Origin: a virus
Direction: 5' to 3' (one strand)
IMG/VR virus record: IMGVR_UViG_3300027749_000060
Location: 1 to 64,000 of that record
Length of the DNA: 64,000 nucleotides
Part shown: piece after piece, positions 1 to 64,000 of the stretch
How positions within the stretch are numbered: position 1 is the stretch's first letter
Layout: every line of letters starts with the position of its first letter
Notes under the pieces: model-generated
Database searches by the model: none
Told to the model about the DNA's origin: nothing
What the model saw: the letters and a program-made list of their open reading frames with translations, nothing else
Made by a program: the position numbers and the translations under genes

Positions 1-361
1 TAACAACTTGGCTGGTCATGTTGATAAATGTCAGTGCTGTGCCAAGTGGATAGGGCACCGATGCATTTGATGGAATAGTGTATGTTCTTGCATTGGGATC
101 TGTACTTGGGTGAAAAATAATTTTTCCCGAATCCGACAGAACTGTTATATATCCTGCACTTTGACTATTAATTGGTATGTTTCTAAATCCAACTGGGTCT
201 GTTCCGTCAACTGGAGTGGTTGAAAACGTTGGTGCTGCTGATCCATTGGACACAAGAAATGCTCCCACAGTTCCGGGATTTGTAAATGCTACTTCTACTC
301 CGTTTCCGTATCCTACAGATCCTGCGTTTGGAATGTTGCTACCATTGAGAGTAACCGTCAT
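1..361 (-). CDS. Virion structural protein, tail-fibre type (3' end outside window)
   Basis: The reading frame is open from an ATG at 361 to the window edge, so the C-terminus is missing (about 120 residues seen). The start has a good AGGAG ribosome site eight bases upstream. The visible protein begins MTVTLNGSN and contains GFRNIPINSQ, then a stretch rich in beta-strand residues (SAGYITVLSDSGKIIFHPS). This short pattern is common at the ends of tail-fibre and other virion proteins of T4-like marine phages; that is recognition of family style, not a proven function. It is the last visible gene of the long minus-strand adhesin cassette. No catalytic motif is seen. Confidence 0.7.
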   Translation of the reverse strand, partial: MTVTLNGSNIPNAGSVGYGNGVEVAFTNPGTVGAFLVSNGSAAPTFSTTPVDGTDPVGFRNIPINSQSAGYITVLSDSGKIIFHPSTDPNARTYTIPSNASVPYPLGTALTFINMTSQVV

Positions 362-428
362 TGTATTCTCCTAAAATTAAATTATTAATTACAGTTTGTT
401 TTCCCTATTGGGCTTGTATATTGCATAA

Positions 429-1025
429 TTATCCTTTGCGGATTACATACCCAATTGGTGTACTGGATCCCAGTGTAGTGCGCTGATAGGTAATTGTTAC
501 ACTACTACTGTCGCCCTGGGCCAATAAATCAATATTGCCAGTTGTAATGTCTGATGCATAGTTGGCAACTTCATAATTGCTATCACTTAATAATACTGCG
601 TACTCAGTAAAAAATACTACAGTTCCATCGTTAATACAATCAATAGTACTAAACTTGTATCTATTATTGATATTATCTTTAGCGGTTAATAACCATCTCA
701 CAGTAGTTGTACCTGCCACAGGCACATAGTCTGCTACCTCCAACTCGTCATTGATAGTTATTCTACCGTTATAAATATTGCTGCTTGTAACATAAGGCGA
801 GCCGTCGGTATTCAAAACGTTACTAGTTTTAACACTAGAAACAATAATATTACTAGTCCATATACGCTGACCCGATGTATTTGTAGTTAGTATGCTATTA
901 TTTGCCGATGTTCCTAGATTTGGTTCAGCTTCATTTACTGAAAGAAATTCATATCTATCACTGCTTAATTCAGCAAATGGTGTTACTGCAACACGCCCGC
1001 TAGTAAGAACACGATTTGTTTTCAT
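429..1025 (-). CDS. Hypothetical virion protein, 198 aa
   Basis: I do not recognise the family. The protein is Ser/Thr/Asn-rich, has no membrane segment, no signal peptide and almost no Cys, and looks like an all-beta extracellular or virion protein. Its ATG follows the stop codon of the upstream 110-residue gene after one base, with no strong ribosome site, so translation is probably coupled. Position inside the tail-fibre cassette suggests a fibre, a fibre tip or a collar component. The function is inferred from neighbours only. Confidence 0.65.
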   Translation of the reverse strand: MKTNRVLTSGRVAVTPFAELSSDRYEFLSVNEAEPNLGTSANNSILTTNTSGQRIWTSNIIVSSVKTSNVLNTDGSPYVTSSNIYNGRITINDELEVADYVPVAGTTTVRWLLTAKDNINNRYKFSTIDCINDGTVVFFTEYAVLLSDSNYEVANYASDITTGNIDLLAQGDSSSVTITYQRTTLGSSTPIGYVIRKG

Positions 1026-1026
1026 A

Positions 1027-1359
1027 TTATGGATTTATACTTTCAATAATACTAATAATCATCTGACTTGCATTTGAAATTGATGCATTGGCTTTTAGGG
1101 AATCACCAGTTTGTAAAATCAATTTGCCACCAATGATGTTTATTGCATCATGTCTTGGTACTGGACCATTTTTAATTAAATTAGTTGGAATTGAGCTCCT
1201 AACAAAATCGGATGTAACCGAAATAGTTGATTCGCTGGTATTACTGATTTGTGCCAGTAAAACAATACTGGTATATCCATTGGGTGTCGTATATACTGTG
1301 GTACTAGTTGGTGTTAAGTTTGCTGTATATGTTTTAAAAACATTAATTGCGGTTGTCAT
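1027..1359 (-). CDS. Small virion protein, repeated beta-domain (copy A)
   Basis: A 110-residue protein beginning MTTAINVFKTYTANL. It shares a pattern with the 118-residue protein at 6106-6462 and with the first 100 residues of the protein at 28354-29676: an N-terminal strand region, a segment describing small hydrophobic strands, then PVPRHDAI, then a GD-S-L-KANAS motif. The shared core (VP..D...... L.L..GD.L.A) suggests one small beta-sandwich domain used three times in this cassette. The ATG has GGAT as a weak ribosome site. The gene lies between the beta-helix gene and the 198-residue gene with gaps of one to two bases, so it is co-transcribed with them. The role is probably structural, at a fibre or fibre attachment; this is inference. 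Confidence 0.65.
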   Translation of the reverse strand: MTTAINVFKTYTANLTPTSTTVYTTPNGYTSIVLLAQISNTSESTISVTSDFVRSSIPTNLIKNGPVPRHDAINIIGGKLILQTGDSLKANASISNASQMIISIIESINP

Positions 1360-1361
1360 AA

Positions 1362-2690
1362 TTATCCTTCAAGAGCTAATATATATGGTGTCATCATAGC
1401 AAACATACTGCGTGTAAAGCTATCACCAGTGATAGAACCCGTTGTTTGGTTAATAGTTAAATTTGTTCCAATTTTAAAATTACCTTTATGATCGGTTCCA
1501 GTAAATGTAACCCGGCCGCCATTGATTGCTGTTACTTCATTGGCCTCAATTGGTATTCCGCCATATTGTGGTAATGCTGTTAGTGGATTTGTGCCGGCGC
1601 CAACGTATTCAAACGTATGTGCGCTGGCAATAATAGCACTGCGTTGATAGAATCTCACTGTGGTATTATCGTCCAGGATGTTTATATAGTTTTCTTGTAC
1701 AGTAACTTCGTATGTTAATCCGTCAACTTGTCTGACTGTATCAATACTATAATAATTGCCGTCGCCATCAATGGTCATTGTTTGATTGACTTTTGGTTGT
1801 GCTGCCAGGCCTCTGATTTGAAATACACCATTGGTGCTAGCACCAAATGTAGTTCCCGACAATGCTTCTGGGCCCTTGCCATCTGCTACCAATCCGTAAT
1901 TACCAATACTAGAATCGCTTCCATTTAATGTACAAAATGCACCAGACTCACAATGTATACCAATGTCGCAAGCAATTGTATATATGTTAACCAATTGACT
2001 GTATCCCAAATTGGTAATGTGTACACCTTTTCCGCCTTTGTTGATTATTGTAAAGAACCCTAAAATCATTGCTTTGGTACTACTAGCACTGGTCAAACTA
2101 CCATCAATTTTAACAGCGGTACCAGTTGTAGTGCTACTGGTAATGTTCTGTATGTATGGACTTACATAGACGTTTTGTGTTGGGGTTGAGGGATTGTAAC
2201 TAAATCCGTTTGCCAGATAATCCTTAATAGTTAGCCCCCAGACATAGCAGCCAGCTTTTAAATAGAATAAATCAGAACTTGCTGTTTGTGGTATTACTGT
2301 TACTGTGCGCAAATCGTTTCCAACTAAGCTAACTCCAGCAGGGACCGTAACAGGATTATCTTCAGTATAGATGCCGGGTGCTACATGTACACTAGTCCCT
2401 GATGTAGCTGCTGCCAGGCCTGCTTTAATAGTTAATTTGGGCGTAGTAAGGCCACCTCGACTGGTATCATCGCCATTTTTAGCTACATAAATTATGTTAC
2501 TACTGGCATCTAAACTAATATTACCTGTAATTATTGTTGCATTTCCAATTGATTTAATGGAATTATCTGAATGTTTAACATAAAAAACGCCATCGGCTGT
2601 ATTAACGGCCACTTCGCCGATTTCAAGATCCGCAGCGTCTGGTATTTTTCCAGCTACCGCTGAGCGTTTTAATTTAATTTTATTTGCCAT
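1362..2690 (-). CDS. Tail-fibre protein with predicted right-handed beta-helix
   Basis: A 442-residue protein. The N-terminus (KLKRSAVAGKIPDAADLEIGEVAVNTADG) is the common phage-fibre trimerisation/attachment motif that describes what a fibre displays. From about residue 70, YVAKNGDDTSRGG...PKLTIKAGLAAA, GTSVHVAPGIYTED and VPAGVSLVGNDLRTV are typical of pectate-lyase-like right-handed beta-helices found in phage tailspikes. Residues 150-280 continue the coil-by-coil pattern (GFFTIINKGGKGVHITN, YTIACDIGIHCESGAFC). No clear polysaccharide-cleaving residues can be assigned by eye. A rho-independent terminator at 2731-2757 lies just upstream, so the gene either relies on read-through or on its own promoter. 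Confidence is high for a virion adhesin and moderate for the beta-helix fold. Confidence 0.8.
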   Translation of the reverse strand: MANKIKLKRSAVAGKIPDAADLEIGEVAVNTADGVFYVKHSDNSIKSIGNATIITGNISLDASSNIIYVAKNGDDTSRGGLTTPKLTIKAGLAAATSGTSVHVAPGIYTEDNPVTVPAGVSLVGNDLRTVTVIPQTASSDLFYLKAGCYVWGLTIKDYLANGFSYNPSTPTQNVYVSPYIQNITSSTTTGTAVKIDGSLTSASSTKAMILGFFTIINKGGKGVHITNLGYSQLVNIYTIACDIGIHCESGAFCTLNGSDSSIGNYGLVADGKGPEALSGTTFGASTNGVFQIRGLAAQPKVNQTMTIDGDGNYYSIDTVRQVDGLTYEVTVQENYINILDDNTTVRFYQRSAIIASAHTFEYVGAGTNPLTALPQYGGIPIEANEVTAINGGRVTFTGTDHKGNFKIGTNLTINQTTGSITGDSFTRSMFAMMTPYILALEG

Positions 2691-2730
2691 AATTATGGTC
2701 TGTCCTAAGTGCTATATAGCCAACGTATAA

Positions 2731-2757
2731 AATAAAACCGGGGTATCGAAGCCCCGG
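2731..2757 (-). terminator. Rho-independent terminator after the collagen-like fibre gene
   Basis: On the minus strand CCGGGG and CCCCGG pair around an eight-base loop (2738-2757), followed by TTTTATT. It lies 30-56 bases past the stop of the collagen-like gene and just upstream of the beta-helix gene. Confidence 0.8.
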
Positions 2758-2786
2758 CTATTATACTTCAATAAAGTATTTATTCT

Positions 2787-5700
2787 TTAATACTCGCCAC
2801 CGTCAATTGTATCTGTATTAGTTAACACAGAATTTCCATTCTTTTTTATGTCTGTTGTTACTGATATATTACCTGCAGATAGTGTTCTAGTAGCAATTGC
2901 ATAGCTAAGGTATTGGTTATCTGTTATTAACCCAGATGCTCCTGCTATCAATACTCTATTCTCAATTAAATGTGCATCTTTAAACCCATCGGCAGTAACT
3001 GCGGCAGTGAATGTACCGGTGCCCTCTACCCTGAGCGGTCTTCCAATTGACCATGCATCGTGCCCGTAATCATAAAGTATTGTTGCAGTACCATCTATGC
3101 CTAAATTAAGAGTTAAGCCGCCATTGGCCGATTCGGCCGCTGTAGTTGAATTTTTACCTAATTCAATGTTTAAATCACCAACAGCAACAGTAGTAGAATT
3201 TACAATAGTTGTATTGCCGCGTACTGTTAAATTTCCACCTACTAATAAATCGTTTGTTGTTTCTAGTGTTGTAAATTTACCAGTAGACGGAGTGGTATTA
3301 CCAATTGGAGTATTATCTAATGCAAAAAGTGATACGTTACCGGCAACATTTAAATTGCCGCCAATTCCAACACCACCAGATACTACAAATGCACCTGTAT
3401 TTTTACTAGTTGATTCTGTTAGATTTGTAATAGTTACTTGGATATCGGTTGTGCCAGTTAACACACCCCTGCTGCCAACATATCCATGAAACCCTTGGCT
3501 ACCAGTATATCCAACTCCAGAAGCACCAATTGGGCCAATTGATCCTCTTGATCCTACATATCCTGTTGCGCCAGTAATTGATAATCCTTGACTACCTGTA
3601 TAACCAACCACGGTACTAGCAGACCCGGTGTATCCAATTCCTTGCGGGCCAGTTGAGCCGGTTGGGCCGGTTATACCCTTAGCGCCAGACAAATCTGTTA
3701 CATAAATGTAAGAACTACCATTCCATAAGTAAAGTATTGCATCTTCCGAGTTTTCAACATTGTTATCAACAATAGCAAATTGCCCTGCTGTAATCCCAGT
3801 AGGAGCAGTATCGGCAGTTAGTGCTGCTACAGAAGCATAAGATTTAGCAATAGTAAATCCTAAACCAGTATCGCCTTTACTACCAGTGTATCCGTATCCT
3901 GTTGCGCCAATTTGTCCGGTGGCTCCCATTATACCAATCATACCAGTAGCGCCTGTGATTGATACACCAGTAGCTCCTCTTGGGCCTGTAGGTCCTCTTT
4001 CGCCGGTAGCGCCAGTGGCTCCGCCTGGGTCGCCAGTTGGACCTGTTGGGCCTGTTGCACCAAATCCTGTTGCGCCTACCGATCCCGTATATCCAGAAAT
4101 GCCGAAGCCGGTTGCACCAATCGGTCCTGTTATGCCTTGTATGCCAAAGCCGGTTGCACCAATTTGGCCGGCTGGGCCAGTATCGCCTTGTACACCTTGA
4201 AATCCAGTTGCACCAATCTGTCCCGTTGCACCAATTGTTCCCTGCGTCCCTTGAATTCCAGTTGCACCACGGACTCCTGTTGCGCCATTAATTCCTTGTA
4301 ATCCAGTGGCACCTTGTAATCCAGTTGCACCAGTATCGCCTTGTACGCCTTGTACGCCTGTTGCACCAAATGCCCCAGTTGGACCAATTGTTCCCTGCGC
4401 ACCTTGTACTCCGGTAGCACCACGAGAACCAGTTGCCCCTGTTATTCCAATTCCAGTTGCACCAACTTGCCCAATAGCACCAGTATCGCCTTGTACGCCT
4501 TGTAGTCCAGTTGCACCAATTGTTCCTACACCAGTGGCACCTCTTGGACCCAATACACCCGTAGCGCCAACTGCACCGGCGTTGCCCGGCAACCCCTGTA
4601 GTCCAGTCGCGCCAAATTGCCCAATTGAGCCGGTATCGCCTTGTACGCCTTGTAACCCTGTTGCACCAAATTGTCCCGTTGCACCAATAGTACCAATTGG
4701 TCCTTGTACTCCTGTTGCTCCTGTTAATCCTGTTGCACCTTGAGTGCCACCTGCTCCGGTTAATCCCTGTGCGCCGTTAGTTCCTGCATCACCTTTGGCT
4801 CCTGTTAGTCCAGTTGCACCTTGAATTCCAGTTGCGCCTGCTATGCCTTGAATTCCAGTTGCACCAACTGCTCCATTGGCACCTCTTGCACCTGCTGCAC
4901 CTGCTGTACCAGTTGCTCCGATTGGGCCAGTATCGCCTTGTACGCCTTGCAATCCTGTTGCACCACGAGAACCAGTAGCTCCTGCAACACCAGTGGCTCC
5001 AAAACCAGTTGCTCCAGGGGAACCGGTGAGACCAGCAGCACCTGCTGTACCAGTTGCTCCTATTAATCCTTGCAGCCCAATTGGACCTGCAGGTCCCTGG
5101 GGCCCTGTTGCGCCCTGTATTCCATTGGTACCAGCTGGACCGCCTAATCCAGTGGCACCAATAGTTCCTGCACCAGTTGCACCAGTAACCCCTTGTGCGC
5201 CATTAGCACCCTTAGACCCAGTATATCCTGCTGCGCCCGGGGCTCCGGGTAAACCAAATCCAGTTGCACCCTTTGATCCAACATATCCCCTGGCACCAGC
5301 TAATCCGGCTGGCCCAGTTGCTCCTGTGTCCCCATTAGGTCCAGTGTCACCTTTTACGCCTTGAAATCCAGTTGCACCAATTTCTCCATATGGTATGCCA
5401 TTGGCATGATACAATTGGTCTGTATAAATTGATCCTGCGTATACATTACCAGCAATACCTGCGCCGCCTGCAACTACTAGCGCACCAGTAGTAGTGTTAG
5501 TACTTGCAGTTGTATTTGTTAAATTTACCGAACCAGCATCAATAATTCCAGGTGTTCCGGATATTACTCCTCCCAGACTAACAGAACCATTGGATATAAA
5601 TTTTAAGTGACCAGTTGCATTATCCCAAGCAATAAATGCAGAATTTTGTGAGCCAATAGCAGATTTAAAGTAATTAAATTTAAATCCAATATCGGCACCG

Positions 5701-6098
5701 TCATCAACTGTTAATGTAGTTCCACTGGTGTGTAATGTTATTAAAGAATCACTTACAGACGTATTTACAGAGCTGACTGTAGTAGGAGTACCCGTTAAAA
5801 CTAAATTTCCAGTTATAGTAACATCTACTGCTGTAAAAACTGGTTGTACACCAATTTGTGTAATACCAGGTTGAGATGCTGTTTTTATTAAACCTGTAAC
5901 TTGATTGGCTGAAATGTTATTGGCATATACATTACCTGTTACGCCAACTCCGCCCGATACAGTTAACGCACCAGTTGATGTGCTGATACTTTGCGTTGCA
6001 TTTGATACGCTAAATTGCGTACCAATTACAGTCGAAGTTACATTGCTTGCTGTTCCTAAATTTCTTAGTACAGCCGGTTGGCGTAAATATCTGATCAT
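2787..6098 (-). CDS. Collagen-like tail-fibre protein, 1103 aa
   Basis: Roughly residues 236-880 are Gly-X-Y triplets, dominated by GATG, GPTG and [10 protein letters not shown] units, a collagen-like triple-helix stalk. It is interrupted near residues 743-806 by a globular insert ([17 protein letters not shown] ... [17 protein letters not shown]) that is frequent in fibres of marine T4-like phages. The N-terminal ~235 residues carry repeated short modules with [20 protein letters not shown]. The C-terminal ~200 residues repeat this type ([19 protein letters not shown]). Such proteins form trimeric fibres that bind the host surface. It starts eight bases after the stop of the 118-residue gene with no clear ribosome site. 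The proline-rich reading frames on the opposite strand are shadows of the GXY repeats. Confidence 0.9.
3460..5390 (-). repeat. Collagen-like GXY triplet repeat region
   Basis: Some 600 residues of near-continuous Gly-X-Y coding sequence, with longer recurring blocks (GATG-X-QG-X-QGDTG, about 12-18 residues) repeated many times. The globular insert at about 3680-3870 is the only long break. Such DNA is prone to copy-number change by recombination. Confidence 0.85.
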
Positions 6099-6105
6099 TT
6101 ATATA

Positions 6106-6462
6106 TTAGCTCATAATTTCATAGGACAATACATACTGTAATACTCCTGCTATGTCAGCCGATATTCGTAATGCATCACCTTCTTCAAGATATATACTGG
6201 TATCTTTAGCAATAGCAACTAAAGAATCACCAACCGGGACTGGTATTGCACTACCAATTTTATAGCTAACAGAATTTCTATATATATCAATAGTAACTGT
6301 AGTGTCAGATGCACTCAAATTTGTAACATATAATACATTTATACGGTAAGATTCCGAACTATTCACTGAATTTTCTAAAACTATATCAAGTGTATCTGCC
6401 ACCCAATCGGCTTTAGTTTTTCCAAGAATGGAATTTGTAGTAATTAAATTAGGAGCAGCCAT
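6106..6462 (-). CDS. Small virion protein, repeated beta-domain (copy B)
   Basis: A 118-residue protein starting MAAPNLITTNSILG. It shares the IPVPVGDSL ... LEEGDALRIS pattern with the 110-residue protein at 1027-1359 and with the N-terminal domain of the propeller protein at 28354-29676. A late-promoter match (CATAAATA, 6506-6513) lies 44 bases upstream of its ATG, and GGAT is a plausible ribosome site. It ends eight bases before the collagen-like fibre gene, so the two form a late transcription unit that stops at the 2731-2757 terminator. An attachment or adaptor role next to a fibre gene is inferred from context. Confidence 0.7.
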   Translation of the reverse strand: MAAPNLITTNSILGKTKADWVADTLDIVLENSVNSSESYRINVLYVTNLSASDTTVTIDIYRNSVSYKIGSAIPVPVGDSLVAIAKDTSIYLEEGDALRISADIAGVLQYVLSYEIMS

Positions 6463-6505
6463 TTAAAATCCGATCTATTAGCGTGAGTTTAGTTCTCAAT
6501 TTATG

Positions 6506-6513
6506 TATTTATG
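6506..6513 (-). promoter_or_regulatory. Late promoter (CATAAATA)
   Basis: Minus-strand CATAAATA, one base different from T4 late TATAAATA, 44 bases upstream of the ATG at 6462, in the gap after the 1436-residue adhesin gene. Confidence 0.6.
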
Positions 6514-6535
6514 CACTGTTATAAACCATACTATC

Positions 6536-9500
6536 CTAAGGATTGAAATTCATGCTAACTGTTAAACTCTTGGGCAATGTAATAGTTGATTCAAAATAAT
6601 CAGCGTTTTCGTAAAGAGCACTGATTTTTATAGTATGCCCGCCCTCGCAAAATCCTGTCACAGATCCAGTTGTGGGGTCTATTGCCATGGTGTCAGACGA
6701 ATTAGCAGGAGATACTACAAGTAATTTATAAACAACAGTTTGTCCTGGATTATTTATATTCAGTAAAAACATGTTGCGTACTAAACAATCATACGAAACA
6801 CTTCCTGCCTTTAACTCTTTTGTAAAAGAATCAGTAGCAATAGGTAAAGAAAAAGGATTTCCATATACACTGTTATATAAATCTCCACTAACCGACTCCC
6901 ATACTATAGTCCATTTTCCAGTGGGTTGCGAAGAGTCATTGACTAATAATGTAGCCGACGTAGCAACAATTGGCCCGGCTTCTCCCTGAGTGCGAATGTT
7001 TATTTTTATTGTTTCTGTTCCTTCTTTTAGTTTATCGTTATACAATGTCATGTTAAATGATGCTTGTCCATTTTGTACAATAACACTACCTGAATTAATT
7101 TGATTAGAAAAATCTCCAGAATTAGTTGTTCCGTCGTTGGACCAATACAACATGGTATTGTTGGGTACATTTATTGTTTTAATAACATATGTCACACTGT
7201 CCCCTTCATTGATTGATGAAATCAATGTACCTCCGTTACGCTCAGATAAATTTATAACCAAACCGTGCCCTTGAGAAAACAATCCTACTGGATTTTCAAT
7301 AACTTGCCCAGATGCAAGTATGCTTATAATGTCTCCCGAATAATAAGAAATTGGTACTATACGTCCTAACATATTAACATCAATGTAGTATCCCCCGTTA
7401 TATTCTTGATGATAACCGCCTCGTATGCTTGGTGTTGTTTTTGTTTTATTTTCGTTATTAAATATACTAGTTGAGCTATTTCCCTCACCTAAGAATATAC
7501 TTAAACTTCCCACTCCTATATCGTATTTAAATTTTTGCTGTGCTATTCCAGTTCCAGTATTAGACTTTGGTTGTGGCTTATAATAGGATGGTTCCCATCT
7601 TCCTGGTATTACTATACTAACAGCCAGCATGTTTAAATACAATTTTTTATTTTTATCCCAATCTGCCCAACGCCACGAGGCAAACATTTCAGTTGGAGGA
7701 TTGGCTCCTACTACTTGATTTATTTTTAATATATGCCCGGGAGATTGATATTTACGTTCGTAATCTTGAGTGTCAAATCTTGGTTCTACTACCCAGGCGG
7801 GTAAATCAAATGCTGTGTGCGAAGTGACCCAAGTTACAACTGTCCAAACAGCCACACTATTAGCTATTAGAAATTGATCTGTTTCATATCCTTGTTTAAA
7901 TTTAAATGTAGCAGAATGAACAATTGGTGAACTATCAAATTTGTCGTATTTTGTAACTTGATAGTCATCTCCTGGATACGAATCAGCAATGGCATATGCA
8001 TTAATATCATTCTGATTAAACAAATTAGTAGTACTTGTACTTCTTACTAAACCATTTCTATTAGCCCACCACCAATTTAATAGATTACTTCCTCTGTCAG
8101 ACTCAACTGGAAAGACTGAATAAATTGGTGGTGCCATGATAACATTATCAGCAATTGTTACAGATTTTGATACTGCAACAATGAGACCATTAACACTGTT
8201 GTCAATTCTTACTTTTAAAATTATACTCCTAATAGGTCTGTAATTCTTAGATATAGTTTTAGTGAAAGTAGAAGTATTATTTACTATTACTACTATACCA
8301 GCATTTTCAGAATCGTCAAAGTCATCTCCCGCTGCTGTTCCAACATTACTCCAATACAAGGCAGTACCATCTATTACATTAGTTGTATCAACTCTATAAG
8401 TTACAGAACTTCCTTCGACCACTAAAGTGACACTTGGGGTTATGGAACATTTTATTACTGTTTTAGATGTGTCATTTACTATTACTGTATTTGCATTTGC
8501 AACCACCGGGCCATTTAATGATTTAGTTCTCAATTCCATTTTTAATTTTTCTGGGCCCTCGGTTAATTTGTCAATGGTTGCAATTCTAGTAAAAGTTGCC
8601 AAATTATTTACTATAGTAATAGTATCTTGATTTGCTGTTGCAACAGTCCATTTAAATGCCACTGAACCAGACCCGCCAGCACCAAATTCATTTGTATTAC
8701 CAATACTGCTATAAGACACCGGTGTATTAATATCATAGTCAACGGTTCCGTTATTATTAAGATTGTTTACACTAAAATTGTTAACGCTTGAATCTGCCAG
8801 ATATAACAAACTAGTTTGAGATATTAATAGTAAAGACGTAGAGGTTGGTAATGTAATTGATTGTGTATTACCACCACCGTATGGATTTGCTCCTTGTGTA
8901 GCAGTCAGCGGCCCGGTTGGTCTTGTAAAATTGCCAGTGTATACAGCTACCCCTTTAACTATGCGAAGATTAGAAATATACGAATTATGTATATAGTATC
9001 CCCAATACGCTGCGTATCCAATATACATGTCGGGTTTTTGTCCACTGAATGCAGCAGCAGAAAATATATCAGTGTCTACATTAGTATACTCGCCGCAGAC
9101 AACACCGTTACAATACCATGATAGTGTAGTACCATTTCTGACCACGGCCCAATGTTCCCACGCACTACTAGTTGGGGAAACAGTTGTGGGATAATCGGTT
9201 GTTAGCCCCAATCGGATTGTTAATTTATCCGAGTTATTTAAAGGATCTCTATATATTACCCATCCGTTTGTAGTATTATCAACTTTTTGTCCAATTCCTG
9301 GTCCACTGTAGTTTGTAAACGGTTCTAATAGATACCACCACCATTCAATAGTAAAATTACCAGTGTCAAATTCAAATGCCTGGCTATAAGGTATACTCAA
9401 ATAGTAACTATGATTATTAAAACTTAAACTGCCACCTGGTATTGATACCGCTATTCCGCCTGCTTGACCACCATTATCGCTGTAGTCTTGTGAAAAATTT

Positions 9501-10846
9501 AATGCAGCAGACGGTATTAAATTTTTCCCATCACTGCCACTGAATCCACCTTGATCGTCGTCGCCCGGGCCGCCACCAGCTCCGCCAAACAGTCCCCCGC
9601 CGCCACCGCCGCCACCAGCTCCAATGTATTGACTAGTATATCCGCTGCCGCCACTATTACTATCTGACATGTACCAAACATCTTGTTCTTTTCCTGGTCC
9701 TAATCCTGCATTGCCTCCACCACCACCTCCGCCACCACCTGCGGCAATTATTTTAATATTATTATTAATCAGTAATACTGATGCGCCACCACCGCCACCT
9801 CCAGTTCCGGCAACTGTTTGTGGGCCGCTACCACCACCCACTCCTCCGGCTAATCCAGAAATTGGAACAAATAAATTATATGCCATAACATATAAATTAC
9901 TATCGTCAGTTGCAATCCCTTTATATTGCCCGGGGCGAAACAATCCACGAGCAGGCGGAACAGTATCTGAAAATCTAATAATTCCATTTACTACAATTAT
10001 CCATTGCACGGCATTATACGGGTCTTGACTTGCTTCTGAATGTTTAGCAAACCAGCCGTTGCCGTCGGGTAACAATTCAGGATTGGCAGTTACAGTTGCT
10101 AGTAAATTTGAAAAATAACTTGCACCGGTACCCAAACCGCCTGTGCCGCCTACTCTGTTAATTCCAGTGCTTCCTTCTTTGCCGCCGCCGCCTATATAAA
10201 CTTTTAATTTGTCCCCGGGATTTACAGGTAATGTACCAGACACAATCTGGCCCGGATATCCGGGGTATCCTAGATATAGGCCATCGCCACCTTTGCCTCC
10301 GCCTGCACCTGTAATTGTCACTTGTAATTGATAAACCTTGGCAGGTACTGTCCAATCATAACTACCCGATCCTGTTCTATATAAAGAATCTGCTACACCA
10401 AAATCTGTAAGTTGAGTAGTTCCTTTATTTGTCAGATATAAAATTGTTCCGTCTTTGACTCTGGCAGTAGTAACAGTATAATTAATTGTATCCCCTTCAT
10501 TAATTGATGTTCTATCTGGCACAATACTATATGTAGGAGGATCAAGTATTTCAATTATTTTAACAACCGGCGGTGATGTTCCTGTTAATGTCACAGTTAA
10601 GGGTTCAGCTGGCTCTGGCAGAAAATCGGATCTAACATTTATTACTAATTGTAAGTAGCCAGGCTCGACTGGGCCAACAATAAAATTACCGCTTAAACTA
10701 GTGGGCAATTGTCCATTTATAGCATCTATGTCTGTCAGTGTGATGCCAGCGCCAGAGATTACATATGGTATAATTGACCCATCGGGTTTATTAGTTTTTA
10801 ATGTAACTATTACATTTTTTCCATTTTCAAAAACTTGGTAAGCCAA
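6536..10846 (-). CDS. Giant virion adhesin: Calx-beta-like, Gly-rich and LamG-like domains
   Basis: About 1436 residues. The best start is TTG at 10846: GGAG lies six bases upstream, while the TTG at 10858 has no ribosome site. Segments around residues 110-160, 740-900 and 1215-1310 carry the EGDTINYTVTT / EGSSVTYRVDTTN / EGDSVTYVIKTIN pattern with ..LYWSN.GT...DF, resembling Calx-beta domains that bind calcium in large adhesins. Residues ~330-435 are extremely Gly-rich (runs of seven to nine Gly). Residues ~480-660 look like a concanavalin/LamG lectin fold (FDTGNFTIEWWWYL, WEHWAVVRNGTTLSWYCNG, YISNLRIVKGVAVY). There is no enzyme motif. It follows the SGNH adhesin gene by 15 bases. The likely role is a distal host-binding fibre; assignment is by domain style. 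Confidence 0.8.
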   Translation of the reverse strand: MAYQVFENGKNVIVTLKTNKPDGSIIPYVISGAGITLTDIDAINGQLPTSLSGNFIVGPVEPGYLQLVINVRSDFLPEPAEPLTVTLTGTSPPVVKIIEILDPPTYSIVPDRTSINEGDTINYTVTTARVKDGTILYLTNKGTTQLTDFGVADSLYRTGSGSYDWTVPAKVYQLQVTITGAGGGKGGDGLYLGYPGYPGQIVSGTLPVNPGDKLKVYIGGGGKEGSTGINRVGGTGGLGTGASYFSNLLATVTANPELLPDGNGWFAKHSEASQDPYNAVQWIIVVNGIIRFSDTVPPARGLFRPGQYKGIATDDSNLYVMAYNLFVPISGLAGGVGGGSGPQTVAGTGGGGGGASVLLINNNIKIIAAGGGGGGGGGNAGLGPGKEQDVWYMSDSNSGGSGYTSQYIGAGGGGGGGGLFGGAGGGPGDDDQGGFSGSDGKNLIPSAALNFSQDYSDNGGQAGGIAVSIPGGSLSFNNHSYYLSIPYSQAFEFDTGNFTIEWWWYLLEPFTNYSGPGIGQKVDNTTNGWVIYRDPLNNSDKLTIRLGLTTDYPTTVSPTSSAWEHWAVVRNGTTLSWYCNGVVCGEYTNVDTDIFSAAAFSGQKPDMYIGYAAYWGYYIHNSYISNLRIVKGVAVYTGNFTRPTGPLTATQGANPYGGGNTQSITLPTSTSLLLISQTSLLYLADSSVNNFSVNNLNNNGTVDYDINTPVSYSSIGNTNEFGAGGSGSVAFKWTVATANQDTITIVNNLATFTRIATIDKLTEGPEKLKMELRTKSLNGPVVANANTVIVNDTSKTVIKCSITPSVTLVVEGSSVTYRVDTTNVIDGTALYWSNVGTAAGDDFDDSENAGIVVIVNNTSTFTKTISKNYRPIRSIILKVRIDNSVNGLIVAVSKSVTIADNVIMAPPIYSVFPVESDRGSNLLNWWWANRNGLVRSTSTTNLFNQNDINAYAIADSYPGDDYQVTKYDKFDSSPIVHSATFKFKQGYETDQFLIANSVAVWTVVTWVTSHTAFDLPAWVVEPRFDTQDYERKYQSPGHILKINQVVGANPPTEMFASWRWADWDKNKKLYLNMLAVSIVIPGRWEPSYYKPQPKSNTGTGIAQQKFKYDIGVGSLSIFLGEGNSSTSIFNNENKTKTTPSIRGGYHQEYNGGYYIDVNMLGRIVPISYYSGDIISILASGQVIENPVGLFSQGHGLVINLSERNGGTLISSINEGDSVTYVIKTINVPNNTMLYWSNDGTTNSGDFSNQINSGSVIVQNGQASFNMTLYNDKLKEGTETIKINIRTQGEAGPIVATSATLLVNDSSQPTGKWTIVWESVSGDLYNSVYGNPFSLPIATDSFTKELKAGSVSYDCLVRNMFLLNINNPGQTVVYKLLVVSPANSSDTMAIDPTTGSVTGFCEGGHTIKISALYENADYFESTITLPKSLTVSMNFNP

Positions 10847-10861
10847 TTTTAACTCCAATTC

Positions 10862-13800
10862 TTATATTATAGGACCATTAATTATATTAACTTCAAGTTC
10901 GTATATGTAACTTATTGATCCAATTACATTTATATAAACACTTTTAGGTGGTCCCATTTGTCCAGTTTGGGTTAATAATGTATATGTAAAAGTATCCAAT
11001 CCTTCGTAGTCAGGAAATGGTACATATGCAAAGTTTCGTCTATCAACTGTTATTCTAACATATCCGTGCTGCGGTTGAGATAATACTATAGGTTCTGAAT
11101 ACTTACCAGGTCCTACTCGTTGCATAATATGTGTATTATACAATTTTAAATTATTAGTATCTGTTGCAGTTTTAACCACTGGGGTTGCAAGAGGTCCAGT
11201 GCTTTTAACAGGAATAGGAGAATTGCCAGCTGGTTGCGTCATCCAAGATACAGGAGCAGTGGGTGCTCCTTGTGCCCATCTACTATGAGCAAAAGTCTGT
11301 TTAAAAGTATCGTAACTTTGTATATTTTGTATAGGTATAACCAATGCGTTATCTGAAATATCTGCTACTGTATCTGAGATAATTGTAACTATTCCAGATA
11401 ATGGTTTACTAAAGACAATTGTGTTGTTACTTTTAAAATTATAAGTATCAAATTTTGTTTCATGATTATCTGTACTATATTTTGAATTTATTAACCTTGT
11501 ACCATTTATAGGTGGTACATTTTTTATCATGTCATAAAATGGTGCATTAATAGGTAAAACTGCTCCATTTGAATCTATTCTATTAGGACTTGGAGGATAT
11601 ATGTCAACTACAAAAGGTGTTCCGTTTTGAGCAATGTCAAAGTTTATTTCGCAATATGTATCGTACATATCGCATAGTTTTTCTTTGCCGTATTCGTCTA
11701 TATTTTTAAGATTAACGGCATTTCTAGTATTCCATATAGTCGATCCTGAGGTAGTTCTAATAGATGCTGCAACACCTTTTGCTACTATGTCCTGTGGGTT
11801 TTTAACTCCACTAGAATTCCATATTACATCATTATGATAATCTGTTATACTTGCTGCTAGTGCTGCCGAACTGCCAGTGGTATCTGCTATAATTTTAATT
11901 ATGTAGTCTCCCTGAAAGAGAAATTTTTCTACTGTAAATATATTAGTAAAATTAATTGTTTTCGAAGTTTGATTGGTTTCTACTACCAATTCAAAAGTAG
12001 CATTAAATTCGTTAGGGGCCAGATATAAACTTCCTATATCATCCACCGATAAATTAAATTTATATTTGCCAGAGTTGTATATAGTAACATACCATCTATA
12101 CTCGCCGGAGCCGTCCCATACTCCAAAACTATTAATTAATGTAGACCATTGCCCATTTATTGTTGTAGGTGCTGGGTAATATTCTGGTGCTTTGATTAAA
12201 CTATTTGCAGATTCTGCATAAATTTTTATGTCATACCATCCTGGATCTTCTATTGTATATGTAGTAGTTTCGACATTTTTATAATTTTCTACAGGTGAGC
12301 CGGTTGTGGCCATAATTTTTTTAAGATCAGGATCCGACCTAATTCCAATGTTTGATTTTAATTGTAAATTAGCAGAGGTGTCAGCTGACAGAGAAAATAC
12401 ATAGTCATCTGCCTTAGGAAAAAATACTTCCCATTCATAATATTTTTTTGACCAATTTAAATTAGTAACAGACTGATCAATTGAAAATGTGACATCGTTC
12501 ATCCCTTGCAATGAATCACCCACACCAAATACCAAAATAGAAGTACTAGTAAAAGATTCGGGCACTGTAAATAGTCCCGATTGTGTGTCGTGGTTGCGAC
12601 TAATATATGTAACATCTTGCAACAGGTCACTAATACTAGGTTCCGTTCCGTCAACAATGTCTACTCTAGGATGATAAAATTGCAATCGTGTTGCGCTGTC
12701 ATTGCAATAATACAAATAAGTTCTATGTATTCCTTGTGTGGAATTGAGTCCCCATTTTATATCACCGGTGCCGATGGTGCCGCCGTTGTTATCACCAACT
12801 TTTCCTGCTGTGGTATAATACCCAGAATCTGGATGTTTACCAGTTGATGTAGTTGTTGCAGGATATACATGCCCTACAAAAAGGTACCATTGATTTTGTG
12901 TTAATTGAGACGTTAATCTATAGTCCCAATAAGGATTAAGTTCTGCATCTCCAGTATCCATACGGCATGCACCGCCATTATTACCATACATACCTAAATA
13001 AAAATAACCCCCAGCGGCAGTAGAAGTGCGCTTAACCCATACAGAAAACCTATACATTTTAGTATTATCGATGTCAAACCACGGTGTATTCCACCCTCCG
13101 TCAGCCTGATTGTCAGACGTTGGTCTTGCCTCCCATACTACGTCAGTTTTAGACCATGGATTACTGCCAAGAACACGTTCATTTTCATTTACGTTTCCAT
13201 TATGAGTATAACCGGTTATTGAACCAGAGCCAACGTACCATTCGTTGTATTTTATAATTGATGTAGTATCTCTACCTGCATAATTATTATGGTATAATAC
13301 CCCTGCCATTGGGATGGAAGGAATTTCTGCTACATTCCATATCCAATAACCAATAGTATAATTAAATTCCACAGTAAATTCACTTGACCAATTTACAATA
13401 TCGCCATATTCAACTTTTCGTATATTGCTAAGTGATGTTTGTATTCCAAAATTTAAAAGATCAGTAGCCGATACATCGTACCCAACTAATATCATATCTT
13501 CAGTGGATGCTGCTCCAACATTTATTGTAAGATTTTTAAGTAACGGAACTACCCCTATGTCATAATAAATTGATTGTACAGCTCCTAACGCATTGGGTAA
13601 ATTCATATATGAAAAAATATCCCCTTGAGCTCTAGCTTCGTCCCATATCCTGATATCAAAAATATAAGCATACAGTTGATTAGCTGGAGTTGCATCACCT
13701 TCTTTATTACCCAATGTAACAGGGCTAGTACTAGGTTGGGCAGTCCTATTTAAATAGAGAGTTAAATTATTTTGTATTCTAGGTGTTCCGTTTACATATA

Positions 13801-15760
13801 AAAGAATTTGTGTTCCGTTAACTACTACTGCTACGTGTGTTAACACAGTTAAAGGAATTATTACTGTAGTAAATATTCGACCGTTACCGCCAGCAAGAGA
13901 TATGTCTGTTCCCTGGTTCCAATCTGTTGCAATTGACATTGTTCCATCTTGTTCAATAAAAATTTCATATTCGGTGTTTTTGGATATCACTATGCCGCCA
14001 CGATTAGCAGTGGTACGATATATCCAAAACTCAATAGTATAATTACTTGGTGCATAAAATGACAAATTATATTTAGGCATACTGTCAATTGATATGTACC
14101 CTATTTTATTATTATCTCCAAATAGCATTGCAGGAAGAACCAACGTTGGATCTGGCACTGTTGAAAGTGTCACAGATCCTATTTTAGTTATTGTTGATGT
14201 AGGGGCTATAGTATCTAATATTTCTGAAACCAGTGAATTAACAATAATTCTTGCCAATAATTTTGACATAGTAGGTTGCAAAACTAGTGTACCTTTTGCA
14301 ACACCTACATTTGTTTTTGATCCAGCTAAGATTGTTGTTTTAGTTACAGCCGTGCTTGTTACCAATCCAGATATATTATCATCCCATATACCATATGCAT
14401 TTAACAACGAAGACCATTGATATTTTGGATTAGTAAATGGATACGTAACCAAAAACTCATTGGGTTTCAATCCTAGTATTGGTTTAGCAGTTGTTGGGTA
14501 TCCGTCAATACATCCGTTATATGCTTCAATCCCGTTACCTTTTCCGCAGCCAGGAATTCCCACTAAGGTATATGCTGATCTAAATTTAAATAGTGCAGAC
14601 CCAAAAATTGTTTCACTTGCCCCACACCTATACATTGCCTCAGTTAACTCAACAGTAAGTCTATTCTTTTTTGGTTCGTCGGATGTTGTTACTACTACTA
14701 TATAATCGCTAGATGTAGAATTTAATGCTTTGGCAAGATTCTTTGCTTCCGCTGGATTACCGTATACATCAAAATTTTTATTAAAAATTACTTTGCCGTC
14801 TGTGCGTCTGATTCGACATAAATTATAACTACGTTGCGTATAAAAAAACGCTACATCTTTTTTTGAATCCCAGAGACCGGCATCTAATTTTCCGTAAATA
14901 TCCAATGCCCCGCGTGATACAGCTCTAAAAGAAAGATTGTCTCTGTAATATACCTCTACCCATCTATGAGATCGAGGAACAAACGATAACTCAATTAATT
15001 TTTGATTATCTAATAGAAATTTCTCTTGGTAGTCTTTTCTATACCATTTATAGGGTACATACTGTGATCCGTATTTTCTTATAATTGCAGAATTTATTTT
15101 GCTGGTTAAACACAGATCCACTAATTTATAATAACCCAATTGTCTAGGATGTATACCGTCAGGAAGTTCATTTAACCAATTTGGCATTCTATTAGCATCT
15201 GCAACTACATCTTTATACTTTGCTGCAACTTCGCGCATAACTTCTGCATAAGGATTAGTATCCCAAAATTTAGTTATAGTTGGTGTTTGCCAGATCATTA
15301 TTTGATCTGGTTTTAATCCGTTTCGTAATGAAATTAAATTATGTCTGTATTCGGTCAATGATACATTTTGTTTAGCATCATTTAGACCGTGATTTATGAT
15401 TACAATATTTGCTTGTATAACGTCCGGCCATACTTCATTTACTCCATCTTTTCCGTACAACAATTCTCCACTGGTACTATTTCCTTGGGATCTGGTAGTG
15501 ACTATAAGTTTATGCTGTGGCATTAATAAAGTTAACAGTCTAGCCGGCGGTTCTGGCACTCTAGCAGTAATTTGATCATTTTTACTACAAACTCCTAATA
15601 AAGGAACAAGTTCGTCAGGGTCTCGGCCGCACATAATGCTATCACCAAATAACTCTATATGTATGTAATCGTTGGCCACAGACGATACCGACTTAGTATT
15701 CATTGCTATGTCTTTTGTATTGGGAACAATTACAATCTGATTTGATATTAGAGCAGCCAT
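10862..15760 (-). CDS. Giant virion adhesin with N-terminal SGNH/GDSL hydrolase domain
   Basis: 1632 residues with a GGAGG ribosome site. Residues ~35-215 carry all SGNH blocks: Ser41 in FGDSIMCG, Gly93, Asn127 in NHGLND, and Asp201/His204 in DGIHP. These enzymes remove acetyl or acyl groups from sugars, so on a virion it would act on host surface polysaccharide. Residues ~305-405 (CRIRRTDGKVIFNKNFDVYG ... YTLVGIPGCGKG) match the GG/ILEI lectin domain known in phage long tail fibres. Residues ~560-710 look LamG-like (YTIEFWIYRT, HVAVVVNGTQILLYVNG), ~845-1040 resemble a jelly-roll (YRFSVWVKRTS), ~1190-1310 are PA14-like, and the C-terminus (FPDYEGLDTFTYTLL) resembles a cadherin/Ig repeat. It ends one base from its upstream neighbour's start region and is co-transcribed. 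The enzyme call is strong; the specificity is unknown. Confidence 0.88.
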   Translation of the reverse strand: MAALISNQIVIVPNTKDIAMNTKSVSSVANDYIHIELFGDSIMCGRDPDELVPLLGVCSKNDQITARVPEPPARLLTLLMPQHKLIVTTRSQGNSTSGELLYGKDGVNEVWPDVIQANIVIINHGLNDAKQNVSLTEYRHNLISLRNGLKPDQIMIWQTPTITKFWDTNPYAEVMREVAAKYKDVVADANRMPNWLNELPDGIHPRQLGYYKLVDLCLTSKINSAIIRKYGSQYVPYKWYRKDYQEKFLLDNQKLIELSFVPRSHRWVEVYYRDNLSFRAVSRGALDIYGKLDAGLWDSKKDVAFFYTQRSYNLCRIRRTDGKVIFNKNFDVYGNPAEAKNLAKALNSTSSDYIVVVTTSDEPKKNRLTVELTEAMYRCGASETIFGSALFKFRSAYTLVGIPGCGKGNGIEAYNGCIDGYPTTAKPILGLKPNEFLVTYPFTNPKYQWSSLLNAYGIWDDNISGLVTSTAVTKTTILAGSKTNVGVAKGTLVLQPTMSKLLARIIVNSLVSEILDTIAPTSTITKIGSVTLSTVPDPTLVLPAMLFGDNNKIGYISIDSMPKYNLSFYAPSNYTIEFWIYRTTANRGGIVISKNTEYEIFIEQDGTMSIATDWNQGTDISLAGGNGRIFTTVIIPLTVLTHVAVVVNGTQILLYVNGTPRIQNNLTLYLNRTAQPSTSPVTLGNKEGDATPANQLYAYIFDIRIWDEARAQGDIFSYMNLPNALGAVQSIYYDIGVVPLLKNLTINVGAASTEDMILVGYDVSATDLLNFGIQTSLSNIRKVEYGDIVNWSSEFTVEFNYTIGYWIWNVAEIPSIPMAGVLYHNNYAGRDTTSIIKYNEWYVGSGSITGYTHNGNVNENERVLGSNPWSKTDVVWEARPTSDNQADGGWNTPWFDIDNTKMYRFSVWVKRTSTAAGGYFYLGMYGNNGGACRMDTGDAELNPYWDYRLTSQLTQNQWYLFVGHVYPATTTSTGKHPDSGYYTTAGKVGDNNGGTIGTGDIKWGLNSTQGIHRTYLYYCNDSATRLQFYHPRVDIVDGTEPSISDLLQDVTYISRNHDTQSGLFTVPESFTSTSILVFGVGDSLQGMNDVTFSIDQSVTNLNWSKKYYEWEVFFPKADDYVFSLSADTSANLQLKSNIGIRSDPDLKKIMATTGSPVENYKNVETTTYTIEDPGWYDIKIYAESANSLIKAPEYYPAPTTINGQWSTLINSFGVWDGSGEYRWYVTIYNSGKYKFNLSVDDIGSLYLAPNEFNATFELVVETNQTSKTINFTNIFTVEKFLFQGDYIIKIIADTTGSSAALAASITDYHNDVIWNSSGVKNPQDIVAKGVAASIRTTSGSTIWNTRNAVNLKNIDEYGKEKLCDMYDTYCEINFDIAQNGTPFVVDIYPPSPNRIDSNGAVLPINAPFYDMIKNVPPINGTRLINSKYSTDNHETKFDTYNFKSNNTIVFSKPLSGIVTIISDTVADISDNALVIPIQNIQSYDTFKQTFAHSRWAQGAPTAPVSWMTQPAGNSPIPVKSTGPLATPVVKTATDTNNLKLYNTHIMQRVGPGKYSEPIVLSQPQHGYVRITVDRRNFAYVPFPDYEGLDTFTYTLLTQTGQMGPPKSVYINVIGSISYIYELEVNIINGPII

Positions 15761-15761
15761 A

Positions 15762-18700
15762 TTATCCTCCGCTTATATACCATGATGTTGGGAATAATCT
15801 ACCTTTTTTAGGTATGCAGAAATGTCGTGTGTCAAAATATACACGGTAATTCCAATAATCTGTTCCAACTTTTACTACATCAGCAGCATAGTATTTACCC
15901 GCTTCTATAGAAGCATCGTAGCGTGTTCTGTAGGCCGCAGATACATATTTGTATTCTCTGCTAAATGGTTTCCCAATTGGGCCAGTGGCCGGATCAATGT
16001 ATTTTGTAGTGTCTCCTACATTTCCAATAGCATATATTTTTATATATGTATAAAACGAAGATACTTGATCTAGCTCTTTAGTAGTATACATTATTTGCGC
16101 TTGGAATTCACTAATTAAAGGTATCATGGTGCGACGCTCAACATCAAGTTGCGGAGGCAATTCTTTAATTATAAATGTTTCTGCTTCAAGTTGTGGTGGC
16201 AGCTCTTTAAGAGTGCTAGGTTCAATATCAAGTTGTGGTGGCAGCTCTTTAAGAGTGCTAGGTTCAATATCAAGTTGTGGTGGCAGCTCTTTAAGAGTGC
16301 TAGGTTCAATATCAAGTTGTGGTGGCAGCTCTTGTAATAAACCAGTATCAACATCAAGTTGTGGCGGCAGCTCTTGTAATAAACCGGTATCAACATCAAG
16401 TTGTGGCGGCAGCTCTTGTAATAAACCGGTATCAACCTCCATAACTGGTAACAGAATCTGACTTGGTAAATGGTCAAGATCAAATTTTGGCACCAATGGT
16501 GTGCTAAGTCTGAAAGGATCCTCGGATTCTAATATTGGATCCATTGGTCCAACTAGCTCAGATGGCATACCAGCTGCCGGTGTTAAATTATCTTGTAATA
16601 CTGTTTCTATATCCATTATAGGATATAATGTTTGACTAAACATAGCTTCATTAATTTCAGCAGCTGGTTCAATTCTACCTATATGATTTCCTTCATTGCT
16701 TTCAAGACTTGGTGCAAGATTTGTTTTTAATTCAATTGGTTGTGTAATAATAGGTATAGCATTTGCACTAAATTCTGATATAAATTGTTCAGTTACTGGT
16801 GATACCCTACCTAAAATATCAGCATCGTGCATAATTATTGGTGTTAAAAAGATAGATAAATCAACATCTGTTATTTTTTCTGGCGGCGTGTTTGAACTAA
16901 ACTCTGATGTTATATATTCAGTAGTTGCATCAATTTTATGGTATAACCCATTGGTTCTTGTTTCTTGTCTGAATGGTACATGAATTTCAGGGTATTGAAT
17001 AGAAGTATCGTTATGAGGAGTTGTCTTAGATTCAATTTGTTGCCCATCGCGTAACAAATTAAAATCATTAATTTCTTTGATAAGTTGCGTAGAATTTACT
17101 TCTTGACCAGCACTAAATGTATCATTGACATAGTAAGTTGATAACGAATAAGTTTTAGCATTACCTAAGGTATTCTCAATATAAGTAGTCATTGAATCAT
17201 TTTTAGCATTGCCTTGAGTTTGTTTATAATAAGTTGATAACGAATAAGTTTTAGCATTACCTAAGGTATTCTCAATATAAGTAGTCATTGAATCATTTTT
17301 AGCATTGCCCAATGGTGCTTCAACATAAGTTGTTAACGAATAAGTTTTAGCATTACCTAAGGTATTCTCAATATAAGTAGTCATTGAATCATTTTTAGCA
17401 TCACCCAATGGTGCTTCAACATAAGTTGTTACAGTATCGGTTTTGGCATCACCCACTGTATGTTTAAAATAGGCCGAATTAACATCTGTTGCAGCAATAA
17501 ATCCTTTATTTTCATAATATGTTGTTATAGCATCCGTCTTAGAGGCTAGTCCTTTATTCTCAAAATAACTTATTGTAGAATCAGCTTTACTTTGATAACC
17601 TCCATTTACAATGTAGGTTGTTATAGCATCTGTCTTAGAGACTAGTCCTTTATTCTCAAGATAGCTAATGCTATGAGGTAATACTGGTGTATACGAACCT
17701 ATACTAAAATAACTTATAATATGAGGTTTTGCAAAGGCTATCTGAGTTGATTTTATATAACTAAAATGTTCCATGGCATGTGGTACAGCCACAGTTGACA
17801 TTATATAAGAATATGTATTATTCAAATCAATTGGAATTTTTTTTGATTTGACTAAATTTATACCGGGTAATTTTATAGATAGTGGGGCAAGAAATCTGTT
17901 ATTACTATGAGAAATTTTAACTGTTTTAATTTTTGGTGCGTTGGTATATTTTAATTTTTCTAAGAATATTTCAGGTGCTTTAGCTTTAATGTCGGGCGAG
18001 TTTTTTATATCAACATTGGCTCTGATTTTAATTTTAATTTCATCAGTATTAAATACACTATTTGGAGCAATGTTATGTTTAGATGAATTTTCTTTAGTAA
18101 TTATCACTCCATTGGTAATAATTTTATTTTGCAATCCCCAATTTCCAATTGGTATATACACTTTACTTGATAATGTAGTATCAGTTTTAACTTGGTATAA
18201 GGTAACGTTTGAATCTAAATAGTTTACTATTGTTCTTCTAATAGAAATAATGTCAGAAGTTGATACATTGGTTGCATATTTTCCTTTATCAACATTATTG
18301 ATTATTAAATTAGCATAGGCTGTGTCTATATATAAACTAGCGCCCGAAACTGTAGTATTTGCTGTTAAGGTCAAGTTTGATGTAAAAAATACTTCACCTG
18401 CATAACTTAATGAACCGTTCAATGGATTACTTGTATATGTTATTCCCCTGGCATACGGTTCGACTAATGTTCCAAAATTAATGTAATTAAAAATTACGCC
18501 AGGACCAGTTCTGACACTAATTCTAAGTATTCTACTTGAAGTAGAAATTAATGTATCACGAACGTCGTATATACTAGCAGGAGTTAATATATTTTCAATT
18601 GTAATAATATCTCCTGCACGTAAATCAAAATAATTGCCAGATTGTAATATACCACGTATAATAGTAGTACCCCTGGTTAGAAAGTATGATTGACCAATAC

Positions 18701-21700
18701 CAGCACCCGGGCTTCTATAATAGTCTGGTATATAATAAGTATCTGACAGAGGAATAGTAACTGTAGCAGTTATAGAAGTATTAGGATTTTGATTATCATA
18801 TAAGAATAATATTTCCTTTAATTGATATCCATAGTATGGCGCTGTAGTACGACCATTTGGAAAAAATACAGAATCTGAAATCATCGGTGCTGCAAATTTA
18901 TAATTTCCAATGCTAATCAACGGCGTAACTAACTTTTGAGATGTATTAAATGGCACCGTCAATGAAATCATATCATTTTCTTTTATTGCTACTCCGTCTG
19001 TGTACTCAGACCCGTTTATAGCTAATATTCCAAACTCGGCACTCACATAAATATTCTGACTAGTTAATATAGATTGACTCATTAAAATTTCAATTTTAGT
19101 TTCGTTTTTTCTTGGTACTGTAACTGGTCTAAATATTTGAAATTTATTATAAGGCTGAAATCCTTGATCGACATAAGAAAAACTACCAGTGCCTAGTAGG
19201 GACCAATCGCCAGTTCCGGCTTCACTAGCAAATACAATACTACCATTGGCATTTGTTGTTTTAGTATAAATTGATTTTATCGACGAAGATGAAATTCCAA
19301 CATTTGCTGTACTCAGATGATTAGAGTTGTCATAAAAATATTCAATGTATTGCAATGCTCTACCAACATAAATTCCAACCTCGTAAGTAAGTTCTTTAAC
19401 TGGTAATATAGTCTTAACCAGTAAGTTTGTGCCAAAGGTTATACTTGCCGGATTATCTAATGTAAAATATTTTTGTTTTACTATTATTGTAGCGCCATTT
19501 GGTATAAATGTTGAGTTTGCAACTTCAAATCCAATTCTATGAAATTTAATTGGGATGCCAGTGAACCCAAGATTATTAACTGATGCATAATATATTAAAA
19601 AATACCCATTTGGCGCTGTCAAACTTGCCATTTGAATTTTTGTAAATTGTATAGTATATGTGTTACCAATTGTTATATTATTATAATCTTCGGTAGTAAT
19701 TATATAATCACCGTTGAATCTTTTTCCTGACACTCTGCCAAAAGTAATATTAGTAATAACTGTATTAATATATACTTTATCATAATCTGCCGCACTTACG
19801 TAAAATTCATTTACAGATTGTGTAGATGATCCTGCGTATAAATGCGCTATACAAACAATTGAAATACTAATCCTGTCTATAGTCTGTATACCGTCCAGGT
19901 AAACTTCAGTTGGTCCAGTATAGGAGTAAGTACTACTATTAAATACTACATAAAAAGAAGTGTCAACATCAGTGTCAACTGTTCCATTGAATAACAATAA
20001 ATTATTAAAAGTGTCGATTAAAATCAGTGACGTGATAGGGGGGTTAGTTATCACAGTGCTTGGAGCCAATACTATAAATGTACCACCATACAATACAGAT
20101 CCACCACTGTCAGTTACTAGTATTGGATCACCCGATAATGTTAGATTAACAGAATTAGTAAAATAAGGTTTTGTTGTAGCATTATATTCAACTCTTATAA
20201 AATTAGAAATAACATTAACATCAATAGCAATAAAAGTAAGATCAGGAGAGTTAGTAAATGATGCAATTCTAGTAGAGACTGTAATTCCCGGTCCACTGAC
20301 ATAATCTCCTACGTTTACAGATTCTATCTGATTAACAAAAACTTTAGTCGAACTGGTTGTTGGTGCAGTAGTAACAACAACATTTCCTAATGGATAGGGT
20401 TGGGCTTCTGATCCTACCCAGCGAATTCTAATAAAATTAAAATCACCCAAAATTCCTTTTTTGTAATATACCCCGGGTACACTACTTAAAGTTGATGTGT
20501 GTATATTTAAGGGATTGGTATTGTCAATTGGTGCACCAAGATACAGATCACGTGCTGCCTCAACATATAATGCATCCGTAGTTAGGCTTCCAATTGCTAC
20601 ATTACCCATTGGAGTATTTTGTCCAAAAGTTATATATCCGTCGGTTGCTACATTTATACTTGTCTTGGCAAGGCCATACATAGTTAAGTTAAACGGCAAT
20701 GATATACTATCCACTCCCGTGTCACGGCTTCCAATATCAACATCAGCTTTAATATAGCTGTATTCCGTCAGGCTACTGTATCTGGTTAATGCTACTGTAC
20801 CAGGCACAAAGAAATCAGATTGTTTACTTGACGATACTACAGTAAAATTACAATCAATTGCAGTTTCACCAATAACAACAGTACGTCTATAAATTCCATT
20901 TGAATATGCTTTAAAACTAATACCTAAATAGTCGCCTGTGTTAAATTTAGTATTTGTTGCACCTTTTGCACCGTTGACCCAATACGACAAATCTCCACTA
21001 TTAGTATAGGCTGCAATTGATTCAACTCCTAACATTTTTACTCGGATTGGTCTGCTACCAATATGACTTAATGGTCCAGTTTTATCATCAAATTGAAATG
21101 GTATTATTTTTTTAACAGTAATACCACTGGGTGCTAGAAAATTTAAAGTAGAAAACTCTTGTAAGTAATGTACCGCAAGACAACTATTATCTACAACTGA
21201 TACCAATGTAATTTTATTATCAAATGCATATTCTTTTATTTGATTGTTTCGATCAATTGATAACGCAACATTATTATCATGCCCCGTGACCCATAAATTT
21301 TGATCAAACTGTCTTGCATATGCAGGAGCCATATTTGGGGTTGAAATATAATAGACGCCTGCGCCGTCGTAATTTGTAACTATGATTCGACGATTATTGG
21401 GGTCCGGAATCGCCACATAACTGCCATCGAGTATACTTGATGGCGTACCAACCGAGTTAACATTTTGTCCCAAATTTGTTAGCTGTGTGAGGTTACCAGA
21501 ATTGCTTACATAGTATATTACTCCTAGAGTAGTAACAACAATTGCGCCGTTGTCAATACATGCAATTGAGGCAAATTTATCCAAGGCGCTGCTAAATGTA
21601 TTAAGTAATTGAAACTGATCATTTAAATAGTATATACTACCTTGTCCGACTACCCATATATGTGCGTTTGCACCGCGTTGATTTATATCAAATGATGTTA

Positions 21701-22463
21701 CTATAGGATTTATTTTTGATCTATAGTATGCGCGTCTAGCATCTGTATATGACTGACCACTAGGAAGATCGGCTTCAAACGGCAGATTATTATTAAATGT
21801 TCCAACAGGAGTCACAACTGGATCAAACGTATTAGTGTTAATAGAATACGTTCTAAAAGTAATTCTGTACATTTTTTTATCTGCACATAAAACTACTGCT
21901 TCGGTAATTAATTTATTAGTAACAGGATCAATTTTTGAAAATTTTCTATAATCAATTGGCCCGGCTGGTAGATTTACTTTAGAAATTAATTCTTCATATT
22001 TTGTATAAAAGCAAACTGCATCATTTATATGATCTAATACAATATGGTATGATGAAATATTAGGAATAAAATTCCTATTGAATCCTAGTAGTTGTTGATT
22101 ATTTTTTGTACTTTTATAGAAGCTAATTAAAAATTTTTGTGGTACATAATTAAACCATTTTTTTCTAGCATCCGTGGTTTTTACTGACGGTCTATAATCA
22201 TTTTTATTAACAATTGCAAATTCTTGTTTTAAACTATCTAGTACATACGTATAGATTTGATAACCCAAATAAGACAGTGGTGTAGTCAATGTAGCTTCTA
22301 CATGGTCACCTGCTAGCAACTCTACTACGCCAGATGGAATTACACTACCATTTACTGATAGTGTAACCGACTGCTGGATACTTAATGTTTGTGATTTACT
22401 TGAGAAAAAATCTACAGTAACAACACTATTGGGGGTGCATGCCGAAACGCTGTTGAACATCAT
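15762..22463 (-). CDS. 2233-aa virion protein with propeller-like head and two repeat arrays
   Basis: The largest complete gene here. Two adjacent ATGs (22463, 22460) follow GGAGGG; the second has better spacing. Residues ~60-470 look like a beta-propeller (repeated ..IWVVGQGSIYYLN, GAIVVTTLGVIYYV, SYVAIPDPNNRRIIVTN). Residues ~590-690 (ISLPFNLTMYG, INVATDGYITFGQ) resemble a nidogen-like domain. Residues ~700-1500 are beta-rich. From ~1580 to 1800 a 16-residue unit (TTYIENTLGNAKTYSL) repeats, and ~2000-2110 consist of 14-residue ELPPQLD units. A short C-terminal domain (~2110-2233) with several Tyr and Trp follows. This reads as a long stalk or fibre with a globular end. I do not recognise a named family. 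It sits between the paralogous pair and the SGNH adhesin. Confidence 0.8.
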   Translation of the reverse strand: MMFNSVSACTPNSVVTVDFFSSKSQTLSIQQSVTLSVNGSVIPSGVVELLAGDHVEATLTTPLSYLGYQIYTYVLDSLKQEFAIVNKNDYRPSVKTTDARKKWFNYVPQKFLISFYKSTKNNQQLLGFNRNFIPNISSYHIVLDHINDAVCFYTKYEELISKVNLPAGPIDYRKFSKIDPVTNKLITEAVVLCADKKMYRITFRTYSINTNTFDPVVTPVGTFNNNLPFEADLPSGQSYTDARRAYYRSKINPIVTSFDINQRGANAHIWVVGQGSIYYLNDQFQLLNTFSSALDKFASIACIDNGAIVVTTLGVIYYVSNSGNLTQLTNLGQNVNSVGTPSSILDGSYVAIPDPNNRRIIVTNYDGAGVYYISTPNMAPAYARQFDQNLWVTGHDNNVALSIDRNNQIKEYAFDNKITLVSVVDNSCLAVHYLQEFSTLNFLAPSGITVKKIIPFQFDDKTGPLSHIGSRPIRVKMLGVESIAAYTNSGDLSYWVNGAKGATNTKFNTGDYLGISFKAYSNGIYRRTVVIGETAIDCNFTVVSSSKQSDFFVPGTVALTRYSSLTEYSYIKADVDIGSRDTGVDSISLPFNLTMYGLAKTSINVATDGYITFGQNTPMGNVAIGSLTTDALYVEAARDLYLGAPIDNTNPLNIHTSTLSSVPGVYYKKGILGDFNFIRIRWVGSEAQPYPLGNVVVTTAPTTSSTKVFVNQIESVNVGDYVSGPGITVSTRIASFTNSPDLTFIAIDVNVISNFIRVEYNATTKPYFTNSVNLTLSGDPILVTDSGGSVLYGGTFIVLAPSTVITNPPITSLILIDTFNNLLLFNGTVDTDVDTSFYVVFNSSTYSYTGPTEVYLDGIQTIDRISISIVCIAHLYAGSSTQSVNEFYVSAADYDKVYINTVITNITFGRVSGKRFNGDYIITTEDYNNITIGNTYTIQFTKIQMASLTAPNGYFLIYYASVNNLGFTGIPIKFHRIGFEVANSTFIPNGATIIVKQKYFTLDNPASITFGTNLLVKTILPVKELTYEVGIYVGRALQYIEYFYDNSNHLSTANVGISSSSIKSIYTKTTNANGSIVFASEAGTGDWSLLGTGSFSYVDQGFQPYNKFQIFRPVTVPRKNETKIEILMSQSILTSQNIYVSAEFGILAINGSEYTDGVAIKENDMISLTVPFNTSQKLVTPLISIGNYKFAAPMISDSVFFPNGRTTAPYYGYQLKEILFLYDNQNPNTSITATVTIPLSDTYYIPDYYRSPGAGIGQSYFLTRGTTIIRGILQSGNYFDLRAGDIITIENILTPASIYDVRDTLISTSSRILRISVRTGPGVIFNYINFGTLVEPYARGITYTSNPLNGSLSYAGEVFFTSNLTLTANTTVSGASLYIDTAYANLIINNVDKGKYATNVSTSDIISIRRTIVNYLDSNVTLYQVKTDTTLSSKVYIPIGNWGLQNKIITNGVIITKENSSKHNIAPNSVFNTDEIKIKIRANVDIKNSPDIKAKAPEIFLEKLKYTNAPKIKTVKISHSNNRFLAPLSIKLPGINLVKSKKIPIDLNNTYSYIMSTVAVPHAMEHFSYIKSTQIAFAKPHIISYFSIGSYTPVLPHSISYLENKGLVSKTDAITTYIVNGGYQSKADSTISYFENKGLASKTDAITTYYENKGFIAATDVNSAYFKHTVGDAKTDTVTTYVEAPLGDAKNDSMTTYIENTLGNAKTYSLTTYVEAPLGNAKNDSMTTYIENTLGNAKTYSLSTYYKQTQGNAKNDSMTTYIENTLGNAKTYSLSTYYVNDTFSAGQEVNSTQLIKEINDFNLLRDGQQIESKTTPHNDTSIQYPEIHVPFRQETRTNGLYHKIDATTEYITSEFSSNTPPEKITDVDLSIFLTPIIMHDADILGRVSPVTEQFISEFSANAIPIITQPIELKTNLAPSLESNEGNHIGRIEPAAEINEAMFSQTLYPIMDIETVLQDNLTPAAGMPSELVGPMDPILESEDPFRLSTPLVPKFDLDHLPSQILLPVMEVDTGLLQELPPQLDVDTGLLQELPPQLDVDTGLLQELPPQLDIEPSTLKELPPQLDIEPSTLKELPPQLDIEPSTLKELPPQLEAETFIIKELPPQLDVERRTMIPLISEFQAQIMYTTKELDQVSSFYTYIKIYAIGNVGDTTKYIDPATGPIGKPFSREYKYVSAAYRTRYDASIEAGKYYAADVVKVGTDYWNYRVYFDTRHFCIPKKGRLFPTSWYISGG
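16140..16445 (-). repeat. Tandem 42-bp repeats coding ELPPQLD units
   Basis: About seven in-frame copies of a 42-bp unit (14 residues, consensus ELPPQLDI/VE/DxxxLK/Q). Three copies near 16206-16335 and two or three near 16320-16440 are almost identical to each other in DNA, which indicates recent duplication. Confidence 0.9.
17100..17470 (-). repeat. Tandem 96-bp (2 x 48-bp) repeats
   Basis: Three nearly identical 96-bp units, each coding two 16-residue halves (MTTYIENTLGNAKTYS and LTTYVEAPLGNAKNDS types). Degenerate 16-residue copies continue to about 17720. They stay in frame within the 2233-residue gene. Confidence 0.9.
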
Positions 22464-22519
22464 GCCCTCCGATTGAGTTTAACATAGTCAATTATTAGTT
22501 CCTTTAAAATAAAGGAGAT

Positions 22520-24241
22520 TTAAATATGACTGTCTTCGGCGGTAACATTATATGTATCGTCTGAAACAGGAGCAGATTCCCAACCCATTTTAGTCAATAC
22601 CATTAATCTCATACCAGTACCATATCTTTCAGATCCATACAATGCTTGATAAACTCTTTTACCTCTTGTTGGACCGGCTATTTTTGCTCCAGTATTATCA
22701 TATCCGCCGTGTACCTCATTGTATACATCAACTTCAATTACTGATCCTGCTCCGACTACTTCGGACGAAACAGTACCTAGCATATCCAATTCATCAGCAT
22801 AACGGAATCTTGGAGTACTAAGATTATTTAAAAAGGTAACTACAAAGTCGCCATTTTCAGTTAACGACTGCTGTGGATACGGATTTAACAATGCTGGATT
22901 ATCCTCAGTTTGTATAACGGCAGATTTCTTAAGACTTGGTGCCGATACATCAACTTCTCGAAGAATAAATTTTGTGTAACTTTGTGGAGCGCCCATACCG
23001 CATACTACAAATACCGGGCAACGACTAGTTTCAAATTCAACACCGGGATTTCCTGTAATTTGATTACGCATAGTCGATCCACCTCTGACATGTCCAGTTA
23101 TTCGATCAACTGGCCGCTGAACTAGCACCCAACGCAACGGACTGTTACCAATTGATGCTGCTGTATATGGATTTGAGTTATTATCTTTATCAAATGTGCT
23201 CTGCGGAACTTCTTCTTGGCTTCCTTCCCAAACTGCAAAAAACCAACCTCTATTAGTCATTGTAATACAATAACTCATTGGATATGCACCCTCGGATCCC
23301 CTGTCAGGATCTCTATTGAGCCATATTTGTTGCATTTCTTTACCAGTAGTGGGCGTTGACTTTGTCCAATCGTTTCCAAAAGAACTTAAATTACCAGCCG
23401 GCTCGGTTTGTTTTGGCAGTGCGGCAAGGGTGGTTCTATCGTTTAATTGTGCAATATTTCCGGTATTTGGTAATTGTAATTCTGTAGCACAATGTATTGC
23501 CATTCTTGTGTCAGACAATGCATTAAAACAAATTCTAAAATTAGAACTATTACCAGCTGCTGACCTATATGATCCAACTTGAAGTTGATCTGCCAATGGA
23601 TCAACTGCTGGTGTTGATTCTAAAATCCAAACTCCCCAACTTGAGCCCGCGGCGCCATCGGCTGGAGTTGTTCCCGGATCCCATGGCACATTAAGCGTAT
23701 TGTCGTCGGCATCCACAGGTGCCGGATCTGCCAATGGATTTGCAGGGTCTGGTCCGACATATCCACCTGAACCCCCGGGCGGTGTATGCGGAGCCGGTAC
23801 AGTTTGTGTGTAAGATATACTAAATGTACGTCCCGCTGCGGTGCCTGCCGAAGTTGTTGGTTTAACTATTCCAGGAGTAAGACCGCCGGCTACTAGCACC
23901 GGTTGCGTAACTAATGTTATTATAGTAGTTGCGCCCGATGCAGGAAATGATTGATAAACATAATAGTTACCAGCTGCTAAGGTGCCAACACCACCCGTCG
24001 AAGGTGTGCTTCCAGTAACAGTTACTTTAGTTCCAATTGGAACTTTATAAGTAAACCCACCAACTGATAAATTTCCAGTTCCGTTTGCACCAATTGATGT
24101 AACTGTCATCGATATGCGAGGATATGCCATTCTAAAATACGGAATAGTATTCACGCCTTGCCCAGTCATTTCTTTCATCACATCGTTTACAAGGTCCAGA
24201 ATGCTAGTGAACCCGTATTTTGTAATATTAAAACATGCCAT
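22520..24241 (-). CDS. Virion structural protein, paralogue 1 (573 aa)
   Basis: Starts MACFNITKYGFTSILDLVNDV with AGGAG upstream. The C-terminal half matches the protein of the next gene upstream (24259-27000): AYPMSYCITMTNRGWFFAVWEG / AYPLNYTLTITNRGIFFGVWEG, LVQRPVDR / LIQRPVDR, and LSTPRFRYADELDMLG / LTTPRFRYSEELDMIG. The N-terminal ~200 residues differ and contain a Gly/Pro-rich linker (PPGGSGGYVGPDPANP). The pair thus arose by duplication with a variable front part. I know of no characterised function. Location in the adhesin cassette and lack of enzyme motifs point to a virion surface or baseplate-periphery protein. The stop codon is followed by a short A/T-rich stem with no T-run. Confidence 0.75.
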   Translation of the reverse strand: MACFNITKYGFTSILDLVNDVMKEMTGQGVNTIPYFRMAYPRISMTVTSIGANGTGNLSVGGFTYKVPIGTKVTVTGSTPSTGGVGTLAAGNYYVYQSFPASGATTIITLVTQPVLVAGGLTPGIVKPTTSAGTAAGRTFSISYTQTVPAPHTPPGGSGGYVGPDPANPLADPAPVDADDNTLNVPWDPGTTPADGAAGSSWGVWILESTPAVDPLADQLQVGSYRSAAGNSSNFRICFNALSDTRMAIHCATELQLPNTGNIAQLNDRTTLAALPKQTEPAGNLSSFGNDWTKSTPTTGKEMQQIWLNRDPDRGSEGAYPMSYCITMTNRGWFFAVWEGSQEEVPQSTFDKDNNSNPYTAASIGNSPLRWVLVQRPVDRITGHVRGGSTMRNQITGNPGVEFETSRCPVFVVCGMGAPQSYTKFILREVDVSAPSLKKSAVIQTEDNPALLNPYPQQSLTENGDFVVTFLNNLSTPRFRYADELDMLGTVSSEVVGAGSVIEVDVYNEVHGGYDNTGAKIAGPTRGKRVYQALYGSERYGTGMRLMVLTKMGWESAPVSDDTYNVTAEDSHI

Positions 24242-24258
24242 TATTATTTAACTCCTGA

Positions 24259-27000
24259 TTAATGTGGGATATCTCTTAAAACACAAACCCTAAGACCTGT
24301 ATTATATGGTAAATTAGAAGGCATAGCCCTATATGTTCTAGCTGTTGGTTCACCGTACACGCCACCACCACCCGGTGCAGTTAAAACTACATCATTTCCC
24401 GACATGCAAACATCGGCTGATGCTTGACCAATCATATCTAGTTCTTCTGAGTATCTAAATCTAGGAGTAGTTAAATTATGTAAGAATGATATAAGGTATG
24501 TATTATACTCAGTCAATGATATTTGATTAGTTGTATTCATTATTGCATAACTATCTTGTGTATGTGTATCAGCCGGTATTCTGTAATAAGAAGCAATTTG
24601 CTGAGTTATAATTGTTTTTCCAACTGTACTAGCAGTAGGTGTTGCCGACGCCACGGCAGCAGCAGCGCCCACACCTGCTGAGCCAATGTAACCCACGCCA
24701 GACCTAGGATCTATATAGTCTCTGACATTCCATGGATCTCCCTGTTGTGGATGCATGATATCTTCTTCTCTGACTACAAATTTCCAATACTTATATCCAA
24801 CACTATTAACACAAAATACAGGCGCACGGCCTTTGCATAATGTTCTACCATTTTCTCTATCAACAGGACGCTGTATTAAGAACCAATTAAAGAAACTATC
24901 TTTGTCGGTGATACTAATTGCTGCCGGTTTTTGCATGTTACTCCAATTGCCTTCCCAAACTCCAAAGAATATTCCACGATTGGTTATAGTTAATGTATAA
25001 TTTAACGGGTATGCTTCGGGACTGCCAGCTACTCTAAGTTCTCTATTTACAAATCCTTCGGTTGGTTTTAACGGATCTGGCTTTACTATTGGTGCTGCAC
25101 CATGTGCAGCATATCCTTGAGCTCCAGATGCGAGTGTTGCTAGTGTGCCTGTTGGCAGCTCTCCCATCATTCCAGCTCTATCTTTAATGACGCCTGCACT
25201 ATTTGTAACATTTGCAATTGCACCCAAATTAGTTAACTGCAATGGTGTAGCTGTATAACAATTCATTGCTTGTGAACCTGCTTTGGCCTGCTGTACTGTT
25301 GATCCGGTGGTATTTCTTAATACCTCAAATGCAATTCGATATGGTTGTAATTCGGAAAAAACACAATTTAAAGTTTCTTGGCCGGCTAATGAATATTGTT
25401 CATCTAATTTAATATTAGCGCACCAATTGGTGCCTGCGCCAAACAGATTGTATCCTTCTTCAACTATATCACTGACCATAAGAACGGCAGCTGGGTCAAT
25501 ACTACCAATTGTGCCAGCTGGCATTTGTAACGTTTGCCCAATATATATCTTAGGACGTTTTACTGTTGCTGCTGCATAAGAATCGGTCAGATTTTGTAAC
25601 TTTACATAGTATGAATTGGTTGTTGTTGTTACTACCTCGCCAAAAACACCAACACCGTCATTCAGAGGATCGACTTGCCCGCCTGCTTCAAGGATAGCAG
25701 TAAAACCAGCTGGGTTTTTTGTTACATCATCAACAGTTAGTCCTTGTCCTCTAAACCAAAGTGCATCACCTAAGTTTATTTTTACCTCGCCGGTCTCATT
25801 GGGTGCAAGAGCAACAGTAATATATGTATATGTAACTGTTTTTTCAGAATTATAAGTCACCGGCGATTGCCCAGTTGTGGTCAGATCGGGCCTTGGTCGT
25901 GGGCCGCCAACAACATCAAGGGGGAATACGCCAGTTACTGTTGTACCCGGTGGTATACTACTTCGATTATTATGATTTGCCGGTGTGTCGGGATCTAATA
26001 GAATTTCTTGCCCTACCAGTAAAGTTTTACGTAAAGTAGCATAATCAGTTGCAATCCATATGCCGGCTGAGGCCGCCTCGTATTTTGTACCATAGTCAGC
26101 AGTTTTACTGGGATCCATTTCTACGCCTCTAGGCCATAGATTTTTACCTGATGCCTCGTATCCGTTGGCTGCTCTCCACGCTTCTCTAGGGCGCGGATTT
26201 GATCCCGAACCCCACGCGCTAATGACAGGCGGGCCGTTTGAGGCGTCTGCCCAACTAACGCTGGCGATGTCAAACGGAGTATCATCTGCTGTAAATGCAG
26301 AGGGTTTTCCTGCGCCTGCAGCTAGACCAAGGTATGTCCCAGCTGACGTATATGTGTACGCTTTTTCACTAGCTGTGTTCTGTAAATCTTTGTTGGGATA
26401 TCTAAGATATACGCCGGCGGAAGTATTTATTCTGTACCAATCGTTTACTTTTCCTGATTTAATAGATATGGCAGTTACTGCACCAACTGAGTTAATTGCA
26501 TCAACATTAAATTGTGGAGGTTTTAGGTCTAGTGGTTTTACTGTTCCTGTACCAGATCCAACTCGATCATTATATACTGCTCCAGGGAAAGACACCGTAA
26601 AAATAGTATCAACCATATTGTCCGGAGATCCAAAAGCCATAAAATCAGTTGGGCCGCCTGTTGTACTAACTGCTAAAATTTTGTATGTATGGCCAACCAG
26701 TAAGTTTTGATCTGCAATAATTTCATCAGGTGGTACTAGTTCAAGGATGTCGTTTTGCTTGTATCCCAAACCACCGGTATTTATTTGTAATATTCTTTCC
26801 GCTGGATTGTTGCCTGCATCACCAATTTCGTTACCAGTTGTATCAACTATAACTACGTTAGCAGTTGTAAATCCGTTGTTTGTTAAATTTCCAACAACGT
26901 CAACCATTAAATCGCTCATATTGGTAAATCCGGCTTTTTCGACAGAATAAAAGTTCTGATCGGCGTAAGATGTTTCGTAGACTATTCTTGGTGGTATCAT
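24259..27000 (-). CDS. Virion structural protein, paralogue 2 (913 aa)
   Basis: The start is placed at the ATG at 27000 (MIPPRIVYETSYADQNFYSV) because AAGGAG lies nine bases upstream; a TTG further up at 27021 would overlap that site. The C-terminal ~450 residues are paralogous to the protein at 22520-24241 (NRGIFFGVWEG, IQRPVDRENGR, TTPRFRYSEELDMIG). Residues ~95-155 carry a phage module LLVGHTYKILAV...TDFMAFGS..N..DTIFTVS that also occurs in gp6 of this window. A late promoter match lies at 27022-27029, immediately upstream, and a second at 27056-27063, so this gene opens a late transcription unit. The function is unknown beyond probable virion component. Confidence 0.78.
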   Translation of the reverse strand: MIPPRIVYETSYADQNFYSVEKAGFTNMSDLMVDVVGNLTNNGFTTANVVIVDTTGNEIGDAGNNPAERILQINTGGLGYKQNDILELVPPDEIIADQNLLVGHTYKILAVSTTGGPTDFMAFGSPDNMVDTIFTVSFPGAVYNDRVGSGTGTVKPLDLKPPQFNVDAINSVGAVTAISIKSGKVNDWYRINTSAGVYLRYPNKDLQNTASEKAYTYTSAGTYLGLAAGAGKPSAFTADDTPFDIASVSWADASNGPPVISAWGSGSNPRPREAWRAANGYEASGKNLWPRGVEMDPSKTADYGTKYEAASAGIWIATDYATLRKTLLVGQEILLDPDTPANHNNRSSIPPGTTVTGVFPLDVVGGPRPRPDLTTTGQSPVTYNSEKTVTYTYITVALAPNETGEVKINLGDALWFRGQGLTVDDVTKNPAGFTAILEAGGQVDPLNDGVGVFGEVVTTTTNSYYVKLQNLTDSYAAATVKRPKIYIGQTLQMPAGTIGSIDPAAVLMVSDIVEEGYNLFGAGTNWCANIKLDEQYSLAGQETLNCVFSELQPYRIAFEVLRNTTGSTVQQAKAGSQAMNCYTATPLQLTNLGAIANVTNSAGVIKDRAGMMGELPTGTLATLASGAQGYAAHGAAPIVKPDPLKPTEGFVNRELRVAGSPEAYPLNYTLTITNRGIFFGVWEGNWSNMQKPAAISITDKDSFFNWFLIQRPVDRENGRTLCKGRAPVFCVNSVGYKYWKFVVREEDIMHPQQGDPWNVRDYIDPRSGVGYIGSAGVGAAAAVASATPTASTVGKTIITQQIASYYRIPADTHTQDSYAIMNTTNQISLTEYNTYLISFLHNLTTPRFRYSEELDMIGQASADVCMSGNDVVLTAPGGGGVYGEPTARTYRAMPSNLPYNTGLRVCVLRDIPH

Positions 27001-27021
27001 TATTTTTTGCTCCTTGCCCAA

Positions 27022-27029
27022 TATTTATC
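27022..27029 (-). promoter_or_regulatory. Late promoter (GATAAATA), proximal
   Basis: Minus-strand GATAAATA 22 bases upstream of the ATG at 27000; the AAGGAG ribosome site lies between. Second of a tandem pair with 27056-27063. Confidence 0.65.
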
Positions 27030-27055
27030 CAATTGGGATTTTAGAATTATAAAGT

Positions 27056-27063
27056 TATTTATC
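27056..27063 (-). promoter_or_regulatory. Late promoter (TGATAAATA), distal
   Basis: Minus-strand GATAAATA preceded by T, in the 86-base gap after the 278-residue gene. Tandem with the site at 27022-27029. Confidence 0.6.
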
Positions 27064-27086
27064 AAAGTTAACACAGTTATTATTCA

Positions 27087-27923
27087 TTATACGGCCGATA
27101 CCCACGCATTATTAACAAATACATGTAACTTGGTTGTTGGTACAACAAATACAGTTCTTCCATTATAATTACCTGTAGTTGGTAAACTTTGAAGAATTTC
27201 TGTTCCGGGCCTACTGTCGGTAACTGCTGGGAAATAATATACACTAAATGTTATAGGAGTTGCTGCCAAATACGGTGACAAACTAGTAAGTGTTACATAT
27301 ACATTAGAATCTGGCGGAGTCTCCATATTTGAAAATATACTATACTGTCTACTTTGAAAACTACTACCATCATTTAAAATTACTGTACCATCATCTACTA
27401 GATGATCGGGGGTAGCAATAAATGTATATGGGTTATCCTCATCTTTTGCTGCTGTTCCAAAAACTTCAACTTTAACAGGTCTACTAACGCCCACCGAGTA
27501 TACAATAGCACTAACACCTAAATTTAATTTAAATTCTGATGTCCCAAATCCTAGTAAGTTATTAATTATTGTTTCGTACTTGTGTCTTCTGATTGCAGAA
27601 TCTGGAAGCCCGGGAGCCCAATAAGTAGCAGGGTCCCCGCCACCCATTGATGTAATTACTTGTCCGTAGCCTGGAATAGTAGTTGGTAAAGAATATTTTG
27701 TACCAACCGATATAGTATCTTCTGGGCCAGTACCAACAGTTAAATTGGCACTTATTTTAGCATTTCCAACTACATCAAGTTCTGTTGTAGGAGTAAAAGT
27801 ATTAATACCAACTCGTCTGCGACCAACATCAAAATATATAAGGTCTCCATCAACTGCTAAATCAATTCCTTGACGTTCCAAATTTGGAACAAGCATTGGG
27901 CCCGAAATGCGTCCTATTGCCAT
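27087..27923 (-). CDS. Virion structural protein, 278 aa
   Basis: The N-terminus (MAIGRISGPMLVPNLERQGIDLAVDGDLIYFDVGRRRVGIN) is highly typical of virion proteins in marine T4-like phages, in which a repeated RVGIN...P..ELDVVGNA module marks fibre or fibre-neck proteins. The rest is beta-rich and ends in VFVVPTTKLHVFVNNAWV. The ATG overlaps the stop of the upstream gene (TAATG), so translation is coupled. A function such as fibre connection is inferred. It is the last gene before the tandem late promoters at 27022-27063, and no terminator is visible after it. Confidence 0.78.
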   Translation of the reverse strand: MAIGRISGPMLVPNLERQGIDLAVDGDLIYFDVGRRRVGINTFTPTTELDVVGNAKISANLTVGTGPEDTISVGTKYSLPTTIPGYGQVITSMGGGDPATYWAPGLPDSAIRRHKYETIINNLLGFGTSEFKLNLGVSAIVYSVGVSRPVKVEVFGTAAKDEDNPYTFIATPDHLVDDGTVILNDGSSFQSRQYSIFSNMETPPDSNVYVTLTSLSPYLAATPITFSVYYFPAVTDSRPGTEILQSLPTTGNYNGRTVFVVPTTKLHVFVNNAWVSAV

Positions 27924-28351
27924 TATGTTGCGTATCCGTGTAAAATTATAATATTCTGACCCAAAGGTGGCACACTAGTAAAAGTTATTTGACTGCCGTC
28001 GACTGTAAATGCTACTCCTGGATTTTGAAAAACATTGCCAATATAAACTAAAAGAAAAATTTCATCACCTTTTCTATAACTACTTTTCATTGGTCCAAAA
28101 ATTACCTGAGCACCAGTTCCTAAAAATGTATCTTTCCCTACAATTGCGGCACCTATTCTAGTAACTATAGTTTTCCATGACCCGGTTACTTCGCTTGCTG
28201 TTTTTACAAAAATTTCAGGAGCAATTGTATTTTTATTAAATCTGATTAATCCATTGACTGGAGCATTTGGTCCTACTGAACTATAGCCCATTGGCAATCT
28301 GATGCTATAGCTGCCAGATTTTAATTCAGTATTTTTAAGATATCGTCCCAT
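27923..28351 (-). CDS. Virion structural protein, 142 aa
   Basis: Starts MGRYLKNTELKSGSYSIRLPMG and continues with NGLIRFNKNTIAPEIFVKT, a small module found repeatedly in virion proteins of marine T4-like phages, then VFQNPGVAFTVDGSQITFTSVPP, a pattern shared with phage fibre-tip domains. No enzyme motif or membrane segment. The start is two bases after the upstream stop codon without a ribosome site, so it is translated by coupling; its own stop overlaps the next start. Confidence 0.75.
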   Translation of the reverse strand: MGRYLKNTELKSGSYSIRLPMGYSSVGPNAPVNGLIRFNKNTIAPEIFVKTASEVTGSWKTIVTRIGAAIVGKDTFLGTGAQVIFGPMKSSYRKGDEIFLLVYIGNVFQNPGVAFTVDGSQITFTSVPPLGQNIIILHGYAT

Positions 28352-28353
28352 TT

Positions 28354-29676
28354 TTATATGCCAATAGTAGAAACAGTTGCTACAATGTCAGGTAAATTTA
28401 TCCCAGCGGCTGCACTATCAGTGTAGTAAGTCCAGTCATCGCCGTTGCTACTAGCTGCAACTCTTGCACCATATCCAACTGCTAAAAATTCTGATCTTGC
28501 ATTGTTCCATAGTATACTCGATCCTGCAACAGAATTCCAAGGTAGATTATTTAAACTATGCGATACAGTCCATTGAGTACCATCGTATGTAAATATATCT
28601 GAGCTGCTACCTATAACATAAAAACCGTATCCAACTTTAAAAGTTGCACCGCCAGATCCTAACACTGATAAACTGCCAGCCTGTGCTAGTCCAGGATTAT
28701 AAGCCCAAATTATGCCATCATAACTAGTTGCTGCTTTATTATTATCCAATGATAATGCTAAGTATCCGGTTGCCAATGACCCCGAATATACTATTGTTGT
28801 TACTCTAGTAGATTGTCCCCATGCAACATTATTTTTTAAATCGTCTATAATAGTCCAAGTAGCACCATCGGTTGTTTTTGCCATGATGCCGCCTTCGCCA
28901 CCTATTATAAAATTTGTTCCATCCCAAGTAATGGCTGTTACATCAGTTTGTTGCCAAGTTGTACCCGATAGGCTTGGTTGATAAGTCCAAGTTTGCCCGT
29001 CGATAGTGGTAGCAATACGAGCACTATTTCCTACTGCTATAGAAATTGAATTATTTGTTGCAACTGCATTTATATCATTTGATCCCCAGTCTTGTAAACT
29101 AGAAATACCAGTGGCATTAGTCCACACTAGCCCGTCTGTACTGATTCCCATCCATCCTTGCTGCCCTACTACTATATATTTTTTTCCTATCATTCTGACT
29201 ACACTAGTGGCATCTACTGTACTAGGCCAGGTAATATTAATTAGCCCCGGCTGATATGTCCAGCTTTCGCCAGTGGGACTAGTGGCAACTTTACCACTTT
29301 TACCTACTATTAAATATTCGTTTCTATCAGATGCCCAAATAGCTGCACTAATTTTATCAATTGCGCCCCATAAAGTTTGAGCTAATCCTATACTTGCAAT
29401 TGATGTAGGATCAACAATGCTGGCACGTATAGTATCCCCATCGTCGAGTATTAATTTTTCAGATTCAACAACATAAGTATCATGCGAAGTTAATGGTACA
29501 TTATAATAAATTAACGTTTGAATTCCAGGCTCATAATTTTTTGGTACAGCATACACATTAAATAAAATTGGTATGGTGCCGGTGTTGCAGAAATACATAG
29601 TAGTAACTGCATTACTGCCGTTACTAACGTAAATATTAGCTATAGTTGGTGTTATAATTGTACTTGTTAATGCCAT
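28354..29676 (-). CDS. Seven-repeat Asp-box beta-propeller adhesin
   Basis: 440 residues. Residues 1-100 are a third copy of the small beta-domain seen at 1027-1359 and 6106-6462 (VPLTSHDTYVVESEKLILDDGDTIRAS). Residues ~105-430 hold seven repeats with an Asp-box-like S/T-x-D-G-x-x-W: SPTGESW, STDGLVW, TIDGQTW, TTDGATW, SYDGIIW, TYDGTQW and SSNGDDW. Each follows a short ..YLIVGxxGxxAT strand pair, as in BNR/sialidase-like propellers. Seven such units predict a seven-bladed propeller. Asp boxes are structural, so sialidase activity does not follow; no Arg triad is obvious. AGGAT is the ribosome site. A sugar-binding tail protein is the most likely role. Confidence 0.82.
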   Translation of the reverse strand: MALTSTIITPTIANIYVSNGSNAVTTMYFCNTGTIPILFNVYAVPKNYEPGIQTLIYYNVPLTSHDTYVVESEKLILDDGDTIRASIVDPTSIASIGLAQTLWGAIDKISAAIWASDRNEYLIVGKSGKVATSPTGESWTYQPGLINITWPSTVDATSVVRMIGKKYIVVGQQGWMGISTDGLVWTNATGISSLQDWGSNDINAVATNNSISIAVGNSARIATTIDGQTWTYQPSLSGTTWQQTDVTAITWDGTNFIIGGEGGIMAKTTDGATWTIIDDLKNNVAWGQSTRVTTIVYSGSLATGYLALSLDNNKAATSYDGIIWAYNPGLAQAGSLSVLGSGGATFKVGYGFYVIGSSSDIFTYDGTQWTVSHSLNNLPWNSVAGSSILWNNARSEFLAVGYGARVAASSNGDDWTYYTDSAAAGINLPDIVATVSTIGI

Positions 29677-29684
29677 AAAATATC

Positions 29685-30317
29685 CTATAACACTAATGAA
29701 AATATTAGTGCTTTTCTTTTTGTGATCAATTCTGCGTTTAAAACTGACGAATTTGATACATATAAACCTGCGGCGCCCGCACCAGGTGCTTTACTATATA
29801 CCACTGTAGCATCATTCACTGCTGGTAATACATTTGTAACCGAATGACTAATTTGTACGCCGGCATTTGACCCAGTTGGTGCATTTCCCGGTACTAATAC
29901 TATGTTCTCTCCCGGTGAAGATCTAATTTCGTATCCGGCTAAATTTAAATGCCCGCCCAATGTTGGTGTTGGGTCGTCTGCCACTCTTGACATAATGTCT
30001 CTATATAAAACACTATCATATGTCATTTGCCATTTATTTAATTGCTCAGTCCATTGTATTGCTGCTTTTGGACTATCGCCGCGACTGACTTCTATACCAG
30101 CATTTAATACAGGTGTTCCTGATGTTACATTAGCAGCCAATGTAATAAAGTTATCAGAAATTAATGTTTCAACAGATCCAATATTAGTTTGATTACCAAC
30201 TACTAGTAAATTGCCAAAAATACTCACTGAGCCGCGGCCGCCTAAAGCGTCAATGTAGATATTACCGCCTAAAGCGGTTAAATACCAATCGCCAGATGTA
30301 CGATCAACCGTAGCCAT
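29685..30317 (-). CDS. Virion structural protein, 210 aa
   Basis: Residues ~10-110 (GNIYIDALGGRGSVSIFGNLLVVGNQTNIGSVETLISDNFITL ... GIEVSRGDSPKAAIQWTEQLNKWQMT) are the standard module of virion and fibre proteins in marine T4-like phages, also seen in weaker form at both ends of the collagen-like protein at 2787-6098. The second half has GGHLNLAGYEIRSSPGENIVLVPG. It has a late promoter 20 bases upstream of its ATG (30337-30344) with AGGAAT as ribosome site, and opens the unit that runs down to 27087. No enzymatic role is expected. Confidence 0.78.
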   Translation of the reverse strand: MATVDRTSGDWYLTALGGNIYIDALGGRGSVSIFGNLLVVGNQTNIGSVETLISDNFITLAANVTSGTPVLNAGIEVSRGDSPKAAIQWTEQLNKWQMTYDSVLYRDIMSRVADDPTPTLGGHLNLAGYEIRSSPGENIVLVPGNAPTGSNAGVQISHSVTNVLPAVNDATVVYSKAPGAGAAGLYVSNSSVLNAELITKRKALIFSLVL

Positions 30318-30336
30318 GAATTATTCCTATTTTAGA

Positions 30337-30344
30337 TATTTATC
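30337..30344 (-). promoter_or_regulatory. Late promoter (TGATAAATA)
   Basis: Minus-strand GATAAATA preceded by T, 20 bases upstream of the ATG at 30317 and just past the terminator at 30361-30388. Confidence 0.7.
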
Positions 30345-30360
30345 ATCTAAGATAAGTTAA

Positions 30361-30388
30361 AAAAATAGCTGCCACAGCAGCTATTTTT
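30361..30388 (-). terminator. Rho-independent terminator, symmetric
   Basis: An 11-bp perfect stem (AAAAATAGCTG / CAGCTATTTTT) with a six-base loop, 15 bases past the stop of the 336-residue gene. The A/T ends give a T-run on both strands, though only the minus strand has a gene ending here. Confidence 0.85.
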
Positions 30389-30402
30389 ATTTAAAAACGA
30401 GT

Positions 30403-31413
30403 TTAAGCGTTTGATATTTTGATGTTAACATCGGCTGCAAAGTACGGTTGATTGTCATATACTTTAGTACCGCTAGTACCATTTGCAGTCCATGCTACTG
30501 AACTATCACTTGCAAATTGATGACTAGCACCAGTACCACGAGTTACTCGTGCTCGATGATTTGATAACTTTGTAATGTAATATTGATTGCCAGCAGTGTC
30601 GGTTGCTGTGATAGAAGCTTCGCCGGCTGCATTTACAGCTGAATCTTTCAACTTGACAATACCAGTTCTTGTACCATCTGTTACTTTATAACGACGACCA
30701 GAAACTTGTCTAATTACATCAACTGCGGTTGCCGAACCACCAGTTAAGTATGCTGTCATAGTAATTGCATTCTCGTTTTGACCAACTACAGCCGATGATC
30801 CCATTACTGCATCACCAGTAACCGATTGGCTAAATGATACAGCCGCATCGGTTGGATCGGTATATCCAGAACCGTTGTTAATCATCAACACTGATTTGGC
30901 ACGATAACGCAATGTTAATGTTGCGCCAGTGGCTGTACTTGCTGAGCCGTCGGCGTGTGTTACTGTAGTTGCTTGTGCCCCAGTTGCTAAAGCACCCGAT
31001 GCATACAAGAATGTGCCACGGCTCAATGGTGTTACAGCAGTAACATCGTCGCCGCCGGTTCCACCAATTGTATCAACTGTAAAAGTTGCTGTGCCGGCGG
31101 AAGTAGTAACTGTTAGAATATCACCGGCTACGTATCCAGCCATTGTACCGCCAATGTCAGTTGCACTTTCAACTTCAGATGTAACGCTACCAGTTGCACG
31201 TACAGCACCTAGTGCTAACTTGTCCGGATCACTGAATGTAGTTGATGGTCGTACCGTATACGCACCCAGGGCAGTTAATGTTACACTAGCAATCCGATTA
31301 CCACCAAGACCGTCATCGCCTTGATTTGCAGAATTATGTGCGTTTGTACTTTCGGCACCATTAGCGCCGATGTTACGATTACCAAAATATTTTTTATTTA
31401 AAGGACGTCCCAT
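30403..31413 (-). CDS. Abundant-type virion protein, 336 aa
   Basis: Begins MGRPLNKKYFGNRNIG, a start common to virion proteins of marine T4-like phages. The body is Ala/Gly/Thr-rich with repeated beta elements (GYVAGDILTVTTSAGTATFTV, MINNGSGYTDPTDAAVSFS, GRRYKVTDGTRTGIVKL) and no Cys, as expected of an all-beta surface protein. AAGGAG lies eight bases from the ATG. It is a single-gene unit: a late promoter at 31502-31509, a leader with three hairpins (31435-31491) and a strong terminator at 30361-30388. That arrangement suggests high expression. Capsid decoration or a tail-surface protein are both possible. Confidence 0.75.
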   Translation of the reverse strand: MGRPLNKKYFGNRNIGANGAESTNAHNSANQGDDGLGGNRIASVTLTALGAYTVRPSTTFSDPDKLALGAVRATGSVTSEVESATDIGGTMAGYVAGDILTVTTSAGTATFTVDTIGGTGGDDVTAVTPLSRGTFLYASGALATGAQATTVTHADGSASTATGATLTLRYRAKSVLMINNGSGYTDPTDAAVSFSQSVTGDAVMGSSAVVGQNENAITMTAYLTGGSATAVDVIRQVSGRRYKVTDGTRTGIVKLKDSAVNAAGEASITATDTAGNQYYITKLSNHRARVTRGTGASHQFASDSSVAWTANGTSGTKVYDNQPYFAADVNIKISNA

Positions 31414-31434
31414 TTTATTTTCTCCTTAAGAATT

Positions 31435-31491
31435 TATGGCGTTCTATGCCATACGCGGTTGGATTTCCGCATAAAACTTGCCCTATGCAAG
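31435..31491 (-). other. Leader with three consecutive hairpins
   Basis: Three small perfect stems in the 5' leader of the 336-residue gene: TATGGC/GCCATA (31435-31453), GCGG/CCGC (31455-31470) and CTTGC/GCAAG (31477-31491). They lie between the late promoter at 31502-31509 and the AAGGAG ribosome site. They may stabilise the mRNA or tune translation; this is inference. Confidence 0.55.
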
Positions 31492-31501
31492 TCGTACTGT
31501 C

Positions 31502-31509
31502 TATTTATC
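31502..31509 (-). promoter_or_regulatory. Late promoter (TGATAAATA)
   Basis: Minus-strand GATAAATA preceded by T, overlapping the stop codon of the pirin-like gene and about 90 bases upstream of the 336-residue gene. Confidence 0.65.
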
Positions 31510-32161
31510 AATTTAATTCAAATAATATTAAATGAGGTGTTCCAATTGGCACTACAAAACTAATTTGATCTATTTCTATTGCATCACCTTCGTTTAATAC
31601 GATATCGTTAATAGTGCAGCTTCCTTCTAGTACCAGTAAGTAACTAAAGTCATTCGTTTTTAGATTTTGATCTAGTATTCCTGCCCAACAACTAAATCTA
31701 GTATTTTTAAACACTATAGGCAGCAGAGCAAAGCCTACAGGGCGATCAAAAAAATTGTATTTAGGAGTTTGATCCCAATCTATTGTATTAGGATAAATCC
31801 ATATTTGCAAATATCTATTAGACTCTGAGCCTTCATTAGACAATTCGTGCCATATACTATCACCGCACCAAAAATGTTGCACTTGCCCGGCACGAGCTAT
31901 ATTATCATTGCCAATGTTATCCCGATGTCTACATTGTCCAGCAATGACATAATTGATTATGTCTAGTCCGCAATGTTCATGCCAGCTGGTAATAAATCCC
32001 GGTTTAGTTCTATCATCATTGATTGTTGTCACCGGACCCCAGTTTGTATACTTAGGATCGCGATAATTCATACAACTAAAACTACGATAACTTTGATAGT
32101 TGTCTTCCCCTAAACGATTTAATGGAATAAATCCTCTAGTGTCTGCTGGTCTAATTTTCAT
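31508..32161 (-). CDS. Pirin-family (YhhW-like) cupin protein
   Basis: 217 residues. The start IRPADTRGFIPLNRLGED, then WHEHCGLDIINYVIAGQCRH, GQVQHFWCGDSIWHELSNEG and RYLQIWIYPNT are pirin hallmarks, with a second, weaker cupin half to the end. The expected metal ligands are His61, His63 and His105; the usual acidic ligand two residues after the last His (H-S-E) is shifted here to Glu106 directly after it. Pirins bind iron; bacterial YhhW acts as a quercetin dioxygenase and others alter host enzymes or regulators. The gene lies between virion genes, with a terminator just upstream (32182-32208) and no clear ribosome site, so its expression is unclear; a weak ATTAAATA sits about 11 bases before the ATG. 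Probably an acquired host-modulating gene. Confidence 0.85.
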   Translation of the reverse strand: MKIRPADTRGFIPLNRLGEDNYQSYRSFSCMNYRDPKYTNWGPVTTINDDRTKPGFITSWHEHCGLDIINYVIAGQCRHRDNIGNDNIARAGQVQHFWCGDSIWHELSNEGSESNRYLQIWIYPNTIDWDQTPKYNFFDRPVGFALLPIVFKNTRFSCWAGILDQNLKTNDFSYLLVLEGSCTINDIVLNEGDAIEIDQISFVVPIGTPHLILFELN

Positions 32162-32181
32162 ATACAGTATTTAATAGCCGT

Positions 32182-32208
32182 AAAAAAGCCTACTATAAAA
32201 GTAGGCTT
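32182..32208 (-). terminator. Rho-independent terminator
   Basis: AAGCCTAC / GTAGGCTT stem (8 bp, seven-base loop) followed on the minus strand by TTTTTT, 21 bases past the stop of the 128-residue gene and just upstream of the pirin-like gene. Confidence 0.85.
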
Positions 32209-32228
32209 GATTTTTAAATAACTACTGA

Positions 32229-32615
32229 TTAACAGTCGTTAACAATACTGTAGCCAACTAACTCGCCGTCCCAAACACGAACACTAGTTAGACCAGTTGT
32301 TGCATTAATTGCATCTTCTAGTAGACTGTTACGTTGCTGATCGGCTGCTGCACGGTTTGAGGGAAACGGTGCTGTTTCTGCACTGGCAATAACTGTAAAC
32401 CAATGATTATCTGGCTTACCAATTCCGTACAATTCAATGCTTTGTTGCAATCCTCTAATAGCTTTTGAGTACAAACTATTTGGTAATAGATAGTTGGTTT
32501 CTACATCTTGCTGCATATCAACTTGAAAAAACGCTAGATTGCGAGTTCCCATAGTTGTTGTTGGTTGTGTTTTCTGATAATTAACTGCTAAGTCTGTTCC
32601 GGTTAGATTTGCCAT
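32229..32615 (-). CDS. Single-gene late unit, hypothetical 128-aa protein
   Basis: Not a family I recognise. It is soluble, without membrane segments, beginning MANLTGTDLAVNYQKTQPTT; residues ~60-128 (YGIGKPDNHWFTVIASAETAPFPS ... VRVWDGELVGYSIVND) look like a small alpha/beta domain. It forms an isolated transcription unit with a late promoter (32642-32649) 27 bases upstream, an AAGGAG ribosome site and a strong terminator at 32182-32208. It lies directly after the major capsid gene. Such architecture fits a protein made in large amounts late in infection, for example a capsid accessory protein, but the function is unproven. Confidence 0.7.
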   Translation of the reverse strand: MANLTGTDLAVNYQKTQPTTTMGTRNLAFFQVDMQQDVETNYLLPNSLYSKAIRGLQQSIELYGIGKPDNHWFTVIASAETAPFPSNRAAADQQRNSLLEDAINATTGLTSVRVWDGELVGYSIVNDC

Positions 32616-32641
32616 AATGGCTCCTTATAATTTAGTAATAA

Positions 32642-32649
32642 TATTTATC
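32642..32649 (-). promoter_or_regulatory. Late promoter (TGATAAATA)
   Basis: Minus-strand GATAAATA preceded by T, 27 bases upstream of the ATG at 32615, after the gp23 terminator. Confidence 0.7.
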
Positions 32650-32681
32650 AAAACTTGATAATTTATTATTGATTAGCCAAC

Positions 32682-32704
32682 AAAAAAGGCTCCAAAGAGC
32701 CTTT
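32682..32704 (-). terminator. Rho-independent terminator of the capsid operon
   Basis: AAAGGCTC / GAGCCTTT stem (8 bp, four-base loop) followed by a six-T run on the minus strand, about 44 bases past the gp23 stop. A second GTTCC/GGAAC hairpin overlaps the stop codon itself near 32739-32757. Confidence 0.88.
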
Positions 32705-32747
32705 AATGTAACTTCCCATCCCAAGGGTAAAAAGTTTGGTTCCGTTT

Positions 32748-33917
32748 TTATTGGAACGATAGATTTTGTACAGCGATCTCAGAAACGTAGTCACCTGCGT
32801 TGCCTAAAGAACTTGCTGTATTTGTTAATTCAACATATCCATAACGTGTCATGAAACCAACTACTGGCTCAAACGTTTGTGGATCTAGAACAACACCACT
32901 GCTCATCAATGGAACATATGGGCAATAGAATGCTGCTGCGTCAGCTTCGCTGGAACCTTTGTATCCAACTAAAACTGGCTTTTGGTCGTCAGCATAGCTG
33001 TCAACGAAAATACGCATTGCGCCATTCAATGTACCAACAAACTTAGTGTTTGTAGGTGCTTCAAATGTACCTTCTGTAGTACGAGCAAAAGCACTAGTTG
33101 TAGCAGACTGTAGCACAGTTAGTGCAGCAGATGAAACAACAGCCCAGTTTGCAGCGCCACGACGTGTACGTTGTGCAATTGAGTTAGCTGCGCGGTTAAT
33201 TAAAACAGCTAGAGCAGCATGCTCGTCACCAACGAATGTTGCGGTTCCAGATACAGCGGCCTGATTGTAATAGAATTCAGTTGCGGCTAGTGAGCGCAAT
33301 GATGCTAAAACTTCCTGGTCAATTTCAACTGTAATTTCTTGTGCTAGAGCAGCCATGATTTCTGCTTCAACATCCAAACCGTGCATAGCTTGTGCGTCTT
33401 GAGCAGCTTCAAATGTCCAACGAGCAGATAGCTTACGAGTACGAGCCTCAACTACTTGCTTCAAGATTTGAACATTGATACGATTTCCTGGTACACCTTC
33501 TAATGCACTTGTTGAATATGCTCTTGATGTTGCTGGGTTACCAGAATATGCTGTAGCAATTTTGAATGGGCTTAGTGCTTCGTCACCAACGCTAGCGCCA
33601 TCGTTTCCTGCGGAAACATTATCAGCATAACGAACACGTAAAGTGTGGATCTGTGCAACAGGTCCGGTCATTGGTTGTACACCAACAATTTCGTTAGCAA
33701 TAACGGTAGGCATTACACGACGAATAACTGGAAGAATTACACGGTTAAGTGTAGACATATTTCCAGATGTTGTTGCACCGGTGCTTGCTGTCTCAGCTAG
33801 ATTTCTGCGAGTATTTTCTAGGATAATACTCATTGTTGTGCGGCGTGATCCTTGTAGACCTTCTAGCAGGGCATCTTTAGTTTCGCCCCAACGGCCTTCT
33901 AATAGTTCTTGTGTCAT
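32748..33917 (-). CDS. 23: Major capsid protein (gp23 family)
   Basis: 389 residues. The N-terminal part (LLEGLQGSRRTTMSIILENTRRNLAET) and LPVIRRVMPTVIANEIVGVQPMTGP are the conserved gp23 front; VGYKGSSEADAAAFYCPYVPL and FEPVVGFMTRYGYVEL are conserved near the end. It forms the HK97-fold hexamers of the head and is processed by gp21 in T4. It is shorter than T4 gp23 (521 residues), as is usual outside the T-even group. AAAGGA precedes the ATG. It follows gp22 by 26 bases; no perfect late-promoter match lies directly in front, so expression may come from the promoters at 36989 or 38776, or from a diverged site. A strong terminator follows. Confidence 0.95.
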   Translation of the reverse strand: MTQELLEGRWGETKDALLEGLQGSRRTTMSIILENTRRNLAETASTGATTSGNMSTLNRVILPVIRRVMPTVIANEIVGVQPMTGPVAQIHTLRVRYADNVSAGNDGASVGDEALSPFKIATAYSGNPATSRAYSTSALEGVPGNRINVQILKQVVEARTRKLSARWTFEAAQDAQAMHGLDVEAEIMAALAQEITVEIDQEVLASLRSLAATEFYYNQAAVSGTATFVGDEHAALAVLINRAANSIAQRTRRGAANWAVVSSAALTVLQSATTSAFARTTEGTFEAPTNTKFVGTLNGAMRIFVDSYADDQKPVLVGYKGSSEADAAAFYCPYVPLMSSGVVLDPQTFEPVVGFMTRYGYVELTNTASSLGNAGDYVSEIAVQNLSFQ

Positions 33918-33943
33918 TTTCTTTCCTTTAAGGTTTAACTATA

Positions 33944-35038
33944 TTATTTTAACCCTGCTAATCGACGTAACTCAACAACATTAGTGTTGGATTGAGTTGT
34001 CACTTTAGCAGTCTTATCTCCAGTTACTGCAACATGTCCTTCATTTAGAGTAGTCGTAGACTTCTCTTTTGTAGAACTTGATGTTAGTACTGCTGGAAGA
34101 TACTTATCAAATGCCGACTTTAATTTATCAGTCTGCACGTTTTCAAGAAGTTCGCGCATTACCACTTGCTTCTCGCGGGTAAGAGTACCCAATAATCCAG
34201 AAATTACTTCCTTACGATTAATACTCTCAGTAATCACGCGAATTTCGCGATCTTTCGATTCAACAAGCTGACGTGTATCAACTGCGGCTTTAGAAGCCTC
34301 ATTGATTTGTGCTTGTTGTTGATTAATAACTTGTTTTAGTTTTTGCAATTCGCGATTTTCATTAAGATGAGTCAATGAAAATTCACCAGCAAAAGCTTCG
34401 AATATACGACGGCCAAACATGTTCTCACGAGCAAGTTGAATGTCTTCTTTGAGTTGTGATAGTTCAGCACCTAGTTTTGTAGTCACTGATTCTTTAACAA
34501 GTTGTGCGCTGCTAGCAATGAAACGTTTTTGTAATTCGCTAATTTTTTCTCTAGCTTCTGCAACTAGTTTAACTTTAGTTTCAATTACGGCTTGTTTGTC
34601 TTGCGCAAATTCTCTAATTTCTCCCGCCAATGAGCGAACAATGAATTGTTCTAGACGACGATAGTTTTCAGTTTGAATTTTGCGGTCTTTGTGCAACTCT
34701 TTAATTTCTTCAGCTAGTTTAGTAGCCATGAAATTATTGAATCTGCCAGCACTTTCCATCATGTGGTTTTTAACACGCACACGATCTTCTACTACAGCTT
34801 GTTTTTCGCCAACAAATTCTTCAATTTCTTTAGCGAGACTTTCAGTAACCATTTTGTCTAGGGCTTCTACCATTACTTGTTTGTCATGATTGTAGCGACT
34901 AGCCATTTCTTCGCGCAATTCGGCGCGAATACTTTCACGAGCTTCATTTAACTTGGTTTCCCAAGCTTCACTGATAGCTGTACGAGTTTCCTCGTTAACA
35001 ATGCCACTATCTAATAATGGTTTGATAGCATCAAACAT
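33944..35038 (-). CDS. 22: Prohead scaffold/core protein (gp22-like)
   Basis: 364 residues, almost entirely charged alpha-helix with long coiled-coil stretches (LNEARESIRAELREEMASRY, EEFVGEKQAVVEDRVR, EIREFAQDKQAVIETKVK; the EFxxxKQAVxExxV unit recurs about three times). The position between protease gp21 and capsid gp23 is the T4 order. In T4, gp22 forms the internal core on which the shell assembles and is then cut and expelled. T4 gp22 is 269 residues, so this one is longer. A potential gp21 cleavage pattern cannot be fixed by eye. The C-terminal ~40 residues are Ser/Thr-rich. Confidence 0.88.
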   Translation of the reverse strand: MFDAIKPLLDSGIVNEETRTAISEAWETKLNEARESIRAELREEMASRYNHDKQVMVEALDKMVTESLAKEIEEFVGEKQAVVEDRVRVKNHMMESAGRFNNFMATKLAEEIKELHKDRKIQTENYRRLEQFIVRSLAGEIREFAQDKQAVIETKVKLVAEAREKISELQKRFIASSAQLVKESVTTKLGAELSQLKEDIQLARENMFGRRIFEAFAGEFSLTHLNENRELQKLKQVINQQQAQINEASKAAVDTRQLVESKDREIRVITESINRKEVISGLLGTLTREKQVVMRELLENVQTDKLKSAFDKYLPAVLTSSSTKEKSTTTLNEGHVAVTGDKTAKVTTQSNTNVVELRRLAGLK

Positions 35039-35050
35039 AATAGCTTTCTC

Positions 35051-35686
35051 CTATAATTTTAAGTCATTGATCAAGCGAGTTACCTGCTCTTTCAAATACT
35101 TTTGCACTTTTTTGTCGCCCTGAGCATCACGAGCTATTTCTAGCGCCTTGTGCCCATGTTTCATATTAAACAAACCTTCATAGATGGCTGTTGGATATGC
35201 ATGTGGCGCACTAGGTTGTGCTACAATGTCAACTGTGACTATCTCGAATTCACTGACGTGCCCAGTGCCTTCGCTGACGTTACCGCTACCGCGGCTTGAA
35301 ACACCTAATTTAACACCACTTTCTAACATGGTTCGGACTAACTGTCCCATAGGTGTTGGTAGAATCTTTAACTTGCCGCAGCCTGCAGGACCATCCATCC
35401 ACATTTGTTCAATCATGTGGCTGACACGGTCCAAATTAATTTTTAAATCATCTGGGTGATCTACTTCGCCTAGGACGCTGTAGCCACCTTTGATTTGCTC
35501 ATTAATCTCTGACACTGCTTTGGTAATTTCATTAACAGGGTAAATACGCTCGTTTAGATTTCTTACGCCGCCTTCAATGAAAATACCTTTCATGTAGCAC
35601 TCTTTGACTGAGCCAGACTTGCTATCCTCGTAGAGGACTTCCATGCCAGCACGGTCAAAGGTAAGATTTTCTTTTAAATAAGCCAT
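35051..35686 (-). CDS. 21: Prohead protease gp21
   Basis: 211 residues, the usual size. The S78-type herpesvirus-like protease motifs are visible: His77 in GEVDHP and the nucleophile Ser in GVSSRGSG (130-131), with EFEIVTVDIVAQPSAPHAYP downstream. The front (MKGIFIEGGVRNLNERIYPV) is also diagnostic. It cleaves gp22, gp23 and core proteins during head maturation. The ATG is nine bases after the stop of the acidic protein gene and no ribosome site is seen, so coupling is likely. It lies in T4 order between the core-protein genes and gp22. Confidence 0.95.
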   Translation of the reverse strand: MAYLKENLTFDRAGMEVLYEDSKSGSVKECYMKGIFIEGGVRNLNERIYPVNEITKAVSEINEQIKGGYSVLGEVDHPDDLKINLDRVSHMIEQMWMDGPAGCGKLKILPTPMGQLVRTMLESGVKLGVSSRGSGNVSEGTGHVSEFEIVTVDIVAQPSAPHAYPTAIYEGLFNMKHGHKALEIARDAQGDKKVQKYLKEQVTRLINDLKL

Positions 35687-35695
35687 TATAACTAA

Positions 35696-36640
35696 TTAAC
35701 GAGTGGTTTTACGTGCTACTTTACGTGACTCAGCTACTACGCTGCCTTTAGCAACCGGAACTGAACCATCGGTAGTTTGTCCTTCTTTGCCATGATTCTT
35801 TTCATAGCTGGTTTCATTCTTGTTAAAGAACTTGTTAGCACCATTGCCGCCAGGAACATTAACATTGCGTTTAGCGATGTCATTTTCTGTAGCACCTTTG
35901 CTATATGCATTGTTTGGTTTGGTATAAGCCTTACCTTCGGGCGCCGCTTCCGATCCACCTTGGGCAATATTTTTGTTAGTTCCGCCCATGTTGTTCTTAG
36001 GTTGATTTAGGCTTTTAGAATTAACAGAGGTACTACCACCACTGCTGCCAATTAGTTTGCCTTCAGATCCGCCCTTTTTTTCAGCGCCATGACCGTCTTT
36101 AACTGGAATAACATATTCCATCAATTCCGAATCATCCATTCCCGGTGCTTCACCATGCATGCTGTGTATACTTACATCACCATGTACACCTGGCTCGCCG
36201 TCTTCCTCATTTTCTTCGCCAGCAATGATTTTATCAAACTTTGCTTGCAATTCGTCTAATTCTGCTTCTAGGCCCATAACACGGTTGGACAAATCTTCTT
36301 CGCCTTCTTCGCCGCCTTCTTCGTCGCCAAATGGGTTTTCTTCTTTGCCTTCTTCGCCGCCTTCTTCGTCGCCAAATGGGTTTTCTTCATCGGAATCTGA
36401 CGATGGCATTTCCATTTCGCCTTCTTCTTCTTCCTGTTCTTCGCTCATGCCAAGATGATCATTGGAAATTTCGTCTACTAGATCGTCTACACCGTTTGAT
36501 TCGCCATGTGGGCTAACTTCATCGATTAGATTTTCATAAATTGATCTTGATTTTTCAACAACGATTTGGTGAAAAAGTTCACGTGCTTTGTCTTCTTGCT
36601 CATTGATGATATATTCAATTAGCTTTTCAAATTGGTTCAT
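35696..36640 (-). CDS. Acidic prohead core protein, gp67/gp68 position
   Basis: 314 residues. The start is set at the ATG at 36640 (MNQFEKLIEYIINEQEDKARELF) because AAGGAG lies six bases upstream; a GTG further up at 36673 has none. Residues ~75-150 are strongly acidic with a 15-residue tandem duplication (EENPFGDEEGGEEGK/E, DNA 36302-36388, period 45 bp). The rest is low-complexity, Gly/Asn/Lys-rich. T4 carries the small acidic core proteins gp67 and gp68 here, between portal and protease; this is probably the counterpart, much enlarged. It is a likely gp21 substrate. A near-match late promoter (TGTAAATA, 36693-36700) and a CCACATTATGTGG hairpin (36670-36682) precede it. Confidence 0.78.
   Translation of the reverse strand: MNQFEKLIEYIINEQEDKARELFHQIVVEKSRSIYENLIDEVSPHGESNGVDDLVDEISNDHLGMSEEQEEEEGEMEMPSSDSDEENPFGDEEGGEEGKEENPFGDEEGGEEGEEDLSNRVMGLEAELDELQAKFDKIIAGEENEEDGEPGVHGDVSIHSMHGEAPGMDDSELMEYVIPVKDGHGAEKKGGSEGKLIGSSGGSTSVNSKSLNQPKNNMGGTNKNIAQGGSEAAPEGKAYTKPNNAYSKGATENDIAKRNVNVPGGNGANKFFNKNETSYEKNHGKEGQTTDGSVPVAKGSVVAESRKVARKTTR
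36302..36388 (-). repeat. 45-bp tandem duplication in the acidic core gene
   Basis: Two copies of a 42-bp identical block at 36302-36343 and 36347-36388, period 45 bp, coding EENPFGDEEGGEEG twice. Confidence 0.9.
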
Positions 36641-36751
36641 AGGAGGCTCCTTGTAATTATGTGAGTTAACCACATTATGTGGTCGCTTAATGATATTTAC
36701 ATAATATCGTAATATTATGCGTTAAATGGCGGTTTTTTGACGGTTTTTAAA

Positions 36752-36982
36752 TTAAAGACCAGGCATTCCAGCTGCTGCTGGGGGCTTGTACTGCTTTGCT
36801 ACGTCTTCAACTTCTTGTTGACGTTCAAATGTACGTAGGTCATTCATAACTCTCAGGCGTTTAATTTGTAGTAGAGTTAATCGGCTTTTACGAGAATCTG
36901 TCATTTTTTTAACAGATTGGTCGTCATTTTCAGAGCTGTAGCCTTCAGCTGAATTAGTACTAAAAAATTCGGTTATAAACAT
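36752..36982 (-). CDS. Small 76-aa protein between portal and core genes
   Basis: Begins MFITEFFSTNSAEGYSSENDDQSVKKMTDSRKSRLTLLQIKRLRVMNDLRTFERQQEVEDV. The middle (RKSRLTLLQIKRLRVMNDLRTFE) is a basic amphipathic helix, and the end has KQYKPPAAAGMPGL. It sits where T4 has gp67 and gp68; small helical proteins of this type occur in that position in other T4-like phages. A late promoter (36989-36996) lies only six bases upstream of the ATG and there is no ribosome site, so the transcript from it would be nearly leaderless; it could otherwise be read from the portal transcript. The start is therefore uncertain; the internal ATG at 36904 also lacks a ribosome site. Confidence 0.7.
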   Translation of the reverse strand: MFITEFFSTNSAEGYSSENDDQSVKKMTDSRKSRLTLLQIKRLRVMNDLRTFERQQEVEDVAKQYKPPAAAGMPGL

Positions 36983-36988
36983 ATATGA

Positions 36989-36996
36989 TATTTATC
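36989..36996 (-). promoter_or_regulatory. Late promoter (TGATAAATA) abutting a start codon
   Basis: Minus-strand GATAAATA preceded by T, just after the portal gene and six bases from the ATG of the 76-residue gene. It could drive gp21-gp22-gp23 as a whole. Confidence 0.6.
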
Positions 36997-37010
36997 AAAC
37001 AAATTAAAAA

Positions 37011-38750
37011 TTATACCACACCTGGCATTGGGGCATTTGCACCGCCTCCCATTGGGGTTGCACCACCACCTGCACCCACTCCGGCAGCACCGGGCATAGC
37101 ACCAGGCATGCCCAGGTCGCCGCCTGGCATACTGCCATCCAATCCAGGCAATGCTTCGGCATTGGTCATATCTCCGCTGATTGCACCTGGTGTGATGCCT
37201 ACGCTACGTAAACCAACATCGTTCGCATCACCGGCAGTTTTTGTTTCCCCTTGCTCTTCAAGCCAAGCTTCTTCGTTTTCGCTCATCTCTTGTTCGTTTA
37301 GTCCCAAATAACGTTTCATTAAGAATCTCTTAGAGAAATACGGATATTGCTCTAGCTGCGTATATGTATTAATACGTGCTGCATCGACTTCTGTTTGACG
37401 ATATTGTGCAAAATTCTGCGGTTCATTGAGGTCTAATGTAAACAATTGACTGTCTATATTAATACCTCTCCAACGCATAAACATCTTAAATTCGGTGTCT
37501 AGTTTACCAACAATCATGTTTTGTAATCTAACACAATAACGATTAAAACGCCACTCTTGAATTAAAGCAGTGCCTACTCTGCCGTCGGTAATTGACGCTG
37601 TTCCGTCATCTGCACCAGTTGGTAAATAGCTGCTGGGAATACGCAAGCCACGGAATAACTTGTTAGTAAAGAAACGCAAGTCCGTAATTTCGCCCAAATT
37701 TTGTCCACCTTGCAACACTTCAACTTTGCTGCCACGTCCTTCGGCTGTTTGCGGAAAGAAAAAGTCTTCGTTAGTGGATATGGGATTGTATGTAGCATCC
37801 ATCATATTGGCGCCGCCGCCAGTCTGACTAGGAATTCTACGTTGTTGAATTTCGTTTTTAACACGCTCAACAAAGGCCATAGCCATATGACTCGGCATAT
37901 TACCAACGTCTACATAAAATGCCCTGCGTTCTGGCGCACGTTGCACACGATAAATGATAATAGCATCTTCAATAAGTTCTTTTTGTTTGAACACTTTGAA
38001 AATGTTTTCTAATACGCTATTACCAAAAGGCCAATTGACATCGAGCCCTTCAGTTAAACTTAAATGTACTATATGTTCTGCATTTATTGCAGATTCGTTT
38101 TGTGCTTTTTGGAATCTGCTACCGCCGGTATAAGGTGCAGCAGGTTGTATATAAGAACCGTTTGCTCCGCCTACTTGCGGATGGTTTGAATATACATCGG
38201 ATGTGCTTACCGCAGTCACAGTTAAATTTTGAAAATTGGGCTGAATATCTTTTAAAATATATTGTTCAGGTTCTTTGCCTTGCGTTTCGTTTACAATAAC
38301 CTTAACTACTTTACCCATTTCTACCCACATGAGCTCAAATGTTTCTGGGTCACGCACAAATACTTGATCGCCGTATTTTAAAGTATTTCTGACAATTTTA
38401 AATATTCTTCTATTAAATTCGTTCAATGATACCCATTGTTGTAATTGCTCTTTAATGATGTCAACTTCATTATCTGTTGGTTTTTCTTTATAATTTAATT
38501 TAAAAGGTAATCCAGTGGTTGCATCAGGTTGGCTACTGAATTCAGCTAAAATGTCCAATGCAGCGTTTACTTCCGAGTCTTGGTCCATTTGTTCGTATTG
38601 ATTGTATCTTTCAAGACGGTTTGGATGCCCAACATATACCTCTGGTAAATTACTTTGATAATTCCTGTATGAAGGGGTATTCCCAGATTGCAATGGCACA
38701 GGACTAAGCATTGCTGGGTTTGGCGATTTAAAGTATTTTTTCCAAGACAT
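37011..38750 (-). CDS. 20: Portal vertex protein gp20
   Basis: 579 residues. Diagnostic gp20 segments are present: the front (NRLERYNQYEQMDQDSEVNAALDILAEFS), WVSLNEFNRRIFKIVRNTLKYGD, EHIVHLSLTEGLDVNWPFGNSVLE, DAIIIYRVQRAPERRAFYVDVG and GRGSKVEVLQGGQNLGEI...FFTNKLFRGLRIPSSYLP. It forms the dodecameric ring at one head vertex through which DNA is packaged and to which the neck attaches. The C-terminal ~70 residues are Gly/Met/Pro-rich, longer than in T4 (524 residues). A late promoter (AATAAATA, 38776-38783) lies 26 bases upstream; the ribosome site is weak. Confidence 0.96.
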   Translation of the reverse strand: MSWKKYFKSPNPAMLSPVPLQSGNTPSYRNYQSNLPEVYVGHPNRLERYNQYEQMDQDSEVNAALDILAEFSSQPDATTGLPFKLNYKEKPTDNEVDIIKEQLQQWVSLNEFNRRIFKIVRNTLKYGDQVFVRDPETFELMWVEMGKVVKVIVNETQGKEPEQYILKDIQPNFQNLTVTAVSTSDVYSNHPQVGGANGSYIQPAAPYTGGSRFQKAQNESAINAEHIVHLSLTEGLDVNWPFGNSVLENIFKVFKQKELIEDAIIIYRVQRAPERRAFYVDVGNMPSHMAMAFVERVKNEIQQRRIPSQTGGGANMMDATYNPISTNEDFFFPQTAEGRGSKVEVLQGGQNLGEITDLRFFTNKLFRGLRIPSSYLPTGADDGTASITDGRVGTALIQEWRFNRYCVRLQNMIVGKLDTEFKMFMRWRGINIDSQLFTLDLNEPQNFAQYRQTEVDAARINTYTQLEQYPYFSKRFLMKRYLGLNEQEMSENEEAWLEEQGETKTAGDANDVGLRSVGITPGAISGDMTNAEALPGLDGSMPGGDLGMPGAMPGAAGVGAGGGATPMGGGANAPMPGVV

Positions 38751-38775
38751 TTTAAATGAATCTCTCTATTAACTA

Positions 38776-38783
38776 TATTTATT
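38776..38783 (-). promoter_or_regulatory. Late promoter (AATAAATA)
   Basis: Minus-strand AATAAATA 26 bases upstream of the portal ATG, in the 55-base gap after the tape-measure-like gene. Confidence 0.65.
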
Positions 38784-38805
38784 ACTAATGATATAGCGTT
38801 ATGTT

Positions 38806-41800
38806 TTAATATGCTGCATTTAATAACTGTCGGGTATTATTGTTGCCTTCGGTTAGTAAATTTATTAAATTATCAGTTTTTGTTATACTAGTTTCCATTG
38901 CTAGTAATTGTTTACTTACTAATTCAAGTAACTGTTGCTGATCAGACCCTATAGGAGCAGATATTGGTTCGTTGGTTAGAGATTTTGGTTGAACTTGAGT
39001 TGCTTTTTCTGCTTGAACATTTTTATCCCTGAGTTCCCCAATCATTCTAGACAAAGCACCATCTAACTGTTGATTGCTATCAACTATTAACGATTTTGAT
39101 ATACTATCAAAACTTTTATTAATTTGATTTGGAGAATCTTGATTTGTTAATAATAACTGTGATGTGTTTTTATCTGTTGATACACCTAACGCTAACATTT
39201 GATCAAATGTTTTTTGTATAGACGTTGAACCCAAGTCAAATTGATTAGTTGACATTGCCGAATTGAACATCTTATCAGTTAGTGTTTGAAATTGTGTAGT
39301 TTGATCGGTTGATTGTTTGCTTGCAGTACCACTGAAGTTAAGTAACTGCCCCATTGTAGTTTCCATTTGTGACATCAATGAGTTAGATTGCGCAGTATCT
39401 GCTTTTGTATTATTACCAAAAGAATCAATTGACGATTTTAATTGTGCAGTTTGATCTGCAAACTGTGCGGTGGGTAATTTAATAGCACCAGACATCTGAT
39501 CAATCGACGATTTTAATTGTGCAGCTTGATCTGCAAACTGTGCGGTGGGTAATTTAATAGCACCAGACATCTGATCAATCGACGATTTTAATTGTGCAGC
39601 TTGATCTGTAAATTGTGTATTAGGTGCTTTAACAGAACCAATCAATTGATCAATTGAAGTTTTTATTTGCCCAACTTGAGTCGCAACTTGTGCAGTGGGT
39701 AAATTTGCAGAACCAATCAATTGATCAATTGAAGTTTTTATTTGGCTAGCTTGATCTGCAAATTGTTTATCTTGCCCGTTGGGTAATTTAACGGCAGTAG
39801 CCAATTGGTCAATTGACGTTTTTATTTGTCCTGCTTGATCTGCAAATTGTGCGTTAGGTGTACTAATAGATCCAATTAATTGAGTGATTAAACTTTTTAT
39901 GTCACTGGTTTGATTTGCAAACTGTGCATTGGGTAAATTAACAGCACTAGTCAATTGATCCATTGAAGTTTTTATTAAACCAGCTTGATCTGCTACTTGA
40001 GTATTCTGTACGTTAGGCAGTTTAACAGCAGTAATTAATTGATCAATTGATGTTTTTATTTGACTTGACTGATCTGCAAACTGTGCATTGGGTAACTTAA
40101 CAGCATCTAATAATTGGTTAACTATGCCTTGTAATTGAGTATTTTGCCCCAACGACTGTTGATCCATGGATTTACCAATGGTAGTTAATTGATCAATTGC
40201 CAATTTTGTAACTTCTGCGTTATTTGATCTAGACATTTCTGCCGAATTCATTTGATCAAATATAGTTTTAAGTTGTGGTGCAAAATCAGTAAAGCCCGGA
40301 GGCATCATTGATTCAACTTTAATGTTAATATCTTTGTTCAGTATGTCAGATAACTTATTTGCTCCGCTTGATAACAAGGTCTGCAGAGAAGTACCAGCAG
40401 CAGACAAGCTAGAAAAAAACTCTTTAAATGGAGTTTGAGCTTGCTCGTTTGCTGTTGATATAATACTACTAGGAGTAGCAAGCCCTTTATTGTATTCATC
40501 GGTTTCAGCTCGATTTAATACACGCTCACCTTCATGTATTAATAAAATTTTGGTACTGGGTTCAGCAGCGGCACCGTAACGTTTGCCTGTTCCATCCAGT
40601 CTGGTATTTTTAGGTTTACTAAAAAATCCCTCAATTGCGCCGCCAATACCGCCAATTATGCCGCCAATTACGGTTCCAGTAGCTGCTCCGCTATAAAGAC
40701 CTGCGCCTGCGCCTATTACTGTACCAAAGCCAGGACCAACAGCACTTCCGGCTATACCGCCGGCGACCATGCCAACGCCAGCACCTGTTTCAGCACCAAA
40801 TGCGGCGCCATCGGCGGCGCCGCTAAGAGCGCCCGCTTTTACTCTATCAAACGTACTTCCCCCACCTGCAGCGGATGCTGCACCGGTGCTACTGCCTCTA
40901 TCGTGTATCTCTTTGGCAATTTCAGCAAATGTCTCTTTTATGCTTTCAAGCATTGCTGCGGTTACCGACGCATACCCTTTAATCAATGGATCCATGGCCG
41001 ATTGTAAATCTAGTGCCATTTTTTGCGATGCTTGCAGTGCTTTCATCAGATCATTAGTTAACTCGTCTTTGGTAGTTTCTTGCCCTTTGGTGCCTTGTTC
41101 GGCCAATTTTTGTGCATCGGCAGTCCATAAATTTCTGAATTTCAACTCATCGCCCATTACTTTAGATAAATCAGTAACAAACCCACCAATACCTGCCATA
41201 CCTGCCATACCAATATCCGACTGCTTGAGCATGTCATCTTTAATTTGGCCAGTATACTGCCCATTTATACGTCGTTGTTCAGCATCATCAAGTTTACCAG
41301 CTTGGAATGCTTTATAGCTGGAGGTAACACTGTCGGTTAATCCTTGACTCATTGCTGCCGCTGCTGCGCCTTCTTTGTTAATAACACTGCCAAACATGAC
41401 CATGTCCATGAAGTTTTTGCGCTCCAATTCACTCATGTTACCCATCGCACCAATAACACCCTTGCGCTGATTTTCATCCATGCCGGCTAGTTTTTGTTGG
41501 AAACCAAGTTGACTGGCTTGATCTCTAACTCTTGCCATTCTTTGTTTTGCATCTTCGCCAGTAATAGCAGATATTATTCTTAAATTTTCAGCATATTTTT
41601 GTGTTTCTGCTGCAATTTGCGTGTCTGTGGCCTTTAAGGGTCCACCAGACTGACGCATATCTTTCATGGTTTCTGCCACTAAACCAGCTTGATCTTCTAA
41701 ACTGTATCCCAAATTTAATAGGCTGCGTTGCATTGTGTCGCCACCAGCTTTTAGTGCTGCACCTACTTTTTTAATGCCGCCAGATACACCCAATCCGGAA

Positions 41801-42618
41801 CCTGCTAGGGTACTTGAATTTTCTTGTACTACTTTAGCAAATTGATTTACTGTTAACCCAGCTGCTAAGGATGCATCACGCATGCCTTGTACACCGTCGG
41901 CAAATAGAGCACCACTGGCACTCATTGTCATAAACGATTCTACTGATTTTTTTAGTTCTGCACTCAGAACTTCTATACCAAATTTAGCTAGTTTGCTTGC
42001 CGATTCGCTGAAAAAACTAAGTGCAGTCCCTGCTGCCATTAGCCCTAATCCAAATAGTTTTGCTTTTCCTGTGCCATGCATCAGGGCTTCGCCCAGGCCT
42101 TGTGCACCTCCAGCCGCAGCTTGTAGTCCACTGTTAGCAACATCAACGCCAGCGGTCATTATTCCAGCAGCTACATCTATACTAGACGCACCGCTTTGTA
42201 GATTTTTTACAAAAGTCCCAGCGCCACCTGCGGCAATTTGTCCTATCGCTGCACTGGCTTTTTGCAATCCTATAGTAAAGTTAATGGTTGCCGCTTTAGC
42301 ATTAGCTTCAAAATTTTCTTTAGCTATCTGGGATTTCTCCCACATGAGAGTATCTTTTTCAGTTTTTTTAGTAGTTTTAGATATCTGTTCGTCTAGTTTT
42401 TTTAACTCATCTGATATATCCCGATATGGTAATTTTTGATTTTTAATTACACTACTAAAAAATCCAGTGTCCTTTGAAGCTTGCCTGATAGTCTTTGACA
42501 GACGTAACAGCGCATCATTGGCTTCTTGTGCCCGTGCTGCATCTTCCGCACTGGTGCGAGTCTGTATGCCTGCTTGTAACGCTTGAACAATTGCTTCTGC
42601 TAATCTAGTTTCATCCAT
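38806..42618 (-). CDS. Tape measure protein, 1270 aa
   Basis: Features of tail tape measure proteins are present: large size, helical N-terminus (residues 1-110), Ala/Gly-rich hydrophobic segments (~110-210 and ~580-650, e.g. GAGVGMVAGGIAGSAVGPGFG), LAAGLTVNQFAKVVQENSSTL near 250, and LLIHEGERVLNRAETDEY near 690. Residues ~837-1063 are about nine copies of a ~25-residue unit (QLKSSIDQMSGAIKLPTAQFADQAA). T4 uses gp29 (590 residues) as its ruler; no gp29 similarity can be claimed by eye. At 0.15 nm per helical residue this one would set a tail near 190 nm (inference). It is divergent from gp26/gp51 and has its own late promoter at 42655-42662. The ATG at 42618 is followed by Asp-Glu-Thr-Arg; the ribosome site is weak. 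Confidence 0.82.
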   Translation of the reverse strand: MDETRLAEAIVQALQAGIQTRTSAEDAARAQEANDALLRLSKTIRQASKDTGFFSSVIKNQKLPYRDISDELKKLDEQISKTTKKTEKDTLMWEKSQIAKENFEANAKAATINFTIGLQKASAAIGQIAAGGAGTFVKNLQSGASSIDVAAGIMTAGVDVANSGLQAAAGGAQGLGEALMHGTGKAKLFGLGLMAAGTALSFFSESASKLAKFGIEVLSAELKKSVESFMTMSASGALFADGVQGMRDASLAAGLTVNQFAKVVQENSSTLAGSGLGVSGGIKKVGAALKAGGDTMQRSLLNLGYSLEDQAGLVAETMKDMRQSGGPLKATDTQIAAETQKYAENLRIISAITGEDAKQRMARVRDQASQLGFQQKLAGMDENQRKGVIGAMGNMSELERKNFMDMVMFGSVINKEGAAAAAMSQGLTDSVTSSYKAFQAGKLDDAEQRRINGQYTGQIKDDMLKQSDIGMAGMAGIGGFVTDLSKVMGDELKFRNLWTADAQKLAEQGTKGQETTKDELTNDLMKALQASQKMALDLQSAMDPLIKGYASVTAAMLESIKETFAEIAKEIHDRGSSTGAASAAGGGSTFDRVKAGALSGAADGAAFGAETGAGVGMVAGGIAGSAVGPGFGTVIGAGAGLYSGAATGTVIGGIIGGIGGAIEGFFSKPKNTRLDGTGKRYGAAAEPSTKILLIHEGERVLNRAETDEYNKGLATPSSIISTANEQAQTPFKEFFSSLSAAGTSLQTLLSSGANKLSDILNKDINIKVESMMPPGFTDFAPQLKTIFDQMNSAEMSRSNNAEVTKLAIDQLTTIGKSMDQQSLGQNTQLQGIVNQLLDAVKLPNAQFADQSSQIKTSIDQLITAVKLPNVQNTQVADQAGLIKTSMDQLTSAVNLPNAQFANQTSDIKSLITQLIGSISTPNAQFADQAGQIKTSIDQLATAVKLPNGQDKQFADQASQIKTSIDQLIGSANLPTAQVATQVGQIKTSIDQLIGSVKAPNTQFTDQAAQLKSSIDQMSGAIKLPTAQFADQAAQLKSSIDQMSGAIKLPTAQFADQTAQLKSSIDSFGNNTKADTAQSNSLMSQMETTMGQLLNFSGTASKQSTDQTTQFQTLTDKMFNSAMSTNQFDLGSTSIQKTFDQMLALGVSTDKNTSQLLLTNQDSPNQINKSFDSISKSLIVDSNQQLDGALSRMIGELRDKNVQAEKATQVQPKSLTNEPISAPIGSDQQQLLELVSKQLLAMETSITKTDNLINLLTEGNNNTRQLLNAAY
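39430..40112 (-). repeat. 75-bp tandem repeats in the tape measure gene
   Basis: Around nine in-frame units of 75 bp (25 residues), some extended by three residues. The two copies at about 39440-39590 are almost identical in DNA, while outer copies have diverged. Confidence 0.88.
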
Positions 42619-42633
42619 GGCCAGGTTTTTCCC

Positions 42634-42641
42634 GATAAATA
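42634..42641 (+). promoter_or_regulatory. Late promoter (GATAAATA) for gp26
   Basis: Plus-strand GATAAATA 33 bases upstream of the gp26 ATG. It interlocks with the opposite-strand late promoter at 42655-42662. Confidence 0.65.
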
Positions 42642-42654
42642 TATTACTAACTTA

Positions 42655-42662
42655 TATTTATA
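42655..42662 (-). promoter_or_regulatory. Late promoter (TATAAATA) for the tape measure gene
   Basis: Perfect T4-type TATAAATA on the minus strand, 36 bases upstream of the ATG at 42618. The two late promoters face across each other within 29 bp. Confidence 0.7.
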
Positions 42663-42674
42663 GGATTTCAAATA

Positions 42675-43523
42675 ATGGAAAATCAACGCAAAAACCCACT
42701 AGCTGGGCACTTTAGACAACCGGCTATTTACTTAACATTACCCAGCAAAGGTCGATGGTGGGGTGAAAATGCTCTAAATATGCCAGCAAACCAAGAAATA
42801 CCCATTTATCCAATGAGCACCAAAGATGAAATTATACTCAGAACACCAGACGCATTGCTAAATGGCCAGGGTATTATAGAAGTTATTCACAGTTGTTGCC
42901 CAAATATATTAGATGCATGGCAAATGCCTAGCATTGACGTAGATGCTGTGTTAATAGCAATACGCATTGCCACCTACGGCAATGACATGAATTTTGATAG
43001 TAAATGCACACATTGTGGTGAAGATAATACACACGGGGTAGATTTAAGTGAGCCATTGGCTAGTTTAAGATGTCCTAACTATGCCGAACCATTAGAACAT
43101 AAAGGCTTAAAAATAAAGTTTAAACCACAACATTATTTTACTGCTAATAAATCAAATGTTTTAGAGTTCCAAGAACAAAAGATATTAAATTTACTAGCAG
43201 CAGCAGACATGGATCCAGAAGATAAAGCAGTGCAAATAAAACAGGCAATGGATAAACTTTTTGATCAAGGCCTCAGGGCCTGTACGGACTGCACAGATCA
43301 TATAGAAATGGAAGACGGCCAGCAAGTACATAATACTGACTATATCTTTGAATTCTACACAAACGCTGAAAGCGGACTAATCCGCGAAATACAAGCTAAA
43401 GTACAAGAGTTTAGCAATCAAGCTAAACCTGATGGAATAGCACTAGCATGTCAGGAATGCCATAAACCATACGAGGTAGAACTAGCGTTCGATTACGCAA
43501 ATTTTTTCGGAAGAGGCTTTTAA
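42675..43523 (+). CDS. 26: Baseplate hub/tail assembly protein gp26
   Basis: 282 residues. Conserved gp26 (T4 baseplate family) segments: YLTLPSKGRWW, IPIYPMSTKDEIILRTPDALLNGQGIIEVIHSCCPNILDAWQMPSIDVDAVLIAIRIATYGNDM is recognisable in pieces across residues 18-105. Two CxxC-type pairs (CTHCGED at ~114 and CQECH at ~262) suggest a metal-binding finger, with CTDC at ~205. AGGAT is the ribosome site. The last codons, AAT TTT TTC GGA AGA GGC TTT TAA, contain a T TTT TTC slippery site (43502-43508); a -1 slip there enters the gp51-like frame and would give a 355-residue product. Role: in T4 gp26 is needed for hub assembly. It is divergent from the tape measure gene. Confidence 0.93.
   Translation: MENQRKNPLAGHFRQPAIYLTLPSKGRWWGENALNMPANQEIPIYPMSTKDEIILRTPDALLNGQGIIEVIHSCCPNILDAWQMPSIDVDAVLIAIRIATYGNDMNFDSKCTHCGEDNTHGVDLSEPLASLRCPNYAEPLEHKGLKIKFKPQHYFTANKSNVLEFQEQKILNLLAAADMDPEDKAVQIKQAMDKLFDQGLRACTDCTDHIEMEDGQQVHNTDYIFEFYTNAESGLIREIQAKVQEFSNQAKPDGIALACQECHKPYEVELAFDYANFFGRGF
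43502..43508 (+). promoter_or_regulatory. Slippery heptamer T TTT TTC, predicted -1 frameshift site
   Basis: In the gp26 frame the codons are aaT TTT TTC, matching X XXY YYZ. Slipping back one base continues as CGG AAG AGG CTT into the gp51-like frame, 15 bases before the gp26 stop. Confidence 0.72.
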
Positions 43524-43741
43524 CTTTAAACACTGACGCAGAGGTCATCAAGTTCTTAGAGAGATATGACCGAGAAGTAAAAGCCTTAAAAGAAGAAACA
43601 TTGCGTATGTGCTGGTATATGAGAGGAGGAGTATCTTATAATGAACTCATGGAAATGAGCAACATTGAAAGAACTATCATTGGGGATATTATTAAAAGCA
43701 ATTTAGAAACTACTAAAGAATCCAAATTGCCTTTCTTCTAA
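43508..43741 (+). CDS. 51: gp51-like frame, read by -1 frameshift from gp26
   Basis: 77 codons and a stop, in the -1 frame relative to gp26. The conserved sequence runs DAEVIKFLERYDREVKALKE, then RMCWYMRGGVSYNELMEMS, and ends LETTKESKLPFF, recalling the gp51 hub-assembly protein of marine T4-like phages. No ATG, GTG or TTG exists in this frame before about codon 33 (TTG at ~43604), and using that would lose half of the conserved domain. The frame overlaps gp26 by 16 bases at a T TTT TTC site. I therefore read it as the C-terminal part of a gp26-gp51 fusion made by programmed frameshifting. The alternatives are a sequencing error or a non-standard start. The arrangement copies the G/GT chaperone pair used for tape measure proteins in lambda-type phages. 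Confidence 0.75.
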   Translation, partial: RKRLLTLNTDAEVIKFLERYDREVKALKEETLRMCWYMRGGVSYNELMEMSNIERTIIGDIIKSNLETTKESKLPFF

Positions 43742-44200
43742 TATTCTTTATCTATTCGAGACTTGCTGTGCAAGTCTATTGCTATCGCTATCGCTCAGCA
43801 ATATTATTTCTTCTAATCTAAGAAACAATTCTAAATACTTTTAATTCGGATATATTATCTAGATGTAGATCACAATTCGGCCCAGCAGGCCAAAATTGTG
43901 ATCGAGACATTATCTGAGTGCCTTCAACACACTAACTATAAGAGATTGCTTGCTGGTGCAAACACGGAGGCGGTCATCCTGTACCCCCTACTCTAGATTC
44001 GATTATGACGGTACACTATACAATAACTAGTTAGCGCCATTGTTAGTGCTTGGGTTGTATATTTTTTACAGAGCCCAGATCATTTAATACCTTACGTTGG
44101 TATCTTACCGTACAGCTCCTAAGTCTGCGGGTGTTATTTCACACACACTCAATAGGGATCGAGGTACCTCGATCAAACGACGCTGCTATAATAATTTGCC
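43742..44200. other. Noncoding stretch with several strong hairpins
   Basis: No convincing reading frame lies here. Structures seen: AGACTTGC/GCAAGTCT with a three-base loop (43759-43777), TATTGCT/AGCAATA (43777-43803), a long stem GATCACAATT + GGCC / GGCC + AATTGTGATC (43868-43903), ATACC/GGTAT near 44087-44103, and an 18-bp perfect palindrome GATCGAGGTACCTCGATC (44157-44174). The first stem could end gp26/gp51 transcription but lacks a T-run. GC content is locally higher than in neighbouring intergenic DNA. It may hold a small RNA, a processed leader or a replication signal; no tRNA fold could be built. It lies between convergent genes (gp51-like and the nuclease). Confidence 0.5.
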
Positions 44201-44722
44201 TTAGCGGCTGGATTTACATAGTTGTTCTATTGATTCGGAATTTTTATTCCAGAATGATTCAAAGTCTTGGATGATCCATGTGCCATAATTAGGAGAGATA
44301 TACGTGGAGTAATTGGGATTTAGTGATAGACTTGGTGTCGGTTGACAGGCAATATAAGTGCCTTTGCGATTAAATTTCATGAGTAATATATTGAAATCGC
44401 CAGTGTTGGCCACTTCTAATAACTGCCCAATCCATTTTTCTAATATAGGTATTGTACCTTGATAAAGTTGATGGAATGGAAAATCAGCATAACTCTTTGC
44501 TTCCGCATTAAAATATGTCCAAGATTCCGGGGGAACAATATCTCCTTTGAAACTCTTAACTTGACTTGCATCAAGACTTGCTTTTCTAAAAGAATTTGTT
44601 CCGCCAATGTACGCTCCGCTGTGTGGTGCTCTAATAAAAGAGGCATTGTGGCGCTCAGATAGAAATTTGGCAACTACACGTTCCCAGGAATTTCCTTTAT
44701 TTTTGCTTTTTGATCCACTCAT
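44201..44722 (-). CDS. PD-(D/E)XK-type nuclease, Holliday-junction-resolvase-like
   Basis: 173 residues. KGNSWERVVAKFLSE, then RAPHSGAYIG, FKGDIVPP and FNAEAKSYADFPFHQ give the pattern E14 ... D61 ... E74-x-K76 of PD-(D/E)XK nucleases; the front motif resembles Hjc/RecU-type resolvases and related phage endonucleases. It would cut branched or double-stranded DNA and is placed beside the gp46/gp47 recombination nuclease, which fits a role in recombination-driven replication or repair. AAGGT is the ribosome site. It lies downstream of gp46 beyond a terminator-like hairpin (44782-44866), so it may have separate or read-through transcription. The substrate is inferred, not shown. Confidence 0.72.
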   Translation of the reverse strand: MSGSKSKNKGNSWERVVAKFLSERHNASFIRAPHSGAYIGGTNSFRKASLDASQVKSFKGDIVPPESWTYFNAEAKSYADFPFHQLYQGTIPILEKWIGQLLEVANTGDFNILLMKFNRKGTYIACQPTPSLSLNPNYSTYISPNYGTWIIQDFESFWNKNSESIEQLCKSSR

Positions 44723-44781
44723 TGATTTTTGTACCTTGACTATTACTTAGCTTAATTCTCTGTATCTGTGTATTTTTTATT

Positions 44782-44866
44782 AAAAAAACTGCGGCTGGGT
44801 GGCCAACATGATGGACTAAAGTATTGTATTATATTTTTATTATATAGTATTCGTCCCAGCCGCAGT
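44782..44866 (-). terminator. Long-loop terminator-like inverted repeat
   Basis: A perfect 12-bp stem ACTGCGGCTGGG / CCCAGCCGCAGT (44788-44799 and 44855-44866) encloses a very A/T-rich 55-base loop and is followed on the minus strand by seven T. It lies 12 bases past the gp46 stop. The loop contains TATAAT-like boxes but no matching -35. Confidence 0.65.
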
Positions 44867-44878
44867 AAATCTGTGTAA

Positions 44879-46645
44879 CTATGAGTCTATATCAGTCCCA
44901 TACGTGGTATAACCGTTGCTTTTGGTGACCCTTAATATATTTTCAACCCTGGCAACTAACTCATCTCGATGACTAACTAACCAAACACTCTTCTTGCCAT
45001 CCCTGCTGAGTTTTTTAAGTATAGCCAATGAACTTTCCATTCCGCTGGAATCTAAACCTGAGTCAACTAATTCGTCGACAAATAACAAATTGACTTTCTG
45101 ATATAGGCTTTCCCATACATCACGGAATGCCCAACTTAAACTTAATATAAGTCTATTGCGCTCACCTCGGCTGAGATTGTCAAAGTCTAAATCTCTACCT
45201 AGCTCTGTGATACTGACTGTGAGATCATTTTGAAACTCAACTTGATGTGGCAGTCCAATCTTTTCTAAGTAGTAACTCAGTCTGGTATTTAAATAACTTA
45301 AATTTTGATCAATTATTTTTTTGCGAATAAAACTGTCTTTGCTGGTTAACAACTTGAGTAAGAATTCTTCATGATCCTTCATCTTAGTCAACTGGTTAAT
45401 ATTATCGTAGCTAACTTCTTCTAATGCAGTTTTTGTCATTTCTTCAATTTGATCATCGTATGGATCAATTTCAAGTTTTTTCTGTTCTATTTGCTGCAAC
45501 AGATTTGCTAATGTAGCTCTATGCTCAACGGCGTCTGACTCGCGGTCGTAAAACACATTAGGATGTGTACCTAATGCACCCAAGTCGTTTAATTCCTGTG
45601 TATTTTCTATGTATTGAGTATTAGTAGCTAGCGACTGTAGTGCAGCCTCTTGCAATGCTTTCTTTTTGCTGTCTAACAATTTTACTTGTTTATCATCGTG
45701 GAATGATTGCCCGCAACTATGACATGTATGATTTTCTAAACTGGCTATTTCAGTTTTAAGTTGATCAATAAGTTTAATTTCGCGAGTTTCATCTAGTTCA
45801 CAGCGTTTAATTAAACTGTTAAGAGTTCTAATCTTTGTTGATTTTTCGTTGTAGGCTGTTAATGCACGATGTGCAGCTAGCTCTGCCTCAATGTCAATTT
45901 GATTCAATTGATCATATGCGCTTTGTAGTTGGTCGCAATCTGTATTGTATTTGTTAACCCAAAGAGTTTGTCTGCGTCGTAGGGCTTGAATTTGTTCTTC
46001 TATGCGTTTATTTGCATCAATGACAGCTCTAATGCGGAATTCGTCCTGCTGTATATCGTCTTTGGTCTGTTTAATTCTATCTTTTAGTACTTCTGCTTTT
46101 TCACTTAGCAGGGTAATACCCATTAGCTGCTCAATGATTTCTCGTTGATCGCTGGCCCGTAGACTTAAAAAGGGCTCTGTATAGGTGTTTAATGCAACAA
46201 TATGCTTAAACATACTGTGGCTCATGCACAATAGTCGTTCAATGTCCTGCTGTGTTTCTCTACTATCGCCCTGACTTTCATCTACAATCTGTTGCTCAAC
46301 ATCAGCAACATAAAATTTCATCACGTTAGGTTTACGTCCGCGTTCAACTCTATATTCAACGCCGTCTTTTTCAAAATCAATAGTAACCATCATGCCTTTG
46401 GCATTAGTTCTATTAATCAGATTGTCTTTTTTGATATTGGTTAGTGCATTGCCATACAAAGCATAGCTAACTATATTCAATAATGCGCTTTTTCCAGTGC
46501 CGTTGCGAGCACCGCTATCGTCGCCGCCTAAGTCGAGGTTCTCGCCCAGTATCAGTGTTAGGTCATTACGATCTAAATTGACACTCTGGGTAACATTGCC
46601 AATTGACAAAAAGTTTTTTGCCGTAACAGATTTTATTTTAAGCAT
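44879..46645 (-). CDS. 46: Recombination endonuclease subunit gp46 (SbcC/Rad50-like)
   Basis: 588 residues, close to T4 gp46 (560). Walker A GARNGTGKS at 45-53, a Rad50-type zinc hook Cys308-x-x-Cys311 (CHSCGQ) in the middle of a coiled coil (~170-450), the ABC signature LSRGERNRL near 490, Walker B LLFVDEL near 515 and the switch His in WLVSHRDE. With gp47 it processes DNA ends for recombination-dependent replication and degrades host DNA. Its ATG overlaps the gp47 stop codon, so the pair is translationally coupled in T4 order. It ends at the long-loop terminator. Confidence 0.96.
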   Translation of the reverse strand: MLKIKSVTAKNFLSIGNVTQSVNLDRNDLTLILGENLDLGGDDSGARNGTGKSALLNIVSYALYGNALTNIKKDNLINRTNAKGMMVTIDFEKDGVEYRVERGRKPNVMKFYVADVEQQIVDESQGDSRETQQDIERLLCMSHSMFKHIVALNTYTEPFLSLRASDQREIIEQLMGITLLSEKAEVLKDRIKQTKDDIQQDEFRIRAVIDANKRIEEQIQALRRRQTLWVNKYNTDCDQLQSAYDQLNQIDIEAELAAHRALTAYNEKSTKIRTLNSLIKRCELDETREIKLIDQLKTEIASLENHTCHSCGQSFHDDKQVKLLDSKKKALQEAALQSLATNTQYIENTQELNDLGALGTHPNVFYDRESDAVEHRATLANLLQQIEQKKLEIDPYDDQIEEMTKTALEEVSYDNINQLTKMKDHEEFLLKLLTSKDSFIRKKIIDQNLSYLNTRLSYYLEKIGLPHQVEFQNDLTVSITELGRDLDFDNLSRGERNRLILSLSWAFRDVWESLYQKVNLLFVDELVDSGLDSSGMESSLAILKKLSRDGKKSVWLVSHRDELVARVENILRVTKSNGYTTYGTDIDS

Positions 46646-47661
46646 TAGAGAGTACGATAGATTTCAAGCAACAAGTTAGTATTATAGTTATCGCTGGTAA
46701 TACCTGTCAATTGATTAGACACAATTTGATCCACGCTTTGAAATGATATGTTGCCTTGTGCAACCATGCCTTCGAGATCCACATTTGATTGTGGAATTAA
46801 TTTAATCTCTCTAAGATGATGACTATTAATAAACGTTTCTTTAATAAAACTAGCTTCTTCGTAGCTAATGTCGATGTCCAAGTTGACCCTAGCATGCATA
46901 TTCTTACGTAACAACCTATCGGAGTCATTTAAGATACTGCTGAGATTGTATACTCTATACACGGGTTGATCAGGCCATGCATGATATACAGGCTCTTGTC
47001 CCCATTCAAGTATCATTAGTCCGCGTTCGTCGTCACCGGCATCGGCATAGTTATGCGGAAAACAATTGCCAATGTAAGTAATATTCTTTTTAGTTTGACG
47101 TTTATGAAAATGCCCAGTAAACACATGATCAAAGTGATTAAAGTCTTCTCTATGCACAGTGCCGTGATCGGGCATTTCTACCATAGCATTCATCAGGTAA
47201 CCTGGCAATTCAAAATGCCCAAACATATACCTGGCAGATAGCTTAGGTATACGTTTATGGTCGTCGGCAACAAGCCAAGGAGCAATAACTACATCGCCCT
47301 CAATGAGCCAATCGTTGCAAATGACTACATTCTTTAAATGTTTAGCCCACTCAACACTTTGTACATCGCGCTTGTCTCTATAATACAAATCATGATTGCC
47401 GGGTATAAAAAACACCCTATCAAAATTTGCATTTAAATGTTCTAATGCTTGTAGACTATAATTAAGAGTAACAATATTAATGCTAGCTCTATTATTATGC
47501 CAATCACCAAGAAACATGGCTGTTTCGCAGCCCTCTTCCTTGGCCTTAGCAGTAGCCCACTTTACAAAATTTAAACAGTCATCGTTGTGTTGGCTGCTGT
47601 TTGATTTTAATCCAAAGTGGATATCAGTAAAGACAGCAGCTTTTTTAAAAAGATTACTCAT
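46645..47661 (-). CDS. 47: Recombination endonuclease subunit gp47 (SbcD/Mre11-like)
   Basis: 338 residues, as T4 gp47 (339). Metallophosphatase motifs are intact: Asp13 and His15 in FTDIHFG, Asp53 and His55 in GDWHNN, Asn89-His90-Asp91 in GNHD, and GHFH in VFTGHFHKRQ. These bind two metal ions for nuclease activity. It partners gp46. A sigma70-like promoter (TTTACA, 18-base spacer, TATAAT) ends six bases before the ATG, and no ribosome site is seen, so the message may be leaderless or come from the gp55 gene upstream. Expression before the late phase is consistent with that promoter type. Confidence 0.96.
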   Translation of the reverse strand: MSNLFKKAAVFTDIHFGLKSNSSQHNDDCLNFVKWATAKAKEEGCETAMFLGDWHNNRASINIVTLNYSLQALEHLNANFDRVFFIPGNHDLYYRDKRDVQSVEWAKHLKNVVICNDWLIEGDVVIAPWLVADDHKRIPKLSARYMFGHFELPGYLMNAMVEMPDHGTVHREDFNHFDHVFTGHFHKRQTKKNITYIGNCFPHNYADAGDDERGLMILEWGQEPVYHAWPDQPVYRVYNLSSILNDSDRLLRKNMHARVNLDIDISYEEASFIKETFINSHHLREIKLIPQSNVDLEGMVAQGNISFQSVDQIVSNQLTGITSDNYNTNLLLEIYRTL

Positions 47662-47667
47662 TCATCT

Positions 47668-47697
47668 ATTATAACAGTTTGCCCTACAGTATGTAAA
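47668..47697 (-). promoter_or_regulatory. Sigma70-like promoter before gp47
   Basis: TTTACA (47692-47697), 18-base spacer, TATAAT (47668-47673) on the minus strand. The predicted transcript start would fall at or next to the gp47 ATG. Confidence 0.5.
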
Positions 47698-47708
47698 GCA
47701 TTATGGCG

Positions 47709-48590
47709 CTAATCGTGGTCGCCATCGCTACCACCTGTATAACCAGATGACATACCTTGTCTGGTATAACTTGGATTAAAGTTATTCATTTCTAAAATAT
47801 CGTCGCGTAAGTTCTGATTACGTTTTTCAATATTCAACACACGAGTAAAGCTATTAGTGATAGCGGCAGTATAATACGCAAAAGGGTTCTGCGATTTTGA
47901 CTCATCAAATTGGAGTCCAATTTGGCTGAGTTGTAGTAAGGCTTGGCTTCGCATTTCGTCATTGTAGGTATATCCTCTCCAGTTTGATCTTGTTGCATAT
48001 CTCTCGCATAATTTCATAAACATCAGGGCTAGCTTTTTAGTCATAGACCCATGGTCTCTTGACCATTCTCCGTCATCTATATTGCCCTTCCAGTGGCTTT
48101 TGCCTACGCAATAGCTAGCACCGTTTACATCAATTTTATAATGTTGGAACGGAGGGAAATTGCATTTAGTGTATTTAATTATTGCAGCTGGTACTTTATA
48201 GTCGGCGTCGTCATCGTATTCGGTATGAGCAGCGGCTTCTTCGTCTGCCGCGTCTTGACTCTTTTTAGTAGCAGCTTCGTTTATTGGTACATGAGCCCAA
48301 GTCATTACTCGAAAAATTACATCTGTAGTAGGAATTTCTTCAGTTGGAAGTAAAAATTCGTCTAGTTTACGTTTTTCGCCCTGGGCAGCAGCAGCTTCAA
48401 GTTGAAGTTTTGCTAATCGCTCTGCTCGATTTTCCTGTGCTTGCCGTATGTTATCTGTGGTGATCTGTAATAAATCATGGATAATCATATCATAGTCGGC
48501 GTAGTCTGGTAATGTAAAAGTACAGTAAGTACTTTTGCTACGGTGTATCTCTTTTAAGATATCTTTATTATTTAGGTAATTATGTTTAAT
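47709..48590 (-). CDS. 55: Late transcription sigma factor gp55, with internal acidic insert
   Basis: About 293 residues. The C-terminal half (SNWRGYTYNDEMRSQALLQLSQIGLQFD, then SQNPFAYYTAAITNSFTRVLNIEKRNQNLRDDILEM) is the conserved sigma domain of phage gp55, which binds host RNA polymerase to read late promoters. T4 gp55 is 185 residues; here residues ~60-150 add an Ala/Glu-rich helical and acidic segment (ADEEAAAHTEYDDDADY). Start: AAGGAG lies seven bases before an ATT (48590), while the TTG at 48608 has no ribosome site and would contain the AAGGAG, so an ATT start is favoured but unproven. A sigma70-like promoter (TTGCAA, 17 bases, TAAACT with TGC extension) lies upstream. It is divergent from the baseplate operon. 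Confidence 0.9.
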   Translation of the reverse strand: MKHNYLNNKDILKEIHRSKSTYCTFTLPDYADYDMIIHDLLQITTDNIRQAQENRAERLAKLQLEAAAAQGEKRKLDEFLLPTEEIPTTDVIFRVMTWAHVPINEAATKKSQDAADEEAAAHTEYDDDADYKVPAAIIKYTKCNFPPFQHYKIDVNGASYCVGKSHWKGNIDDGEWSRDHGSMTKKLALMFMKLCERYATRSNWRGYTYNDEMRSQALLQLSQIGLQFDESKSQNPFAYYTAAITNSFTRVLNIEKRNQNLRDDILEMNNFNPSYTRQGMSSGYTGGSDGDHD

Positions 48591-48625
48591 TTTTATTCTC
48601 CTTAGCAAATTACTGCATTGTTTTT

Positions 48626-48654
48626 AGTTTAGCATATAAATCAACGTATTGCAA
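48626..48654 (-). promoter_or_regulatory. Sigma70-like extended -10 promoter before gp55
   Basis: TTGCAA (48649-48654), 17-base spacer, TAAACT (48626-48631) preceded by TGC on the minus strand, about 36 bases before the AAGGAG-led start. Confidence 0.5.
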
Positions 48655-48688
48655 CCATTTAAGTATAAACATAGCATATTTTAACTCA

Positions 48689-48696
48689 TATAAATA
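48689..48696 (+). promoter_or_regulatory. Late promoter (TATAAATA) of the baseplate operon
   Basis: Perfect TATAAATA 20 bases upstream of the ATG at 48716, followed by an AAGAAGGT ribosome site. Confidence 0.75.
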
Positions 48697-48715
48697 TAGT
48701 TAAGAAGGTACAACC

Positions 48716-49642
48716 ATGCCATTTAATATTCCAGATTTATCTACAACTGCCATACAAAAAATGACAGGGCCTCCTAACCTATACCAGAGTCTGTCGGGAA
48801 TTTCTAATCCAGTCAGTGACTTAACGTCGTTGTCAGATCCGGCTGCTAGTAGGTTGTCTTCAGCGGGATTGTCAAAAGGTGCATATCTGCCAGATGCTGA
48901 CGAAGTGGATCCTTCTAACATAGATTATGAAGAATCCGACGATACTAGCCAAGATGGTGGCGGAGGCGGTGCCGACGACGATAACGAAGGCGACAGTTCG
49001 TCTCCAACGTCCTCTAATAGGGCTGCATTTAAAACGTCGCAAATTGCAGCATTTTCTGGACCACAGGGCAAAGATTGGCGTTTAAAAGTCACGTGTAAAG
49101 AAATCTCAAACTTTTCTGGATTATTAGGACCATTAAAAAATACAGGTGGCGTTATATTTCCGCACACTCCTACAGTTACAGTTGGGTATCAGGCAAACTA
49201 TGCAGCACAGAGATATACACATAGTAATTATCCAATGTATACATATGAAAGCAGTGAAGTTCAACCTATACAAATATCTGGAGAATTTACTGTACAAAAC
49301 AGTGCAGAGGCAGCCTACGTATTAGCTTGTATTTATTTCTTTAGGGCAAGTACAAAAATGTTCTTTGGATCTTCAAAAAATGCAGGTGCTCCTCCCCCAA
49401 TAGTCAGACTTACTGGATACGGAGATCAATATTTTCCGTCAGGTGGTGTTCCTTGTGCAGTAACCTCGTTTACTCACACTATGCCGCCTGATGTAGATTA
49501 CATTAATACAGGGCAAACTCGAATGCCCGTAATTAGTACCATAACAGTAAATTTACAACCAATTTACAGTAAATCAACTTTGACAAAATTTGATTTAAGT
49601 AAATTTTCTACAGGTGGACAACTAGGAACAGGATTAATATAA
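48716..49642 (+). CDS. Baseplate-tail tube protein (gp48/gp54-like)
   Basis: 308 residues. Residues ~60-105 are an acidic, Gly/Asp/Ser-rich linker. The conserved part is ~115-290: FPHTPTVTVGYQANYAAQRYTHSNYPMYTYESS, IQISGEFTVQNSAEAAYVLACIYFFRASTKMFFG, and PPIVRLTGYGDQYFPSGGVPCAVTSFTHTMPPDVDYI. This is the domain annotated as gp48 or gp54 in marine T4-like phages, the proteins that cap the baseplate and start the tail tube. The two are related to each other and to tube proteins, so I cannot choose between them. It is the first gene of a plus-strand late operon and its stop overlaps the gp53 start (TAATGG). Confidence 0.82.
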   Translation: MPFNIPDLSTTAIQKMTGPPNLYQSLSGISNPVSDLTSLSDPAASRLSSAGLSKGAYLPDADEVDPSNIDYEESDDTSQDGGGGGADDDNEGDSSSPTSSNRAAFKTSQIAAFSGPQGKDWRLKVTCKEISNFSGLLGPLKNTGGVIFPHTPTVTVGYQANYAAQRYTHSNYPMYTYESSEVQPIQISGEFTVQNSAEAAYVLACIYFFRASTKMFFGSSKNAGAPPPIVRLTGYGDQYFPSGGVPCAVTSFTHTMPPDVDYINTGQTRMPVISTITVNLQPIYSKSTLTKFDLSKFSTGGQLGTGLI

Positions 49643-49944
49643 TGGCTGCAATATACTCAAAAACTAGTCCGTACTATACAACCTCTGTTACCGGTAATTT
49701 TTTAAATGTGTTGGCATACCGCCCTATCCCTAAAAATCCAATGGATATAAAATATACAATTGATTATGTTTATGAATTTAGGCCTGACATGTTAGCATCT
49801 GACCTATATGATAATTCAGGACTGTGGTGGGTATTTGCAATAAGAAATCCAAATGTAATTGCAGATCCAATATTTGATTTCTATGCTGGTCAGATTATAT
49901 ATCTTCCTAGTAAAGATACATTAATTTCATCATTGGGAATGTAA
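49642..49944 (+). CDS. 53: Baseplate wedge protein gp53
   Basis: 100 residues. FRPDMLASDLYDNSGLWWVFAIRNPNVIADPIFDFYAGQIIYLPSKDTL is strongly characteristic of the gp53 core, a LysM-like domain that links wedges in T4. T4 gp53 is 196 residues; this is the short form usual in marine T4-like phages. The start overlaps the stop of the gp48/54-like gene by one base and its stop is followed one base later by the next ATG, so translation is coupled. Confidence 0.9.
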   Translation: MAAIYSKTSPYYTTSVTGNFLNVLAYRPIPKNPMDIKYTIDYVYEFRPDMLASDLYDNSGLWWVFAIRNPNVIADPIFDFYAGQIIYLPSKDTLISSLGM

Positions 49945-49945
49945 A

Positions 49946-52219
49946 ATGGCTGACAACGGTGCTTATGCACGATATCTTGAAGCTCAAAGGCAACAAGCCA
50001 TTAAAGATAACAAGGCTAAATTTTCAGCTGTATCTAAAGCAGAAGATGATAAAATAAAACTCCGTGGCGCCGGGTACGGCGATTTAAGTACCGGTGCTCA
50101 AATAAACAATAGAGCCAATGGCAAATTACTTAGATCGGGCGGATCCCCGGCAGTGGGCACATCGGGCAAAGTATCCGACCCGTATGCTGATAATAGAAAA
50201 AATGCAGGTAAAGGTGGGTATGACGAAGCAGGTGACCCAATTGACAATTATTCTTCTAATAGAAAAAATGCAGGTAAAAGTGGGTATGATGAAGCAGGCG
50301 ACCCAGTTGATCCGTATGCAAAAGACCGTGCCAATGCTGGTCAGTCTGGATACGATGAAGCCGGTACAAAAATTAATAGTGACGGCACACCAGGCGGATC
50401 TCAAAAAGTAAATTCCAATGGGGAATCTAGTTCAAGCGACTCGGGCGGCGGTGGTGGTGGAAGTGGCAACCCACTGGATCAATACGCCAACTATACATAT
50501 GGTTTAAGCCTGCATGTAATTAAACCCGAAGAATACGAGGGATTAAAGCCAGGGTACAATCCCGATGGAAAAGTTTTAATTGCCAGCGGTGGCCGGCAAG
50601 GTAGCGGATTTGGGCGTATTGCAGGATTCCAGTCTGATTTCTATTTTGATAATTTTAGGATGACTACAATAATAGGAATGAATCAACGCACTCGCGGCAG
50701 TAATGTAATAGATATGCAATTTACAGTACTAGAACCGTTTGGCATGACACTATTAGATAAGATACTTAAAGTAGCAGATCTACTTGGAGCAAAAAATTGG
50801 AACGAAATGCCGTTTGTAATGCAAATTGATTTCTTTGCTAATACCAACGATGATAGGTCTGTATTAATATCAGGGCATACAAAATATATTCCTATTAAAT
50901 TAATTGAATGTAAAATATCAGCAACTTCAAATGGCGCAAGTTATCAATTCCATGGTATTCCATACAATCACGCTGCTTTTCAAACTAATTCTGTTTCTAC
51001 CCCAGCCTTTAATGAAGTAACTGCCAAAACTGTTAAAGAATTTTTTAGCAGTGACAGTAAAGACAAAGGCAGCTATGCATTGGCATTAAATAATTATCAG
51101 AAAAAATTAGCGGCAGATGAAGCTAAGTATCAAGAATTTCCTGACATATATGAATTTAAGATTGATTCAGAAATAGGTGATGCTAAGATTGTATACGAAA
51201 AAAGAAATAACGTAAAATCTGCACCAATGGCAAGTAAATCAAATAAAACAGCCACAAAGGACGACGGAAAACGTGCCGCCGAAGGTGGATCTGCTGCACA
51301 ATTGGATTTAGAATATCAAGCGATTCCTATCAACGCAGGAACTTCCATTATTGATGTAATCAGCCAAGTTATAAGAAATAGTAGTTATATGGCGGAACAA
51401 GTTGGTAAAGGTGGCGACGACCTTATAAAATCTTGGAGGGTTATTCCTGAAATTAAAATATTAAAATTTGATAATTATAGAAAAATTTATCAGAAAAAAT
51501 TTACTTATCATGTTAAAAAAGCTGATTATCATAATACAAAATATCCAGATGCTCCAATGAAAATGCCAACAAAGATTTCTAGGAAATATAATTATTTGTA
51601 TACTGGAAAAAATCAAGATGTATTGGATTTTGCTATAGATTTTAATGTGGTATTTTATACAGCAATGACTGCAAACAGAGATAAATTGAAAAAAGTTGAA
51701 GTTGATAAAGAAACCAAAAAAAATGAAAAAGATAAAGGTGTAAGTGCGTCGGCCAGCCCAAATAAATTAGATCCAAAACATGTAAAGACTGTTGCTACCC
51801 AAGCCGATGTAGCAACCTCTGCCCAAGGAGCAAACGATGCAAAAAATGTGTCATCGAATGATTTAGTTAGATCAATGTTCACCGATTCTCGTGGTGATAT
51901 GATTAATATTAATTTAAAAATATCAGGGGATCCTGCATATATCAAACAAGATGATGTATTTTTTAAACCTTCTGCCAGTAACAATTCTGCAGGAACAATT
52001 GACCAGCACGGTAGTTTTTCCACGGACAACGGCGAGCTATTTGTTGAAGTTAATTTCAGAACTCCGTCGGACATAAATCCAAGTACTGATACGTATGATT
52101 TTAGCAATAGTGAAAAAACAGCGTTTAGTGGAACATATAGGGTAATGACAGTTGACAATGTTCTTGAAAGAGGACAATTCACTCAAACGTTGTCGTTGAT
52201 TAAAGTTTTTCCAGCATAA
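49946..52219 (+). CDS. Baseplate/hub structural protein, 757 aa
   Basis: Residues ~80-145 are three 22-residue repeats (YADNRKNAGKGGYDEAGDPI type), preceded by a charged helical N-terminus and followed by a Ser/Gly linker. Residues ~185-350 (YGLSLHVIKPEEYEGL, VIDMQFTVLEPFGMTLLDKIL, PFVMQIDFFANTND, KYIPIKLIECKISATSNGASYQFHGIPYNHAAF) form a domain widely seen in unnamed virion proteins of marine T4-like phages. The remainder is mixed, Lys-rich. Its place between gp53 and the gp5-like gene, plus the absence of any other gp27 candidate, suggests a hub protein analogous to gp27; this is inference. No enzyme motif is seen. Confidence 0.78.
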   Translation: MADNGAYARYLEAQRQQAIKDNKAKFSAVSKAEDDKIKLRGAGYGDLSTGAQINNRANGKLLRSGGSPAVGTSGKVSDPYADNRKNAGKGGYDEAGDPIDNYSSNRKNAGKSGYDEAGDPVDPYAKDRANAGQSGYDEAGTKINSDGTPGGSQKVNSNGESSSSDSGGGGGGSGNPLDQYANYTYGLSLHVIKPEEYEGLKPGYNPDGKVLIASGGRQGSGFGRIAGFQSDFYFDNFRMTTIIGMNQRTRGSNVIDMQFTVLEPFGMTLLDKILKVADLLGAKNWNEMPFVMQIDFFANTNDDRSVLISGHTKYIPIKLIECKISATSNGASYQFHGIPYNHAAFQTNSVSTPAFNEVTAKTVKEFFSSDSKDKGSYALALNNYQKKLAADEAKYQEFPDIYEFKIDSEIGDAKIVYEKRNNVKSAPMASKSNKTATKDDGKRAAEGGSAAQLDLEYQAIPINAGTSIIDVISQVIRNSSYMAEQVGKGGDDLIKSWRVIPEIKILKFDNYRKIYQKKFTYHVKKADYHNTKYPDAPMKMPTKISRKYNYLYTGKNQDVLDFAIDFNVVFYTAMTANRDKLKKVEVDKETKKNEKDKGVSASASPNKLDPKHVKTVATQADVATSAQGANDAKNVSSNDLVRSMFTDSRGDMININLKISGDPAYIKQDDVFFKPSASNNSAGTIDQHGSFSTDNGELFVEVNFRTPSDINPSTDTYDFSNSEKTAFSGTYRVMTVDNVLERGQFTQTLSLIKVFPA
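50183..50380 (+). repeat. Three 66-bp tandem repeats
   Basis: Three in-frame 66-bp units coding a 22-residue Y-xxxR-x-NAG-xx-GYDEAG-xx-I/V sequence; the first two are nearly identical in DNA. Confidence 0.88.
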
Positions 52220-52231
52220 GAGCAAATAAAA

Positions 52232-54376
52232 ATGTCTAAAACAGATAGAAGAATAGGAAAAAAAGTACCTGACTATATACGCAGGGAAGATGCTGCGGGC
52301 GTAAGATTTGATTCGGGTCCGTATGTAGGAAAAATAAAAAACAACTACGATACTATTCGCCAAGGGAGACTTCAAGTATGGATTCCTGATTTAGGCGGTG
52401 GTGACGAAGACGATGTCTCAAATTGGCGAACCGTTAGCTATGCAAGTCCATTCTTTGGTTCTACGTATCAAGAACCCGACAATAAGAAAAATACATTTAA
52501 AGATGTAAGACATACTTACGGGTTCTGGTTTACACCACCAGATATAGACAATTTTGTTATGTGTACTTTTATTGCCGGAGATCCTCAACGCGGATTTTGG
52601 TTTGCATGTATACCATCGCAATTAGGGCAACATATGGTTCCTGCTATAGCAGGAACGAGTAGCTACGACACTGAGGGAATTACCAATAGTGCAGTGCAAA
52701 AAATGAACAAGCCGTCGGTGTTGCCGGTAGTTGAATTTAACGAAAACAAAGAACAGGATTGGACAGATTTCACTGGGCTAAAGAAGCCGTTACACGAAAC
52801 ACAAATTGAGATATTAATAACACAGGGTCTTGATAGGGACACAGATCGAGGAGTAGTAAGCAGCAGTAGCCAACGCGAGAGCCCTAGTAGGGTGTTTGGA
52901 ATTAGTACCCCGGGGCAACCCGAATCGGGTGCTACTAAAGACGAATTTGTTTATACACGTAAAGGTGGACACACTTTAGTAATGGACGATGGTGATTTTA
53001 AAGACAAAAATAGAATATTTAGATTGCGATCGTCAGGTGGCCATCAAATTATAATGAATGACACCCAGGATATATTTTATATTGGTAACAGTAAGGGAAC
53101 AGCCTGGGTTGAATTAACCGAAGCAGGAGCAGTTAATATCTTTAGTGACACAGATATAAACTTTAGAGCAAAAGGTGATTTTAATTTCCATGCTGATAAA
53201 GATTTTAAAATACATGTAGGTGGCAAATTTAGTTTATTTGCTAAAACATCTATCCAATCAGAATCTGAACTAATAACATCAACCTCTAGTGCAAAGACCA
53301 CTATATTTGGTAACGGTGTTGAAATTGGCAGCGAGTCTACTATTGATATTAATCCTGCAGGAGCAGGTAGTTTCACATGTGGGCCCACATTAACAATGTC
53401 GGCGGGCACAATAAAATTAAATTCTGGTAGTGGCCCAACAGTATCAAAACCTGACAAGATTACAGTCAACGATGTAAATGAAGCCGAACTTGACGGAAGT
53501 GGACAATGGCAAACTAAAGCAGCCGCATTAAAAAGCATTGCAAGTGTTGTTCCAACGCACGAGCCGTGGCCTCGCAAAGGTGGAAAACCAAATGCAGCAG
53601 CTAGCGGCGCATCAAGTGCAGCAGGCGGTGGTAGTAGCAGCACCAGTGGAGGTGGCAACACTGGCGGCAACACTGGCAGCGGCAACTCCACATTAAATTC
53701 AGGTACAGGTGGTGCAGCTACAGATGGTAAAGGAAATCCGGCTGTTAGTGGCCAGTCGGGCGACGGCGGCGGCCCTAATGCCGCAGCGTCACAAAGTGTT
53801 AAAAATCCAGCATCAAAATCGTCTATGTACAATAAGGACAATCCAACTCCTACTACAGGGGTAGGCCCATTGGATCCTATAGATAAAAAAGCACTTAAAA
53901 CACAAATAGCTCATAACGAAAGTGGCGGCAGGTATGATATAGTTGAAGCTAAGAGAGGCAACTATTTAGGAAAATATCAAATGGGCGCAGGTGCGTTAGT
54001 TGGCGAGGGATATATTAAACCTGATGCGTATGCTAAATATGGGTCATCCGCAGTTAATTATCCCTCAAGCTGGACCGGTAAAGGCGGAGTATCATCAAAA
54101 GAAGACTTTTTAAATAATCACGATGCACAGGAAAAATCAATGGATGGTCTACTAGATAAAAATTATTCCACGTTACAGAGAACTGGCGGAGTCAAACCCG
54201 GAGACAGTAAAGAAACTGTATCCGGTATGTTGGCAACAAGTCACCTATTAGGTGCAGGAGGTGCAACAACATGGCGTAAAACAGGTGGCGGCGCAGATGC
54301 CAATGGTACATCGGGTACCTCTTATTATAACATGGGCCGGTATGCATCTAATGTGCTAGCCAAACAAACTGCTTAA
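52232..54376 (+). CDS. 5: gp5-like cell-puncturing protein with C-terminal lysozyme-like domain
   Basis: 714 residues. Residues ~20-140 form the OB-fold of gp5/VgrG-type hubs (GPYVGKIKNNYDTIRQGRLQVWIPDLGG, HTYGFWFTPPDIDNFVMCTFIAGDPQRGFWFACI). Residues ~240-400 are repetitive and suggest the needle-like beta-helix (GGHTLVMDDGD, GGHQIIMNDTQD, ADKDFKIHVGGKFSLFAKTS). A Gly/Ser/Asn linker spans ~450-540. The end (~550-714) has E563 in HNESGGRYD, then LGKYQMGAGAL, matching the E-S-G-G-x-Y and G-x-Y-Q pattern of lytic transglycosylases. In T4 the lysozyme is inserted between OB and helix and is of a different type. It would breach the peptidoglycan at infection. The gene precedes gp25 by eight bases. 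Confidence 0.85.
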   Translation: MSKTDRRIGKKVPDYIRREDAAGVRFDSGPYVGKIKNNYDTIRQGRLQVWIPDLGGGDEDDVSNWRTVSYASPFFGSTYQEPDNKKNTFKDVRHTYGFWFTPPDIDNFVMCTFIAGDPQRGFWFACIPSQLGQHMVPAIAGTSSYDTEGITNSAVQKMNKPSVLPVVEFNENKEQDWTDFTGLKKPLHETQIEILITQGLDRDTDRGVVSSSSQRESPSRVFGISTPGQPESGATKDEFVYTRKGGHTLVMDDGDFKDKNRIFRLRSSGGHQIIMNDTQDIFYIGNSKGTAWVELTEAGAVNIFSDTDINFRAKGDFNFHADKDFKIHVGGKFSLFAKTSIQSESELITSTSSAKTTIFGNGVEIGSESTIDINPAGAGSFTCGPTLTMSAGTIKLNSGSGPTVSKPDKITVNDVNEAELDGSGQWQTKAAALKSIASVVPTHEPWPRKGGKPNAAASGASSAAGGGSSSTSGGGNTGGNTGSGNSTLNSGTGGAATDGKGNPAVSGQSGDGGGPNAAASQSVKNPASKSSMYNKDNPTPTTGVGPLDPIDKKALKTQIAHNESGGRYDIVEAKRGNYLGKYQMGAGALVGEGYIKPDAYAKYGSSAVNYPSSWTGKGGVSSKEDFLNNHDAQEKSMDGLLDKNYSTLQRTGGVKPGDSKETVSGMLATSHLLGAGGATTWRKTGGGADANGTSGTSYYNMGRYASNVLAKQTA

Positions 54377-54384
54377 ATACTATT

Positions 54385-54759
54385 ATGACTACATACAAAG
54401 GATTCAGTACTTACAACAGAATGCGTAAATTTACGCTAACTGACTTTGACTTGATTAAGCAAGATTTATTTAATCATTTTTCAATTCGCAAAGGTGAAAA
54501 ACTAATGAATCCAAAATTTGGGACAATTATTTGGGGTCTTTTATTTGAACCAATGTCCCCGGATATTAAAGCATTAGTGTCCCAAGACGTTAAAGAAATC
54601 ATTGACTACGATCCAAGAATTTCGGCTGATAGAATATCAGTGACTGAATTTGAACACGGGATTCAGATCAATTTGAATATACGTTATGTATTAACGAATC
54701 AAACTGGAACAATGGCGTTAAAATTTAGTAGAGCTTCAAATCAATTAACTTATAGTTAA
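54385..54759 (+). CDS. 25: Baseplate wedge protein gp25
   Basis: 124 residues, close to T4 gp25 (132). FTLTDFDLIKQDLFNHFSIRKGEKLMNPKFGTIIWGLLFEPMS is diagnostic of the gp25/GpW-type wedge family; the EPR-like core of other systems is reduced to FEPMSPDIKALV. It connects the wedge to the sheath in contractile tails. It starts eight bases after the gp5-like stop codon, and a late promoter (54779-54786) follows it for gp6. Confidence 0.93.
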   Translation: MTTYKGFSTYNRMRKFTLTDFDLIKQDLFNHFSIRKGEKLMNPKFGTIIWGLLFEPMSPDIKALVSQDVKEIIDYDPRISADRISVTEFEHGIQINLNIRYVLTNQTGTMALKFSRASNQLTYS

Positions 54760-54778
54760 CAACCCACTTTTATTACAT

Positions 54779-54786
54779 AATAAATA
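54779..54786 (+). promoter_or_regulatory. Late promoter (AATAAATA) before gp6
   Basis: Plus-strand AATAAATA 20 bases upstream of the gp6 ATG, in the 47-base gap after gp25. Confidence 0.65.
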
Positions 54787-54806
54787 TATGAACAGAGTCT
54801 TATAAC

Positions 54807-57800
54807 ATGGCTATTATATCTCGACAAACCGGACTGCTCGCAGCAGAAAACTGGAAAAAAATCTATCAGACCTTCCGCGAGGCCGATTTTACTACCTACG
54901 ACTTTGAAACTCTGCGCAAGAGTATGATTGATTATATCAAGCTATACTATCCTGAGGACTTTAACGATTTTACAGAAAGTAGTGAATTTGTTGCATTGAT
55001 TGATTTAATAGCATTCATGGGGCAAAATTTAGCATTTAGGACCGATTTAAATGCTCGAGAAAACTTTATTGACACTGCTGAACGCAGAGAAAGTATATTA
55101 AAACTAGCAAAATTGGTTAGCTACAACCCTAAAAGAAATGTACCGGCTAGTGGATATTTAAAAATTGAAAGTGTAAGCACTACCGAATCGCTATTTGATA
55201 GCAATGGATTTGATCTAAGTAATACTATTATTACTTGGAATGACCCAGCTAATGATAATTGGCTAGAACAATTTACTACCATTTTAAATGCATCGTTGGT
55301 TGGTAGCCAAATAATAGGAAAACCTGCTCATAGTCAAGTTATAAATGGAATTATGACTGACGAATACAGCATAAACAATATAACTACTGCGGTTCCTATT
55401 TTCAGATTTGAAGCAACAATTGAAGATACTACATCTTCATTTGAAGTGGTTAGCGGAACAAGTTTAGGAAAAACATATATATACGAAGCTGCGCCCGACT
55501 ACGAAAAAGCGTTTAATGTTTTGTATAGATCTGACAACAACGGCAACTCCAGTAACAGTACAGGATTTTTCTTTTATTTCAAACAAGGCGAAATGTCTAG
55601 TTTTGATTTTAATATACCCGAGGCTGTGCCAAACAAAGTTGTTAGCATTGATATTAACAATATTAACAATACTGATGTATGGTTATATAAATTAAACACC
55701 GACGGTACAACGCAATCACTATGGTCGGCTGTTCCTTCTACTACTGGTATTAACATTATATACAACAAAGTTGAAGATAGAAATTTATATCAAATTGGTA
55801 CAAGAACATCAGACCAAATTAACTTAACTTTTGGTGACGGATCATTCTCAAATGTGCCACAAGGCGACTTCAGATTATACTATAGAACTAGTAATGGATT
55901 AAATTATAAAATAACACCCAACGAGATGCGATCTATTGCTATATCTATTAGATATATTAGTAGAAAAAATAGGCCAGAAACAGTTACAATTCGTGCTAGT
56001 TTAAAATATACAGTAGTAAATGCAGTACCAACTGAGTCAACAGATGCAATAAGACAAAAAGCACCACAACAATATTATACGCAAAATCGTATGATAACCG
56101 GTGAAGACTATAACATATTGCCTTACACATCTTTCAGCAATATTATTAAAGCCAAGTCTATTAATAGAACTAGTAGCGGTTTAAGTAGGTATCTTGACAT
56201 GTTAGATACAACTGGAAAGTACAGTAGCACTAATACATTTGGTCAAGATGGTGCAATTTACACTGAAAATTTCATAAACACATTTTCGTTTGGATTTGTA
56301 TCTGCTAACGATGTTCGTAAAATTGTATATAATCAAATAATTAATAAAATTATTCCTGATAAAAGATCGTTGCATTACTATTATAAAAATTTAACAATTA
56401 TTAATTCTGCTAATAGCTTAACACCGGCTACTGCTTTGGTTACAGGTAGACGTTATATCATTAATAAAGTTGGCGTCACCGACTTTACCCTATTAGGGGC
56501 TAGTAGGAATGCACCGGGCGTTAATTTTATAGCAACTGATCATGACACAAGAGATCCTAATTATTTTGCAACAACAGTTGGTCAAGCAATAGAGGCATCT
56601 ATATCTTGGCATTTAAGTACGGTAGGAAGTAATAGCTCAAATGGATATTTCATTGGACCTGCGTTTACTCCTTTATCGGTTCGAGCATTGGGGTCTGTAG
56701 CAAAATACCTCAGAGCAGGTGCAATAATAAGATTTGTTGCTCCGAACGGTAGTTACTTCAATGCAGGAAATAACTTAATAACAGGAGCACCGGTTGGCCC
56801 TGAAGATAAACTTGAATTATATGCGGCTGTGGTTGATATCATTGGTGATGGTACAAATGATGGATTGGGTAATTTTACCAATGGTGCAGGGCCAGTATCA
56901 TTGAACACTAAAATACCTACAGGGGCTATAATTAAATATATTGTGCCAGCATACAAAACTAATTTTGGAGCAGGATTTACAACCGCATTAGTTAATAATA
57001 TAACATCTTATAAGAATTTTGCTATATTATATAATTCAACAATGCAAAATTGGCAATTAGCAAGCCCAACAGACATAACAAATGATAAATGGTCAATTAA
57101 ATTTGATTACAGCAATGAAAATGGAACATATCTTGTTAGTTATAAAGGTATTAATTATATCTTCTATAGCCCAATGGAAACCACATTTTACTATGATCAA
57201 GCATTAAAAGTATATGATAGTAAAACAGCAAGTGTGATATACGATCATATAAAAATACTTGGAACGAATCCCGGGCCCGACTCACCAATGCCAATTGGAA
57301 AAACAGTTGTATGGGATGTTTTAGACAAAGTAACTAATTCGGATGGTACCATTGACAGTAGTAGAATATATATAACATATTCAGATTCTGACAATGACGG
57401 AGTTCCTGACGATCCAAACATATTTAACATAGTGGTTAATCCAGAAGTGAATCCAATAAGCAAATTGGTATTTTTTGAATTAACTACAAGTACAGGATAT
57501 ACAAAATACGTAAACTTGGATATATTAGATCTGTCAAGAGTTACTACGCAGTTCAATACAAGGTCACAAATTGTTGCCGTATCGGCATCTTACTCAGTGG
57601 GAGATATATTTTATGCGCCCGGCGATGATGCATTTTATTCAATTTTGCATTCAAAGACCGAAAACGCTAACTATGTTAGTGAAAGTTTAACAAAATACAA
57701 ATATTTTACTGGCAGACAAAATCTGAATTATCAATATAGACATAATTCTCCTAATACACGTAGGATTGATCCTAGTGTTAGTAATATTATAGATATATAT

Positions 57801-58352
57801 CTTCTAACATCTGCATACGACACCGACTATAGAGCATGGATCAACGATACATCAAATTCAATTAGTCAGCCGTCACCGCCTACTAGCACTGAGTTATCGT
57901 TATCGTTCTCAGGACTAAATGAAATTAAATCAATCAGCGACACTGTTGTATTTCAAAATGCAATATATAAACCTATTTTTGGATTAAAAGCTATTAATAA
58001 TTTACAGGCAATATTTAAAGTTGTAAAAAATCCAAATTTGAATATCAGTGATGCAGATATCAAAGTGTCTGTTATTAATGCTATAAATGACTATTTTAGT
58101 ATTGACAATTGGGACTTTGGTGAAACATTTTATTTCAGTGAATTGTCTGCCTATTTACATCAAATTTTAAGCCCTAACATTGCTAGTATTATTATTGTTC
58201 CAAGAGATAGTACAATTAAATTTGGTACTCTTTATCAAATTAATGCAGAGGCAAATGAAATTATTATTAGTGCTGCTACAGTTGAAAATGTCGAAATCAT
58301 AAGCGCAGTTACGGCAATGCAATTAAATCAAGGCGTGTCCCTGACTTATTAA
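54807..58352 (+). CDS. 6: Baseplate wedge protein gp6, enlarged
   Basis: 1181 residues versus 660 in T4. The front (ISRQTGLLAAENWKKIYQTFREADF, LYYPEDFNDFTESSEFVALIDLIAFMGQNLAFRTDLNARENFI, RRESILKLAKLVSYNPKRN) is unmistakable gp6. The middle, ~540-830, holds inserted modules: TGRRYIINKVGVTDFTLLGAS..N..GVNFIAT, also present in the virion protein at 24259-27000, and several extended beta regions. Near 860-870 DSDNDGVPDDPN is a calcium-binding loop of thrombospondin type-3 style. The C-terminal ~150 residues (VVKNPNLNISDADIKVSVINAINDYFSIDNWDFGETFYFSELSAYLHQILSPNIASI) again match gp6. It forms the inner ring of the baseplate. The ribosome site is weak. Confidence 0.94.
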   Translation: MAIISRQTGLLAAENWKKIYQTFREADFTTYDFETLRKSMIDYIKLYYPEDFNDFTESSEFVALIDLIAFMGQNLAFRTDLNARENFIDTAERRESILKLAKLVSYNPKRNVPASGYLKIESVSTTESLFDSNGFDLSNTIITWNDPANDNWLEQFTTILNASLVGSQIIGKPAHSQVINGIMTDEYSINNITTAVPIFRFEATIEDTTSSFEVVSGTSLGKTYIYEAAPDYEKAFNVLYRSDNNGNSSNSTGFFFYFKQGEMSSFDFNIPEAVPNKVVSIDINNINNTDVWLYKLNTDGTTQSLWSAVPSTTGINIIYNKVEDRNLYQIGTRTSDQINLTFGDGSFSNVPQGDFRLYYRTSNGLNYKITPNEMRSIAISIRYISRKNRPETVTIRASLKYTVVNAVPTESTDAIRQKAPQQYYTQNRMITGEDYNILPYTSFSNIIKAKSINRTSSGLSRYLDMLDTTGKYSSTNTFGQDGAIYTENFINTFSFGFVSANDVRKIVYNQIINKIIPDKRSLHYYYKNLTIINSANSLTPATALVTGRRYIINKVGVTDFTLLGASRNAPGVNFIATDHDTRDPNYFATTVGQAIEASISWHLSTVGSNSSNGYFIGPAFTPLSVRALGSVAKYLRAGAIIRFVAPNGSYFNAGNNLITGAPVGPEDKLELYAAVVDIIGDGTNDGLGNFTNGAGPVSLNTKIPTGAIIKYIVPAYKTNFGAGFTTALVNNITSYKNFAILYNSTMQNWQLASPTDITNDKWSIKFDYSNENGTYLVSYKGINYIFYSPMETTFYYDQALKVYDSKTASVIYDHIKILGTNPGPDSPMPIGKTVVWDVLDKVTNSDGTIDSSRIYITYSDSDNDGVPDDPNIFNIVVNPEVNPISKLVFFELTTSTGYTKYVNLDILDLSRVTTQFNTRSQIVAVSASYSVGDIFYAPGDDAFYSILHSKTENANYVSESLTKYKYFTGRQNLNYQYRHNSPNTRRIDPSVSNIIDIYLLTSAYDTDYRAWINDTSNSISQPSPPTSTELSLSFSGLNEIKSISDTVVFQNAIYKPIFGLKAINNLQAIFKVVKNPNLNISDADIKVSVINAINDYFSIDNWDFGETFYFSELSAYLHQILSPNIASIIIVPRDSTIKFGTLYQINAEANEIIISAATVENVEIISAVTAMQLNQGVSLTY

Positions 58353-58372
58353 AATATTACAATAGGTAAACA

Positions 58373-61300
58373 ATGGCAACTAGAAAGACACTAAATCTTC
58401 TTCCGAGTATATTTCAAACGGAAACCAATAAGAAATTTCTTGGTGCAACACTAGATCAATTGGTCAGCGAACCAGATATTTCCAAGTTCAATGGATTTAT
58501 AGGAAGAAAGTTTTCACCGGTTAATAAACCTAGTGATAATTTTATCAACGAGCCTACAGTTAGCAGAGAAAATTATCAATTTGAACCGGCTGTTGTTATT
58601 AAAAATACTAGTAATGGTATTGACCTATATGCAGATTACCAAGACCTATTAGAAAAAGTTGCAAATCATGGCGGGATAACAGAAAATCATAATAGATTAT
58701 TTGAATCAGAATATTATAGTTTTAATCCTAGAATTAATTTTGACAAATTTATTAACTATACCAGATATTTTTGGTTACCAACAGGTACCGATCCTGTAAC
58801 AGTATCTGCAGGCACACCCGGCAATGATAGAACATTTGTCATTACTAGAAATGATCCAGGCGGTTATGCTACTATAAATCAAGACTCCACTCCAAATTCA
58901 ACTATAACATTAGTACGTGGCGCAGTATATAAATTTAACGTCAACCAGCCCGGTGCCAAATTTTGGATTCAAACAGAAGTTGGTATAGATGGCTTTAAAG
59001 ATTTTAATCAAACTATCTCTACTAGAGATATTATTGGCATTGAAAATAACGGTGCCGAATCCGGAACTATTACTTTTACTGTGCCAGACAAAGATTCGCA
59101 AGATTATTATTTTAAAATGCCATCATTGGGATTTATTGATTATGCTATTAGTGAACCGTTCTCTGCAATTGACGGTCAGTTTTGGGTAAACGGTAATAAT
59201 GCAATGGATCAAATTGAAGGTTCAACTCGATATCCACAAGGTTATTATGTTGTTTTTACATCAACTAGTACAAATCCTGATAACTGGATTGATTATACGG
59301 GTAATCCAGTACCAATAGATAAACGACATGGTCTTTGGAAAATTACTATTAATCAAAATTCTAAAATACAAATGGAGTTTGTTAGAACAATACCGTTGGG
59401 GTATAAAATTAGAATTAATTATGGAGCAAATGCTGGTAAAGAATTCTTTAAAAATTCAGGAGATAATTTAGTACTATCTCCTCCAATTACTGCACCTTTA
59501 TCAACATTGTTTTATCAAGACGAAAACAATGAATCTATAGTGGGAAAAATCAACATTGTTGATTTTCCGGGTAATGCAATTAATGTTAATTCGGATATAT
59601 TGGGCAAGGTTACATACACTAGTCCTAACGGTGTAGTGTTTACCAATGGGTTAACAGTTGTTTTTGATAACACTGTATTTCCTAATTCGTATCGCAATTC
59701 AAAATATATCATTGAAGGTGTTGGAAAATCAATTAAATTAATTGATATAATATTATTAGAATCTGTTGAGAGCGTTGACACGAAATCTAGTGTGCCATTT
59801 GATCAAGAACCATTTGATACTCTTGGATTAGATCAACCAATAGCAAACAGTGTCGCTATACCCGACTATATTGTTATGAATAAATCAACAACAGATTTAA
59901 ATGCATGGGCTCGCGGCAATAGATGGTTCCACGAAGATATAATTGCAAAAGCAGCTGAATATAATAAAACAACAGTAAAGATTGATCCAACTAAAAGAGC
60001 AAATAGACCAATCATCGAATTTGAAGAAGATTTACAATTATTTAATAGTGGAAAGAACTTTCTTGCTATAATAGATAGGGCCGACACTAATTTTGTAGGA
60101 ACTGGCGAAAAAATATTAAATGCATACACTGATGTTAATGACAAATATGTCAATGATGCGTCTATTAGACGTTTAAATTATATAGAAAATCAAGTAGCTA
60201 TTTTCCCCAATGATATTAGTAGTAATGTTAGAAATGCATTATTTAGAATTGAATTTAAAAATCAAACTACTGCAACATCATTTAATGGAGTTGGCACCGG
60301 ATATGTTAACATACGTCAGGGATCAAATCGAGTTTATGAAAAAATATTAGATGGTAATAGAACAACATTCAGAGATCAATATATACCGGGTACATTGTTA
60401 TATGCAGTGGATAATACGTATATTGGAAAAATAAAATCAATTTTTAGTAACAACGAAATGATTTTAGAGTCGCCTGCATTAGTGACTCGTAACGAAGTAG
60501 TTGTAAAATTTAATTATCCTAAAATTACTTTACGCAAAATAAAGACAGCAGTCAATAATGATTCGGTGGTTGTCAGGACTGGACTTAATCAAAAAAACAC
60601 ATTCTGGTTAAATTCAGGAGTCTGGGCATATGCACAATATAAAAAAGATGTTAACACTCCTATTAAATTTGATGTAGTTGATAAAGATGGCATTAGTTTA
60701 TCTAGTCCATCTAAGTACACCGAAAGTAAATTTGCTGGAACAACTGTATTTTCTTATGACATAGGCAGTAGTATATCAGATCCTATACTTGGTATCAAAT
60801 TGCGGTATACTGGCATAGGTAATTCAATATCAGATATCAATTTTGTAAATTCTTTTGAAACTGATACATTTACATATAAACCATATGATTATAAAACATT
60901 AAATATTTCGTCGATTGGGTATTTAAGTAAACGCACTGGAAGAAATACTTATAGCTTGCTCACTGTTTGGCAATCTATATCAGAGCCTACAAAACAATAT
61001 CAACATATAGCAGATTTGTCCGATGGTACAACTAACTATTTTGAAATTGATATACTGCCCGGTGATATAGTAAATCAGCCAAACATAAAAGTTTTTGTTA
61101 ATAATGTACTAATTAAAAATGAAGATTTTGTTATAGAAACGGTAGGGATCAGACATGCTGTTAATATATTAACTACAGTCCTTGACGGTGATAAGATTGA
61201 TATATTAATTTATAATAAAAAATCAATTAGTGATCTTGGTTATTATCAAATTCCAAGTAACTTAGAATTTAATGCACAAAACTATGATATAACAAACGTA

Positions 61301-64000
61301 ACACTAGGACAACTCAGAGGGCATTGGAATGCTATTGGAAAAAATACTATTGGATTAATTGGAAATCCTATTTCATCAAATAATCTACGTGATCTGAATA
61401 CTAATGCACAAAATGGTTTAATTCTACAACACTCGGCGCCTACAATTTATGCATCGTTGTTTTTAATTGATCCGCATCTTAATTTTATTAATAGTATTGA
61501 ATTTGCACGTAGTGATTATTCAAAATTTAAAAATAAGTTTTTAGAACTATGTGTAAACACACCGGGGCTTCCCCGTAATAATACACCAGCTGGTGTTGAT
61601 ATGATATTAAAAATTATCAACGGTGTAAAAAATCAAACATTTCCGTGGCATTATTCAGATATGATTCCATGGGGCGATGATGTTGTATTAGATACATATA
61701 AAATAATTAATGCACAGACTAGACTGTATACACTGAATAATATATATCTATCGCCAATTGGCGATAAAATGTATCCAAAAAATGGTCCATCAAATTGTGC
61801 TGTTCTTGTTTATCTTAATAATAGATTATTAGTCATTGATGTTGAATACACCATTACTAATGGTAATCCTTATATTACTATTAGTGATAGTGTGTTATTG
61901 TACGAGGGTGATTTACTTACAATAAAAGGTTACAAAAATACTGACGGTAGTTATGTGCCCGAAACACCTACTAAAATGGGAATGTATCCTAAATTTGTTC
62001 CAAGTATATTTGTAGATACAGCATTCAGAACACCTATAAATGTAATACAAGGACATGACGGAAGTAGACTTCCAGTTTTTAATGATTTGCGGGACGACTA
62101 TCTACTAGAACTTGAAAAAAGAATATTTAATAACATTAAAGTAGAATACAATGCTGAATTATTTGATGTATTTACATTTGTACCCGGCAAGTTTAGAAAT
62201 AATGACTATACCAGGCTTGAATTTAATGAAGTATTAAATTCTGATTTTTTAAAATGGATAGGAACTAATCAACTAGACATTGGCAGCAATGAATATTTCT
62301 TATCCAATAACGAATTCAGCTGGAATTATAATCAAGCATCTGATTCTATTAATGATGAATTGTTGCCAGGTTATTGGAAAGGAATTTATCAATATTTCTA
62401 TGATACGTGTCGCCCGCACACACACCCATGGGAAATGTTAGGACTACAAAATAAACCAGTCTGGTGGGAACCTACATATGGCGCCGCCCCCTATACACCT
62501 TCCAAAACTCAAATGTGGACCGATTTGGCATATGGATTTAATCGCGGCGATCGTACCACTAATACACAATATGCAAGGCCTGGATTATTGAAAATTATTC
62601 CAGTTAATGATGCCGGGGAATTATTACCTCCGGTGTCTAAATTAGTAAAGAAATATAATGGGACTACATTTAATCAAAGTTATGCAATAGGAGATCAAGG
62701 GCCAGTTGAGTCGGCCTGGAGAAATACCAGCGAATATGTATTTTCATTACATCGTGCAATAGCGTTATTAAAACCTGCTAAGTATTTTGGATTATTTTTT
62801 AATACCTCTTCGTATATCAACGATCCGGTAATAAATCAGTATGTTTTAAAAAATAATAAAAAGAGAATAACTCCAGAGTCGTTGCTAATTAACGGAGAAG
62901 TAGTGTCAGGTGCAATAACCAGATCGTCAAGTTACGTAAATTGGATACATGGTTATCTGACTAATTTAGGAATTAATGCTGCACAAAAAATAAGAACTAC
63001 AATTAGTAATCTGGATATTAGACTAGGATATAGGATGTCTGGTTATAGTGATAAATCTTATTTCACTGCTCTGGTAGAACAGTATAGTCCTAACAGTGTA
63101 AATCAATCTGCTATTATTCCATCTGAAAATTACATTGTTCATTTAAATAAAAGCTCGCCTATACGTAGTGCAACCTACAGTGGGGTTATTATTTCTAAAA
63201 CTACAGGCGGTTATGTTATCAATGGATATAATTTAAAATATCCTTATTTTACAGTTATACCTAGTTTAATAAATGGCAATTTTTATAGAATTGAAGCAGT
63301 AACAGCAACTGCAATTATATATAAAGATTACATTGATCAAAAAATAAATGTACCGTATGGATTTGAATTTGGTTCATCGCAAGAGTTAGTTGACTTTTTA
63401 GTTGGCTACGAACGATTTTTAATGTCCCAGGGTTTTATATTTGAAGCATATGATTCAGATCTTGGTGAAGTAAAAAATTGGATACTAAGTGCAAAAGAAT
63501 TTTTAGGTTGGACTTTGCAAGGGTGGAACGAAGGTAATATATTAGTATTAAGCCCAGTTCATTACACACTACAATTGTTTTCAACTGATTCAGTTGTGGA
63601 TACAGTCATTGGGCAAACTTCTAATACTCAAGTATTGGGACCAAATTTTAATGTTATCAAAGCCGACGAAATTGCAGTATTAAAAGAACCGGGACGTACA
63701 ACTGTTACTGTAATTTCTGGACAAACTATTGCATTTATAGAATTGCAGTTGGTTCAATATGAACATGTATTAGTATTTGACAACACAACTGTGTTTGCTG
63801 ATGTTATATATAAACCAGAATTGGGCAGTCGACAGTATAGATTAAAACTAATTGGATCTAAAACCACTGGGTGGGACGGATCATTAAACATACCTGGATT
63901 TATTTACAACACAGGATATATTGAACAATGGACCCCTGGCAGAGATTACAAAAAAGCAGATATTATTCAATATAAAAAACAAAACTATACAGCTATAGCA
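58373..64000 (+). CDS. Giant baseplate/virion protein, gp7-position (3' end outside window)
   Basis: The frame is open from the ATG at 58373 (AGGT ribosome site eight bases upstream) to the window end, at least 1876 codons. The front (MATRKTLNLLPSIFQTETNKKFLGATLDQLVSEPD) and inner segments (RPHTHPWEMLGLQNKPVWWEP near residue 1345-1365, DYKKADIIQYKKQNYTAIA at the edge) are typical of the very large virion protein that follows gp6 in marine T4-like phages. T4 has gp7 (1032 residues) after gp6, a wedge protein, so this may be its functional counterpart, but sequence similarity to T4 gp7 cannot be judged by eye. No enzyme motif is evident. Confidence 0.85.
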   Translation, partial: MATRKTLNLLPSIFQTETNKKFLGATLDQLVSEPDISKFNGFIGRKFSPVNKPSDNFINEPTVSRENYQFEPAVVIKNTSNGIDLYADYQDLLEKVANHGGITENHNRLFESEYYSFNPRINFDKFINYTRYFWLPTGTDPVTVSAGTPGNDRTFVITRNDPGGYATINQDSTPNSTITLVRGAVYKFNVNQPGAKFWIQTEVGIDGFKDFNQTISTRDIIGIENNGAESGTITFTVPDKDSQDYYFKMPSLGFIDYAISEPFSAIDGQFWVNGNNAMDQIEGSTRYPQGYYVVFTSTSTNPDNWIDYTGNPVPIDKRHGLWKITINQNSKIQMEFVRTIPLGYKIRINYGANAGKEFFKNSGDNLVLSPPITAPLSTLFYQDENNESIVGKINIVDFPGNAINVNSDILGKVTYTSPNGVVFTNGLTVVFDNTVFPNSYRNSKYIIEGVGKSIKLIDIILLESVESVDTKSSVPFDQEPFDTLGLDQPIANSVAIPDYIVMNKSTTDLNAWARGNRWFHEDIIAKAAEYNKTTVKIDPTKRANRPIIEFEEDLQLFNSGKNFLAIIDRADTNFVGTGEKILNAYTDVNDKYVNDASIRRLNYIENQVAIFPNDISSNVRNALFRIEFKNQTTATSFNGVGTGYVNIRQGSNRVYEKILDGNRTTFRDQYIPGTLLYAVDNTYIGKIKSIFSNNEMILESPALVTRNEVVVKFNYPKITLRKIKTAVNNDSVVVRTGLNQKNTFWLNSGVWAYAQYKKDVNTPIKFDVVDKDGISLSSPSKYTESKFAGTTVFSYDIGSSISDPILGIKLRYTGIGNSISDINFVNSFETDTFTYKPYDYKTLNISSIGYLSKRTGRNTYSLLTVWQSISEPTKQYQHIADLSDGTTNYFEIDILPGDIVNQPNIKVFVNNVLIKNEDFVIETVGIRHAVNILTTVLDGDKIDILIYNKKSISDLGYYQIPSNLEFNAQNYDITNVTLGQLRGHWNAIGKNTIGLIGNPISSNNLRDLNTNAQNGLILQHSAPTIYASLFLIDPHLNFINSIEFARSDYSKFKNKFLELCVNTPGLPRNNTPAGVDMILKIINGVKNQTFPWHYSDMIPWGDDVVLDTYKIINAQTRLYTLNNIYLSPIGDKMYPKNGPSNCAVLVYLNNRLLVIDVEYTITNGNPYITISDSVLLYEGDLLTIKGYKNTDGSYVPETPTKMGMYPKFVPSIFVDTAFRTPINVIQGHDGSRLPVFNDLRDDYLLELEKRIFNNIKVEYNAELFDVFTFVPGKFRNNDYTRLEFNEVLNSDFLKWIGTNQLDIGSNEYFLSNNEFSWNYNQASDSINDELLPGYWKGIYQYFYDTCRPHTHPWEMLGLQNKPVWWEPTYGAAPYTPSKTQMWTDLAYGFNRGDRTTNTQYARPGLLKIIPVNDAGELLPPVSKLVKKYNGTTFNQSYAIGDQGPVESAWRNTSEYVFSLHRAIALLKPAKYFGLFFNTSSYINDPVINQYVLKNNKKRITPESLLINGEVVSGAITRSSSYVNWIHGYLTNLGINAAQKIRTTISNLDIRLGYRMSGYSDKSYFTALVEQYSPNSVNQSAIIPSENYIVHLNKSSPIRSATYSGVIISKTTGGYVINGYNLKYPYFTVIPSLINGNFYRIEAVTATAIIYKDYIDQKINVPYGFEFGSSQELVDFLVGYERFLMSQGFIFEAYDSDLGEVKNWILSAKEFLGWTLQGWNEGNILVLSPVHYTLQLFSTDSVVDTVIGQTSNTQVLGPNFNVIKADEIAVLKEPGRTTVTVISGQTIAFIELQLVQYEHVLVFDNTTVFADVIYKPELGSRQYRLKLIGSKTTGWDGSLNIPGFIYNTGYIEQWTPGRDYKKADIIQYKKQNYTAIA

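Follow-up and report, generated by a model that had tools for sequence, protein, structure and literature searches.

Esterases carried on phage tails remove acetyl groups from capsules or O-antigens and are now believed to be widespread. The closest described systems are the tailspikes G7C gp63.1, Moo19 gp82, and B2 gp48-gp49 (PDB 9d80, 9d81, and 9d84), in which an SGNH domain is part of a virion receptor-binding protein, as we propose for the protein described here. Deacetylation of O-antigen by G7C is quoted (PMC13123978; PMC11654681), and p-nitrophenyl acetate esterase activity was shown for the Moo19 and B2 tailspikes (PMC11654681). Also described are Klebsiella prophage tail fibres with SGNH domains, two of which are active esterases (PMC13123978), and SGNH tail fibres of Acinetobacter phages, two of which also encode a ConA-like lectin domain (PMC11058221). 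We analysed a 64,000-base stretch of viral DNA (hereafter the window; bases 1-64000 of a 109,418-base IMG/VR virus record) in which, as in the G7C-type esterase tailspikes, an SGNH domain sits in a protein encoded among tail genes.

A 1632-residue protein within a tail-gene cluster

The frame at 10862-15760 (minus strand, like the domains and neighbouring genes given below) is open from an ATG start and encodes 1632 residues, the length given in an earlier note on this DNA, and the protein has a full-length homologue in IMG/VR locus L017 that is 81% identical over its length. The gene belongs to a cluster of tail genes in a jumbo T4-like phage. For the major head protein, the nearest relatives come from jumbo T4-like phages such as PA5oct, Phosso, and Vibrio phage 2.275.O (65-68% among the matches listed), and the baseplate wedge protein matches those of Atu_ph07, PA5oct, and their relatives (34-38% among the matches listed). 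In PA5oct, many genes flanking the head protein gene encode virion proteins, for which the record notes mass spectrometry.

All genes of the cluster are on one strand, with two tail-sheath-family genes upstream of a 2233-aa gene (15762..22463), and genes for a collagen tail fibre and another tail-fibre protein downstream. A single base separates the stop codon of the 2233-aa gene from the ATG of the 1632-aa gene, and a GGAGGA ribosome-binding site (15765..15770) falls within the final pair of Gly codons of the upstream ORF. The 2233-aa protein has no match in the phage collection, Pfam, or PHROGs. Its gene contains in-frame tandem repeats at 16138-16417 and 17134-17428 (42 and 96 bases). The adjacent tail-sheath-family genes (22520-27021; 573 and 920 aa) both match phrog_12249, and each has a counterpart in locus L048. 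Downstream of the 1632-aa gene are a 1440-aa gene with Gly-rich and LamG domains (6536..10858), a 118-aa gene (6106..6462), a collagen-repeat tail fibre with a conserved 255-aa N-terminus (2787..6098), and a 442-aa tail-fibre protein (1362..2690; phrog_17885, E 1.9e-89). A Pirin/cupin-type gene (31508-32161), odd in a phage structural cluster, is present near the major head protein gene.

Among named phages in the collection, none covers at least 80% of the 1632-residue protein in one place; 83 phage records match parts of it only, and most of the matches listed are to the GG domain. No DNA similarity to the phage collection was found for window positions 38806-58352. The full-length protein as a single query gave no match in viral contigs, and alignment A3 gave none in GTDB genome contigs; the scans that found relatives of the protein used alignments as queries. 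A search of viral contigs with an SGNH-domain profile returned 31 loci, including five IMG/VR contigs that have the layout of the window protein (L017, L018, L019, and the near-identical pair L020/L021). This family shares a short conserved N-terminus (consensus M-LLVPNH-VIVP-T), an SGNH domain at residues ~30-230, a GG domain at ~263-437, and a conserved C-terminus, and its distant members are 53-61% identical over the first 450 residues. In all family loci, the conserved end of the upstream large gene directly adjoins the SGNH-GG gene. The fetched loci end soon after, and homologues of further neighbours are noted only where seen: the 1440-aa protein in L017 and L018, and the 118-aa protein (70-75% identical) and the N-terminus of the collagen fibre in L019 and L020/L021.

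Domains, active site, and constraint

The SGNH hydrolase domain occupies residues 31-230 (15071..15670) and matches Pfam Lipase_GDSL_2 (PF13472) at residues 37-210 (E 9.4e-11, above the curated cut-off). Blocks I (GDS), II (G), III (GxND), and V (DxxH) are all present, and residues 41, 93, 127, 201, and 204 are S, G, N, D, and H, exactly as had been read from the sequence earlier. The Ser41 codon is at 15638..15640, that of Asn127 (block III, GLND) at 15380..15382, and those of Asp201-His204 (block V, DGIH) at 15149..15160. The Ser, Gly, Asn, Asp, and His are kept in 6/6 family rows (the window and the five loci). The pattern of four blocks in this order and spacing arises in only 11 of 20,000 residue shuffles of the window protein; because of this rarity and the retention of every block in the five homologous loci, it is not a chance occurrence. 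A second, sub-threshold GDSL match is found elsewhere in the same record (91341-91652, minus strand) in a 146-residue frame.

Structure prediction, which had been suggested as a check, gave a confident SGNH fold over residues ~31-230. In the AF2 model of residues 1-445, the pLDDT of 10-residue blocks is 65-98 over residues 31-230 and 63-95 over residues 301-410, and falls below 50 for residues 1-28 (residue 16 aside) and 234-292. The best VIA fold match of the SGNH model is 1yzf (Z 20.7, rmsd 2.1, 172 residues), an alpha/beta/alpha flavodoxin-like fold. Further matches include the CE3 acetylesterases 5b5s and 2vpt (Z about 19) and two Shigella phage esterase tailspikes, those of Moo19 (9d81, Z 18.8) and B2 (9d84, Z 18.4). 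A phmmer search of residues 1-230 against PDB sequences gave no match; a profile did match. The SGNH domain has an intact, conserved active site, and it probably deacetylates glycan.

The GG/ILEI domain follows at residues 301-420 (14501..14860). The GG/ILEI-like domain proposed in the earlier note is borne out by both profile and fold: Pfam ILEI (PF15711) matches residues 310-404 (E 4.5e-11, above the curated cut-off), a seven-sequence GG profile matches FAM3B, FAM3A, and the POMGnT1 stem (E 0.0014-0.0053), and Foldseek with the GG model recovers TMEM2, FAM3B, and POMGnT1. In POMGnT1, Arg129 and Asp179 hold the sugar, and both are conserved in a streptococcal phage adhesin (PMC9437275). These POMGnT1-type sugar-contact residues are present in the window protein, where Arg310 and Asp361 align with Arg129 and Asp179 by motif and spacing (50 vs. 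51 residues, as read from the alignment). All three of Arg310, Asp331, and Asp361 are retained in the window protein, L017, L020/L021, and 6 of 11 groups of giant relatives (described below), and are lost together in L018, L019, and four giant groups; one giant locus (L026) keeps Asp331 alone. Because their retention is all-or-none, the pattern suggests a working GG site where the residues are kept. The sugar-contact pair is lost in L018 and L019, two of the five distinct family members, and the GG domain therefore need not be a lectin throughout. Our own GG profile also matches T4 gp35, although weakly (15.7 bits, E 1.8e-6 in a search of four proteins), and gp35, a hinge connector between the proximal and distal fibre, is without the Arg/Asp sugar-contact residues.

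Beyond the GG domain, the LamG-like domain claimed earlier is present as a LamG (concanavalin A-like) domain at residues 568-715 (13616..14059; Laminin_G_3, PF13385, E 4.8e-18, 66.2 bits vs. a cut-off of 27.6). A module without a family name, found by tblastn and blastp, spans residues 816-1051 (12608..13315). The alignments of L018, L019, and L020/L021 lack it, and LamG is missing in L019. The same module is common to virion proteins of Vibrio jumbo phages (the D485 group), phage C48C1, and the giant relatives L033, L034, and L056-L059. Residues 1207-1325 (11786..12142) form a beta-sandwich that is PA14-like at best. Here the earlier claim of a PA14-like domain finds weak support: PF07691 matches two of the five scanned family C-termini (best E 0.0023) and does not match the window protein. 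The model of residues 1050-1632 is poor (mean pLDDT 44), and its fold matches are weak and mixed. They include 3ac0, which we take to be a structure with an inserted PA14 domain, and Cea1A, presumably of PA14 type. As these sit among many unrelated beta-sandwiches, we make no PA14 claim from fold matches. The conserved C-terminal part, recognized in the alignment, covers residues 1511-1632 (10865..11230) and includes an Ig-like Big_9 region at 1556-1596, which is below the Pfam cut-off in the window protein and matched in 5/5 scanned family members.

The comparison of the window gene with L017, by a Nei-Gojobori type count that is rough for GG and the linker, where dS exceeds 1, gave dN/dS of 0.166 for the gene, 0.086 for SGNH, 0.058 for GG, and 0.084 for the last 122 residues, vs. 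0.384 for residues 421-565 and 0.348 for the fast-evolving LamG domain; the value for the first 30 residues (0.551) comes from 30 codons only. Constraint acts on the enzyme, GG, and the C-terminus, and the LamG region is variable; a variable middle part is as expected of receptor contact.

The earlier note had called the N-terminal place of the enzyme unusual, and the survey agrees: among 11 further SGNH tail proteins for which a start could be mapped, the domain or its match begins at residue 65-523, vs. ~31 here. The survey covered PDB 9lna, 9d80, and 9d84, the phage records L005, L006, and L008, and the viral-contig loci L041 (with its copy L042) and L043-L046; small single-domain proteins (L007, L036-L039, and L047), the giants, and L061, the start of which is not settled, were left out. 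L046 comes near the start of the window domain at ~31. In Pfam and PHROGs, no match was found for the residues before the SGNH domain, and no virion-binding domain like that of G7C-type tailspikes is recognizable in them. The enzyme may lie at the end attached to the virion, as the earlier note proposed. Because the two genes are translationally packed, and both the end of the upstream protein and the start of the SGNH-GG protein are conserved, the SGNH-GG part probably lies where two fibre proteins join, rather than at a free tip.

Giant relatives with mostly eroded active sites

The same SGNH and GG domains are present in giant single proteins encoded by IMG/VR loci L022-L035, L040, and L056-L059, of which three are complete from stop to stop (L056, 4800 residues; L057, 5067; and L059, 4817). 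Their SGNH domains are 36-47% identical to that of the window protein (blastp), the GG domain is common to both, and the module of residues 816-1051 is found in six of the loci, as listed above. L056 matches phrog_10938, "virion structural protein". The possibility that the giants arose by simple fusion of the upstream gene with the SGNH-GG gene was rejected, because neither a profile of the upstream C-terminus nor blastp of the upstream protein finds a match in them; in this respect L056 has in common only the order of its modules, SGNH, GG, LamG, Gly-rich.

In the giants, SGNH is internal in one long protein and its active site is mostly eroded, whereas in the window protein it is N-terminal and intact. 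An insert is often present, which places block I 139-270 residues before block III, vs. 85-91 otherwise; in L025, L027, L029, L033-L035, and L040, block I is present ~190 residues earlier, behind the insert. With copies from one contig and near-identical copies merged, 11 giant groups remain. Among the three that keep Ser, Asn, Asp, and His, the block II Gly is changed in two, such that only L033/L057 has the full set.

In a tree of 28 rows, calculated with block I left out and with L055, L057, and L060 dropped (same contigs as L035, L033, and L040), the window family falls on one side of a branch (100/99), and the giants are not resolved (21/46). The state of the Ser requires at least five changes on this tree, with the direction of change read from a Ser-bearing outgroup only. 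Repeated loss of the Ser is likely on these phylogenetic grounds, and the number of losses is soft because the tree has seven unresolved forks.

The giants bear on an alternative that we regard as improbable, namely that the fibre retains SGNH for sugar binding or as a structural element, with catalysis secondary or absent, and that the giants are the end state of this path. Retention of the domain in the giants speaks for it, given that the Ser is lost in 6 of 11 groups and at least one of Ser, Asn, Asp, and His in 8 of 11. However, all five distinct family members, including that of the window, keep every catalytic residue, although the more distant ones are only 53-61% identical over the first 450 residues. 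A further idea, which we regard as doubtful, is that the SGNH-GG pair may be a fibre-joint module that repeatedly switches between enzyme and lectin, as an active esterase in separate genes and a dead glycan binder in giants. If true, one lineage shows the conversion of an esterase to a lectin in a virion.

Proposed role and comparison with known systems

The reading that we favour, with some reservation, is that the 1632-residue protein is a virion adhesin of a jumbo T4-like phage, which binds and probably O-deacetylates a glycan of the host surface, at a joint in a multi-protein fibre. Gene context and homology point to its presence in the particle. The N-terminal SGNH domain would be a working Ser-His-Asp esterase, most likely removing O-acetyl groups from a host surface polysaccharide. 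That glycan would be held by the GG domain next to the enzyme and by the LamG and beta-sandwich domains, which are more variable. Together, binding and deacetylation would allow the phage to penetrate or pass a modified layer of glycan, much as the G7C tailspike acts on O-antigen.

SGNH enzymes are broad. The fold matches of the SGNH model span thioesterases, lysophospholipases, and carbohydrate esterases, with TesA and aryl esterases among them, and the protein might thus be a virion esterase of another class (a thioesterase, lipase, or peptidoglycan esterase) with the cell envelope, and not an O-acetylated surface glycan, as its target. We consider this unlikely, as the fused GG and LamG domains point to glycans and carbohydrate acetylesterases (e.g., 5b5s, 2vpt, 5hoe, and 7ddy) account for many of the top fold matches. 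Small single-domain SGNH genes do exist in phages, such as the "putative deacetylase" of PBR31, whose annotation names O-antigen modification as a possible role, but the size, domain make-up, and tail-cluster position of the window protein, and the lack of any such large multidomain case among the relatives found, make it very improbable that it is a non-particle protein, a late product that is released or stays inside the cell and serves, for instance, to alter the host surface or to liberate progeny.

Under the favoured reading of a deacetylating virion adhesin, the enzyme of this family opens a long protein with several lectin domains, and the active sites of the relatives range from intact to dead. 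Because of this natural series, the question of whether deacetylation is needed, or holding the sugar is enough, is directly testable with homologues and an S41A variant.

The nearest named sequence is UniProt A0A6J5T0B2 from an uncultured Caudovirales phage, 86% identical over 444 alignment columns of residues 1-445, which is called an SGNH hydrolase-type esterase domain protein, apparently an automatic name. The GG domain is shared with the POMGnT1 stem, FAM3, the Dickeya/Erwinia jumbo phage ILEI proteins, and CBM_1 of a streptococcal phage Tal (PMC9437275), and may be shared with T4 gp35. Unlike the window protein, neither of two GG phage proteins examined by Pfam scan (L011 and L012) has an SGNH domain. 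A search of the open-access literature found no description of the SGNH-GG-LamG layout or of giant relatives with eroded active sites. In the G7C/Moo19/B2-type tailspikes, SGNH follows a virion-binding N-terminal part (matches begin at residue 206 or 523), and the available parts of their descriptions mention neither GG nor LamG, whereas the window protein has both. In the Klebsiella and Acinetobacter fibres, SGNH is far from the N-terminus or C-terminal (Acinetobacter domains start at 233-476 among the rows listed). Virion SGNH esterases are already known, from G7C, Moo19, and Klebsiella prophages, and it is the arrangement of domains in the protein described here that appears to be new.

Follow-up and report, generated by a model that had tools for sequence, protein, structure and literature searches.

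A probable -1 programmed ribosomal frameshift at the end of gp26 predicts short and long tail assembly chaperones in an uncultivated phage related to jumbo phages

The gp26 gene of the large, uncultivated T4-like phage represented by IMG/VR record IMGVR_UViG_3300027749_000060 is very probably (around 0.9, as judged from sequence comparison) decoded with a -1 programmed ribosomal frameshift, which would generate a tail assembly chaperone in two forms, one short (TAC-N) and one long (TAC-NC). The window, which is the stretch of 64,000 nucleotides spanning positions 1 to 64,000 of this record, was analysed together with relatives from IMG/VR and from phage isolates. The frameshift had been proposed in a sequence-only reading of the window and now has strong support from the invariance of the slip site in divergent phages, a constant frame geometry and a covarying stem. 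Tail assembly chaperones act with the tape measure protein, which sets tail length in long-tailed phages. The features of the locus are listed in Table 1.

Table 1. Features of the gp26 locus, with positions in the window
Feature	Position	Strand	Basis or remark
Candidate tape measure protein, 1270 aa, divergent gene	38806..42618	-	Context; conserved neighbour in most relatives
gp26 / TAC-N, zero frame, 282 aa	42675..43523	+	ORF, PF12322, PHROG 150, AlphaFold2 model
Slippery heptamer T TTT TTC	43502..43508	+	Sequence; invariant among relatives
TAC-C, -1 frame extension, 77 codons	43508..43741	+	Open frame, kept in relatives
Stem 5' arm	43513..43527	+	Fold prediction, covariation; 4-6 nt spacer after heptamer
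gp26 stop TAA, inside 5' arm of downstream stem	43521..43523	+	Sequence and predicted fold
Inner hairpin in stem loop, 43543-43548 paired with 43566-43571	43543..43571	+	Predicted fold only
Stem 3' arm	43574..43587	+	Fold prediction, covariation

The final codons of gp26 read AAT TTT TTC GGA AGA GGC TTT TAA and thus contain, shortly upstream of the 0-frame stop, a heptamer of the X XXY YYZ type after which the -1 frame is open. The sequence bears out the overlap of gp26 with the -1 frame at T TTT TTC that had been proposed. Between two stops, the -1 frame stays open across positions 43466-43741; read from the last base of the heptamer it begins RKRLLTLNTDAEV... and comprises 77 sense codons, with the closing stop ending at its downstream limit. 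The predicted fusion product of 355 residues is likewise correct, TAC-NC consisting of gp26 residues 1-278 followed by the 77-residue extension. No start is present ahead of the overlap. The accompanying statement that the small frame has no ATG, GTG or TTG before its codon 33 is off by one codon, as a TTG already occurs at the 32nd codon, followed by an ATG at the 34th. TTTTTTC was found 11 times on this strand, against ~15 occurrences expected from base composition; the motif alone is not rare, and it is its conservation at synonymous positions that exceeds chance.

A search with the 77-residue domain that was blind to the slip site recovered 33 IMG/VR loci encoding relatives that are 43-96% identical. 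T TTT TTC was present at the equivalent position in 32 of the 33, the remaining locus starting after the junction, and these loci display a long 0-phase frame upstream with the gp26 stop 4-13 nt after the heptamer. Isolates were retrieved by tblastn of gp26 against phage isolates, the matching jumbo phages infecting Agrobacterium, Sinorhizobium, Erwinia, Serratia, Pseudomonas, Klebsiella, Vibrio, Escherichia and Xanthomonas; the heptamer and an open -1 frame were observed in 9/9 jumbo isolates examined. Counted over distinct window-type and jumbo loci, including RaK2, PA5oct, Atu_ph07 and Phosso, T TTT TTC occupies the equivalent position in 37/37. The same heptamer followed by an open -1 frame was also identified in cyanophage S-RIM8, Vibrio phiST2, Delftia PhiW-14 and Aeromonas ZPAH1; in Melnitz-1 the site reads T TTT TTT. 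Comparison of the junction in other phages, which the sequence-only reading had put forward as a check, reveals that slip site and frame geometry are conserved, including in 59/59 distinct cyanophage loci. T TTT TTC was also found in 57 further loci recovered via an unrelated RNA motif, a few of which are contigs counted earlier; here a junction had to carry TTT for the first Phe to be counted, with the preceding and last bases of the heptamer left free. No T TTT TTC was found in the Ackermannviridae examined (Vibrio phage VAP7, L052, and Kuttervirus 241, L055). In both of these phages a small frame follows gp26 in the -1 phase, and the VAP7 junction is a TAATG stop-start.

Among divergent relatives the heptamer is kept even where a synonymous change was available. 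When 26 gp26 genes were aligned by codon (272 columns), Met and Trp aside, an invariant third base was observed only at the three slip-site codons, and these remained the only columns of this kind when the nine jumbo isolates were added. The codon ahead of Phe-Phe, which may specify N, S, D, H, T, A, R or Y, invariably ends in T. Phe is encoded in these genes by 281 TTT and 81 TTC codons. Because the slip positions precede the new frame, the downstream protein cannot account for their invariance. Since the sequences are related, conservation is stated here without a P-value.

The stem in the window, to which the sequence-only reading made no reference, comprises 14 pairs with one bulge (-21.1 kcal/mol, z -3.1), commencing 4 nt past the heptamer and reaching its G-C core at 6 nt. 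Relative to redraws with synonymous codons its stability has a z of -3.3, the mean over 37 loci being -2.4. Across the 17 loci that share its register, 85% of the cells of the helix are paired, compared with at most 72% when the helix is slid, and 15 cells are doubly changed versus 3.8 ± 1.4 in shuffles, with 0/500 shuffles reaching 15. In other lineages the partner of this 5' arm is another segment further downstream. Among the 57 additional loci, pairing of most of the 5' arm with downstream sequence was seen in 50, and the partner lies at offsets of +50-59 (24 loci), +70-79 (15), +80-89 (6) or elsewhere (the rest). By the synonymous-redraw test no stem excess was seen in RaK2-type phages, and the cyanophage stem is unsupported, with a mean z of 0.03. 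A structure placed as a frameshift stimulator would be, 5-9 nt downstream of the heptamer, was found in the window's clade and not in RaK2-type phages or cyanophages, and a search for an Rfam family describing the frameshift element found none.

The stem, on the sequences compared, is a feature of the clade, whereas the heptamer is the general feature; as no support for the stem was obtained in RaK2-type phages or cyanophages, it is no general requirement. By a narrow balance of likelihood, the recoding signal of the clade has two parts, namely the invariant T TTT TTC and a long stem with its 5' arm anchored ~6 nt downstream and its 3' arm at distances that vary by lineage, from about +30 to +90 nt. 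If this is true, a stimulatory stem has been re-made repeatedly with new partners within one coding sequence, RaK2-type phages and cyanophages get by without it, and T4 escaped through gene duplication and loss of the slip site. Such a relocating stem would suit the study of how frameshift stimulators evolve.

The product of gp26 matches PF12322 (E-value 8.5e-14; 51-52 bits, cut-off 24.5) and PHROG 150 (2.5e-15). Its AlphaFold2 model (pLDDT 84) matched T4-like baseplate hub assembly proteins in BFVD, with a best E of 2e-24, while a PDB fold search with the model gave nothing significant and a PDB sequence search gave no match. PF12322 is matched over its full length by both T4 gp26 and T4 gp51, the latter displaying ~48 extra C-terminal residues beyond the family. 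T4 contains two PF12322 genes and ten other phages contain one each; a single one was identified in the 109,418-base record of the window, which is possibly incomplete, and the T4 arrangement with separate genes 26 and 51 was not observed in this phage. Because gp26 and gp51 share PF12322 and gp51 has an additional C-terminus, gp26 corresponds to TAC-N, and gp26 with its extension to TAC-NC, the equivalent of gp51. This link to T4 gp26 and gp51 rests on PF12322 and the fold search, as our own gp26 profile matched neither T4 protein with HMMER and hhalign against the single T4 sequences gave no match.

The extension itself, with relatives of 43-96% identity and a three-helix model (pLDDT 89), produced no convincing Pfam or PHROG match. 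Comparison with the gp51 tail yielded 7% with hhalign against A4, 0.001 for phiST2 and 0.026 for T4 gp51 with HMMER in a small database, and a weak match to a gp51 in the fold search. PHROG 634 unites residues 147-246 of T4 gp51 with small cyanophage and Vibrio frames, in agreement with the report that cyanophage gp51 is ~20% of the usual length (Sullivan et al. 2010; PMC3037559). Homology of TAC-C with the T4 gp51 tail is plausible but, by sequence, weak, and the 77-residue extension would be, at most, the C-terminal tail of gp51 and not the whole protein. The earlier label "gp51-like" was imprecise: PF12322 is indeed common to gp26 and both T4 proteins, but the frameshifted domain has no convincing match and the main domain of gp51 belongs to the gp26 family, so the name gp51 was rejected for it.

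The large divergent gene next to gp26 is considered, by context, a candidate tape measure gene. In most window-type and RaK2-type loci a large divergent gene (~700-1270 aa) begins some tens of nucleotides away from that of gp26, its sequence being akin to the 1270-aa protein in many of them; the counterparts in RaK2 and fEgEco12 are annotated as tape-measure-like, and the gene after the candidate encodes a T4-type portal. The 1270-aa protein gave no profile match. It displays Gly/Ala-rich hydrophobic stretches and, in its second half, many near-repeats of xxSIDQLxxAVKLPN, and conservation in relatives is limited to its first half. The comparison with the lambda G/GT pair drawn in the sequence-only reading gains support from the single protein family, from the two copies in T4 versus one in every frameshifting phage tested, and from the adjoining tape measure candidate.

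We infer the slippage, the ratio of short to long product and the chaperone function as follows. Ribosomes translating gp26 would slip back one base at T TTT TTC, 12 nt ahead of the stop, in a tandem slippage that retains tRNA pairing in both sites, the codons TTT TTC being replaced by TTT TTT in the new frame. Where the stem is present, slippage would be aided by this structure, which starts 4-6 nt downstream and encloses the gp26 stop. The majority of ribosomes would terminate to release the 282-aa TAC-N, while a minority would read on to yield the 355-aa TAC-NC. If the lambda gpG/gpGT pair is a guide, the two proteins may bind the tape measure protein while the tail is being assembled, the additional TAC-C domain may recruit tail tube subunits, and neither protein would remain in the virion. 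In T4, an equivalent pair would come from two genes that arose by duplication, 26 for the short form and 51 for the long one. The frameshift and the T4 arrangement would then represent two genetic routes to one function, recoding of one gene and duplication into two.

Other explanations of the junction fare less well. The small frame could be restarted after termination at the gp26 stop and made as a separate protein, as an ATG overlaps that stop in some relatives (TTC GAA TGA in Phosso and in loci L007 and L030) and a separate gene is annotated at this position in several isolates. The frame in the window, like that of most relatives, has no start before codon 32, the conserved part of the -1 frame starts directly at the junction, and reinitiation leaves the invariant slip-site wobble bases unexplained even where an ATG is present, which makes this explanation highly improbable. 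Equally small is the chance that the frames are joined in the transcript, through stuttering of RNA polymerase on the T run with addition of a base. The junction does contain a run of six T, but six bases are short for transcriptional slippage; the length of the run and the C that follows never vary, as expected of a codon-phased heptamer, and in the window's clade the stem lies at ribosomal spacing. That a sequencing or assembly error has split a single true frame is suggested by the homopolymer at the junction and is of negligible probability, as an error is ruled out by the identical frame break in well over 100 independent contigs and isolates from different laboratories.

A different objection accepts the frameshift and assigns the proteins to the baseplate hub as structural parts in place of tape measure chaperones. 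T4 gp26 is traditionally annotated "baseplate hub subunit", and a T4 review reports contradictory results on its presence in the hub. In a table of the same review, however, both gp26 and gp51 appear among the chaperones of hub assembly, and gp51 is described there as required yet absent from the particle. Together with the short/long architecture and the tape measure neighbour, which suit a tail assembly chaperone, this renders a structural role unlikely and favours a chaperone role.

The lambda gpG/gpGT pair resembles the one proposed here: a -1 slip towards the end of the gene for the short form, with the tape measure gene (here a candidate) close by, gives rise to short and long forms. The lambda heptamer is G GGA AAG. 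The two systems differ in this heptamer, in that no sequence homology has been shown between them, and in the divergent orientation of the tape measure candidate described here. In T4, PF12322 is likewise present in all the proteins concerned and gp51, consisting of the domain and a C-terminal extension, resembles TAC-NC; in contrast, there are two separate genes, and gene 26 ends GAG TTC TTT GAG TTA CTA TAA, its Phe-Phe being encoded as TTC TTT without a slip site. T4 gp51 reads in frame through a comparable V-F-K-L-L segment.

A 2022 study reportedly describes frameshifting as conserved in several T4-like groups, with the T4 group using genes 26 and 51. In the accounts of two later papers, which agree with this, TAC genes were identified in T4-like phages by Vladimirov, Gautam & Davidson (2022, Virology 566:9-15; via PMC10885494 and PMC12846349). 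The PRFect paper (PMC10885494) cites that work for T4-like phages with a short gene and a fused long gene, and the 2025 paper on phage Adele (PMC12846349) for poly-T slip signals in T4-like TAC-N genes. As represented there, the T4-like chaperones share with the present ones the protein family, the short and long forms and the poly-T slip signals; the phage described here differs in belonging to an uncultivated, jumbo-related clade and in its covarying stem with a relocating 3' arm. In the Vandenendeviridae and Andersonviridae, exemplified by Adele (PMC12846349), a -1 frameshift is similarly conserved at the end of TAC-N and TAC-C had earlier been annotated as a separate hypothetical gene, although the motif is GTTTTT and not T TTT TTC and other phage families are concerned. 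To judge by these accounts, the T4-like TAC frameshift has largely been published already, and this locus is a well-supported further example. What may be new is the covarying stem, whose 3' arm relocates, so that the window contributes an uncultivated clade and possibly this stem. The frameshift would account for a small "hypothetical protein" that either appears as a gene of its own or is overlooked in the annotation of many jumbo phages and cyanophages, and the small-frame genes of RaK2, PA5oct, Atu_ph07, Phosso and the cyanophages merit re-annotation as TAC-NC. In the public annotations of Atu_ph07 (L042), PA5oct (L045) and RaK2 (L046) the TAC-C frame is truncated or absent.

Directly after the TAC-C frame lies a structured non-coding RNA of ~350 nt (43853-44208), with hairpins at 43759-43802. 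The 459-nt stretch that follows TAC-C is better conserved than the adjacent coding DNA (96% vs 77% in locus L004). In 12 sequences, 94 base pairs are supported, 96% of their cells are paired compared with at most 37% when slid, and 100 cells are doubly changed versus 34 in shuffles, these statistics being obtained with a structure derived from the very alignment scored. The core motif was found in at least 120 viral contigs and in 0/84,980 cellular genomes; one viral match (L139), located inside a coding frame, was rejected as a chance match. An Rfam search gave no match to the structured RNA within the window. In 14/20 relatives RF01718 (Polynucleobacter-1) matches its 3' part on the opposite strand, and the RNA is thus at least partly known. 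In relatives L149-L228 the RNA shares its strand with the TAC gene and follows it at distances of 71 to 3159 bases; this variability indicates that it is linked to the genome region and not to the frameshift itself. A PDDEXK-family phage endonuclease (44201-44722, - strand; PF24608, 8.2e-21) is convergent with the structured RNA. Elsewhere in the window, an RF02980 freshwater-2 RNA was identified at 31411-31492 on the - strand, its score of 74.3 bits exceeding the Rfam cut-off.
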